In this document: positions 1 to 39,014 of the stretch, in pieces
Layout: the number at the start of each line of letters is the position of its first letter
Numbering within the stretch: position 1 is the stretch's first letter
Assembly (NCBI GenBank): GCA_024280265.1
Contig: JAJRQL010000070.1
Coordinates: 1-39,014 of the forward strand
DNA from: Deltaproteobacteria bacterium
GTDB lineage: Bacteria; Desulfobacterota; Desulfobulbia; Desulfobulbales; Desulfocapsaceae
Direction: 5' to 3'
Length of the DNA: 39,014 nt
The notes under the pieces: model-generated
Database searches by the model: none
The model's input: only the letters and a program-made list of their open reading frames with translations
What the model was told of the DNA's origin: nothing
Made by a program: the position numbers and the translations under genes

Positions 1-55
1 CCTGCCAGCGACGCTGATTGCGTAACCGTTCTGGTTGTTTGACTTTTGAGTTCAT
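1..55 (-). CDS. Partial gene start running off the left edge, unknown
   Basis: On the minus strand an ATG at 55 opens a frame with no stop to the window edge, giving 18 basic residues that begin MNSKVKQPERLRN. An AGAGG ribosome-binding sequence lies about six bases upstream. Another ATG two codons earlier (61) is possible. Too little protein is visible to name a family. The element TGTTTGACTTT occurs twice around the start (near 36 and 67). This could be a chance ORF. Confidence 0.3.
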   Translation of the reverse strand, partial: MNSKVKQPERLRNQRRWQ

Positions 56-127
56 GGGCATCCTCTGTTTGACTTTCAGGTTGCCTTACTGAACCATATT
101 TCTTGTCGGGAAAAAAGATGGGGTTTA

Positions 128-286
128 ATGAGCGCTTACGATAAAACCCTGGGTAAATTCATCCACCAGCCTGATTCGCACTATTTGCACCGTCGTGAAG
201 GATTTACCAAAACATACCATGGCTTATATGGTGCCGATGCAATAGAAGATATCACCAGGGATGCCAGGGAGAAGATAGTCGTCTGA
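128..286 (+). CDS. Small hypothetical protein (52 aa)
   Basis: An ATG preceded by a G-rich stretch (GATGGGG) opens a 52-residue frame rich in charged and aromatic residues, with no signal peptide or membrane segment. I recognise no family. The surroundings (an edge ORF, a truncated duplicate of the acetyltransferase start) look like recombined or decaying DNA, so this may be a fragment of a larger former gene. Confidence 0.35.
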   Translation: MSAYDKTLGKFIHQPDSHYLHRREGFTKTYHGLYGADAIEDITRDAREKIVV

Positions 287-335
287 GGCGACTCGTGTGT
301 GGAAGGGCACCAGGTCAATGATGATGAAAGAAAAC

Positions 336-485
336 ATGGCACGGACAGTTCTCTATAAACTCGAAAATATTTCTCCTGCAGGTCCTGGGATAGATCCCCG
401 CATAGGCGGTAAACTTGAGACCCTTACTGCTCGCCGAGAAAAGTTGGCCATGATCATTGACAGGGTTTTCTGGTTCCGGGCATGA
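336..485 (+). pseudogene. Duplicated start of the acetyltransferase, degenerate downstream
   Basis: From the ATG at 336 the first residues read MARTVLYKL, almost identical to MAQTVLYKL at the start of the GNAT gene at 583. The DNA identity is equally high over about 28 bases, including the preceding C. After this the protein diverges and stops at 485 without any acetyl-CoA-binding motif. A +1 frame continues openly from about 478 to 572, suggesting a frameshifted remnant. I read this as a recombined partial duplicate whose 5' end was copied from, or donated to, the intact gene. A short genuine ORF is less likely. Confidence 0.45.
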
Positions 486-582
486 AGAACGCCTGCACAG
501 CGGCATCAGGATCATGCCCTGGCAAATTTTTCTGCAGAGGTTGTGGAGTGATGAGATCATAAAGTAGGAAGGCAGGAGCAGT

Positions 583-1089
583 ATGGCACAAACGGTTCTC
601 TATAAACTGGCAGCCCCACAACCCGCCAACCCGGTAGTGGAAGCAGCCACTAATGATTTCAGTTTTATCCTCTGGAAACCGTCACTCGGGAAACTCATCC
701 CGCCGGGCAAGGGGAAAAAGTATTTTTTCTACTGGCTGTTTCATTATCTGCGGGTGTTTGGAAACCGGGACTATTCAGCACTTCTGGTGTATAATGGTGA
801 GGTTCTGGCCTCTTCCCTGCTGGTGGTGCCCAGCTATTACAAATGGCCCTTTATGAAGAAAGATGATGTGCAGTTGACCTATGTGCTGACCCGCCCGGAG
901 TACCGGGGCAAGGGGCTGGCTGAACAGGCGGTGCGGTTGGCCATTGCACACAACCAGCACCCTGGCAGAGCTGTCTGGTATGGAACGAATACTGAGAATG
1001 TTGCGTCCGTACGATTGTGTGAGAAGGTGGGGTTTGAGTCTGCAGGGTATGGTTTGAAAAGCGGTTTTTCACTGAACAAGGTTGATTAG
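583..1089 (+). CDS. GNAT-family N-acetyltransferase
   Basis: This 168-residue protein fits the GCN5-related N-acetyltransferase fold. The acetyl-CoA pyrophosphate-binding motif A is seen as RPEYRGKGLAEQAV (about residues 106-119), after a beta strand with LTYVLT. The C-terminal segment NTENVASVRLCEKVGF is the usual motif B region. Such enzymes move an acetyl group from acetyl-CoA to an amine. The glycan context suggests an amino-sugar or lipid-linked sugar substrate, but that is inference. The ATG is preceded by a GGCAGGAGCAG ribosome-binding region. The gene sits three bases before a sulfotransferase-like gene and probably shares its transcript. Confidence 0.85.
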   Translation: MAQTVLYKLAAPQPANPVVEAATNDFSFILWKPSLGKLIPPGKGKKYFFYWLFHYLRVFGNRDYSALLVYNGEVLASSLLVVPSYYKWPFMKKDDVQLTYVLTRPEYRGKGLAEQAVRLAIAHNQHPGRAVWYGTNTENVASVRLCEKVGFESAGYGLKSGFSLNKVD

Positions 1090-1092
1090 ATT

Positions 1093-1783
1093 ATGGTAAA
1101 ACGAATTGTTAAACAAAATATCTTTCTCTACAGGCTGTGGTTTTATTTGTACAGGAAAAACCGTGGGGTCAAAATTTCTTTTTTTGGTGCAGATACCTCT
1201 CTCTATGTTGACGGATATCCCAGGTCCGGGAATACATTCCTGGTTCATCTGATCAAGAACATTTTTCCCGGTATCAACATGGTCCATCATTTTCATGCCA
1301 TTGCCCCAATCAAAATTGCCCTCTCACGCAACATTCCAACCTATATCCTGGCAAGGGCCCCGTCAGAGGCCATCTCTTCCAATTATTTGAAAGAATATTC
1401 AATGTCCCCCCGGGGGGGGGGTACCGAGCTTGGTAAACACCAGGCTGATGTCCGTATTGCTTGCGGAATATCGTGATTACTATGAGTACGCGAACAGGAG
1501 CGCTTTGACAGTGGTAGATTTCAGGGAGGTAAACGAAGATTTTCTGCCGACGGTTCGTGCGGTCAACCAGAGATTCGGCTGTCCTGTTGATGAGGGGCTC
1601 CTGGGTGATATGGTTCAGTTGGAACGTGGGAAGTTTCAGGGCGCTGTTGACACCCTTGGTTCGTCCACCCCGAATCCGGAAAAGGAAAAGCTGAAAGGTC
1701 CGCTTAAGGAAGCACTGCGTACCCTGCCCGATTATGCTGTTGCTGCCAGGTTGTACCAGGAACTCACCGGGACCACGGACTAG
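1093..1783 (+). pseudogene. Sulfotransferase-like gene, frameshifted in a C6G10 tract
   Basis: The N-terminal frame (1093-1476) carries the PAPS 5'-phosphosulfate loop VDGYPRSGNTFLVHLI (about residues 37-52) and a second sulfotransferase-type segment, ILARAPSEAISS. The matching C-terminal half lies in another frame through 1783. The switch falls at 1405-1421, a run of six C followed by ten G. Removing one G joins the halves into a protein of about 229 residues ending TGTTD. Sulfotransferases of this kind transfer sulfate from PAPS to a carbohydrate or lipid; cysC, which makes PAPS, lies at 17718. The break may be a sequencing error, a true pseudogene or a slippage (phase-variation) tract. The next gene begins six bases after the stop. 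Confidence 0.8.
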
Positions 1784-1788
1784 GGCCG

Positions 1789-2880
1789 GTGGAGCGCAAA
1801 AAGCAAAAAATCTGCCTGCTCATCCATTCCCTGTCCCCCGGCGGGATGGAACGGGTTATGTCGCAGCTTGCCGCGTACCTGGCCGGGAAGGAAGAGCTGG
1901 AGGTTCATCTTGTGTTGTACGGCATTACCCGTGAGGTGTTTTACCCCCTACCTGAATCAGTTGTTCTTCACCGGCCGGGGTTTGTCTTTTCCAATGAACG
2001 AAGGACCTGGCACACCATCAAAACCCTGTTTTTCCTGCGCCGAACTGTCAGGGATATTTGCCCGGCAACGGTTCTAAGTTTCGGTGAGATGTGGAACAAC
2101 CTGGTTCTACTTGCCCTGTACAGGTTGGGGGTGCCGGTGTATGTGTCTGACCGGAGTCGGCCCGGCAAGGATCTTGGCCGTTTGCATAACCGTTTAAAAA
2201 AGTGGCTGTATCCGACGGCAGCCGGTTTTATCGCCCAGACAGACAAGGCCAGGGGAATAGCTAGGGAAAACAAACGAAATAGTAATATCCAGGTGATCGG
2301 CAATCCGATCAGGGCAATTGTTCCGGGTAAGCCGGAAGACAAAGAAAACATCGTCCTGACCGTGGGGCGGCTGATCCGGACCAAGCATCTGGATGAATTA
2401 ATCCGGCTCTTTGTCCGGCTGGACAAACCGGACTGGCGCCTGGTGATCGTGGGGGGGGACTCCCAGAAGCAGAATCTTATGGTCGGGCTGCGGGAGCTGG
2501 TGCGGGAACTAAACGCCGAAGACCGGATCGAACTTGCCGGAACCAGATCTGACGTGGATGAATATTACCGGAAGAGTAAAATATTTGCCTTTACCTCCAG
2601 TTCCGAGGGTTTTCCCAACGTTGTGGGCGAGGCCATGTCTGCAGGTCTGCCCGTGATTTCCTTTGACTGTGTGGCCGGGCCGTCCGAGATGATCGAGGAC
2701 GGAAATAACGGCTTTCTGGTACCGGTGTTTGATTACACTAGCTTTGCGGAGAGACTGGTACTGTTGATGGAAGATGCGGAACTGCGTGACAGCCTGGGCA
2801 TTAAGGCGCGGCAGAGTATGGATCGGTTTTCGGTGGAGTCTGTTGGGGAACAGTTTTATTCTTTTATTCTGAACAAGTAG
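1789..2880 (+). CDS. Glycosyltransferase family 4
   Basis: This 363-residue GT-B glycosyltransferase resembles the PglH/PglJ-type enzymes that extend undecaprenyl-linked glycans on the cytoplasmic face. The N-terminal glycine-rich acceptor motif is LLIHSLSPGGMERVM (about residues 9-23). The donor-binding half has VGRLIRTKHLDEL and the family-4 E-x7-E signature in SSEGFPNVVGEAMSAGLPVI (about residues 278-297). I took the GTG at 1789, six bases after the sulfotransferase stop, because the frame then begins directly with the Rossmann strand. The sugar and acceptor cannot be read from sequence. Confidence 0.9.
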   Translation: MERKKQKICLLIHSLSPGGMERVMSQLAAYLAGKEELEVHLVLYGITREVFYPLPESVVLHRPGFVFSNERRTWHTIKTLFFLRRTVRDICPATVLSFGEMWNNLVLLALYRLGVPVYVSDRSRPGKDLGRLHNRLKKWLYPTAAGFIAQTDKARGIARENKRNSNIQVIGNPIRAIVPGKPEDKENIVLTVGRLIRTKHLDELIRLFVRLDKPDWRLVIVGGDSQKQNLMVGLRELVRELNAEDRIELAGTRSDVDEYYRKSKIFAFTSSSEGFPNVVGEAMSAGLPVISFDCVAGPSEMIEDGNNGFLVPVFDYTSFAERLVLLMEDAELRDSLGIKARQSMDRFSVESVGEQFYSFILNK

Positions 2881-2888
2881 ATTCTTCC

Positions 2889-3974
2889 ATGAAACTCCTC
2901 ATAAACACAGCCAGCACCCACAAGGGGGGCAGTATTCAGGTTGCCCGTTCTTTTCTGCAGGAGTGTCGAAAATTTGGTGAGCATGAGTTTCATGTGGTGT
3001 TGGGCACCTCACTTGCACGACTGATTCAAGAAGGTTCCTTTCCTGAGAATTTCTCTTTTTACAGAATTGGTTATCGTCCTGCAACCCGGGTGTTTTCATT
3101 ACGTTCAACCGATTCGTTTCTGCGTAAGATAGAGATGCTGGTGCAGCCTGATGTGGTTTTTACCACTTCCGGACCTTCCTACTGGCGGCCTGCTGTCCCT
3201 CATGTTGCAGGATTTAATCTGCCCCATCATGTATATCCGGATTCCCCGTTCTGGGGAACAGTGTCCCGTGCCAGGAGACTTCGTTGGAAGTTTAAGGGGG
3301 GGCTGATTCGTTATTTTTATAAACGTGATGTGGACGAGTACGTGGTCCAGACCGATGATATCAACCAGCGGCTGCGCAGATTCTGGGGGGTGGACAAGGT
3401 GCACACGGTTTCAAACACCTGCAGTGCATACTATTTTAATCCGCAGTCGGTTCCAGACAAACTGCCCAAAAGAAAAGAAAGCGAATTTCGCCTGCTCACC
3501 CTCTCTGCCTGGTATCCGCATAAACACCTGGCGATTATCCCGCAGGTGGTGGAAAAACTGCCTACCTCAATACAGCACCGGATCCGTTTTGTCCTGACCC
3601 TGCCGGATGATGATTTCACGACACATTTCCCGGTGGAATCAAGAGGAAATATCATCAATATCGGTCCGGTACCCATCGAGGAAGGGGCCGGCCTGTACCG
3701 GGAATGCGATGCCATGTTCCTGCCGACCCTGCTGGAGTGTTTTTCCGCCTCCTATGCCGAGGCCATGGCCATGGAACGACCCATTGTTACCAGTGATCTC
3801 GGTTTTGCCCGCACCGTCTGCGCTGATGCGGCCCTCTATTTTGACCCCATGGATCCGGGAGATATCGCCGCGAAGATATGTTCCCTGGTCGAATCGGAGA
3901 CCGTGCGCCGGAACCTGGCGGAAAAAGGGAAATTGCGGCTGCCTGCCTTTGGTTCGGCCAGGAGCAGAGCTTAA
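2889..3974 (+). CDS. Glycosyltransferase family 4, possibly truncated at its C-terminus
   Basis: This 361-residue GT-B protein has an N-terminal KGGSIQVARSF segment, a donor-domain strand LLTLSAWYPHKHLAII, and a family-4 signature LLECFSASYAEAMAMERPIV (about residues 282-301). It follows the previous glycosyltransferase by eight bases and is probably co-transcribed. The stop codon looks secondary: after TAA at 3972 the same frame continues RYLEICEGL for several codons, as expected of this family's C-terminal helix, so a GAA-to-TAA change is plausible. That extension then runs into an interspersed ACGAAT repeat. The catalytic domain is intact, so the protein may still work. Confidence 0.88.
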   Translation: MKLLINTASTHKGGSIQVARSFLQECRKFGEHEFHVVLGTSLARLIQEGSFPENFSFYRIGYRPATRVFSLRSTDSFLRKIEMLVQPDVVFTTSGPSYWRPAVPHVAGFNLPHHVYPDSPFWGTVSRARRLRWKFKGGLIRYFYKRDVDEYVVQTDDINQRLRRFWGVDKVHTVSNTCSAYYFNPQSVPDKLPKRKESEFRLLTLSAWYPHKHLAIIPQVVEKLPTSIQHRIRFVLTLPDDDFTTHFPVESRGNIINIGPVPIEEGAGLYRECDAMFLPTLLECFSASYAEAMAMERPIVTSDLGFARTVCADAALYFDPMDPGDIAAKICSLVESETVRRNLAEKGKLRLPAFGSARSRA

Positions 3975-4005
3975 CGGTATCTGGAGATTTGTGAAGGACT
4001 TGTCT

Positions 4006-4033
4006 GCCACGAATTACACGAATGAACACGAAT
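4006..4033 (+). repeat. Interspersed ACGAAT repeat, copy A (half element)
   Basis: The 28-base sequence starting GCCACGAATTACACGAATGA matches the left arm of the complete palindromic copy at 7721-7795 essentially base for base. It is made of spaced ACGAAT units. Here only the left arm is present, placed against the 3' end of the glycosyltransferase gene. Confidence 0.75.
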
Positions 4034-4042
4034 AAAAAAAAG

Positions 4043-4191
4043 CAACTATTCAGCAGCACCCATTTTCGTCCGGTCTGGACGCCTCATGTACAGAATCGTA
4101 CACTACGGCGACCCGCCTGAACGAACCTGAGCACTTCTGAACAGTTACAGATCTAAGTTTACCCATATTTTGCGGGGTGCGCTGAATAGTT
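4043..4191. repeat. Small MITE-like element bounded by imperfect inverted repeats
   Basis: AACTATTCAGCAGCACCC at 4044-4061 is matched in inverted orientation by GGGTGCGCTGAATAGTT at 4174-4190, differing by a single-base indel. The enclosed 110 or so bases have no credible ORF. The right end abuts the truncated AbiEii remnant. This resembles a short non-autonomous transposable element or a deletion scar; no transposase or target duplication is visible. Confidence 0.45.
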
Positions 4192-4198
4192 ACTCCCG

Positions 4199-4591
4199 TT
4201 GTCCATTCTGGCAGACAAGATAGTTGCCCTGGCCTTGAGATCGAACCGATTAAAAAATCGCGACTTATGGGATATTGGATGGCTTAAGCAGCAAAATACC
4301 AGTCTACCGCTTAAACTTGTTTCTCGAAAGGTCGCAGACCATGGTCGATCAATCGATGACTTCATAGCATTACTCAATGAACGTGTACACATACTAATGG
4401 ATGAACCAGATGTCAGGGAAACATTTATCCAAGAGATGAGAAGATTCCTACCACCACAGGTGGTCAAAGAAACAGTTGAAAAAAAAGATTTCTGGCAATA
4501 CCTGACGAATTTAATCCAGACAGAAGGAGACCTGACTGTAAACTATCTGGCTGAAGGGAAGGATGGAAGAAAGAGCCACAGTTTTTTTTAG
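4199..4591 (+). pseudogene. AbiEii/AbiGii-type nucleotidyltransferase toxin, C-terminal fragment
   Basis: The 130-residue frame begins ILADKIVALALRSNRLKNRD and continues RDLWDIGWL. That is the pattern of the central and C-terminal part of AbiEii-type (DUF1814) nucleotidyltransferase toxins, where the lysine of the LADK segment lies after the catalytic GS-x-D motif. The catalytic N-terminal half is missing. An in-frame stop lies just upstream (4187) and the only start is a TTG without a ribosome-binding site. No AbiEi-type antitoxin is next to it. I call it a decayed remnant of a toxin-antitoxin or phage-defence module, cut at the inverted-repeat element on its left. Confidence 0.65.
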
Positions 4592-4619
4592 CCACAAACG
4601 ACACGAATGGACACGAATG
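4591..4619 (+). repeat. Interspersed ACGAAT repeat, copy B (diverged half element)
   Basis: GCCACAAACGACACGAATGG and the following ACACGAAT match the left arm of the repeat at 7721 with a few substitutions. It overlaps the stop codon of the AbiEii fragment, another sign of patchwork DNA here. Confidence 0.6.
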
Positions 4620-4673
4620 TTTTCGAAATTCTGGGCCATCTCCGCAAAGAAAATCGAACCAATATTGGCATAG

Positions 4674-4701
4674 TCGTAAAACAGTCCGTACCATTTTACG
4701 A
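4674..4701. promoter_or_regulatory. Inverted repeat upstream of the DUF4143 ATPase
   Basis: TCGTAAAA and TTTTACGA form a perfect 8-bp inverted repeat separated by 12 bases, about 50 bases before the ATPase start. It could be an operator or a hairpin in the leader. There is no further support. Confidence 0.3.
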
Positions 4702-4752
4702 TTATACTAATATTAGGCTTGCATTTTCCTGTGCTGACAGTACCATTAAAGA

Positions 4753-5961
4753 ATGAAAAGGATATATGAACAATTTCTCCTTGAGCATACAAACGAGCAT
4801 CGACAAATGCTCTTTCTTGCGGGGCCAAGACAAGTTGGAAAAACAACAACGGCCAAAACCGTTGCCAGCCAATCAACACGATCTCTATACTTTAACTGGG
4901 ATGTACTGGAACATCGACGACTTATCCTCGCAGGTGCAACTAAGGTTGCTTCCCAGTGTGGATTTGATACCCTGTCAGGCGGTGCCGAAACAGTAATATT
5001 TGATGAAATCCATAAATATCCTAAGTGGAAACTGTTTCTAAAAGGTTTTTTTGATCTGTTTTCTGATAAATGCCAGATCATTGTTACAGGCTCCGGACAC
5101 TTGAATATTTTCAAGGCGGGGGGAGACAGTCTAATGGGGCGCTATTTCCTCTATCATATGCATCCTCTGTCTGTTGCTGAACTACTGAATCAATCAATAC
5201 TTGAGACTGAAATCAGAGCACCGCAAAAATTACCAGAAAAAGACTTCGAAACGCTCCTCACCTTTGGCGGATTTCCAGAGCCATTCTTGTTCAACAATAA
5301 ACGATTTTACAACCGCTGGCGACGCTTACGCACCGACCAGCTGCTCCGTGAGGATCTCCGTGATCTTTCACGTATCCAGGACATCGGACAGGTAGAAATA
5401 CTGGCTGAAAATTTAATACATCAGGCAGGGAGTCTGGTTAATTACAGTACACTCGCAAATTCCATTAATGTAAGTGTTGATACTATTCGCCGCTGGGTCA
5501 GTACCCTGGAGTCACTTTTTTTCTCCTTTTCCATACGTCCCTGGTCTGCAAATATCCCGAAGGCACTGCGTAAACAACCCAAGATTTACCTCTGGGACTG
5601 GAGCCTGATTCCAGATACGGGCCGCAGAAATGAAAATTTCATTGCCTGCCATCTCTTGAAAGCTGCCCAATGGTGGACAGATATTGGCCTTGGGAGCTAT
5701 CAACTCTATTTTATAAGAGACAAGGAGCATCGGGAAGTTGATTTCCTTCTCACGCGTGACAATCAGCCATGGTTGCTCGTTGAAGTAAAATCATCAGGAA
5801 AGGCGGCTTTAAGCCCACACCTTAAAAGGTTCCAGGATAAAACTGGTGCTCCCCACGCTTTACAGGTAGCAATAAATCATGAATATGTTGAGGGAGATTG
5901 TTTTGCACTTCGTTTCCCCGCGATTGTTCCCGCAAAAACATTTCTCTCACAGCTTATCTGA
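4753..5961 (+). CDS. AAA-family ATPase with DUF4143 domain
   Basis: This 402-residue protein shows the usual architecture of AAA_14 plus DUF4143. The N-terminal P-loop GPRQVGKTT lies at about residues 24-32, and Walker B at VIFDEIHKYPKWK. The sensor-like segment IVTGSGHLNIF is followed by LMGRYFLYHMHPLS. The C-terminal DUF4143 half ends with the REVDFLLTRDNQPWLLVEVK nuclease-like beta motif (E/D-x-D-x-L...E-V-K). Function is unknown for the family; many members sit in defence islands or accessory regions, as this one does. The start is the first ATG after an inverted repeat and has only a weak AAAGA ribosome-binding site. It stands alone, with remnants on both sides. Confidence 0.88.
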   Translation: MKRIYEQFLLEHTNEHRQMLFLAGPRQVGKTTTAKTVASQSTRSLYFNWDVLEHRRLILAGATKVASQCGFDTLSGGAETVIFDEIHKYPKWKLFLKGFFDLFSDKCQIIVTGSGHLNIFKAGGDSLMGRYFLYHMHPLSVAELLNQSILETEIRAPQKLPEKDFETLLTFGGFPEPFLFNNKRFYNRWRRLRTDQLLREDLRDLSRIQDIGQVEILAENLIHQAGSLVNYSTLANSINVSVDTIRRWVSTLESLFFSFSIRPWSANIPKALRKQPKIYLWDWSLIPDTGRRNENFIACHLLKAAQWWTDIGLGSYQLYFIRDKEHREVDFLLTRDNQPWLLVEVKSSGKAALSPHLKRFQDKTGAPHALQVAINHEYVEGDCFALRFPAIVPAKTFLSQLI

Positions 5962-6191
5962 GGGAAATTGTAACCGTTCACCAAGGCTAGTGTATTTACG
6001 GTAAGTTACAGGTCTGTAAGGATAAAAAAAGACTGGCTTATTTGATAATATCTGTATGAATGTTGTGAAAAGCACCCCCAGCACAGCATAGCCGTCAAGT
6101 TAAGGATCAACATGTTTAATTATCTTTAATTCAAAAGACGGGAATCTGGCCGCAATTTAAAGGAGTAAAATTCCGGTGACAGTATATAGAA

Positions 6192-6317
6192 CTATTTTTC
6201 AACCACAGAATTCTTCTGTTCAATGCTCGCTTGATGGGTCCACTTTACAAGACCCAAAGCTTTTGGTGGTATTTTATCATCCGTAATTTTAAAAAACCTG
6301 TCAATATATTTATACAT
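6192..6317 (-). CDS. Very small hypothetical protein (41 aa)
   Basis: The minus-strand ATG at 6317 is preceded by AGCAGGAGGATCAT, one of the strongest ribosome-binding sites in this stretch, at ideal spacing. The 41-residue product, MYKYIDRFFK onward, is mixed hydrophilic with a Trp-containing middle (LVKWTH) and no signal or membrane segment. I recognise no family. It could be a genuine small protein, or the surviving 5' end of a larger gene whose remainder was lost beyond 6192. The inverted repeat 35-67 bases upstream is a candidate operator for it. Confidence 0.45.
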   Translation of the reverse strand: MYKYIDRFFKITDDKIPPKALGLVKWTHQASIEQKNSVVEK

Positions 6318-6351
6318 ATGATCCTCCTGCTAACATGACAATCTTTACCGT

Positions 6352-6384
6352 GCAGGTTAAATTTGCGACCATAATTTAACCTGC
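6352..6384. promoter_or_regulatory. Perfect 12-bp inverted repeat (candidate operator or hairpin)
   Basis: GCAGGTTAAATT and AATTTAACCTGC are exact inverted copies around a 9-base spacer. No T-run follows on either strand, which argues against a Rho-independent terminator. It lies just upstream of the 41-aa minus-strand ORF and about 160 bases before the plus-strand glycosyltransferase, a position suited to an operator. Confidence 0.5.
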
Positions 6385-6545
6385 TACTATGCGAAACGTA
6401 TTGCCAACCTCGCCTTTAAACGGGTTATGTAAAATCAGCAGCTAAAAGACACCTGCACTGGCAAAATACCGTATACTTGCGAAGGAAGGTGAGAAGTTAC
6501 TGAAAATTCAAGTTGAAGAACAGTTTTTATGAAGTAAGACACTAA

Positions 6546-7703
6546 ATGAAGATAACTGATCGTAAAATTGTGGTCGTCAACCAGGCGGTCAACTATCTTA
6601 CCGTGGGACTGTGCAACGAGTTTGCGGCCAGATTTGAGCAGGTTGCCCTGATCACCGGCAATGTGCACAGCCAGGGCGAGGAACTGAGCAATGGTATTGA
6701 ACTCTGCTCCATTCACAAATGGCAGGAGACACACGGGGTCTCCAAGGCGCTCAATTACCTGAAGGCCCTGGTCAGGATCTGGTCTCTGCTGCTGTTCCGC
6801 TTTCGCGGCTATGAGGTTTTTTTTATCTCGGTGCCGCCCATGGCCTATCTGCTCAACATTTTTCTCCCTCACCGCTGCAGTAGTATTATCTGGGATGTCT
6901 ATCCCGATATCTTCAAGATCACCGGCATGAAAGAGACCCACCCGGTCTATCGAATCTGGGCCTGGCTGAACCGGATCTCCTTTCGCAAGATGCTTCGCCT
7001 CTTCACCATCGGTGAGCGGATGGCGGACCTGGTGGCTCAGTATGTGGACAGGGAAAAAATCATTATCCAGCCGATCTGGTCGATTTTTCAGAAAAACAAC
7101 AAGGTATCCAGGGATATCAACCCCTTTGTCGAAAAGCACGAATTACATGGGAAATTTATTGTCCAGTACTCCGGAAACATTGGACTTACCCATAAGGTTG
7201 AGGTTATGGTAGAGCTTGCAGAAAGGATGCAGGATCAGCCGCATATTCTCTTTCAGATTATTGGCCGCGGCCCCATGGTTCCAGTTTTGCAAAAGATCGT
7301 TGGGGAGAAACAGCTCACAAACTGTCAGTTTTTACCCTTCCAGTCCGATGAGATGTTCCCCTTCTCCCTTTCTGCTGCTGACCTGGGGATTGTTGTTCTG
7401 GATGAACTCACCTCAAAAGGGAGTGTGCCCAGCAAGTCGTATAACCTGATGAGCTACGGGATTCCGTCTCTCTATATCGCGGCTCCGGATTCTGAGTTAC
7501 ATGATTATGCGCAACGATTCGGTCATGCCGAGTGTTTTCCGGAAAAAGAGCTGGACCGGGCTGTGGAATTTATCCTGCGCCTCAGTCAGGACAAGGAATT
7601 ATATAAGGAAATGTCGGAAAAGAGTCAGGCTGCGGCAGCCAATTTTAAACGGGATAATGCCGGGAAATTTATTGAACGCTATTTAGCTGCGAATGATCAT
7701 TAA
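6546..7703 (+). CDS. Glycosyltransferase family 4 (WbuB-like)
   Basis: This 385-residue GT-B protein resembles the WbuB/WcaI-like family-4 transferases of O-antigen and capsule clusters. The N-terminal acceptor domain starts at KIVVVNQAVNYLTVGLCNEF and contains a membrane-associated stretch around residues 75-120 (LLLFRFRGYEVFFISVPPMA). The donor domain begins near residue 203 with FIVQYSGNIGLTHKVEVM, followed by FQIIGRGP and SAADLGIVVLDELTSKGSVP. The SKSYNLMSYGIPSL segment replaces the canonical E-x7-E region, as in WbuB relatives. It would add a sugar to a lipid-linked glycan on the cytoplasmic side. It opens a new block after the damaged region and is separated from the next gene by a palindromic repeat. 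Confidence 0.88.
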   Translation: MKITDRKIVVVNQAVNYLTVGLCNEFAARFEQVALITGNVHSQGEELSNGIELCSIHKWQETHGVSKALNYLKALVRIWSLLLFRFRGYEVFFISVPPMAYLLNIFLPHRCSSIIWDVYPDIFKITGMKETHPVYRIWAWLNRISFRKMLRLFTIGERMADLVAQYVDREKIIIQPIWSIFQKNNKVSRDINPFVEKHELHGKFIVQYSGNIGLTHKVEVMVELAERMQDQPHILFQIIGRGPMVPVLQKIVGEKQLTNCQFLPFQSDEMFPFSLSAADLGIVVLDELTSKGSVPSKSYNLMSYGIPSLYIAAPDSELHDYAQRFGHAECFPEKELDRAVEFILRLSQDKELYKEMSEKSQAAAANFKRDNAGKFIERYLAANDH

Positions 7704-7720
7704 TTAATGATTTTTTGTTT

Positions 7721-7795
7721 AGCCACGAATTACACGAATGAACACGAATTTTTATTGTTTTCCTTTATTCGTGAATATTCGTGTCATTCGTGGCT
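7721..7795. repeat. Interspersed ACGAAT repeat, copy C (complete palindrome)
   Basis: The left arm AGCCACGAATTACACGAATG is mirrored by a right arm ending GTCATTCGTGGCT, giving a hyphenated palindrome of about 75 bases with an AT-rich centre. Half copies occur at 4006 and 4591. RNA from either strand would fold into a long hairpin, so it may act as a bidirectional terminator or processing site between the flanking genes. Confidence 0.8.
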
Positions 7796-7814
7796 GAAAT
7801 AATGTCTTAAAGAT

Positions 7815-8933
7815 ATGAAACAAGCAATTCTAAATAATATAAAGAACATCTGGGGCTGGAAAACCCGCCGCAAGATCGTTGTAATATCTGTGGATGATTA
7901 CGGCAATGTCCGGCTGGCCAATCGTAAAGCCCGCGAAAATCTGGACAGGGCAGGGCTGAAGGCACTTTCCCGCTTTGATGCCCTGGATACCCTGGAGACC
8001 AGGCAGGACCTGGAGATGCTGTTTGAGACGCTCTCTTCTGTAAAGGATGCAAACGGAAACCATGCGGTATTTACCCCCTTTGCCCTGCCCTGCAATATCG
8101 ATTTTGAACGGATGGCAGAGGAGGGTAATGAACAATACCGCTACGAGCTTTTGCCCGAGACATATACAAAACTGGCAGCCATGGAACCAGCTGCCTATAC
8201 CGGCGCCTGGCAGCTCTGGCAGGAGGGGCTGGACAAGGGCTTGCTGGCCCCTCAGTTTCACGGCCGGGAGCACCTGAACCTGAAGGTGTTTGAGGAAAAA
8301 CTGGCCGCCTGGGATCCTGAGGTGATGGCCTGTTTGGAGAACAGGTCCTATACCAGTATTTCGGATTCCGGATATCCGACCATTGGCTATACCGCGGCAT
8401 TTGATTTCTGGGAGTTTACAGAGAATAAAAAATTTGCGGAGATTATCAGCTCTGGGCTGGATGCCTTTGCAGAGGTCTATGGGTATCGGGCGCTTCATTT
8501 TACTCCGCCAGGGGGGAGAGAACACCAGAGTATCCATAACTCTCTACTGGAAGGAGGTATCAAATACCTTGACACACCCCTGATAAAATCAGAACACCAG
8601 GGTCGGGGAAAGCAGACAAAGAGTGTCAACTGGACAGGGAAAAAGAACCGGGCCGGAATGAGCCTGGTGGTGCGCAACGTGGTGTTTGAGCCCACCCATG
8701 ATCGGGGTGCGGATTGGGTTGAATACGCCCTCAAGCAGGTCGAGGCGGCCTTTCGCTGGCACCGGCCAGCCAATATCAGCTCCCACCGGGTCAACTACTG
8801 CGGACATATTGATCCGGCTAACAGAAAGCAGGGACTGGATGCTCTCAAAACTCTCTTAGAGGAAATAGTGAAGAAGTGGCCGGATGTTGAGTTTATGGGT
8901 ACGGTCGATTTGCTGGAAGTGGTATCTTGTTAA
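7815..8933 (+). CDS. Polysaccharide-deacetylase-like protein
   Basis: This 372-residue cytosolic-looking protein has no signal peptide. The first beta strand reads VVISVDDYG (residues 22-30), with the Asp pair typical of the NodB/carbohydrate-esterase 4 style barrel. Residues 148-154 read FHGREHL, an H-x3-H pair that could hold the metal ion. A third segment, LHFTPPGGRE, may be another catalytic strand, and SSHRVNYCG near the C-terminus supplies a conserved-looking His. I infer a metal-dependent deacetylase or related glycan hydrolase acting on a precursor sugar. It lies within the polysaccharide gene block just before the sugar transferase, 111 bases after the glycosyltransferase. Confidence 0.65.
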   Translation: MKQAILNNIKNIWGWKTRRKIVVISVDDYGNVRLANRKARENLDRAGLKALSRFDALDTLETRQDLEMLFETLSSVKDANGNHAVFTPFALPCNIDFERMAEEGNEQYRYELLPETYTKLAAMEPAAYTGAWQLWQEGLDKGLLAPQFHGREHLNLKVFEEKLAAWDPEVMACLENRSYTSISDSGYPTIGYTAAFDFWEFTENKKFAEIISSGLDAFAEVYGYRALHFTPPGGREHQSIHNSLLEGGIKYLDTPLIKSEHQGRGKQTKSVNWTGKKNRAGMSLVVRNVVFEPTHDRGADWVEYALKQVEAAFRWHRPANISSHRVNYCGHIDPANRKQGLDALKTLLEEIVKKWPDVEFMGTVDLLEVVSC

Positions 8934-8987
8934 TTATCTGGTTGTGTGGATTGAGTAAGGAAAAATCTGTATCGCAGGGTAGCTGGA

Positions 8988-9593
8988 ATGTATAGAATTT
9001 TTTTAAAACGGGTGTTTGATTTCTGCTCGTCATTGCTTGGCCTCGCTCTTTTGTCTCCGATCCTACTGGTTATTACCCTTGTCCTGCTCTGGCAGAACAG
9101 AGGCAAACCTTTTTTCCTGCAGAGCAGACCCGGTTTGTATGAGCGAGAGTTCAAGGTCATCAAATTCAAGACTATGACCGACGAGACCGACGCAAAGGGA
9201 AACCTGCTGTCCAACCATGACCGAACAACGAAGATCGGGGCCTTTTTACGCAAAACATCTCTGGATGAACTTCCCCAGTTGCTCAATGTTTTGAAAGGTG
9301 ACATGAGCCTGATAGGCCCACGGCCCTTACTGTTCAAGTACATCCCACTTTATTCAGAAGAACAGAGCCGCCGCCACCTGGTGCGACCGGGAGTGACCGG
9401 CTGGGCCCAGGTCAATGGCCGAAATGCCATAAGCTGGACCAGGAAGTTTGAGCTGGATGTGTACTATGTTGATAATATCTCGTTCCGGTTTGATATGAAA
9501 ATTTTGTTTTTGACTGTTTTAAAGGTGATCAATTCGGATGGTGTCAATGCTGCCGCCAATATCACCATGCCCCCTTTCGACGGAACCAATTAA
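8988..9593 (+). CDS. PglC/WbaP-type initiating sugar transferase (monotopic phosphoglycosyl transferase)
   Basis: This 201-residue protein has the compact single-domain size of PglC-like enzymes. One hydrophobic re-entrant helix with a Ser-Pro break (LGLALLSPILLVITLVLL, about residues 18-35) is followed by FKVIKFKTM. The catalytic Asp-Glu pair is in TSLDELPQLLNVLKGDMSLI, with GPRPLL next and RPGVTGWAQVNGRN after it. The enzyme moves a sugar-1-phosphate from a UDP-sugar to undecaprenyl phosphate, the first membrane step of glycan assembly. The aminotransferase at 11733 suggests an amino-deoxy sugar as its substrate (inference). The next gene starts two bases after the stop. Confidence 0.93.
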   Translation: MYRIFLKRVFDFCSSLLGLALLSPILLVITLVLLWQNRGKPFFLQSRPGLYEREFKVIKFKTMTDETDAKGNLLSNHDRTTKIGAFLRKTSLDELPQLLNVLKGDMSLIGPRPLLFKYIPLYSEEQSRRHLVRPGVTGWAQVNGRNAISWTRKFELDVYYVDNISFRFDMKILFLTVLKVINSDGVNAAANITMPPFDGTN

Positions 9594-9594
9594 T

Positions 9595-10632
9595 ATGCTC
9601 ACTCGTTTGCTCTATCTCGGATATCACCTGAAAAACCTGGACACAAAAAAGTTACGGTTGTTCACAAACCATGTCACAAACCAGCAGGACAGGTCATCAG
9701 TAGCTCTGCTGGCCGATATGGTTGGTTCGTCACTGAAATACAACACATCTCTGCTGGAATATTTTCAGTTCCACTTTTACGAAAAAGATGCAAGAGAGCG
9801 GGCGACTTATGCCGGTACCGGTTACATGTATGAATACCAGCTGCTGATGAATCCGAAATCCTCCCGTGCAGTACTGGATGATAAAAAAGAGTTCTTTGTC
9901 AGATACAGTCCCTTTGTCAAACATCTGGCCGCCGACATCGACACCCTGCGCGCTCAGGATGAGGTATGCCGGAAGATATTGGCCAATCCATCCGGCAAGA
10001 TCGTTCTTAAATATTCACATGGTCAGTGCGGCTGGCAGGTTGGTATTTATAAAACTGATTTCTTCCGTAATAGAGATTTGGTCGAGTTCATGGAAGAGAA
10101 AAATTATGACCTGGCCGAAGAATTTATTGTCCAGCATCCGGACTTGATGTCCCTGTCTCCGTCCGGAGTGAACACGGTTCGGGTTATTACCCAGCTGGAT
10201 GCTGACGATGAGGTGGTTTTGCTGGGAGCACGGCTGCGAGTTTCCGAAAACTCCCCGGTTGACAATATGGCATCGGGTAATTTTGCGGCTGCCATTGATA
10301 TCAAACCCGGGATCGTAAATACGCCCGGTGTGTACAGTGATATTACCAAAGATGATGTAACTGTGCATCCGGTCACGGGTGTGGATATTGTCGGGTTCCA
10401 GGTGCCGTACTGGCCGGAGATTATCAGCATGGTAAAGAAGGCCGCTGTTCATGCACCGGAAAACCGCTCTATCGGCTGGGATGTCGCCGTGACAGAAAAC
10501 GGACCAGGGCTGATCGAGGGAAATCATGACTGGTGTAAACTTGTCTGGCAGCTACCGATCAAGCAGGGATTAAAACCCGTGCTAAAGAACCATTGGGACA
10601 GCTATAGTCAAAGACCAACGAGAGCAATATGA
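9595..10632 (+). CDS. Sugar-transfer-associated ATP-grasp protein
   Basis: This 345-residue protein matches the ATP-grasp family found beside sugar transferases. The ATP-binding strands are GKIVLKYSHGQCGWQVG and DLAEEFIVQHPDLMSL, and the metal-binding end reads GWDVAVTENGPGLIEGNHDW, where the Glu and Asn are the usual magnesium ligands. Family members are proposed to ligate a carboxylate (amino acid or similar) to a sugar amine, but the substrate is not established. I chose the ATG at 9595, one base after the sugar transferase stop. The 3' end overlaps the next ATP-grasp gene by ATGA, a strong sign of translational coupling. Confidence 0.88.
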   Translation: MLTRLLYLGYHLKNLDTKKLRLFTNHVTNQQDRSSVALLADMVGSSLKYNTSLLEYFQFHFYEKDARERATYAGTGYMYEYQLLMNPKSSRAVLDDKKEFFVRYSPFVKHLAADIDTLRAQDEVCRKILANPSGKIVLKYSHGQCGWQVGIYKTDFFRNRDLVEFMEEKNYDLAEEFIVQHPDLMSLSPSGVNTVRVITQLDADDEVVLLGARLRVSENSPVDNMASGNFAAAIDIKPGIVNTPGVYSDITKDDVTVHPVTGVDIVGFQVPYWPEIISMVKKAAVHAPENRSIGWDVAVTENGPGLIEGNHDWCKLVWQLPIKQGLKPVLKNHWDSYSQRPTRAI

Positions 10633-11687
10633 AAACAATTTTAATGAACGGTGTCGGGGGCCCCACACCAAGAAGTTTTTCCATAGCCTTGAAAAAATAC
10701 AGTAGATACGCGCGCTACCGGATTATTGCCACAGACTGTAATAAATATGCCATGGGACTGTACCGGGATAGCCTGTTCAGCAAATCATACCTGGTACCCA
10801 GGGCAATGAGCGCTGAATACTGGCCGGCCATGGAAGATCTGATAGCGCGGGAGAGTATTGACTGTGCCGTGGTTCTGCCCGAAGTTGAAGCGCTGGAATG
10901 GTCAAAAAGGGCGGAAACATCGTCATTGCCCTGTAAAGCGCTCATTCCTGATTATAAAGTAGCCAGCCAACTGGTGGATAAAGCCGTCATGACCAGACAT
11001 TTGCAACCGTCCGGGCTTGTTCCTGAATCGTTTTCATTTATGCGTGACGAACTAGAACGTACCGACGACTTTGCTCTCCCTTTCCCGTTCTGGGTACTAA
11101 GTGCCGAGGGGTCCAGTGGTTTAGGGTCTTTGCAGGTAAAATCTGCCGGTGATTTGAGGAATTGGGTGACGATAAATCCTGATGTTGAAAAATTTCTTGG
11201 TTCAGAATTTCTGCCGGGGCGGAATCTGGCCTGTAAACTGCTGTACTTCAATGGTAAACTTGTAAGGAGCGCCGTTGGTGAGCGTGTACAGTACATTATG
11301 GCCAAAGTAGCGCCATCCGGTATAACCGGAAACACCTCATTTGGCAGGCTGCTTAATGATCCCGGCGTATTTGAAACAGCACGAAAGGCTATGGAAATCA
11401 TGTTTGAAAAAACAGGTGCTGAGAAACATGGTTTTTTTACTGTTGATCTGAAAGAAGATGAACAGGGCAACCCCAAGGTAACAGAGATAAATATCCGGCA
11501 TGTCGCGTTTACCCAGTGCTTTGCCGCCGGCGGTGCCAATTTTGCCGAAGACACCATCCGCCTTTTAGACAATGATCCCACCTTTGACCGTACCTTCAAT
11601 CTCTATGAATTTGAACCGGATCTTATTTTCCTGCGTGATGTGGACGAACTGCCGATAATGATGCGGGAGACTGAACTACTTTCCTGA
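10629..11687 (+). CDS. ATP-grasp domain protein (carbamoyl-phosphate-synthase-like)
   Basis: This 352-residue protein begins with a PreATP-grasp Rossmann strand (MKTILMNGVGGPTPRSFSIA) that includes VVLPEVEALEW near residue 80. The ATP-grasp core follows: LPFPFWVLSAEGSSGLGS at about residues 148-165, then FLPGRNLACKLLYFNGKLV. The metal-binding strand is PKVTEINIRHVAF (Glu and Asn). Enzymes of this fold form amide or ester bonds through acyl-phosphate intermediates. The start overlaps the preceding ATP-grasp gene, so the two are made together. Having two different ATP-grasp ligases behind one initiating transferase suggests the glycan carries ligated small acids or amino acids; that is inference. 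Confidence 0.85.
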   Translation: MKTILMNGVGGPTPRSFSIALKKYSRYARYRIIATDCNKYAMGLYRDSLFSKSYLVPRAMSAEYWPAMEDLIARESIDCAVVLPEVEALEWSKRAETSSLPCKALIPDYKVASQLVDKAVMTRHLQPSGLVPESFSFMRDELERTDDFALPFPFWVLSAEGSSGLGSLQVKSAGDLRNWVTINPDVEKFLGSEFLPGRNLACKLLYFNGKLVRSAVGERVQYIMAKVAPSGITGNTSFGRLLNDPGVFETARKAMEIMFEKTGAEKHGFFTVDLKEDEQGNPKVTEINIRHVAFTQCFAAGGANFAEDTIRLLDNDPTFDRTFNLYEFEPDLIFLRDVDELPIMMRETELLS

Positions 11688-11732
11688 ATTTGTGGGAACC
11701 AGCTGAACTTCTTTCTACGAGAAAGGTGAATT

Positions 11733-12860
11733 GTGAATAAACGAATTTTTCTCTCTGCACCACACATGGGCGGAAAAGAGCTTGATTTTGTGCGGGAAGC
11801 CTTTGAATCAAACTATATCGCGCCGGTTGGGCCGCAGCTAAATGCCTTTGAGGATGAATTTGCACAAGAGGTAGGAACTGATTACGCCGTTGCGGTTTCA
11901 TCAGGTACTGCCGCGCTCCATCTTTTGTTACGTTATGTGGGCGTGGTGGCTGGTGATGAAGTGTTCTGCTCCAGTTTCACCTTTGTGGCCAGTGCAAATC
12001 CCATTCTGTACCTGGGAGCCCGGCCGGTTTTCATTGATTCTGACAGGCAGAGCTGGAATATGGACCCGGAACTTCTTGCTGAAGAACTTGTGAGGCTCGA
12101 TAAGCAGAATCGTCTTCCAAAGGCACTTGTTCTTGTTCACCTCTATGGTCAGCCTGCAGATATTGACCCCATCAAAGGAATCTGTGACCGTTATGAAATC
12201 GCACTGATTGAAGATGCGGCCGAGGCCCTTGGAGCAACGTATAAAGGAAAGGCTCCTGGATCATATGGCAGGGCCGGATTTTATTCTTTCAATGGCAACA
12301 AGATAATCACTACTTCCGGTGGTGGAATGATTGTTTCCAATGATAAAGCGCTGATTGAAAAAGTGCGTTTCTGGTCCACCCAGGCACGGGACGAAGCGGT
12401 CCATTATGAGCACACCGAAATGGGGTATAATTACCGGATGAGTAATGTGCTGGCCGCCATTGGTAGAGGACAACTTCGGGTACTGAAAAAACGGGTTGAG
12501 GGAAAACGGCAAATATTCAAACACTACTCTGAAGAACTGGGCGCATTGCCGGGAATCTCTTTTATGCCTGAGCCCGACTATGCCTGTTCCACCCGTTGGC
12601 TGAGTTGCGCCATTATCAATCCGGAGACTGCAGGTTTTAGCCGTGACGCGATAATTTCCCGACTTGAAGAAAATAATATCGAGGCCAGACCCACCTGGAA
12701 ACCGATGCATCTGCAACCGCTATTTGAAGAGTATGAAACAATAGGGGGCGGTGTTTGCGGTGAACTGTCTGAGAAGGGTATCTGCCTTCCTTCCGGAACC
12801 GGAATGAAGGCAGATGACCTTGACAGGATACTCTCCATCATCAAAAGCTGCTGGGATTAA
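11733..12860 (+). CDS. DegT/DnrJ/EryC1/StrS-family sugar aminotransferase
   Basis: This 375-residue PLP enzyme has SSGTAALHLLLRYVGV (phosphate cradle, about residue 53 on), VLVHLYGQPADI, and IEDAAEALGATYKG with the Asp that contacts the pyridine nitrogen. The catalytic Lys lies in YSFNGNKIITTSGGGM. The segment EMGYNYRMSNVLAAIGRGQL closes the active site, as in PglE and related UDP-4-keto sugar aminotransferases. It converts a 4-keto (or 3-keto) nucleotide sugar to the amino sugar using glutamate. A GTG start at 11733 follows GAAAGGTGAA, a usable ribosome-binding site. It is downstream of the PglC-like transferase and probably supplies its substrate. Confidence 0.93.
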   Translation: MNKRIFLSAPHMGGKELDFVREAFESNYIAPVGPQLNAFEDEFAQEVGTDYAVAVSSGTAALHLLLRYVGVVAGDEVFCSSFTFVASANPILYLGARPVFIDSDRQSWNMDPELLAEELVRLDKQNRLPKALVLVHLYGQPADIDPIKGICDRYEIALIEDAAEALGATYKGKAPGSYGRAGFYSFNGNKIITTSGGGMIVSNDKALIEKVRFWSTQARDEAVHYEHTEMGYNYRMSNVLAAIGRGQLRVLKKRVEGKRQIFKHYSEELGALPGISFMPEPDYACSTRWLSCAIINPETAGFSRDAIISRLEENNIEARPTWKPMHLQPLFEEYETIGGGVCGELSEKGICLPSGTGMKADDLDRILSIIKSCWD

Positions 12861-12866
12861 TTTTCT

Positions 12867-13502
12867 GTGCTTTTTCTTACCAAAACAAGATTTTTTGCCG
12901 CTCTCCTGCTCATGGTTCTTAGCGGAGGCACCCTTCTCTTCTACAATATGGATACCTTACTGGACCGCTCTTCAAAACCGGTCCCTTCCGACATCATTGT
13001 CTGCCTTTCTTATAATCCGACACGACTCGACCAGGCTATTTCTCTGCTGCAAAAAGGTTTCGGGAAGAAGATCATCGCAACTACTGAGATCACCTATCTC
13101 AATCTCAAAAAGAGACAAATGGCTGATGAGCAAATTGTTATGCTGGCCCCTTCCGGGACCAACACCTATGAGGAAGGTCTTCTTTTACAGAAATACCTGC
13201 AGAACAGCCCTCAGGTGAGAATTGTCTTTATAAGTGATCCTTACCACCTGTACCGGGTGCAGTGGACCATGAAACATCTCTTTGAGAATGCCGCAGAACG
13301 GTTTTCGTATGTGGCCGCTGTTCCGAGAAATCCTGAAGTGTTCTGGTGGAATTCTCTCCCAAGTCGCAGGGAGGTATTGCGGGAAATCCCATCCATCATT
13401 TACTATTGGCTGGGTCACGGCCTGCTTGGCCTGAATCATAACCCGGAATGGGTTGATACAATAAAATATCACTATCTGGACTTACTCAACGACTGGTTCT
13501 GA
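12867..13502 (+). CDS. DUF218/YdcF-like membrane-anchored protein
   Basis: The 211-residue protein starts with one transmembrane or signal-anchor segment (FFAALLLMVLSGGTLLF, about residues 9-25). A DUF218-type domain follows: DIIVCLSYNPTRLDQAISLL, then the TNTYEEGLLLQKYL helix and IVFISDPYHLYRV, where the Thr-x-x-Glu and the Ser-Asp-x-x-His correspond to conserved positions of the SanA/ElyC/YdcF family. These proteins act at the periplasmic face of the membrane in envelope polysaccharide processes, with chemistry poorly known. A GTG start at 12867 lies six bases after the aminotransferase stop, so it ends the same operon. Confidence 0.75.
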   Translation: MLFLTKTRFFAALLLMVLSGGTLLFYNMDTLLDRSSKPVPSDIIVCLSYNPTRLDQAISLLQKGFGKKIIATTEITYLNLKKRQMADEQIVMLAPSGTNTYEEGLLLQKYLQNSPQVRIVFISDPYHLYRVQWTMKHLFENAAERFSYVAAVPRNPEVFWWNSLPSRREVLREIPSIIYYWLGHGLLGLNHNPEWVDTIKYHYLDLLNDWF

Positions 13503-13551
13503 CAAGGAAAAAAGAACGAAACAGCATGTCATTACAGGACGTAAACGATTG

Positions 13552-14616
13552 TCATCGTTTTGCAGTCAGAATCTCCCGTTTTTTCTCACTGGCCACTTTC
13601 TTCTCTGCCGACAAAGTTCTCACAAAACGTACAGCATCTGAAAAGCTGTCCTGGGCTGGTAGCGTCAGGCCAATCTGTATCAGAACCGGGTACGGCATTA
13701 ATTTGCTGGCCAGATCATACTGTATCCATATGTTCAGATAAGTCCTTTTCAGAAAAGAAGGTCGTATCTTTCTCACAAAATCATCCGGAAGACTCATTCC
13801 CGTAACTTTATTAAGATAACGCGCTGTAATCCACGCTGCAGTACAGACACCATATCTGGAAAAAACATTCAGTAGATTCTCCCAGTCAACTGGTTGTTTC
13901 TCGACCCATCGCAATAAATCAACAAACCGCACCAGGGAAGCCATTGATGTGGTGGAATATTTGGTGAAGACCGGGTGTACAAGCATGATAAAAAGGGTAG
14001 TCTCTACGTCAAATCCTGCACAAGAAGGATACAGCCGTCGTCTGGCCAGAAACTCATCGGTGAGTGACATCCGTAACCGTACGGGACGAAGAATATGCCA
14101 GTGAAGATCAACAGCCACATTTTTATAATAGAGCGTTACTTCGTGGCTGACATTCTGCTCTTTTACCTCCAGAGAGAATCCCATGTCTGTGAGCGCTTCA
14201 ATCGCTTTGCTCACGTCCGCAGAATGGATAAGGATATCTATATCAACAGCAGGACGCACCGATGGTTGATCATATAACAGTTCACGAACATGAACCCCTT
14301 TAAACACAGCATAAACAATCGATTTCCCATCGAAGATAGCAGCGACGGTATTGAGAACATGCTGCTGGATAAGATAGCGGGCAGCCAACTCCAGCGAATC
14401 TCGCTCAAGCAGCTGCAGGAGTTCTTGGCTGAAAATCAGGAATCGCGGGTATCTTCTGAGTAGCTGGCACCACATGGCACCCAGATCATTACGGCGAATA
14501 AAGATCAAAAGATCTTCCTTCACGGGTACAGACAATGCTGAAATTTCTTCCAGAAAAGGCTCCGGCTGTCTCAACAGTGGCGCTAACGCAAGTTTATGAT
14601 ATCTGTATCTGCCCAT
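13552..14616 (-). CDS. Nucleotidyltransferase family protein (NTP_transf_5-like)
   Basis: This 354-residue protein shows the nucleotidyltransferase hallmark around residues 120-132, SVRPAVDIDILI, where the two Asp would bind metal, followed by the strand VAVDLHWHIL with a third acidic residue. This matches the NTP_transf_5 (PF14907) type. Members occur in polysaccharide clusters and, in Firmicutes, within paeninodin-type lasso peptide clusters, but their reaction is not settled. It is convergent with the polysaccharide operon (stops 50 bases apart) and stands alone on its strand. A link with the lasso operon 5 kb away is possible but unproven. Its start lies just beside a REP-like MITE. Confidence 0.75.
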   Translation of the reverse strand: MGRYRYHKLALAPLLRQPEPFLEEISALSVPVKEDLLIFIRRNDLGAMWCQLLRRYPRFLIFSQELLQLLERDSLELAARYLIQQHVLNTVAAIFDGKSIVYAVFKGVHVRELLYDQPSVRPAVDIDILIHSADVSKAIEALTDMGFSLEVKEQNVSHEVTLYYKNVAVDLHWHILRPVRLRMSLTDEFLARRRLYPSCAGFDVETTLFIMLVHPVFTKYSTTSMASLVRFVDLLRWVEKQPVDWENLLNVFSRYGVCTAAWITARYLNKVTGMSLPDDFVRKIRPSFLKRTYLNIWIQYDLASKLMPYPVLIQIGLTLPAQDSFSDAVRFVRTLSAEKKVASEKKREILTAKR

Positions 14617-14626
14617 AAAACACCCA

Positions 14627-14733
14627 GGGGGTCAAGTCTGCTGTTGACTGTACTTGCACATAAATATTGTAAAATCCGGATAAAATCTTTCACGTTGCAT
14701 GGCCACAAACAGTCAAAAGCGGACTTGACCCCT
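14627..14733. mobile_element. 107-bp REP/MITE-like element related to the RAYT at 18.8-19.5 kb
   Basis: The ends GGGGTCAAGTCTGCTGTTGACT and AGTCAAAAGCGGACTTGACCCC are near-perfect inverted repeats. They match the inverted ends flanking the decayed REP-associated transposase (18817-18841 and 19498-19519). The interior shares short blocks with the transposase element: TACTTGCA, which lies just before that start codon, and AATCTTTCACGTTG, from inside its coding region. It therefore looks like an internally deleted, non-autonomous copy. It sits between the nucleotidyltransferase gene and the HExxH operon. Confidence 0.72.
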
Positions 14734-14748
14734 CATGGTTTCCTGCGC

Positions 14749-15285
14749 TTAATCGGTGACGTGTTTTTCAGCAAACTGGGCCATCAGTTCATGGATGTTG
14801 TAGGGGGGGCGTACTTTAAAGTAGTGGTCGATAACCGAATGGCCCACCTCATGGGCCAGTACCCGAATATTGGTATCATCTGCTGAGATATAGATGGTCT
14901 TCTCAGAAAGGGAGTAATAGGCGATGTGCCTGACCCGTTTTCCATACTTTTGCTTGTAGATTTTGGCCACGTCACCGGAATCCGGCACAATAACCAAGCG
15001 GATATGGTATCTGTCGGGAAACATATCCAACACTACCTGGACTTTTTCGATAAGAATATCAACCTTTGCCAACACCTCATCGGCGCTGGTAATCACACCC
15101 TTTTTCCGCATGGCATAACCGAGCTTACGATTTAAGCGCAGGTTGTCGTTAAATTCCCGCAAAACACCCTTATCGCCATAGACAAGTGTCACATAGCGAC
15201 TTTTCTGTTCCTGTGCCTGAACCGTTCCCGAAAGAGAGGCCAGGCAGAGAACAAAAGCCAGGACTAAACAGTAGACTCTAGTCAT
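14749..15285 (-). CDS. Secreted HExxH zinc-metallopeptidase-like protein
   Basis: This 178-residue protein has an N-terminal signal peptide (MTRVYCLVLAFVLCLASLS, then a probable cleavage after TVQA). Near the C-terminus lies the zincin motif HEVGH (residues 145-149) within VLAHEVGHSVIDHYF; a later NIHELM may provide another ligand. It is short for a complete peptidase, so it may be a minimal zincin or act with a partner. I chose the ATG at 15285: it overlaps the preceding gene by eight bases, exactly the arrangement between the first two genes of this operon. It ends the operon of SurA-like protein, HAMP protein and this enzyme. Localisation is periplasm or outer envelope. Confidence 0.72.
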   Translation of the reverse strand: MTRVYCLVLAFVLCLASLSGTVQAQEQKSRYVTLVYGDKGVLREFNDNLRLNRKLGYAMRKKGVITSADEVLAKVDILIEKVQVVLDMFPDRYHIRLVIVPDSGDVAKIYKQKYGKRVRHIAYYSLSEKTIYISADDTNIRVLAHEVGHSVIDHYFKVRPPYNIHELMAQFAEKHVTD

Positions 15286-15886
15286 CAAGTAATTTATATA
15301 CATCAGCAATCTCCCTGATGATCTGGTTTTGCCGGGTAATGGAGTTCTGGATGGAGGCGCAGTCCTCTGCAGTCGCATGGGCAGGATCGATGGAGGCATA
15401 CTGCGCGAGGAGATCATCAATATTCTGCGACCGTTTTCGCAACTCTGCAATATTTTCGGACAAACCCCGATTAAACTGATTTAATTTTGCAGCAAGCTCT
15501 TTTCCCTCATCCTTTTCCCGCAGATGAATCACATCATCAAGCTGACCGTCGACCATATTATCCACAGCACGTTCAAGACGGAACATGGGGCCAGCCAATC
15601 TGTGGGTAATAAACATGGCGATAACTACCACCAATGCACTCCCCACGACAATGAAGATCCAATGAGCGGTGAGCAGTTGCTTGATCAGCATGAAAGGGGT
15701 CTGACCAATTTTGAGATCATTATTCTGGTACACCATGGTCATGCTGTCCGCTGACAAAAGAACCAGGACAAGGGCAAAGATAAAACAGCCAGCCACCATA
15801 AAAAGAAAATATCCCAGGATTAGTTTTCCCTGGAAGTTCTTTTTAATGAAATAATTTCTACGTGTGTACCTTACAGCGTTAGTCAT
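15278..15886 (-). CDS. HAMP-domain inner-membrane protein without output domain
   Basis: This 202-residue protein has two transmembrane helices (LILGYFLFMVAGCFIFALVL at about 23-42 and WIFIVVGSALVVVIAMFI at about 79-96) enclosing a short periplasmic loop. A HAMP domain follows (RLAGPMFRLERAVDNMVDG onward), then a coiled-coil-like helix to the C-terminus. No kinase, cyclase or chemotaxis signalling domain follows, so it may pass conformational change to a separate partner. The ATG at 15886 overlaps the upstream gene's stop by eight bases; longer starts at 15910 or 15898 are possible. It is translationally coupled to the genes on both sides. Confidence 0.72.
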   Translation of the reverse strand: MTNAVRYTRRNYFIKKNFQGKLILGYFLFMVAGCFIFALVLVLLSADSMTMVYQNNDLKIGQTPFMLIKQLLTAHWIFIVVGSALVVVIAMFITHRLAGPMFRLERAVDNMVDGQLDDVIHLREKDEGKELAAKLNQFNRGLSENIAELRKRSQNIDDLLAQYASIDPAHATAEDCASIQNSITRQNQIIREIADVYKLLDD

Positions 15887-16622
15887 TCTTCTGTTCCTCA
15901 TCAAATACAACTACAGATGCATTCTTTCGCAGGCCGTTAATCCATCGATCTATCTCAAGGCTTTTCTTATAGTTACTCAAAAGTTCACGCACCCTTTCAC
16001 GATCATACACCACAGGGTCAAAGCCCTCTGCCTTCTCCATTTTATCAAGAAGGATCATGCCGATTTCCGTCCCTGTTTCAAACTGGCTTATCTTTTCACC
16101 GGGTTTCAGACTGGCGAGCACCAGCCGCAGAGATTCGGAAAGATCATCGAAGATAACACTGTTCTGCCGACTCTGTTCCTCAAGTATTTTGCCATTTTCA
16201 ACGGGTATTCGAGTAAAGGTGAGCATTTTCCCGGAACAATTGAGGTAACGATCAATATCCTCGTCCGTTACCATGACTTGCACAGAATTCAGTTTTCTGT
16301 CAGTGAGGACTTTGATCAGGGACTGTTCATAGTAATCCTTGAGAGCCTTACGGAACTCATCTTCCCTGTCAATTCCCATACGCTGGGCTTCATCGAGGAG
16401 CAGTTGTTTGATGACAAGGGAATTTATGGAGGATTCCTCTGACTCCCCGGAGTGATATCCCCGGCGCAGTCCCTGGTCGCTCACCTGTTTCCTGGAAAGT
16501 TGATGCCCATTAACAGTGACAGCAACATCCCGGTTTTTTGACAAATCTTCCGGCTGTAGATAGTATAGGGTAACCGCTGAACTCAGGATAACCAATGCGA
16601 GAATAACAAACAGATATTTCAT
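15879..16622 (-). CDS. SurA-like periplasmic chaperone-type protein without PPIase domain
   Basis: This 247-residue protein starts with a signal or anchor helix (YLFVILALVILSSAVTLYYL). It then shows the SurA/PpiD/EpsD-like N-terminal pattern: a VTVNGHQLSRKQV strand-turn and helices around SLVIKQLLLDEAQRMGI (about residues 68-84). A parvulin catalytic domain is not evident; the C-terminal part is a charged helical segment ending KNASVVVFDEEQKND. Such proteins assist folding or export of envelope proteins. It leads the three-gene operon and is divergent from galU, so its promoter lies in the 221-bp gap at 16623-16843. Confidence 0.65.
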   Translation of the reverse strand: MKYLFVILALVILSSAVTLYYLQPEDLSKNRDVAVTVNGHQLSRKQVSDQGLRRGYHSGESEESSINSLVIKQLLLDEAQRMGIDREDEFRKALKDYYEQSLIKVLTDRKLNSVQVMVTDEDIDRYLNCSGKMLTFTRIPVENGKILEEQSRQNSVIFDDLSESLRLVLASLKPGEKISQFETGTEIGMILLDKMEKAEGFDPVVYDRERVRELLSNYKKSLEIDRWINGLRKNASVVVFDEEQKND

Positions 16623-16843
16623 TTTTTCCTCTGATCAGACGTGAAAAGGATAATGCCTCTCTTAATCAAACCGCAAACTGGAGCACAATAGCAAGAAAAT
16701 TATTGCTATAAATTGGGTATTACTACCTATTTACTATACTGCAGAATATCTTTATAGTAGCAGGTTTTCTCATAGTCCACTAAAATAGAATTGTTGTGGC
16801 GCAGGTAATCAATATTTTCAATCATATATAATCAGGTTAATCT

Positions 16844-17710
16844 ATGAAGGTCAAAAAAGCAGTCTTTCCGGTGGCCGGGCTTGGCACCCGTTTTCTCCCA
16901 GCGACTAAAGCCATGCCAAAAGAGATGCTTCCGGTGGTTGACAAACCTCTTATTCAATATGCTGTTGAAGAGGCCCTGGCCTCAGGTATTGAACACCTGA
17001 TTTTTGTCACCGGCAGCGGTAAAGGTGCCCTGGAAAATCATTTCGACAGATCTTTTCAACTGGAAGAGACCTTGAGACAGCGCCAGAACCTTGAACTCCT
17101 AAAAGAGATTGAATCCCTGGTACCGGAATCGGGCACCATCATCTACACACGGCAGAGCGAACCTCTGGGGCTTGGCCACGCCATCTGGTGTGCAAGCGAC
17201 ATTGTCGGTGATGAACCGTTTGCCGTGCTTCTTGCAGACGATCTCATCAAAAGTGAGACCCCGGTTCTGCGTCAGATGATAAAAGAGTTTGACCGACTCA
17301 GGGCGTCTACTGTTGCCGTGATTGAGGTTCCGAAAAAGGAAACATCTAAATATGGTATCCTTGATGCGGAACAGACCAACGAAGAAACGTTTCGGGTCAA
17401 GGGGATGATTGAAAAACCGGCGCCGGAAGAGGCACCATCCAATATGGCCGTCATTGGCAGATACATTCTGACTCCACGGATCTTTGATATCCTTGGCGAC
17501 CAGGGCAAGGGAGCAGGCGGTGAAATCCAGCTCACCGATGCCATGTCACAGCTGCTCGAAGAACAACCGATTTTCGGCTACAGATTCCAGGGCACCAGGT
17601 TTGACTGTGGTGACAAGGCGGGTTTTCAAATGGCCAACCTTGCTTTTGCCCTTGAACACCCGGAAATCAAAGACACCCTCCTCCCCTACATTAAAAAGAT
17701 GTTCTGCTAA
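16844..17710 (+). CDS. galU: UTP--glucose-1-phosphate uridylyltransferase
   Basis: This 288-residue protein matches GalU throughout. The nucleotide-binding motif is GLGTRFLPATKAMPKEMLPV (about residues 10-29), with Lys ligands and DKPLIQYAVEEAL following. FAVLLADDLI holds the metal-binding Asp, and GMIEKPAPEEAPSNMAVIGR is the sugar-phosphate loop. It makes UDP-glucose from UTP and glucose-1-phosphate in the cytoplasm, feeding cell-surface glycan synthesis. It starts at the ATG after ATCAGGTTAATCT. cysC follows by seven bases, probably on the same transcript. Confidence 0.96.
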   Translation: MKVKKAVFPVAGLGTRFLPATKAMPKEMLPVVDKPLIQYAVEEALASGIEHLIFVTGSGKGALENHFDRSFQLEETLRQRQNLELLKEIESLVPESGTIIYTRQSEPLGLGHAIWCASDIVGDEPFAVLLADDLIKSETPVLRQMIKEFDRLRASTVAVIEVPKKETSKYGILDAEQTNEETFRVKGMIEKPAPEEAPSNMAVIGRYILTPRIFDILGDQGKGAGGEIQLTDAMSQLLEEQPIFGYRFQGTRFDCGDKAGFQMANLAFALEHPEIKDTLLPYIKKMFC

Positions 17711-17717
17711 GGTACCA

Positions 17718-18320
17718 ATGAAATCTCCAGATGTAATCAAACAACGCGCCGCAGTCAGCCGCCCCAGGCGAGAAACTCTGAACGGTCACATGAGTATCAA
17801 CCTCTGGTTTACCGGACTCTCCGGTTCCGGTAAATCGACACTTGCCCATGCGGTGGAAGAACGATTGCACCTGATGGGCTGCCGTACCTATGTTTTTGAC
17901 GGCGACAATGTCCGGCACGGTTTATGTGGCGATCTTGGTTTCAGCCTGGAAGATCGCGGGGAAAACCTGCGCCGTATCGCCGAGATGGTAAACCTGTTTC
18001 TCGACTCCGGAGTTATTTCACTCACGGCTTTTATTTCTCCGCTCAAGGCCGATCGTGAGCGGGTAAAAGATATCATCGGAACTGATAATCTCATTGAAAT
18101 CTTTTGCAACTGCTCCCTTGAAATCTGCGAACAACGTGACGTGAAAGGACTCTACAAAAAAGCCAGAGCCGGTGAGATTGAAAACTACACCGGAATTTCA
18201 TCTCCCTACGAAGCCCCGGAAAATCCCGACATTGAACTCGATACCGGCACCCGTCCACTACGCGACTGTGTGAACGAAATTATTGAAGAACTACGGGAAC
18301 GAGGGATCATCCTTCACTAA
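17718..18320 (+). CDS. cysC: Adenylylsulfate kinase (APS kinase)
   Basis: This 200-residue kinase has the P-loop GLSGSGKST (about residues 37-45), then FDGDNVRHGL, RRIAEMVNLFLDSG, the FISPLKADRE loop and the CysC signature RDVKGLYKKARAGEIENYTG. It phosphorylates APS to PAPS. PAPS is the donor for sulfotransferases such as the broken one at 1093, so the gene fits sulfation of surface glycans rather than dissimilatory sulfate reduction. The ATG at 17718 gives the normal family length; longer in-frame readings overlap galU and are unlikely. No ATP sulfurylase is adjacent. Confidence 0.95.
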   Translation: MKSPDVIKQRAAVSRPRRETLNGHMSINLWFTGLSGSGKSTLAHAVEERLHLMGCRTYVFDGDNVRHGLCGDLGFSLEDRGENLRRIAEMVNLFLDSGVISLTAFISPLKADRERVKDIIGTDNLIEIFCNCSLEICEQRDVKGLYKKARAGEIENYTGISSPYEAPENPDIELDTGTRPLRDCVNEIIEELRERGIILH

Positions 18321-18370
18321 TGTCCGTCCTGCCAACTACTACACTCTACAATTTTGTCAGGTTACTACCT

Positions 18371-18389
18371 ACATTAATGTAACATTACA
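18371..18389. promoter_or_regulatory. Overlapping AT-rich palindromes, possible operator
   Basis: ACATTAATGT (18371-18380) is a perfect palindrome, and TGTAACATTACA (18378-18389) is a second, overlapping one with 5-bp arms. They lie about 110 bases before the ComEA-like gene. They could bind a regulator, but AT-rich palindromes also arise by chance. Confidence 0.25.
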
Positions 18390-18436
18390 GTATATTAAGA
18401 TTGTTCCTTTACAATATAAACAGCCGCGCTAAACTG

Positions 18437-18487
18437 TTAGGAAAAGGTGTCGGATTAGTCGACCCTATATAGCATTTTCCTAAGGAG
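18437..18487 (+). promoter_or_regulatory. Structured leader hairpin overlapping the ribosome-binding site
   Basis: TTAGGAAAA (18437-18445) and TTTTCCTAA (18475-18483) form a perfect 9-bp stem. The loop contains a second small stem (GTCG/CGAC at 18449-18463). The downstream arm runs into TAAGGAG, the ribosome-binding site of the ComEA-like gene (ATG at 18495), so folding could mask translation initiation. This is a sequence-based structure prediction only. Confidence 0.45.
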
Positions 18488-18494
18488 CACGTCT

Positions 18495-18746
18495 ATGAAG
18501 AAATATGTTCTTATTGTTCTCACCTTATTGTTTTTAACGGTTAATGTGGCCCTTGCTGCAATAAACATCAACACAGCTGACAAAGATACCTTAATCAGTC
18601 TCCCCGGAGTCGGTGAGAAAAAAGCTGAGGCGATTATTGCGTATCGTAAAGATCATCCCTTCAAAACTGTTAAAGACATCCAGAACGTGAAAGGAATCGG
18701 CGAAAAGGTTTTTGAAAAAATATCGAAGGATATCACAACAAAATAG
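18495..18746 (+). CDS. ComEA-like secreted helix-hairpin-helix protein
   Basis: This 83-residue protein has a signal peptide (MKKYVLIVLTLLFLTVNVALA). It is followed by the classic ComEA DNA-binding repeat: ININTADKDTLISLPGVGEK (about residues 23-42), then AIIAYRKDHPFKTVKDIQNV and KGIGEKVFEKI, two hairpins binding the DNA phosphate backbone. ComEA-like proteins hold incoming double-stranded DNA in the periplasm. Many short homologues occur outside competence operons, and no other competence gene is here. An AAGGAG ribosome-binding site at 18482 lies in a predicted hairpin. Confidence 0.88.
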   Translation: MKKYVLIVLTLLFLTVNVALAAININTADKDTLISLPGVGEKKAEAIIAYRKDHPFKTVKDIQNVKGIGEKVFEKISKDITTK

Positions 18747-18769
18747 CCATCTTCTTATTCCACCCTCCA

Positions 18770-18802
18770 AGCCTCTTTTTATTTCTAAACTAAAAAGAGG
18801 CT
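18770..18802. terminator. Hairpin after the ComEA-like gene
   Basis: AGCCTCTTTTT and AAAAAGAGGCT form a perfect 11-bp stem around an 11-base loop, 23 bases past the stop codon. There is no T-run after the 3' arm on either strand, so it is not a classical Rho-independent terminator. It may still end or stabilise the transcript. Confidence 0.45.
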
Positions 18803-18816
18803 CTCTAAAACCACAG

Positions 18817-19519
18817 GGATCAAGTCCGTTTTTGACTGTTGTGTTGTTCAAAATAGAAAATAAAAAAAACCAAAAAAACATACTTGCAGAACACCATGTC
18901 CAGACCATTACGAATTGAATAGAGATTTATAAAAACCCTTTGTGAATCTTCAGAGCTATGGAATCTTCAAATATCCGCCTACTGTCTGATGCCGAACCAC
19001 TACCATCTTCTGCTCCAGACTCCCGAGGGAAATCTTTCACGTTGTATGCTCCATATTAACGGGGTATACACCCAACGGTTCAATTGCATACATAACAAAG
19101 AAGGACAGCTGTTTCGTAGACGCTACAAAGCCATCCATTCAAAGAATCGATTAAAGAACTCTTCTCCAGACTGCTTAATGCAGAAATCCCTGAGTCAAAG
19201 ACCTTAACGCCATACGCAGGTGAGGTAATAAACGCAGTATGTGCTCACTGCCATATTTCTGAAATCGAGTTAATGAAATCAAAAAGAGGCACTGAGAACT
19301 TGGCCAGATACATAGCTGTCTACCTTGTGCGCACCCTCTGCCACATGACTCTGTCATCTGTCGGCCGTGAATTTGGGTTCACCAGCTACAGCACTGTAAA
19401 TACAGTGACTCAAAAGATTAACCACAGAAAAGAAAGAGACAAACGTTTGCAGAAAACTCTTGATGAGATAAGTAATATCATCCGGGTACGACACAAAAGT
19501 CAACAGCCGACTTGACCCC
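18817..19519. mobile_element. Decayed REP-associated transposase element with inverted ends
   Basis: The left end GGATCAAGTCCGTTTTTGACT and the right end AGTCAACAGCCGACTTGACC are inverted relatives and enclose the broken RAYT gene. The same ends border the 107-bp element at 14627. The element sits immediately upstream of the lasso operon and may have replaced or moved its original promoter region. Confidence 0.7.
18896..19515 (+). pseudogene. REP-associated tyrosine (Y1) transposase with DnaA-like C-terminal domain, broken
   Basis: MSRPLRIE, the usual start of RAYT-type Y1 transposases, is read from 18896 and then hits a stop at 18920. After a deletion the family core resumes as CLMPNHYHLLLQTPEGNLSR (His-x-His metal motif HYH), then RFNCIHNKEGQLFRRRYKA. 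Then comes a frameshift. The last in-frame stretch (to 19515) reads RYIAVYLVRTLCHMTLSSVG and EFGFTSYSTVNTV, resembling the DnaA domain IV helix-turn-helix. Intact relatives cut single-stranded REP hairpins. The internal stop and frameshift show this copy is dead; the N-terminal catalytic half is partly deleted. Confidence 0.8.
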
Positions 19520-19564
19520 TCTGTCGCTTTCACGTATAGTTTGATACTCGAGTTCCCTAACGTT

Positions 19565-19579
19565 TGACGAATCCCGTCA
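19565..19579. promoter_or_regulatory. Short palindrome upstream of the lasso operon
   Basis: TGACG-AATCC-CGTCA is a perfect 5-bp inverted repeat 11 bases before the ATG of the ABC ATPase gene. It could be an operator half-site pair or a small leader hairpin. I see no clear -35/-10 pair in the 75 bases between the transposase remnant and this gene. Confidence 0.25.
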
Positions 19580-19590
19580 CCATAGTAAAC

Positions 19591-20583
19591 ATGCCTCCTG
19601 CAATAGAACTCCATCATATTTCGAAAACATTCACCGAACGTAACTGGAAGACATTTCTGTTTCAGAAACCACGGCGCACAAAAGCGCTTGATGACATTTC
19701 TCTGAGCGTTGAAAAAGGTGAGATAATGGGTCTGCTGGGGCCTAACGGTGCCGGAAAGACCACCCTTATCAAAATCCTCGCCACGCTGGTCTCAGCCGAT
19801 AAGGGAACTGGTTCCATTTCCGGATATTCCCTATCCACTCAATCCGCAGAAGTCAGAAATAAAATTGGTCTTGTCAGCACCAATGACCGCACCTTTTACT
19901 GGCGACTCACAGGAAGGGACAATCTTGATTTTTTTGCCACTCTCTACAATCTGAACGGAGCAGCAAAAAAGAGAAGGATAGACCAGGTATTACAATTGAC
20001 TCAATTAATTGACTATGCAGATTTTCGGTTTATGTCTTATTCGGCAGGTCAGAAACAGCGCCTCTCCATTGCAAGAGCTCTGCTCTCCAGGCCCGACATA
20101 CTGCTTCTTGATGAGGCCACTTCCAGCCTCGACCCAATCGCCCGCCGTAAAGTCCTGGATTTCACCAAAAACATTCTCTCCATTAAAGAGGAAAAAACCA
20201 TACTCTGGTGTACCCATAATCTCACTGAGGCAAACGAGATCTGCGACAGTTTAACCATCCTCAATAATGGAAAAGTTCTCCAAAGCGGTTCTGCTGATGC
20301 AATCAGAAACCGCAAGCTCGGACAATGCGGATTTTCCATAACCGTCAGTGGTTCAGACAGCGTTATCATGCAGCAGAGGGATTTCAAGATTGTCACACGT
20401 CACCGTGACGGTTCATCCACCTGGCACGTCTCTGCCCCCCGGAATCAGATCCCTGAAATCATACGTAACTTATCGAACTCTGGTGTTGATATATTTGAGG
20501 TTTTGCCGGAATCAGAATCTCTGGAAACTGTATTCACAACAATCGTGGCCAAACCACACCCCGGTACCTGCCATGTTGAGTAA
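19591..20583 (+). CDS. ABC transporter ATP-binding protein (lasso peptide export/immunity)
   Basis: This 330-residue ATPase has Walker A GPNGAGKTT (residues 50-58), the Q-loop region near GLVSTND, the signature YSAGQKQRLS (150-159), Walker B ILLLDEATSSLDP (170-182) and the switch His in LWCTHNLTEAN. The C-terminal 100 residues resemble DrrA-like extensions. It pairs with the ABC-2 permease that overlaps its 3' end. In this operon it most likely exports the lasso peptide or protects the producer, replacing the fused McjD-type exporter. I prefer the ATG at 19591; a TTG at 19564 is an in-frame alternative. Neither has a strong ribosome-binding site. Confidence 0.9.
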   Translation: MPPAIELHHISKTFTERNWKTFLFQKPRRTKALDDISLSVEKGEIMGLLGPNGAGKTTLIKILATLVSADKGTGSISGYSLSTQSAEVRNKIGLVSTNDRTFYWRLTGRDNLDFFATLYNLNGAAKKRRIDQVLQLTQLIDYADFRFMSYSAGQKQRLSIARALLSRPDILLLDEATSSLDPIARRKVLDFTKNILSIKEEKTILWCTHNLTEANEICDSLTILNNGKVLQSGSADAIRNRKLGQCGFSITVSGSDSVIMQQRDFKIVTRHRDGSSTWHVSAPRNQIPEIIRNLSNSGVDIFEVLPESESLETVFTTIVAKPHPGTCHVE

Positions 20584-21394
20584 CAGTGTAGCGACGAAAT
20601 TCATTGCCTTCCTAAAACGAGACTTTAAAACAGCTGCCAGCTACAGACTCAACTTTGTTTCCCAAGGATTTCGTATTCTCATCACCACCTTTTCTTTCTT
20701 TCTGGTTTCCAAGATGTTCGACGGGCAAGCCAGCCCCCTTCTTGAGCCATATGGCAGTCACTATTTCCCCTTTGTTCTGATTGGAGTCGCCCTGACTGAT
20801 TTCATAGCCACATCCACAAACACCTTCTCCAATGAAATTCGTACCGCTCAAGTCCTTGGGACCCTGGAGTCTCTCCTGGTCACCCCAACTTCAATCAACA
20901 CCATCCTTTTTTCATCATTTACTTACAAACTCTTGGCCACAAGCCTTCGTATTCTATTTTATTTCCTCCTTGGAATATGCGTATTCGGCGTCTCATTCCC
21001 ATCAATAGATATTACTGCCCTTATTCTGAGTTTTATCCTCACACTGGTACCACTCTTTGGAGTTGGTCTGTTATCGGCCACCTTTATTCTGGTCTTTAAA
21101 CAGGGCAACCCTGTGGGAAGCCTCATTGCCATGACATCAGCTCTTCTGGGTGGAGTAATTTACCCAGTTTCAGTACTTCCCGGCTGGCTGGTTCCTTTTT
21201 CTAATATCCTTCCAGTTACGCATGGACTTGAAGCCATCCGACAGGTATTATTAAATGGCGCTGGAATTCATGAAATTCAGAATCAACTCTATATTCTCTG
21301 CATACTCTCACTATTATTTGTAGCACTGGGCAGCACCTCTATCTATTATGGTTTGAAAATCGCTAAAAAAGAAGGTTCACTGCTCCATTACTGA
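20573..21394 (+). CDS. ABC-2 type transporter permease (lasso operon)
   Basis: This 273-residue integral membrane protein has about six hydrophobic helices, including FRILITTFSFFLVSKMF, ILFYFLLGICVFGVSF, LILSFILTLVPLFGVGLLSA and LYILCILSLLFVALGSTSI. The conserved ABC-2 segment near YPVSVLPGWLVPFSNILPVT is followed by the HGLEAIRQVLLNG coupling region. It starts 11 bases inside the ATPase gene and ends one base before the next start, so it is clearly an operon partner. It likely forms the channel half of the exporter or immunity complex. Confidence 0.9.
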   Translation: MLSNSVATKFIAFLKRDFKTAASYRLNFVSQGFRILITTFSFFLVSKMFDGQASPLLEPYGSHYFPFVLIGVALTDFIATSTNTFSNEIRTAQVLGTLESLLVTPTSINTILFSSFTYKLLATSLRILFYFLLGICVFGVSFPSIDITALILSFILTLVPLFGVGLLSATFILVFKQGNPVGSLIAMTSALLGGVIYPVSVLPGWLVPFSNILPVTHGLEAIRQVLLNGAGIHEIQNQLYILCILSLLFVALGSTSIYYGLKIAKKEGSLLHY

Positions 21395-21763
21395 ATGAAT
21401 GAACAGTACTCATATTTTCTTCAAGATAAAGAACAACCACCACTGACCATGGACAAAATAAAAAAGATATCCCTGGAAAACACAGCATTACCAACATTGG
21501 CATTCTGTCGTAAGACGGACAAATTATCAACTGAACTTGACCAGGAAACTATTATCCTGGATATGGATTCTGGAATTTACAGTCAACTCAATCCAGTTGC
21601 CTCAACAATCTGGCAGTTGCTGATTCAACCCGTCAATTATGACACCATTGTTCAAAAAATTACGGCCGAATACGATACAACAGAGGCAAAATGCAAACAG
21701 GAAATTATAGATTTCCTCATCGCGTTGGCTGAACATAATCTCATAACAGTTACTGATGCGTGA
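21395..21763 (+). CDS. PqqD-like RiPP recognition protein (lasso B1)
   Basis: The 122-residue protein carries a PqqD-type RiPP recognition element, with the beta strands ETIILDMDSGIYSQLNPVAS (about residues 49-68), then TIWQLLIQPVNYDTIVQKIT and the helical bundle EIIDFLIALAEHNLI. In lasso systems B1 binds the leader peptide and presents the precursor to B2 and the cyclase. The first 40 residues are an extra N-terminal stretch, and a start at 21449 would give the minimal domain. The ATG at 21395 directly abuts the permease stop, and the 3' end overlaps B2 by eight bases. Confidence 0.88.
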   Translation: MNEQYSYFLQDKEQPPLTMDKIKKISLENTALPTLAFCRKTDKLSTELDQETIILDMDSGIYSQLNPVASTIWQLLIQPVNYDTIVQKITAEYDTTEAKCKQEIIDFLIALAEHNLITVTDA

Positions 21764-22202
21764 TCTGTTTAAATTTTTTCGTCTCTCCTACCAGGAGAAA
21801 CTGTTTTTCATCAAGGCGTTTTACACCATTGGATATTTTCGGCTGCTCCTCAGAAAACGGGAGCTGCAGGCTCTTTTTACCTCTGTAAGCTCCAGATCGA
21901 GAAAACTTCTCAAACACCCAGAATCCTCAACCATTCCTCCGGCAAGGCTTGCCCGCCTGATCCACATCGCCAACGGACTGGTTCCCTTGAGTACCTGCCT
22001 TGCGCAATGCCTCGCCGGAAAACAACTTCTTGCGGAAAAAGGTTATAAAACTACACTCCACATTGGCGTCAACAACCAGATCCAATCCGGATTTGAAGCC
22101 CATGCATGGCTCAGCATGAACGGAAACATTCTGCTTGGTGATATCAGCAACCTTCACCAGTACCATGAACTTTCGTCACCTTCCTCTCTGGATGAACCAT
22201 GA
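21756..22202 (+). CDS. Lasso peptide leader protease (B2, transglutaminase-like)
   Basis: This 148-residue protein matches the Transglut_core3 (PF13471) leader peptidase. The catalytic Cys is in STCLAQCLAGKQLLAEKG (Cys81), the His in EAHAWLSMNG (His116) and the Asp in LLGDISN (Asp129), giving the triad. It cleaves the precursor after the leader, probably after Thr-Arg as predicted from the precursor. It overlaps B1 by eight bases and the cyclase by ATGA, so these three genes are coupled. Length and order agree with split B1/B2 lasso clusters. Confidence 0.92.
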   Translation: MRDLFKFFRLSYQEKLFFIKAFYTIGYFRLLLRKRELQALFTSVSSRSRKLLKHPESSTIPPARLARLIHIANGLVPLSTCLAQCLAGKQLLAEKGYKTTLHIGVNNQIQSGFEAHAWLSMNGNILLGDISNLHQYHELSSPSSLDEP

Positions 22203-24109
22203 GCGGTATTGGGGGGATACTTCATCGTGACCGCCAGCACCTGAACCTTCAACAAATCACGATGATGAGTGAAGCCCTCGCCCACCGTGGCCCGGACGGT
22301 GTAACTTCCTACACCTCACCCCACGCCGGTCTTATCCACTGTATGCTCCACAACACACCCGAATCTCTGTTTGAAAGTTTACCCGGAAAATCAGAAAATG
22401 ATCATTTTGTGATCACCTGGCATGGGCGTATCGACAACAGACAGGAACTCAAAGACCGCACTGGCTGGAAACTGCCACTCGACGAAACGACGGACAGCGA
22501 TCTTATTCTGGCCGCCTTCCAGAAATGGAAGAGTGCGTGTGTGCACCATCTCCTTGGAGATTTTGCGCTTGCCATTCTGGACATATCAAAAAACTCTCTC
22601 TTCTGTGCCAGGGATCACATGGGCATAAAACCCTTTTACTATCTGCTGACGGACTCTGTTTTTGCCTTTTCCTCTGAAATAAAAGGTCTCTTCCATATCC
22701 CGGAATTTGACCCTGCGCCCAATGAAATACGAATCGCCGACTATCTAACCTGTATTATTACTGAAAACAGTTCCACCTTTTATAAAAACATACTCCGACT
22801 CCCCCCTGGACACACCTTGGAGGTTACACCTGAAAAAAGCACATGCCAGATGTACTGGCAGCCACATCCTGTTCCAACATCCTGTCGCAACGGCTCAGAA
22901 TACCAGGAGCAGTTTTATTCAATCTTCAACGAAGCTGTCCAATGCAGAATGCGTTCTACACACCCTGTGGGATCGCTTCTCAGTGGTGGACTGGACTCCT
23001 CTTCCATAGTGTGTATGGCTGCAGGTCCCTTGAAAAAACATTTACACGGTTCGCTTCACACCTGTTCAGGTGTATTCGATACCGTCACAGAATGTGATGA
23101 AAGACACTATTTCCAGGCCATATTAAAAACACATACCCTTGTTTCTCACTCTATTATCGCAGACCAAATCAACCCGGGCCCTGCATATGACGCTGCATTT
23201 GCTCGACACGATGAACCGTTCTCGGCACCCCACTTTTTCATGCCCGATGCACTTCTTAAGGCAGCCGGAAAAACAGGTGTCCGTACACTTCTTGATGGTC
23301 ATGATGGCGACTCAGCAGTTTCTTATGGACTTGGTCTGTTTCATGAGCTTTTCGTCCATGGCCAATGGATCAGTCTTCTACGTGAATTTCTGGCAATCCA
23401 GAACGAACCAACTCTCAGCCAGGGAGCAAAGTTTTTCATGCGGTTGGGTATACACAGTCTCTTTAATACGCTTCCCCCTTTCCTCCAAAACAGATACTAT
23501 TCCCGCCAAATTGCAGAAAACATTCGGCACCTCAACACTGCATTCATTCTCAAAAGCAATCTTAAAGAGCACCTTTTGACACCAAGGCTCACACCACCGA
23601 GGTTCAGTCAGAGGGAGCAACATTGCCATTTGCGTAATATCAGTAGTCCACTCCAGCCGGTTGCGCTTGAATTCATGGACCTGCAAAGCGTCAGCCATGG
23701 GATTGAAAGCAGGTATCCTTTTTTTGATCCCCGATTGATTTCTTTCTGCCTTGCCTTGCCTGCCCGTCAAAAATTTTCCCATGGATATAATCGTCATATT
23801 GTCAGAGCATCCTTATCCTCTCTCCTCCCTGAAATCATTAAAAGGAGAAAAAGCAAAACGGATTTCTCTCCAAATTTGCGGCACCTATTCTCAACTACTG
23901 CCAATTCCTGGCTTCGTTTTCATATTGACAGATTTCCCCAAGATGTCTATTATTACATAAATAAAGAAAAGCTCGAAGAAATTCAGAATTCATTTCGTCA
24001 ACAATCTTCCAAAACTTCTATTCTGGACATGACGTATCTGTTACGCTGTATCAGCCTTGCAGATTGGTTAGCAAACAAACAGGGAGCAAAGCATGTCTCA
24101 ACACAATGA
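22199..24109 (+). CDS. Lasso peptide cyclase (asparagine synthetase-like C protein)
   Basis: This 636-residue asparagine-synthetase homologue has an N-terminal glutaminase-like domain (HRGPDG at 29-34, ARDHMGIKPFYY near 137) and a C-terminal synthetase domain. The ATP pyrophosphatase loop is SGGLDSSS (262-269), with LLDGHDGDSAVSYG further on. Residue 2 is Ser instead of the Cys nucleophile of true asparagine synthetases, so glutamine hydrolysis is not expected. Lasso cyclases adenylate an Asp or Glu side chain and join it to the core N-terminus. It lies directly upstream of the precursor gene and overlaps it. Confidence 0.93.
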   Translation: MSGIGGILHRDRQHLNLQQITMMSEALAHRGPDGVTSYTSPHAGLIHCMLHNTPESLFESLPGKSENDHFVITWHGRIDNRQELKDRTGWKLPLDETTDSDLILAAFQKWKSACVHHLLGDFALAILDISKNSLFCARDHMGIKPFYYLLTDSVFAFSSEIKGLFHIPEFDPAPNEIRIADYLTCIITENSSTFYKNILRLPPGHTLEVTPEKSTCQMYWQPHPVPTSCRNGSEYQEQFYSIFNEAVQCRMRSTHPVGSLLSGGLDSSSIVCMAAGPLKKHLHGSLHTCSGVFDTVTECDERHYFQAILKTHTLVSHSIIADQINPGPAYDAAFARHDEPFSAPHFFMPDALLKAAGKTGVRTLLDGHDGDSAVSYGLGLFHELFVHGQWISLLREFLAIQNEPTLSQGAKFFMRLGIHSLFNTLPPFLQNRYYSRQIAENIRHLNTAFILKSNLKEHLLTPRLTPPRFSQREQHCHLRNISSPLQPVALEFMDLQSVSHGIESRYPFFDPRLISFCLALPARQKFSHGYNRHIVRASLSSLLPEIIKRRKSKTDFSPNLRHLFSTTANSWLRFHIDRFPQDVYYYINKEKLEEIQNSFRQQSSKTSILDMTYLLRCISLADWLANKQGAKHVSTQ

Positions 24110-24281
24110 AAAATTATCACCGGAAATTGAACTGAGCGGTCTGGCCACCAGAGCAGAGTACACTGCACCGGAAATCACCGTATTAGGCACAGCCGAAGAA
24201 CTCACCAGGGCTAATGAGGACTGTACTAATACCGATTGTGCATTTCCTGGTGCTACCGGCTGTGACGATGTCTGCAGTTAA
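24093..24281 (+). CDS. Lasso peptide precursor (A)
   Basis: This 62-residue peptide starts inside the end of the cyclase gene (17-base overlap). The leader holds the B1-recognition pattern YTAPEITVLGTAEELTR, with Tyr23, Pro26, Ile28, Gly32 and the penultimate leader Thr38 in standard lasso spacing. That predicts cleavage after Arg39. The remaining 23-residue core begins ANEDCTNTD, placing Asp at position 9 as acceptor for a ring closed on Ala1. The tail has Cys10, Cys18 and Cys22, and Cys5 lies in the ring. The last residue is Ser. Ala at position 1 is uncommon but known. Product mass and activity cannot be judged from the DNA. Confidence 0.88.
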   Translation: MSQHNEKLSPEIELSGLATRAEYTAPEITVLGTAEELTRANEDCTNTDCAFPGATGCDDVCS

Positions 24282-24341
24282 TCCAGCCTGAGTACAACGA
24301 TAATTCACAACATCACCTTCCGTACTTAAGGAGTATTCTGT

Positions 24342-25235
24342 TTGTTCTATTACTCGGCGTACGGGGTTCTTATACAATCTGACTGCCCTCTTCCAGGTTT
24401 CTCTGAAAGCTCCCGCGACACCCCGGATATCTCAATTTTGAGGAATCTTCCTCTTCCGGCATCACACCAGAAACCATCCAGCATATCCCTTTTTCAATCA
24501 GATAATGGTCTCTGTGTTCATTGGCCAGGTGTCGCTTCCTATACGATATGTGAAGGCAGGCGAGTCATCATCACTCCCACAGAGAATGGGCGGGCTAATC
24601 TGGAACAGCAACCACTGTACGGTATTGTGCTTGCGGCAATTCTTCAGCAACGAGGTCTCCTCATTCTGCATGGTAGTTCAGTGGAAATTAACGGCCGTGG
24701 CTTACTTATCATCGGCCAGAAAGGGTATGGAAAATCAACAATAACCGCATCCCTGCTTACCAGGGGACACGGTTTTCTCACCGATGATGTCACAGCACTG
24801 AAAATACACAAGCTGCAGCCCACACAAATTCTTCCCGGTATCCCCAGACTAAAATTATGGCCGGATGCAGTACGGGTCCTTGGATTTAAACCAGAAGCTT
24901 TTCCACTTGTGGCCCCCACCATCCAGAAACATGTCCTATGTTACTCTGAACAGTTTAGAAATGAGACAACACCATTACAGACTATTGTAATGCTCAAATA
25001 TGGTAATACCACTAAACTGACAACACTTTCAGAAAAAGAAAAGAGTTTATGCTTGCTTGGGAATCAATATTTTTCCAGATACCACCATGCATTCAACAAG
25101 GAAAGTCACCACATCATCTTCCAGCAATGCACAGATCTTGCCCGGCAGTGTGATATCGTGCAATTACAAATGGTGCGGGACATCACCTCTCTGCCAAGGA
25201 TTACAACCATATTGGAAGAATATATCGCTGAATGA
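24342..25235 (+). CDS. HPr-kinase-like enzyme (lasso tailoring kinase)
   Basis: This 297-residue protein carries HPr-kinase features in its C-terminal half: LILHGSSVEINGRG (His110), the P-loop GQKGYGKST (125-133), and LTDDV (Asp148-149) as the catalytic acidic pair. The N-terminal half lacks the regulatory domain of true HprK. Related kinases in paeninodin-type lasso clusters phosphorylate the C-terminal Ser of the precursor, and the precursor next door ends in Ser. The start is a TTG at 24342, chosen because AAGGAG lies eight bases upstream and no nearby ATG fits. Its 3' end overlaps a small ORF by ATGA. Confidence 0.87.
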   Translation: MFYYSAYGVLIQSDCPLPGFSESSRDTPDISILRNLPLPASHQKPSSISLFQSDNGLCVHWPGVASYTICEGRRVIITPTENGRANLEQQPLYGIVLAAILQQRGLLILHGSSVEINGRGLLIIGQKGYGKSTITASLLTRGHGFLTDDVTALKIHKLQPTQILPGIPRLKLWPDAVRVLGFKPEAFPLVAPTIQKHVLCYSEQFRNETTPLQTIVMLKYGNTTKLTTLSEKEKSLCLLGNQYFSRYHHAFNKESHHIIFQQCTDLARQCDIVQLQMVRDITSLPRITTILEEYIAE

Positions 25236-25468
25236 GAAGGGACCGGGAGGCAATCAGCTTTTCTGTACTACCATTCCACAGGGAGACCACGGGTGCCTCA
25301 CGTCCAGCCTCAAGTCTTTTTGACGCTGAGACAGTGTCTTGGGCGGATAACGAACAAAGCAATTCACCCGTAGATTCAGAACTGAGAGACAGCTGGAGGA
25401 GGCTGAAAATAAAAAAACGCGAATACCGCCAACTACATTCAGCCACCGGTATTCACATTAAGGTATAA
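25232..25468 (+). CDS. Small hypothetical protein at the end of the lasso operon (78 aa)
   Basis: The ATG overlaps the kinase stop (ATGA), the same coupling seen elsewhere in the operon, giving a hydrophilic 78-residue frame with no recognised domain. Against it, the last third lies in the terminator hairpin of the convergent PEP-CTERM gene, and the composition is not clearly protein-like. It may be a spurious frame or a fast-evolving accessory peptide. Confidence 0.35.
   Translation: MRRDREAISFSVLPFHRETTGASRPASSLFDAETVSWADNEQSNSPVDSELRDSWRRLKIKKREYRQLHSATGIHIKV
25408..25456 (-). terminator. Rho-independent terminator of the PEP-CTERM gene
   Basis: On the minus strand a 10-bp stem (GTGAATACCG with CGGTATTCGC, one G-T pair) encloses an 18-base loop. 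It is followed by GTTTTTTTATTTT, a proper U-run, about 45 bases after the stop codon at 25497. It may also slow plus-strand transcripts from the lasso operon. Confidence 0.8.
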
Positions 25469-25496
25469 CTCTGTTACATCAGATAGAAAACTTACA

Positions 25497-26207
25497 CTAC
25501 TTTCGTTTTCTCCTGTAACACATTCCAAGCAAGCCGGTGACACCAACACCAAACAGCAGCATGGTGGCTGGTTCTGGAATAGGATTGGAGATATTATCAG
25601 TATCCTGATAGAACTCAAAAACATCCTTTGAAGTAAAGGCACTCCCTGTAAAGTCTATAAGCATACTCTGATAGACATCACCATAGACAGATGTACCAGT
25701 TATAGCAATATCACCGATATAAAAAACGTCTATCACGTCAGTATACGTCGTGGTGGCAAGATTACCAAAATCGATTCCAAGCGGTGAACCCATCCGAGAA
25801 CCTACAGTACCAAAGTTGACGCCATCATTATCAAATATTACATTGTTGTCAAACCCATCCAGAAATATTGATTCAATGGAGGTACCTGTGACATCAAAAA
25901 CCCAAAAGCTTCCATAATAGGTAGTCTGAGCAGGATCATCCATGTATAATGACCAACCATTACCCACTGCGCCCGTACCCGCCCCACTGGAATCCCAGCT
26001 CACGGTATCAGAGCCACCACCCTCGTAGACAACGGTAACTTCCATATCAGCCATATACAAGCCAGTAGTGTTAAATGTTGATATGCTGTCAACATACTCC
26101 ACGGTATCTGGGATTTCATTTATATTTATAGTTGCTGCCTGAGAAGATCCAAACATGGCAACAGCAAAAACACCCGTTAAAGTGGTCACCAGATAGGCTT
26201 TTTTCAT
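25497..26207 (-). CDS. PEP-CTERM sorting-signal protein
   Basis: The 236-residue secreted protein has a signal peptide (MKKAYLVTTLTGVFAVAMFG, cleavage near SSQA). A middle rich in Gly, Ser, Thr and Asp follows, and then the C-terminal tripartite signal NPIPEPATMLLFGVGVTG with a basic tail CYRRKRK. PEP-CTERM proteins are processed by exosortase (EpsH/XrtA) and reach the outer surface or biofilm matrix, often together with exopolysaccharide gene clusters like those in this window. No exosortase gene is present here, so the enzyme must lie elsewhere. The middle has no recognised domain. The gene stands alone and ends in a good terminator. Confidence 0.92.
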   Translation of the reverse strand: MKKAYLVTTLTGVFAVAMFGSSQAATININEIPDTVEYVDSISTFNTTGLYMADMEVTVVYEGGGSDTVSWDSSGAGTGAVGNGWSLYMDDPAQTTYYGSFWVFDVTGTSIESIFLDGFDNNVIFDNDGVNFGTVGSRMGSPLGIDFGNLATTTYTDVIDVFYIGDIAITGTSVYGDVYQSMLIDFTGSAFTSKDVFEFYQDTDNISNPIPEPATMLLFGVGVTGLLGMCYRRKRK

Positions 26208-26512
26208 TTTAACACCCTTTGTGATACTGATAAACTGCCATCAGCCACACACCAAGAAACCCGGTACCACAGAGCAAACACCCGGCGATACTCAGCCCAC
26301 TATTGATGCGACCGTAAAAAAAATCACTCCACACGCCTGTATAATATCATGTATTACACCCTCTGTAAATAACCAATTTTCCATTTCTTTGTTCAAACCA
26401 GGTCACGACATTGAGATGGCCAACTGCCAACTCACTCATTTTTTTTATTTGACTTTTACTCTTTCCTGTAAAATCAACCCATCCAGCTGGCAATTTCATT
26501 CCCGCGCTCGAT

Positions 26513-26550
26513 GTTGTAAAAAAAAAGAGACCACATATTTTTTTTACAAC
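26513..26550. repeat. AT-rich inverted repeat next to the glnA terminator
   Basis: GTTGTAAAAAAAA and TTTTTTTTACAAC form a perfect 13-bp stem around about 12 bases. It lies downstream of the glnA terminator on the minus strand. It may be a backup terminator or a simple sequence feature. Confidence 0.5.
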
Positions 26551-26553
26551 AAC

Positions 26554-26590
26554 AAAAAAAAGCCCTGTCAACCAGAAGGTCAACAGGGCT
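26554..26590 (-). terminator. Rho-independent terminator of glnA
   Basis: On the minus strand AGCCCTGT pairs with ACAGGGCT, with an inner ACC/GGT stem and a small loop. It is followed by a run of seven or more T. It starts about 50 bases after the glnA stop codon. Confidence 0.85.
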
Positions 26591-26642
26591 TTTGTACTCG
26601 ATGTGACTCCTCCTGTGAAATAGGGAGAGGACACTGCACTAC

Positions 26643-27971
26643 CTAGTAGATATCAAGATACTCGTCAAGTTCCCAATCGGTAACTGCGGTACGGTATCTG
26701 TCCCATTCTGCCTCTTTGGCCACAATGTATTTCTCAAAAATATGCTCCCCAAGGGTCTCTTTGGCAATGGTGCTTGCCTTAAACTCTTCGAGGGCCTCCT
26801 TGAGACTGCCGGGCATTACCACGATACCAGCCTCTTCCATCTCTGCCGCACTCATTTTGAAGATATCCCGATCAACGGAATCTGGAGGAGTAAGCTTGTT
26901 TTTCACACCGTCCAGGCCTGAGTTCAGCATCATGGCAAGTGCGAGATAGGGGTTACATGTTGGATCCGGACAACGGATCTCGGTACGGGTTCCAAGTCCG
27001 CGGGAAGCAGGGATACGAACGAGGGCTGAGCGGTTGGAAGCAGACCATGCGGCATACACAGGAGCCTCATAACCTGGAACGAGACGCTTGTAAGAGTTTA
27101 CCAGGGGATTGGTAACAGCTGCAAAGGCACGGGCATTTTTCAGAGCACCTGCAATGTAATGATACGCTGTCTCAGAAAGCTTCAACGGTCCATCCTCGTC
27201 AAAGAAGGCATTGGTGCCATCGGCATTAAAGAGAGACTGGTTGGTATGCATGCCTGATCCGTTTATACCAAAGATCGGTTTCGGCATGAAGGTGGCGTAC
27301 AGTCCATAGCGGGAAGCAACAGATTTAACAACCCACTTGAAGGTAATGGTGTTATCTGCAGCAGTAAGGGCGTCGGCATACTTAACATTAATCTCATGCT
27401 GACCCTCAGCAACTTCATGATGAGAAGCCTCAATCTCAAAGCCCATCTCCTCAAGTGTCTCAATGATCTCACGACGACAGTCGTTTCCGGTGTCCTCGGG
27501 ATCCAGGCTGAAATACCCCGCGACATCATTGGTGATGGTTGTGGCACGACCTTCCTCATCTTTTTCAAAGAGGAAGAATTCGGCTTCGGTACCCACATTC
27601 ATGGTGTAACCAAGCTCTTTGGCCTCAGCAAGAACACGTTTCAGGTTGTTACGCGGACAGCCTTCAAACGGAGTCCCATCTGATTTTGCAACATCACAGA
27701 TAATACGCGCAGCAGCGACCCCTTCCTGGTTTCTCCAGGGAAGAATGGTGAAGGTATCATAGTCAGGTTTAAGGTACATATCAGACTCATTGATACGTAC
27801 AAAGCCGTCAATGGAAGAGCCGTCAAACATCATCATGCCATCAAGGGCCTTCTCTATCTGGCTGCGTGGAATCGCAACATTTTTCATAAAACCGAAAATA
27901 TCCACAAACTGGAGGCGGAAAAAGTGAATATTTTCCTCCTCGATGGTTCTCATAATTTCATCTCTGGTCAT
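26643..27971 (-). CDS. glnA: Glutamine synthetase type I (short, alpha-like)
   Basis: This 442-residue protein matches the short GSI-alpha form (Bacillus-type, about 444 residues) rather than the 469-residue enterobacterial form. The beta-grasp domain has [20 protein letters not shown], holding the Arg (residue 59) used for feedback inhibition in GSI-alpha. Catalytic segments include [17 protein letters not shown], the metal-binding Glu/His in [26 protein letters not shown], and [10 protein letters not shown]. At the site of the adenylylated Tyr of the beta form the sequence is [10 protein letters not shown], with Phe. It makes glutamine from glutamate, ammonia and ATP, and ends the amt-glnB-glnD-glnA gene row. 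Confidence 0.96.
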
Positions 27972-28165
27972 TCCATGATCTCCTTACTGAATTTGTTGAA
28001 TATATTCCTTTCAGTCCGCACACCTGCCAGCAGATGAAAGAAATTTCCCTTATGGGATTATAGCCATATTTTCGCAGTAAAACAGTGCATTCATCATTCA
28101 AACACTTATTTACCATTTTGCGAAAATAAAAAAAATAAAAAAATAAATATTTACAAAAATGTAAT

Positions 28166-30733
28166 TTACACTTCAGGCGACACCATCATTCCGTACCGAA
28201 TGCCGTCCCGCAACTCTTCAATGAACTGGACATCTGTCACTTTCTGCCCCTGACTGCCCAGCACATAGAAAACGTCAATCAACTGTTCCACTTCCGTTGC
28301 AATATAGGCTCGATATATATTCACCCCGAAATCTGTCAGGGCCTGGGTTATCCGGTACAACTGACCGGGGCTGTCTGCGGAATAAATCTCCACAACAGTA
28401 TACTGATCCGACGCCTCATTATCCACAACCACTCTGGTTTCGTTGATTCCCGAGGGTCGTTTACGTCTGCCAAGGCTTGAAGAGAGTTTTTTATACAATC
28501 TGTGACCAAGCCCAAGGCGATGAGTAAGGGCAAGGTTCAGATCATCATTCAGTGCCTGCCAGTCCTTCTCCTCATAACTCACACCATCTTCAGGATGGAG
28601 CTCAAGAACGTCCACCGCACTGCCATCTTTCCAGGTGAATATCTGGGCGTTCAACACGGACAGATTATGGAGACTGAGGACACCGCATATCTTCGCAAGG
28701 AGCCCACTGCGATCACGACACATGATAAGCAGCGACCACTGGCTCTGCCGTTTCTGCGGAAAGACCAGGGCCTTCTGCTGCAGCACCTGGTAGTTATCAC
28801 GATGGATCCGGATATGCCCGGCAACCGCATCCGGTGTAAAACTGAGCAGATAATCGACAGGAAGCTCAGCAACAGCCAGCCGCAGATCCTTTTCGCCGGC
28901 AACAAGAGATACAACCTGACTGCGAAGCCAATCCACCCCTTCATTTACCTGACGCACCACATCCGCAGCAGAATGCAACTGAAGATGGGGATGCACCTTC
29001 ATATACATCTCGTAGAGCAGTGCCCCTTTCCAGTCACTCCAGGCGGAGGGCCCGGTAGCATGTGAATCTGCAACAGCAATGAGATACAGCATAGCCAGTC
29101 GTTCCGCATCCCCTATGGTTTCGGCGCAGCGCCTGATAAACTTCTCATCATTCAGATCTCGACGCAAGGCGTTTTCCGGCATAAAGAGATGATACCGTAC
29201 CACAAACGCCAGACAGGCACATTCAGCCGTATCAAGACCGAGCCTGCGCCCCACCTCTCCGACCCTCTCGGAACCGATAACGGAATGATCCCCTCCTGCC
29301 CCTTTTCCAATATCATGAAGCAGAGTTGCAAGATAAAGAACATGGGAGGAAGCCACGTTCACAAAGACCGATTCTTGAGCGGCAGCAGCCAGCCGCAGCT
29401 CAGCGACACTCTGCAGGAGATGGCGGTCAACCGTATAAATATGATACACATCATGCTGCACCAGAGATTCAATAGACTTGAATTCCGGAATATAGGAAGA
29501 AAGCAGCCCGGTATCAAGCATGCACTCCAGAACAGCAAAGACACCCTGCCCCGATTCCAAAATTGCAAAGAAGGGCCTGGACATCCTTGCTGACCTGCGA
29601 ACCTTATCTGTTATCAGATTAAGGTGTGCTGTCACCATTTTCCTGGTTCTGTGATGCAGAGGGAACCCGGTTTTGGCTGAGGCCAGAAAGCAGCGCATGA
29701 GAAGGTAAGGGCGCCCCTTCAGATCTTCTTCGGAGGCAGTGAGGTGGATACGATTATTACGACTTTCTATTCCCTTTTCAATGCGTTTACTCTCCACCCC
29801 CCCGGCACCTGCAAAGCCAAGCACATCATCCACATGGTCGAAAAAAAGATCTGCGGTTACAGCAATAGTCTGCAAATGTCCATAGAGATCCCGCATAAAA
29901 TTCTCCACACCGAGAACACCCTTCCGGGTCTGATACCCAAACGCCGCCGCAACTTCTTCCTGCTGCTCAAAGTAAAGCTGGTCGTTCTTCCTGCCACTGA
30001 TGTAATGGAGCCTGTTTCGCACCCTGGAGAGCATATTCCAGGAGTCCAGAAAGGCCTCCTTTTCTGTTTCAAGAAGTATACCGGCATCGGCAATGGCCTC
30101 AAGATCAGAAAGACCGAAGACAAATGCGGCTGTCCAGAGCATGGCCTGAATATCGCGCATACCGCCTTTACTCTCCTTGATATTTGGCTCAAGAAGATAA
30201 CTGTGACTGCCAAAACGTTCCCGGCGGTCACGAAGAAAGGTCTTCATGACACGGACAAACTCATCCCGCGACCCTTCAATAAAGTCTGTCTTGTAGCGCC
30301 CACGAAGCTCGTCAAACAGCTCCCCGGAGCCGACTAGAAGCCGCGCATCAAGCATGGCAACCTGAAAAAAGAAATCCTCCCGGGCAAAGTTCAGGCATTC
30401 CTCGACCGTGCGCACTCCATGTCCAACATCAAGACCTGTATCCCAGAGTGGATAAAGCACCTCATTGGCAACTCTTTCCATCGCATCTTTTGCATCCTCC
30501 CGAAAAAGGATCAGGAGATCAATATCAGAGTACGGAAAAAGCTCACTGCGCCCATAGCCGCCAATGGCAACAAGAGACACGCCCTCCACAGTCTCTTTAT
30601 CTGCGGCAGCAGTAAAATGTCCGGCGATGAATTCATCGACCAGACGACTCTGTTCCAGAAGAAGGGCCTTACCACTCAACCCCTTCTTCCACAGTTCCTC
30701 CAGGGTCTCTCTCTGGGCACGTAGGTTAGACAT
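28166..30733 (-). CDS. glnD: Bifunctional PII uridylyltransferase/uridylyl-removing enzyme
   Basis: This 855-residue sensor of glutamine has the expected order of domains. A nucleotidyltransferase domain near residue 57 contains VAIGGYGRSELFPYSDIDLL with the two catalytic Asp. An HD hydrolase domain near residue 470 holds LATLLHDIGKGAGGDH. Two C-terminal ACT domains lie at about 664-715 (LLIMCRDRSGLLAKICGVLS) and 778-826 (YSADSPGQLYRITQALTDFG), and bind glutamine. It modifies and demodifies Tyr51 of the PII protein, whose gene starts upstream. The ATG at 30733 is 20 bases after the glnB stop, so the two are co-transcribed. Confidence 0.95.
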   Translation of the reverse strand: MSNLRAQRETLEELWKKGLSGKALLLEQSRLVDEFIAGHFTAAADKETVEGVSLVAIGGYGRSELFPYSDIDLLILFREDAKDAMERVANEVLYPLWDTGLDVGHGVRTVEECLNFAREDFFFQVAMLDARLLVGSGELFDELRGRYKTDFIEGSRDEFVRVMKTFLRDRRERFGSHSYLLEPNIKESKGGMRDIQAMLWTAAFVFGLSDLEAIADAGILLETEKEAFLDSWNMLSRVRNRLHYISGRKNDQLYFEQQEEVAAAFGYQTRKGVLGVENFMRDLYGHLQTIAVTADLFFDHVDDVLGFAGAGGVESKRIEKGIESRNNRIHLTASEEDLKGRPYLLMRCFLASAKTGFPLHHRTRKMVTAHLNLITDKVRRSARMSRPFFAILESGQGVFAVLECMLDTGLLSSYIPEFKSIESLVQHDVYHIYTVDRHLLQSVAELRLAAAAQESVFVNVASSHVLYLATLLHDIGKGAGGDHSVIGSERVGEVGRRLGLDTAECACLAFVVRYHLFMPENALRRDLNDEKFIRRCAETIGDAERLAMLYLIAVADSHATGPSAWSDWKGALLYEMYMKVHPHLQLHSAADVVRQVNEGVDWLRSQVVSLVAGEKDLRLAVAELPVDYLLSFTPDAVAGHIRIHRDNYQVLQQKALVFPQKRQSQWSLLIMCRDRSGLLAKICGVLSLHNLSVLNAQIFTWKDGSAVDVLELHPEDGVSYEEKDWQALNDDLNLALTHRLGLGHRLYKKLSSSLGRRKRPSGINETRVVVDNEASDQYTVVEIYSADSPGQLYRITQALTDFGVNIYRAYIATEVEQLIDVFYVLGSQGQKVTDVQFIEELRDGIRYGMMVSPEV

Positions 30734-30753
30734 AAGACGAAGACGACAACTGA

Positions 30754-31116
<363 letters not shown>

Positions 31117-31190
31117 TCAGCATCCCGGCAGAGACATATCACAACAGCAACAGCCTGTACAATCTCCACCGGAACACATCCCTTTCAGTA

Positions 31191-32408
31191 CTACATATTA
31201 TAACCGACTTCACCATGAGCCGTTACATCAAGACCCTGAGTTTCATCTTCAATATCTACACGTAAACCGATGCTCAAGTCTATCACTTTCAGGATAATAA
31301 AGGTCAGCACAACAGAATAAGCAATGGCCGCACCGGCACCAATGGCCTGAACACTCAGCTGCCCGGCATTTCCAAAGAAAAGACCATTTGCGCCATCCGG
31401 ATTTGCTGCGGTGGAGGCAAAAAGCCCGGTGGCCAACGCCCCCCACAATCCGCCAACACCATGAATACCCACAACGTCGAGTGAATCATCATAGCCAAAC
31501 TTGCCTTTAAGGACAACTGCTGTGTAACAGAGAACACCTGCCACCCCGCCCATGATCATGGCCGAAATCGGGCTCACAAAACCTGCCCCAGGAGTGATCG
31601 CCACCAATCCTGCCAGGGCGCCCGATGCCGCGCCAAGAACAGTTGGTTTCCCCTGCACCTTCCACTCTGCAAGAACCCAGGCCAGCAGTCCGGCACCGGT
31701 TGCAACCTGTGTGGTCATAAGGGCAAGCACCGCCACGGGGCCGGCAGAAAGCGCAGATCCCGCATTAAACCCGAACCAGCCAAACCAGAGCAGTCCAGCA
31801 CCCAGAACTGTGAGGGGCAGGGAATGGGGGTGCATGGCATCACGACCATAGCCCTTACGTTTTCCAAGCATAAGACAGGCAACAAGGGCCGCCGCCCCAG
31901 AATTGATGTGAATAACTGTGCCACCGGCGAAATCAAGGGCACCCATCTCGCCAAGCCAGCCACCCTGCCCCCATACCCAGTGACAGATTGGAAAATAGAC
32001 AAATGTTGACCAGAACACAATAAAGAGCAGATAGGATGAAAACTTCATCCGTTCAGCAATGGCACCGGTGATAAGCGCCGGGGTAATAATGGCAAACATC
32101 AACTGAAAGGCGCAAAAGAGCAGATCCGGTATGGTATCCGAGTAGGGGCCAGGGCTGAGGCCAACATTCTTCAACCCTGCATAATCAAGATTTCCGATAA
32201 AATGTCCGATATCGGGACCAAAGGCCAGCGAGTAGCCATATAGAACCCAAATCACCGTAATAACTCCCAGACAGACAAAACTCTGCATGGTAGTTGAAAG
32301 TACATTCTTACTGCGCACCAAACCACTGTAAAACAGCGCCAAACCTGGCGTCATAAGCATGACCATTGCCGTGGCAATAAGCATAAAAGCGGTATCTCCA
32401 CTGTCCAT
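31191..32408 (-). CDS. amtB: Ammonium transporter (second Amt gene in the row)
   Basis: This 405-residue protein has 11 hydrophobic helices and Amt signatures: ATAMVMLMTPGLALFYSGLV, FAIITPALITGAIAERMKFS, the pore His in PHSLPLTVLGAGLLWFGWFG, and VVGIHGVGGLWGALATG with the second pore His. It conducts ammonium or ammonia across the inner membrane. It has no separate signal peptide. It is followed after 98 bases by glnB, the usual Amt-PII pairing, so PII probably docks on it. The other Amt gene upstream is a paralogue with a different N-terminus. Confidence 0.95.
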   Translation of the reverse strand: MDSGDTAFMLIATAMVMLMTPGLALFYSGLVRSKNVLSTTMQSFVCLGVITVIWVLYGYSLAFGPDIGHFIGNLDYAGLKNVGLSPGPYSDTIPDLLFCAFQLMFAIITPALITGAIAERMKFSSYLLFIVFWSTFVYFPICHWVWGQGGWLGEMGALDFAGGTVIHINSGAAALVACLMLGKRKGYGRDAMHPHSLPLTVLGAGLLWFGWFGFNAGSALSAGPVAVLALMTTQVATGAGLLAWVLAEWKVQGKPTVLGAASGALAGLVAITPGAGFVSPISAMIMGGVAGVLCYTAVVLKGKFGYDDSLDVVGIHGVGGLWGALATGLFASTAANPDGANGLFFGNAGQLSVQAIGAGAAIAYSVVLTFIILKVIDLSIGLRVDIEDETQGLDVTAHGEVGYNM

Positions 32409-32731
32409 TTCCTACTCCATTATTGTTTTTTTTATTATTAATGGCCTCGTAAAAAACTCTTCCCTCCTTCGCTGCTTCACATTTTCAATCATCAGAGCAC
32501 ATTCCAGCACGCCGAAACAATTGAAAATATTCACACCTTGGAAGTGATATTTTCTATTTGCCCATCTTCAATTCCAGGTTTTTCCGAGCGTATCATTATT
32601 GATGTCCCAATTCCGCGAAGGCACAGCTTACGCATATTGTCTCACTGGTTCAAAAACAAGAAACACCCTGCGGTAAAATTTCCTCTGCACCTCGGTTAAG
32701 AAGAAAAATCTCCTTTCCTGACAAACACTCG
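32409..32731. other. 323-bp intergenic region between the two amt genes
   Basis: No gene is visible. It should hold the promoter of the downstream amtB on the minus strand or a read-through leader. I found no convincing sigma-54 box or hairpin terminator; a GG-N10-GC match near 32669-32684 has a poor -12 part (CCGCA). Confidence 0.5.
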
Positions 32732-33955
32732 TTAATTATTATAGGCAGTCTCTGAATGTTCGGTATAATCCAATCCTGCCACCTCAGCCTCTTCGCTCAC
32801 CCTCAGACCCATGGTACTGTGGATAAGTTTCAAGAGAACCCAGCTCACGACCAGAGTATAAATACCAACCACCACAACCCCGAAAACCTGTTTGCCAAGC
32901 TGCGCCGCATTCCCCGCAAGCAACCCGTCAACTCCTCCCGGATTTACAGCAGTGGAGGCGAACACCCCAAGACAGATAGTACCAACCGCCCCACCTACGC
33001 CATGAATACCCACAACATCGAGGGAGTCATCAAGTTTCAACCTGGTCTTCAAGTGTACAGCTGCAAAACAGATCATACCGGCAAGACAGCCAATGATTAT
33101 AGCGGAATTAGGTCCCACAAAACCGGCTGCCGGGGTTATTGTTGCCAGCCCCGCAATGGCACCCGATGCTGCGCCAAGGGTGGTTGCTCTCTTTAAGGTG
33201 AACCATTCCATGACCACCCACATCAGCATTCCAGCCATCCCCCCAAGGTGAGTTGCCACAAATGCTGTAACAGCCACTTCATTAGCGGCAAGTGCCGATC
33301 CGCCATTAAATCCAAACCAGCCAAACCAGAGCAAACCCGTACCGAGAAAGGTCATGGGAAGACTATGGGGAATATAACTCTGCCTGCCATAACCACGACG
33401 CGGCCCGATCACCAGAATTGCAGCAAGTGCTGCCGCTCCACAGGTCACATGAACCACCAGGCCTCCGGCAAAATCCATCACCCCCATATTCCCAAGCCAT
33501 CCGCCCTTACCCCACACCCAGTGACACACCGGGTTATACACAAAAATTGCCCACAGCAGCGCAAAGACCACAAAGGGCACAAAACGAACCCTTTCAGCAA
33601 ATGCACCGGTTATCAGAGCCGGGGTGATGATGGCAAACATACACTGGTAAACCATAAACAAAATCTGCGGAATCGTTGTCGCGTAATCAGGGCTTGGGGC
33701 AGTTGTTACCCCGTTTAAGGCAAACCACGACAAATCACCGATCACCCCTCCCACATCAGGCCCGAAAGACATCGAATAACCAAGATAAACCCATTCAATG
33801 GATATCAGGGCAATCATAAAAAAACTCTGCATCATGGTACCAAGCACATTCTTACTTCGAACCATACCTGCATAAAAAAGAGCAAGTCCCGGTGTCATCA
33901 GCAACACCAGCCCTGCCGCCGCCATTATAAAAGCGGTATCCGCAGCGCTAATCAT
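32732..33955 (-). CDS. amt: Ammonium transporter (first Amt gene in the row)
   Basis: This 407-residue Amt protein has the family segments MAAAGLVLLMTPGLALFYAG, CMFAIITPALITGAFAERVR, PHSLPMTFLGTGLLWFGWFG with the first pore His, and VVGIHGVGGAVGTICLG with the second. I placed the start at 33955 because AAAGGAGG lies directly upstream at good spacing; an in-frame ATG at 34012 would add 19 residues before the usual first helix. A sigma-54-type promoter lies about 190 bases upstream, so expression should rise when nitrogen is limiting. Confidence 0.94.
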   Translation of the reverse strand: MISAADTAFIMAAAGLVLLMTPGLALFYAGMVRSKNVLGTMMQSFFMIALISIEWVYLGYSMSFGPDVGGVIGDLSWFALNGVTTAPSPDYATTIPQILFMVYQCMFAIITPALITGAFAERVRFVPFVVFALLWAIFVYNPVCHWVWGKGGWLGNMGVMDFAGGLVVHVTCGAAALAAILVIGPRRGYGRQSYIPHSLPMTFLGTGLLWFGWFGFNGGSALAANEVAVTAFVATHLGGMAGMLMWVVMEWFTLKRATTLGAASGAIAGLATITPAAGFVGPNSAIIIGCLAGMICFAAVHLKTRLKLDDSLDVVGIHGVGGAVGTICLGVFASTAVNPGGVDGLLAGNAAQLGKQVFGVVVVGIYTLVVSWVLLKLIHSTMGLRVSEEAEVAGLDYTEHSETAYNN

Positions 33956-34012
33956 TTTTTCCTCCTTTGATAAAACAGCCGGCTGGTCATATTCCCGTAC
34001 AAACCGGTGCAA

Positions 34013-34425
34013 GATAAATCACAGAACCGGATCTCCCAATCCAGTCTGCAATTCTGTTACATTACTCATACTCAACCTACATGCCTCATCCCGGCGACAC
34101 TCTCCTCAGTATGTGCCGGGAAAACGAAAAACTGCACTTTAAATGCAACAGTCATACCAGAACCACAAACCGCCACCAATAAACAGTTCATACAGGAATA
34201 TACACCTGCCACCCACCTGACCACGCTCTACATACAGCTTTTTTTATTACATTTATGTTGCAAATCTCCTTATTTTTTTCATTTTTGTTATTTTTATGGT
34301 GATTTTTGTAACAAGGCGGACACAGAACTTCCCTTGTGAAAGCCCTGGGGATAGTTTATCTTTGGCGCAGCTTAAAAATTCACTGCAGTTCCTGCTCTGC
34401 AGAGCCAACAAGAGACCCGACCACC
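34013..34425. other. 413-bp intergenic region between divergent amt and mtnA genes
   Basis: It holds the sigma-54 promoter for amt (34144-34160) and a very T-rich stretch (34231-34311) before the mtnA-like gene, which could carry its promoter. No coding region of note is seen; a frame at 34007-34339 lacks a ribosome-binding site. Confidence 0.6.
34144..34160 (-). promoter_or_regulatory. Sigma-54 promoter of the first amt gene
   Basis: On the minus strand the sequence reads CTGGTATGACTGTTGCA. The -24 element TGG and -12 element TTGCA are in exact GG-N10-GC spacing and fit the consensus TGGYRYR-N4-TTGCA. It lies about 190 bases before the amt start at 33955. NtrC-type enhancer sites were not recognised by eye. 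Confidence 0.7.
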
Positions 34426-35526
34426 ATGAGAATAGATAACAGAAACTATCGAACCATCTGGCCTGCAGATAAAGAGCAAGGCCCGATATTGATCATTGAC
34501 CAGAGAAAGCTGCCCCATGAATTTGTCATCGAGGAACTGCACACAGTTTCCGATGCGGTGGTGGCAATTCGTGATATGCACGTCCGTGGAGCCGGCCTGA
34601 TTGGGGCCACAGCAGCATTCGGGATGTACCTTGCCGCCATTGGCGCAGAACCCGGAAGACTCAACGAGGCCCTGCAGGAAGGTGGCCGGATGCTCGACAA
34701 CAGTCGCCCTACGGCCAGAAACCTCAAGTGGGCCGTAGACCGAATCCTGACAGCTGCCGCCCTGGGAGACAATGAGGATGATCAGAAAAGGATTATATTC
34801 AAGACAGCATGCGAGATAGCCGACGAAGATGCGTCGTTCTGCAAATCACTTGGCCTGCACGGCCTTAAGATTATCAAGGAACTCAGCGAAAAAAAGGACG
34901 GAAAAACCATCAATATCCTCACCCACTGCAACGCAGGCTGGCTCGCATTTGTGGATTACGGCAGCGCCACTGCACCTATCTATGCCGCCCGGGATGCCGG
35001 AATCGACGTGCATGTGTGGGTGGATGAAACCCGTCCCTGGAACCAGGGGTCAAAGCTCACCGCCTGGGAGCTGCAGCAGGAAAACATCCCCTGCACACTT
35101 ATCACCGACAACGCAGGAGGACACCTTATGCAAAAGGGTATGGTGGATATGATGATTGTGGGAACAGACAGAACCACCCACACAGGAGATGTGGCCAATA
35201 AGATCGGAACCTACCTCAAGGCACTGGCGGCACGTGATAACGACATCCCCTTTTATGTTGCCCTGCCCTCATCCACATTTGACTGGGAGATGGATTCCGG
35301 CCACGACATCCCCATTGAGGAACGCTCAGGAGATGAAGTCACCGCCATAAGCGGTATGACAAAAGAGGGAACAGTGGCAACGGTACAGCTCACAGCCCCC
35401 GGAACACGCGCACTGAACTACAGCTTTGATATTACCCCGGCCCGTCTGATAACGGGTCTTATCACCGAGAGGGGTATTACGGCTGCCAACCGGGAGGCAA
35501 TACACAGGTTGTTTCCTGAAAAATAA
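34426..35526 (+). CDS. mtnA: S-methyl-5-thioribose-1-phosphate isomerase-like protein
   Basis: This 366-residue protein matches the MtnA family of the eIF2B-like isomerases: MHVRGAGLIGATAAFGM, RPTARNLKWAVDRIL, LTHCNAGWLAFVDYGSATAP with the catalytic Cys, HVWVDETRPWNQGSKLTAWE, and DMMIVGTDRTTHTGDVANKI with the catalytic Asp, then PFYVALPSSTFD. It converts methylthioribose-1-phosphate (or 5-deoxyribose-1-phosphate) to the ribulose form in methionine salvage. The RPWNQG segment differs from the more common RPLLQG, so the exact substrate could be a related sugar phosphate. I chose the ATG at 34426, which starts near the family's usual N-terminus. No other salvage gene is adjacent. Confidence 0.88.
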   Translation: MRIDNRNYRTIWPADKEQGPILIIDQRKLPHEFVIEELHTVSDAVVAIRDMHVRGAGLIGATAAFGMYLAAIGAEPGRLNEALQEGGRMLDNSRPTARNLKWAVDRILTAAALGDNEDDQKRIIFKTACEIADEDASFCKSLGLHGLKIIKELSEKKDGKTINILTHCNAGWLAFVDYGSATAPIYAARDAGIDVHVWVDETRPWNQGSKLTAWELQQENIPCTLITDNAGGHLMQKGMVDMMIVGTDRTTHTGDVANKIGTYLKALAARDNDIPFYVALPSSTFDWEMDSGHDIPIEERSGDEVTAISGMTKEGTVATVQLTAPGTRALNYSFDITPARLITGLITERGITAANREAIHRLFPEK

Positions 35527-35528
35527 TT

Positions 35529-36938
35529 CTACTCCTCCCGGCCGTAATCGTCTTCAAATCTGACGATATCATCTTCGCCAAGATAACTGCCATTCTGCAC
35601 TTCGATAAGCTCAAGTTCCAGAACTCCTGGATTTTCGAGACGATGGCTCACCCCTGCAGGGATGTAGGTGGACTGATTCTCATAGAGGAGAAAGATTTCA
35701 TCACCATTGGTGATTCTAGCCGTACCTGACACCACCACCCAATGTTCATGGCGATGATGATGCATCTGAAGAGACAACTTAGCTCCGGGATTGACCGTAA
35801 TCCGCTTTATCTGATAACGGAGGTGCTCTTCAAGCACTGTATAACTCCCCCAGGGTCTGTGAACAGTGCGGTGCAGGCGAAATTCCCTGCGCCTCTCAGA
35901 CTTCAACCGGCCAACTATTTTTTTTACATCCTGCGAACGGGACAGCGGTGCAACCAGTACAGCATCAGCTGTCTCCACAACCAGCATATCCTCAAGGCCC
36001 ACGGTTGCAACAAGGGTGTCTTCTGCACGTATCAGACAGTTACTGGTATCTTCCAGCAGTACATCACCAAGTACCACATTACCCGATTCGTCCTTATCAG
36101 AAACTTCCCACAGGGCATGCCAGGAACCGATATCGCTCCAATCAAGATCAGCTGCAACCATGGCTATCTTATCGGTCTTTTCCATGAGCGCATAATCAAT
36201 GGAGTCACTGGGACAGCGGCCCATTGCACCGCCATCAAGCCTGAAAAATTTCCCATCCCGTTTTCCAAGTAAAACCGACTCTCTCATACAGGAGAGCATA
36301 GCCGGAGCCAGCCGTTCCATCTCCTCCCGAAACGTCTGCACAGTAAAGGCAAACATACCGCTGTTCCAGAAGTAATTTCCCTTATCAAGATAGGATTCTG
36401 CAGTATCACGATCGGGCTTTTCACGAAAAGAAAGCACCTCGCTGCCCTCTCCCTGCTCGATATAGCCATATCCTGTTTCAGGATGTTGAGGCTCAATACC
36501 AAAGGTGACAATCTTGCCATTTGCCGCAAGTTCAGCTGCCTCTGTCACCACTTTCTGGAAAGCCTCTTTTTTGAGAATCAAATGATCTGCGGGCAGGACA
36601 AGCATGATGGTATCATCCGGTTGTTCAATCGCAACATACTCCACAGCCCCACAGACGGCCGGGGCCGTATTACGTCCAACTGGCTCCAGGAGAATGGTAT
36701 ATCCATCCTCGGGCACCAGGCCATCCACCTGACGACGAGTGACAAAACGGTGTTCTTCACCGACCACGAGAAGGGGTGGCAACACTTCCACCAGCTGTCC
36801 CACCCGCAGAACTGTTGTCTGCAGCAGGGAGGTTGCGTCAATGAGTTGCAACAGCTGTTTCGGGTAGAGTTCCCGGGATAGCGGCCAGAGTCTTGAGCCG
36901 GTGCCACCAGCCAGGATCACAGGTTGTATCTTCTGCAT
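35529..36938 (-). CDS. manC: Mannose-1-phosphate guanylyltransferase/mannose-6-phosphate isomerase
   Basis: The protein (469 residues from this start) has the two-domain form. The N-terminal nucleotidyltransferase carries AGGTGSRLWPLSRELYPKQL and later MLVLPADHLIL; FREKPDRDTAESYLDKGNYF binds the sugar phosphate. The C-terminal cupin isomerase has GAKLSLQMHHHRHEHWVVVS with the metal-binding His residues. It makes GDP-mannose from mannose-1-phosphate, and mannose-6-phosphate from fructose-6-phosphate. The ATG at 36938 has GAGGA upstream; an ATG at 36953 overlapping the manB stop is an alternative. It is co-transcribed with manB and convergent with mtnA. Confidence 0.95.
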   Translation of the reverse strand: MQKIQPVILAGGTGSRLWPLSRELYPKQLLQLIDATSLLQTTVLRVGQLVEVLPPLLVVGEEHRFVTRRQVDGLVPEDGYTILLEPVGRNTAPAVCGAVEYVAIEQPDDTIMLVLPADHLILKKEAFQKVVTEAAELAANGKIVTFGIEPQHPETGYGYIEQGEGSEVLSFREKPDRDTAESYLDKGNYFWNSGMFAFTVQTFREEMERLAPAMLSCMRESVLLGKRDGKFFRLDGGAMGRCPSDSIDYALMEKTDKIAMVAADLDWSDIGSWHALWEVSDKDESGNVVLGDVLLEDTSNCLIRAEDTLVATVGLEDMLVVETADAVLVAPLSRSQDVKKIVGRLKSERRREFRLHRTVHRPWGSYTVLEEHLRYQIKRITVNPGAKLSLQMHHHRHEHWVVVSGTARITNGDEIFLLYENQSTYIPAGVSHRLENPGVLELELIEVQNGSYLGEDDIVRFEDDYGREE

Positions 36939-36952
36939 GGTAATTTTCCTCA

Positions 36953-38314
36953 TCAGTCTCTGATGAGATCCAGAAGCTCATCAGTTTTTTTCTGTAACAG
37001 CTCGGGGTTACCACGACTCTCCACATTGAGACGCAGCAATGGTTCAGTGTTCGACTTTCTTACATTAAAACGAAATTCAGGAAATGACACGGAAAGACCG
37101 TCGGTATAATCTTTCTCCCCATCCCGAAAGTGCTTCTCAATTTTTGCAATAATGGCATCCGGATCGTTCACCACACTGTTGATCTCACCGGAAACCGGGT
37201 AGGCCTGGCGACAATCTGTAACCAGTGAGGAGAGAGAAACTTTTTTACGGCTCAGAAGAGATGCCACCAGCAGCCAGGGAATCATCCCCGAATCACAGTA
37301 GCCGAAACTCTTAAAATAATGATGTGCTGACATCTCCCCGCCATAAATCGCATCTTCCAGCCGCATCCGTTCTTTAATAAAGGCGTGCCCGGTCTGAGTC
37401 ATCACCGGGATCCCTCCGGCATCGCTCACCAGTTCCACGGTATTCCAGATAAGGCGTGGATCATGAAGAATTTTTTGGCCGGGTATTTTACTGAGCAGTT
37501 CCAGGGCAAGCAGCCCCACAACATAGTAGCCCTCTATAAAACTGCCCTGCTCATCCCAGAAAAAACAGCGATCAAAATCTCCATCCCAGGCGACCCCGAA
37601 GTCCGCCCCGTGCTGGCGCACCAGCCTGGCCGTCTCCTCTCGTTTTCCTGGAAGCAGGGGGTTTGGAACCCCGTTTGGGAACCTGCCATCCGGCTCATGA
37701 AAGGCTTTGACAAACGTAAAGGGAAGCTCCTGTTCCAGCAGATCAACAACGGGTGCTGCTGAGCCGTTGCCATTATTCACCACTATCGTAAGCGGAGCCA
37801 GCTCTTCTCTCTTCACATAGGTGAGCAGGTGCTGGACATATGCCCTTTTATCCGTGGCCAGGCACAGCTTCCCCGGCTGCACAGCAGCTGGAGGGAGTTG
37901 AGAATTCACAATAGATTCCGCCATCTGTTGCAGACCGGATTCTCCGGTCACCGGCCGTGCCCCGCGAGTCACAAATTTCAGGCCATTATAGTCAGCAGGG
38001 TTATGACTTGCGGTTACTACAATACCACCATCCACACCCCGATCTTCAAGACTGAAAGCGGCATGGTATATTTCTTCAGTACCACAAAGACCAAGGTGCA
38101 GGACATCAACCCCGGATTCCAGCAAGCCCTGAACAAGTGCATCGGTCAGCTCAGGACTGCTGAGACGGATATCATGCCCCACGGCCACCTTTCGGGGCTG
38201 GAAAACCATCGCAAAGGCGCGCCCGATATCTTTGGCCAGACCAGGGTTCAACTCATCCGGAACCTTTCCCCTGATATCATAGGCTTTAAAACAGGCCGGA
38301 ATAGTTACAAGCAT
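36953..38314 (-). CDS. manB: Phosphomannomutase/phosphoglucomutase
   Basis: This 453-residue alpha-D-phosphohexomutase shows CFKAYDIRGKVPDELN at the start and the active-site phosphoserine loop GGIVVTASHNPADYNGLKF near residue 96. The metal-binding loop is AWDGDFDRCFF, the sugar-binding loop is YGGEMSAHHYF, and the C-terminal phosphate-binding loop lies around RKSNTEPLLRLNVES. It interconverts mannose-6- and mannose-1-phosphate (and probably glucose forms), feeding ManC. The manC start overlaps or follows its stop closely, so both are one operon. Confidence 0.95.
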   Translation of the reverse strand: MLVTIPACFKAYDIRGKVPDELNPGLAKDIGRAFAMVFQPRKVAVGHDIRLSSPELTDALVQGLLESGVDVLHLGLCGTEEIYHAAFSLEDRGVDGGIVVTASHNPADYNGLKFVTRGARPVTGESGLQQMAESIVNSQLPPAAVQPGKLCLATDKRAYVQHLLTYVKREELAPLTIVVNNGNGSAAPVVDLLEQELPFTFVKAFHEPDGRFPNGVPNPLLPGKREETARLVRQHGADFGVAWDGDFDRCFFWDEQGSFIEGYYVVGLLALELLSKIPGQKILHDPRLIWNTVELVSDAGGIPVMTQTGHAFIKERMRLEDAIYGGEMSAHHYFKSFGYCDSGMIPWLLVASLLSRKKVSLSSLVTDCRQAYPVSGEINSVVNDPDAIIAKIEKHFRDGEKDYTDGLSVSFPEFRFNVRKSNTEPLLRLNVESRGNPELLQKKTDELLDLIRD

Positions 38315-38498
38315 CCATCTATCCTTTTTTTCTGTATGATTTTAGTATGATTTTCACTATATTGAACCAGGCGGTATCGCAACAAGGAACAGAAGCCACC
38401 CTGCCTCGTAGCTAACCGTCAGTTTTCACTATTTATTTCAAGATATTAGTAAAGAAACCATAGCAAATAACAGTAATTAAATCAAGGCAACGACACCC
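38315..38498. other. Divergent promoter region between manB and rmlA
   Basis: 184 bases without a gene. It must hold the promoters for manB (minus) and rmlA (plus). It is AT-rich near both starts; no strong consensus box is evident by eye. Confidence 0.4.
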
Positions 38499-39014
38499 AT
38501 GAAAGGTATTATCCTTGCCGGTGGCTCCGGCACCAGACTCTACCCCCTGACCAGGGTACTTTCCAAGCAACTGATTCCTGTCTATGACAAGCCAATGATC
38601 TACTATCCTCTGTCCGTTCTCATGCTGGCAGGCATTCAGGACATCCTGATTATTTCCACACCACGGGACCTGCCGCAGTTTCAGGAACTTTTCGGGGATG
38701 GTTCCCATCTCGGCCTCTCCATCTGCTACACGGAGCAACCCAAACCCGAAGGGCTGGCTCAGGCATTTATTCTTGGGAAATCGTTTATCGGAAACGACAG
38801 TGTGGCCCTTATCCTGGGCGACAATATCTTTTTCGGATCCGGATTTTCTCATATCCTGGACAAATGTTCGGCGCTCACAGAGGGCGGCCTGATATTCGGA
38901 TATCCGGTGAAAGACCCTGAGCGCTATGGCGTGGTCGAATTTGATCAGGGCAACAGAGTTGTGGGAATTGCAGAAAAACCGGAGCAGCCAAAATCTAAAT
39001 TTGCAGTGCCCGGC
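38499..39014 (+). CDS. rmlA: Glucose-1-phosphate thymidylyltransferase, cut by the window end
   Basis: The first 172 residues are visible. [20 protein letters not shown] opens the nucleotide-binding motif, followed by [20 protein letters not shown] and [37 protein letters not shown] is the substrate loop, and [10 protein letters not shown] carries the metal-binding Asp. It makes dTDP-glucose, the first step to dTDP-rhamnose and other dTDP-sugars, so further rml genes probably follow outside the window. The ATG at 38499 fits the family start, with a weak AAGG upstream. Confidence 0.96.

Follow-up and report, generated by a model that had tools for sequence, protein, structure and literature searches.

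The window analysed here, a stretch of 39,014 nucleotides forming contig JAJRQL010000070.1 of the assembly (GCA_024280265.1) of a sulfur-cycling Deltaproteobacteria bacterium, contains at positions 19591-25235 seven genes, all with intact frames, for an ABC ATPase (D1), an ABC permease (D2), B1, B2, a cyclase (C), a precursor (A) and an HPr-kinase-like enzyme (K) (Table 1). The genes are closely packed: D1 and D2 overlap by 11 bp, B1 abuts D2, B1 and B2 overlap by 8 bp, B2 and C by 4 bp, and C and A by 17 bp, and K follows A after a gap of 60 bp with AAGGAG at 24328-24333. A preliminary description of this DNA had proposed seven tightly coupled genes, and this picture holds: the gene boundaries agree, B2 and the cyclase score above curated lasso cut-offs, and family models match its reading of the ABC exporter pair (PF00005, PF01061), PqqD-like B1 (PF05402), cyclase (NF033535) and HPr-kinase-like enzyme (PF07475). 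Its assignment of the host to Desulfobacterota likewise stands; genome G398 is listed as the same genus as the window genome. The sequence supports reading this region as a full lasso-peptide operon carried by a member of Desulfobacterota.

Table 1. Predicted features of the lasso-peptide operon and its convergent neighbour (positions in the window).
Feature	Positions	Strand	Basis
D1, ABC-2 type exporter ATPase	19591..20583	+	PF00005 111.9 bits; drrA-like model below cut-off
D2, ABC-2 type exporter permease	20573..21394	+	ABC2_membrane PF01061 48 bits, cut-off 26.9
B1, PqqD-like leader-binding protein (RRE)	21395..21763	+	PqqD PF05402 55.3 bits, cut-off 23.4
B2, leader peptidase	21756..22202	+	NF033537 lasso_biosyn_B2 65.5 bits, cut-off 33
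C, lasso cyclase, asparagine-synthetase-like	22199..24109	+	NF033535 599.5 bits, cut-off 525; PF00733 143.6 bits
A, precursor peptide, 62 aa	24093..24281	+	Leader motif; related precursors in L052, L053, L054
Leader part of precursor, 39 residues	24093..24209	+	Inferred: T(-2), Asp at core position 9
Core ANEDCTNTDCAFPGATGCDDVCS, 23 residues	24210..24278	+	Inferred; predicted ring Ala1-Asp9, C-terminal Ser23
K, HPr-kinase-like lasso precursor kinase, TTG start	24342..25235	+	Hpr_kinase_C PF07475 40.9 bits, cut-off 33.3
Hairpin then T7, probable terminator of PEP-CTERM gene	25416..25459	-	Fold; consensus terminator scan did not list it
PEP-CTERM (exosortase-type) protein gene	25497..26207	-	PF07589 28.6 bits, cut-off 20.7; convergent with K

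Against the lasso-PqqD model NF033536, B1 reached 60 bits, under the cut-off of 80, and homologs of D1 are present in lasso loci L052, L053, L055 and L105. The catalytic triad suggested earlier for B2 could be followed in part: Cys81 and His116 are invariant among seven aligned B2 proteins, whereas the proposed acidic third residue is not conserved among them. The second residue of the cyclase, as read from its sequence, is Ser. An alternative identity for this protein, the amidotransferase of the XrtA/PEP-CTERM system (TIGR03108; 204 bits against a cut-off of 817), was rejected because the lasso cyclase model is exceeded and because both B2 and a precursor are present. A search of Rfam at gathering thresholds gave no match.

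The preliminary description had named in advance the lack of a conserved neighbourhood in related genomes as grounds for refuting it; the order ATPase-permease-B1-B2-C-A-K was found in G402, G398 and G572 (loci L052, L053 and L105, respectively). Among the genome contigs scanned for relatives, only L052 and L053 emerged, and the viral contigs scanned yielded none. This conservation bears on a further possibility, a degraded or unexpressed operon from which no product arises, which we regard as extremely unlikely. Although a broken remnant of an IS200-type transposase lies just upstream (18989-19515) and promoter-like sites occur at the level of shuffled sequence (13 found, 12.4 expected), the seven genes are undamaged and coupled, their motifs are conserved, and the whole operon is kept at the same site in two relatives, with kinase identities of 47-49%. 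Terminator-like sites in the consensus scan were also near chance (9 found, 6.8 expected). An NTP_transf_5 gene (13552-14616) might have encoded a tailoring enzyme like PsmN/BsfN, but it was discounted because it lies 5 kb off on the opposite strand and the 10.8 kb retrieved from the corresponding site of G398 gave no match to it at E 1e-15.

The precursor exceeds no curated cut-off, the leader model NF033521 giving 15.8 bits against a cut-off of 19; it was identified because of its position, its leader motif and the conservation of the motif positions in relatives. As had been claimed, the leader motif is in place, comprising Y(-17), P(-14), I(-12) and T(-2), with Ile instead of Leu at -12 of YxxPxL. 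BsfA-type leaders are described as having YxxPxL at -17 to -12 (PMC10368454), and this agreement in position was counted in favour of the lasso-precursor reading. Within the predicted core, Cys occupies positions 5, 10, 18 and 22, the end reads DVCS, and the sole Ser is Ser23. All six cores compared share D9 and a Ser as last or second-last residue, and each contains Cys in an even number, two or more. At position 8, the window core has Thr where three of its nearest relatives have Cys; in the cores of L052-L054, Cys8, which falls within the predicted ring, is accompanied by Cys18 or 20 close to the end of the tail. Since the Cys pattern of the window core is unlike that of its nearest relatives, the disulfide pairing is not readable by homology.

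The kinase had been named correctly: its family cut-off is passed and its His-Lys-Asp-Asp motif is intact (H110, K131, D148, D149), a motif whose necessity for lasso kinases was established by mutation (PMC9266682). Residues H110, G130-K131-S132-T133, D148 and D149 are invariant with the kinases of Priestia, Paracoccus and Sulfitobacter, plasmid comparators to which K is 25-27% identical. Which residue K would modify was left unstated in the preliminary description. Where the kinase is close and intact, 12 of 12 clusters have a precursor with Ser in the last (9) or second-last (3) position; where it is distant, 4 of 12 do (one-sided Fisher 0.0007, relatedness of clusters not corrected, and the kinase profile that ranked the clusters derived from the query together with as many as 12 of the same sequences). 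Locus L071 was omitted from the 12 because its kinase seems broken (matches in two frames), and neither of its two precursors carries Ser as either of the final two residues; the precursors of L060, L108, L109 and L110, found only by a looser search, lie outside both sets of 12. Ser is also terminal in the Priestia and Paracoccus precursors and in one of the two Sulfitobacter frames that resemble precursors; exceptions to the rule are the second Sulfitobacter frame, which ends TTP, and Halopiger, which ends PAPT. Related kinases are described as modifying Ser3 of BsfA and LppA and not the last residue (PMC10368454, PMC13381572). The window core has no Ser3 and no Ser other than Ser23, which favours Ser23 as the target of K without proving it. 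An AlphaFold model of K from a three-row alignment was too poor to use (pLDDT 36).

These features make it highly probable that the operon specifies a paeninodin-type, C-terminally phosphorylated lasso peptide, probably also disulfide-bonded. The gene set, motifs and conservation described above are observed; the individual reactions, disulfide pairing and export are extrapolated from knowledge of the families. On this basis, B1 would bind the leader via Y(-17)/P(-14)/I(-12), and K would phosphorylate the C-terminal Ser23 on the linear precursor. B2 would cleave after residue -1, and C would activate Asp9 and link it to Ala1, so that a ring of nine residues encloses the tail. Export of the product would fall to the two-part ABC transporter, and outside the cell Cys 5, 10, 18 and 22 may form two disulfides. 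The four Cys would also suit an unphosphorylated, two-disulfide peptide resembling class I, with K a relic or acting elsewhere, and several other B2 loci of the phylum are without a kinase match nearby. We nevertheless judge such a product improbable: K is intact and keeps its motif residues, it follows A in L052, L053, L054, L102 and L105 as it does in the window, a close intact kinase consistently accompanies a Ser in the last two positions, and the N-terminal Cys described for class I (PMC4289311) is absent from the window core, in which residue 1 is Ala.

Several known systems come close to that of the window. The paeninodin-type systems of PadeK and ThcoK (Bacillota) and SyanK (Sphingobium), as described in PMC9266682 and PMC5067487, share with the window the split B1/B2, cyclase, HKDD kinase and precursor ending in Ser; this likeness is drawn from the descriptions, the sequences compared being the Priestia, Paracoccus and Sulfitobacter kinases. 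In contrast to the paeninodin-type orders C-A-K-B1-B2-D or A-B1-B2-C-K-D, the window has D1-D2-B1-B2-C-A-K. Its ABC-2 exporter is encoded by two genes, unlike the single long ABC gene of Priestia and Paracoccus, and its core has a predicted nine-residue Ala1-Asp9 ring and four Cys. The earlier statement that the layout departs from McjABCD and from the paeninodin order C-A-K-B1-B2-D is accurate (PMC5067487; Priestia L209). Its claim to novelty nevertheless went too far, since kinase-bearing lasso clusters were already known, including proteobacterial ones described with the order A-B1-B2-C-K-D (PMC5067487), of which Paracoccus L213 was examined as an example. Since gene order is not a chemical criterion, we filed the window cluster as a paeninodin-type variant. 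Judged by its sequence, then, this is a paeninodin-type lasso system of known kind, in which the gene order is new and the Cys pattern unusual. The Bradymonas bsf cluster likewise has a kinase (BsfK), split B1/B2 and a YxxPxL leader outside Bacillota; however, BsfK is described as targeting Ser3 and its leader as having Ile(-2), where the window has Ser23 as its only core Ser and Thr(-2) (PMC10368454). An even number of Cys is shared with classes I and III (sviceucin; BI-32169). The Cys placement of the L052-L054 cores resembles that of class III, with its one ring-tail disulfide; the window core has four Cys (classes as described in PMC13352647). The descriptions compared for classes I and III include no kinase.

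Convergent with K lies a gene for a PEP-CTERM protein, which had been missed in the first reading; genes of this type are rare in the window genome, numbering 4. Exosortase (PF09721) is encoded in 10 of 11 genomes, that of the window included, and was not found in G402, which is 85% complete; the neighbour is probably sorted to the cell surface. Homologs of this protein adjoin lasso genes in L052, L053, L054, L102 and L108. Its AlphaFold model, from a three-row alignment, was too poor to use (pLDDT 31).

Across the order, a PEP-CTERM gene lies within 700 bp of lasso genes in 13 of 37 kinase loci, against 0.23 expected, a limit chosen after the distances were seen and an adjacency counted in Desulfobacterota only. 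Excluded from the 13 are L058 (where the contig ends inside the PEP-CTERM gene), L111 (1263 bp) and L118 (1795 bp), and G423 (L068), which was absent from the matches and has no PEP-CTERM gene in its region, is outside the 37. A link for lasso loci in general was expected at first and was rejected, since pairing was seen at none of 19 additional B2 loci in the order (only 7 with a cyclase, several on short contigs, four with weak kinase matches close to B2) and at none of 22 B2 loci sampled across the phylum (L070, L071, L120-L139; three belong to the order and three matched none of the profiles). Our claim is therefore confined to the kinase loci of the order.

Chance, or shared descent of one site, could also have placed a PEP-CTERM gene unrelated to the peptide beside these loci. 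The window, L052 and L053 do represent a single chromosomal site, cysC-[lasso]-PEP-glnA, and were accordingly counted once; a homolog of the PEP protein in G494 neighbours a glnA-like gene but no lasso genes, 8 of 15 full-length PEP protein matches in the order have no lasso genes in the retrieved DNA, and the post hoc limit and the absence of pairing in both sets of B2 loci fit this explanation too. We consider it rather unlikely, however, because the excess persists when seven groups replace the 13 loci (Poisson chance 6e-9) and the partners belong to five ectodomain families with no detectable mutual similarity. L054 and L102 share a second site, yet their lasso and PEP genes are inverted together relative to the common flanking genes, so that these genes move or flip as a unit. 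At four loci the PEP and precursor genes are arranged in tandem: in L067 the stop codon of the former overlaps the start codon of the latter (ATGA), and the spacing is 21 bp in L109, 65 bp in L066 and 94 bp in L108.

We tentatively propose that, once exported, the peptide works together with this PEP-CTERM protein on the surface of the cell. By extension, Desulfobulbales may possess a two-part surface system, an idea we put forward with some reserve, in which a lasso peptide, in the window phosphorylated and disulfide-braced, is exported and has a dedicated, exosortase-sorted PEP-CTERM protein, encoded next to it, as its target, its anchor or its counteragent, unrelated ectodomains having been recruited to this role in different lineages. 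If so, a PEP-CTERM protein would gain a defined ligand, and lasso peptides would act at the producer's own surface, beyond an antibiotic role. The role of such lasso-peptide modifications is in general described as not settled (PMC9266682). The present locus brings together a kinase, a core with several Cys and a surface-type protein next door, and so opens the question to test: whether the PEP-CTERM ectodomain binds the peptide, and whether the phosphate is relevant to that binding. N-acyl amino acid synthases were reportedly linked to PEP-CTERM/exosortase by Craig et al. in 2011; they too would be a natural-product gene tied to PEP-CTERM sorting, although their chemistry differs and involves no RiPP.

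The seven-gene lasso operon claimed in the preliminary description, with an exporter pair, a PqqD-like leader binder (B1), a leader peptidase (B2), a cyclase (C), a precursor (A) and an HPr-kinase-like enzyme (K), is present as described, its genes being coupled and assigned by Pfam and NCBIfam, with the precursor above no family cut-off in either collection. The Desulfobacterota host is likewise borne out; the nearest named relatives of K come from two MAGs, one of Desulfobulbaceae and one of Desulfocapsa sp. The genome holds one B2 match; genomes G402 and G398 belong to its genus. The operon is a real, complete, kinase-bearing lasso system of an already known kind. A broken IS200-type transposase remnant lies immediately upstream.

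Features of the window, and precursor cores of related lasso loci
Feature	Position	Strand	Assignment
Polysaccharide-type genes, both sides of operon	1789-13500; 35529-39014		glycosyltransferases, sugar transferase, sugar nucleotide enzymes (by reading, not family search)
NTP_transf_5 gene, 5 kb upstream of operon	13552-14616	opposite to operon	PF14907
Transposase remnant	18989-19515		Y1_Tnp piece, 22.3 bits (cut-off 23); second frame, DnaA-like C-terminal helix-turn-helix piece, 31.6 bits (cut-off 31.5)
Lasso operon	19591-25235	+	seven coupled genes
ABC-2 ATPase, ABC-2 permease (first two operon genes)		+	Pfam/NCBIfam
B1		+	PqqD-like (Pfam/NCBIfam)
B2, lasso		+	NF033537, 65.5 bits (cut-off 33)
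Lasso cyclase C		+	NF033535, 599.5 bits (cut-off 525)
Precursor A		+	62 residues
Leader	precursor residues 1-39		
Core	precursor residues 40-62		ANEDCTNTDCAFPGATGCDDVCS
K, HPr-kinase-like		+	PF07475, 40.9 bits (cut-off 33.3)
Probable terminator of PEP-CTERM gene	about 25416-25459		
PEP-CTERM protein gene	25497-26207	-	PF07589, above cut-off; convergent with K
Second probable terminator, between PEP-CTERM and glnA-like genes	26593-26558		
Core of L052			ATEEGAKCDGVLFGDQPCVS
Core of L053			GNETQQSCDAMGPGHGIDPCSP
Core of L054			GNETSNQCDAPIPGRGDLSCS
Core of L102			ATSLGPKMDGVECNEGHSNCLMAS
Core of L108			NIGTKGSGDLAYEGRNCKSAGNCS

The order ATPase-permease-B1-B2-C-A-K is common to the window and the lasso loci L052, L053 and L105. 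L055 has the same gene set, but A and K precede C; B2 is displaced in L103, and in genome G425 the operon is split, with B1-C-A-K and a PEP-CTERM gene at L054 and ATPase-permease-B2 at L186, ~0.43 Mb away. For kinase clusters, the available text of PMC5067487 gives the orders C-A-K-B1-B2-D (D, exporter) in Bacillota and A-B1-B2-C-K-D in proteobacteria, which are seen in a Priestia plasmid (L209) and a Paracoccus plasmid (L213), respectively, and a 2014 paper noted that lasso clusters of anaerobes contain HPr kinases (PMC4289311, in part). Against these known orders, the different gene order and two-gene ABC-2 exporter of the window therefore constitute a variant of the kinase-bearing type, not a new kind; the surprise of this locus is instead its repeated pairing with PEP-CTERM proteins.

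The PEP-CTERM gene beside K was absent from the preliminary account. Exosortase (PF09721) is encoded in the window's genome and was present in 10 of 11 genomes searched. Homologs of the PEP-CTERM protein adjoin lasso genes in L052, L053, L054, L102 and L108. The window, L052 and L053 share one site, with a cysC-like gene on one side and a glnA-like gene on the other (names by reading), while L054 and L102 share a second, between polyprenyl synthetase/polysaccharide deacetylase and AICARFT/IMPCHase/nucleotidyltransferase genes (Pfam). Between these last two loci the flanking genes are oppositely oriented and the orientation of the PEP gene, K, C and B1 is kept; relative to their flanks, lasso genes and PEP gene form a single inverted block. 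Among 15 full-length homologs (E below 1e-14) in 257 genomes of the order Desulfobulbales, six adjoin lasso genes and one (G551) has a precursor some 1.5 kb away and a B1 at 2 kb; the other eight have no lasso genes in the surrounding DNA examined, the homolog of G536 sitting at a 4-kb contig end. In G494 (locus L178) a homolog adjoins a glnA-like gene without lasso genes, as though the protein had stood next to glnA before the lasso operon did.

At the order's kinase loci, the recurrence of PEP-CTERM neighbours has strong statistical support. Across the 34 genomes of the order with a kinase match (202 PEP-CTERM matches in 135.7 Mb), a complete PEP-CTERM frame lies no more than 700 bp from a lasso gene at 13 of 37 kinase loci, against 0.23 expected; this limit was set after the distances were seen, and 12 of the 13 frames lie within 400 bp. 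All 13 are also among the genome-wide PF07589 matches. The neighbours form five ectodomain families with no detectable similarity between families outside the sorting tail: one at the window, L052, L053, L054, L102 and L108, and others at L064, L066 and L067, at L065 and L113, at L110 (and, farther away, L111), and at L109. Related loci among the 13 are not independent; by family and site there are about seven groups, and the Poisson probability of at least seven by chance is 6e-9. PEP-CTERM and precursor genes stand in tandem on one strand at four loci, with an ATGA overlap in L067 and spacings of 21 bp (L109), 65 bp (L066) and 94 bp (L108). No such pairing occurs in the 22 B2 loci sampled across the phylum (L070, L071 and L120-L139, three of them in the order) or in another 19 B2 loci of the order that lie outside the kinase set, seven of which have a cyclase; this argues against a general lasso/PEP-CTERM rule. 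In the open-licence literature, lasso peptides and PEP-CTERM/exosortase are co-mentioned in two papers, in both only through a cited reference's title, and the pairing is undescribed in titles and abstract openings among the matches listed for Desulfobacterota, Desulfobulbales (12 of 663), ABC-2 permease, and RiPP with exosortase.

Numbered from the cut, the window leader carries Tyr -17, Pro -14, Ile -12 and Thr -2, positions equal to those reported for the YxxPxL motif and penultimate Thr in the accessible part of PMC10368454. The six cores in the table all have Asp at position 9 and an even number of Cys (four in the window, two in each of the others), and Ser is last in five and second-last in one. 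Elsewhere the cores vary; this pattern of change around a constant Asp9, Cys parity and Ser end would fit a lasso family under selection. In the L104 and L106 precursors, with the cut taken after T(-2)-X(-1), positions 7 to 9 hold no acidic residue and the next one comes at position 10, pointing to a displaced cut or to a ring larger than usual.

K resembles the paeninodin-type kinases PadeK/ThcoK of Bacillota in possessing the His-Lys-Asp-Asp motif, which such enzymes, acting on a C-terminal Ser, require (available text of PMC9266682); His110, Lys131 and Asp148-Asp149 are invariant between K and the Priestia, Paracoccus and Sulfitobacter lasso-cluster kinases. The Priestia enzyme (locus 5477-6412) is annotated 'aldolase' in the public record. 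Thirteen loci have a close kinase (at least 289 bits against a profile made for this analysis). Leaving out L071, whose kinase matches fall in two frames, Ser occupies one of the last two positions at 12 of 12 (nine last, three second-last), compared with 4 of 12 loci with a weaker kinase and a recognised precursor (one-sided Fisher 0.0007, relatedness uncorrected). The two L071 precursors end in Asn and Gln and lack Ser in the last two positions. On the annotated plasmids, Ser ends the Priestia precursor, the Paracoccus precursor and one Sulfitobacter frame, but neither the other Sulfitobacter frame nor that of Halopiger. Ser23 is the sole Ser of the window core and therefore the likely target of K.

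Disulfide lasso peptides are classed, in the accessible text of PMC13352647, as I (ring-loop and ring-tail), III (ring-tail) and IV (tail-tail). With Cys8 and Cys18 or 20, the L052-L054 cores look like class III, and those of L102 and L108 like class IV; the window core (Cys 5, 10, 18 and 22; Ala1) directly fits none of the three. The available portions of the literature on kinase-bearing clusters yielded none with Cys pairs. Among 12 close-kinase loci, five have a core with at least two Cys; the window-type PEP protein is found at all of these and at none of the other seven, though the five may be one clade.

Alongside the genes, motifs and conservation observed here, every reaction can be inferred from the named families: B1 would present the leader, K would phosphorylate Ser23, B2 would cut the leader off, C would join Ala1 to Asp9, and the ABC pair would export the product, with disulfides forming outside the cytoplasm. 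We propose that, together with the PEP-CTERM protein, the product would act on the surface of the cell that makes it, as ligand, cargo or target of protection.

The nucleotidyltransferase PsmN tailors phosphorylated lasso peptides in another system (PMC9266682, in part). Nothing matching the window's NTP_transf_5 gene occurs at the equivalent site of G398; directly 3' of the kinase in L059 and L103 lies a frame weakly related to this gene. An archaeal plasmid of Halopiger xanaduensis (L210) carries B1, B2, cyclase, nucleotidyltransferase and an HPr-kinase-like stretch, the last annotated only as two short hypothetical proteins. Polysaccharide genes, which flank the window operon, also surround the Paracoccus kinase-lasso cluster and lie near a Sulfitobacter one (L211).
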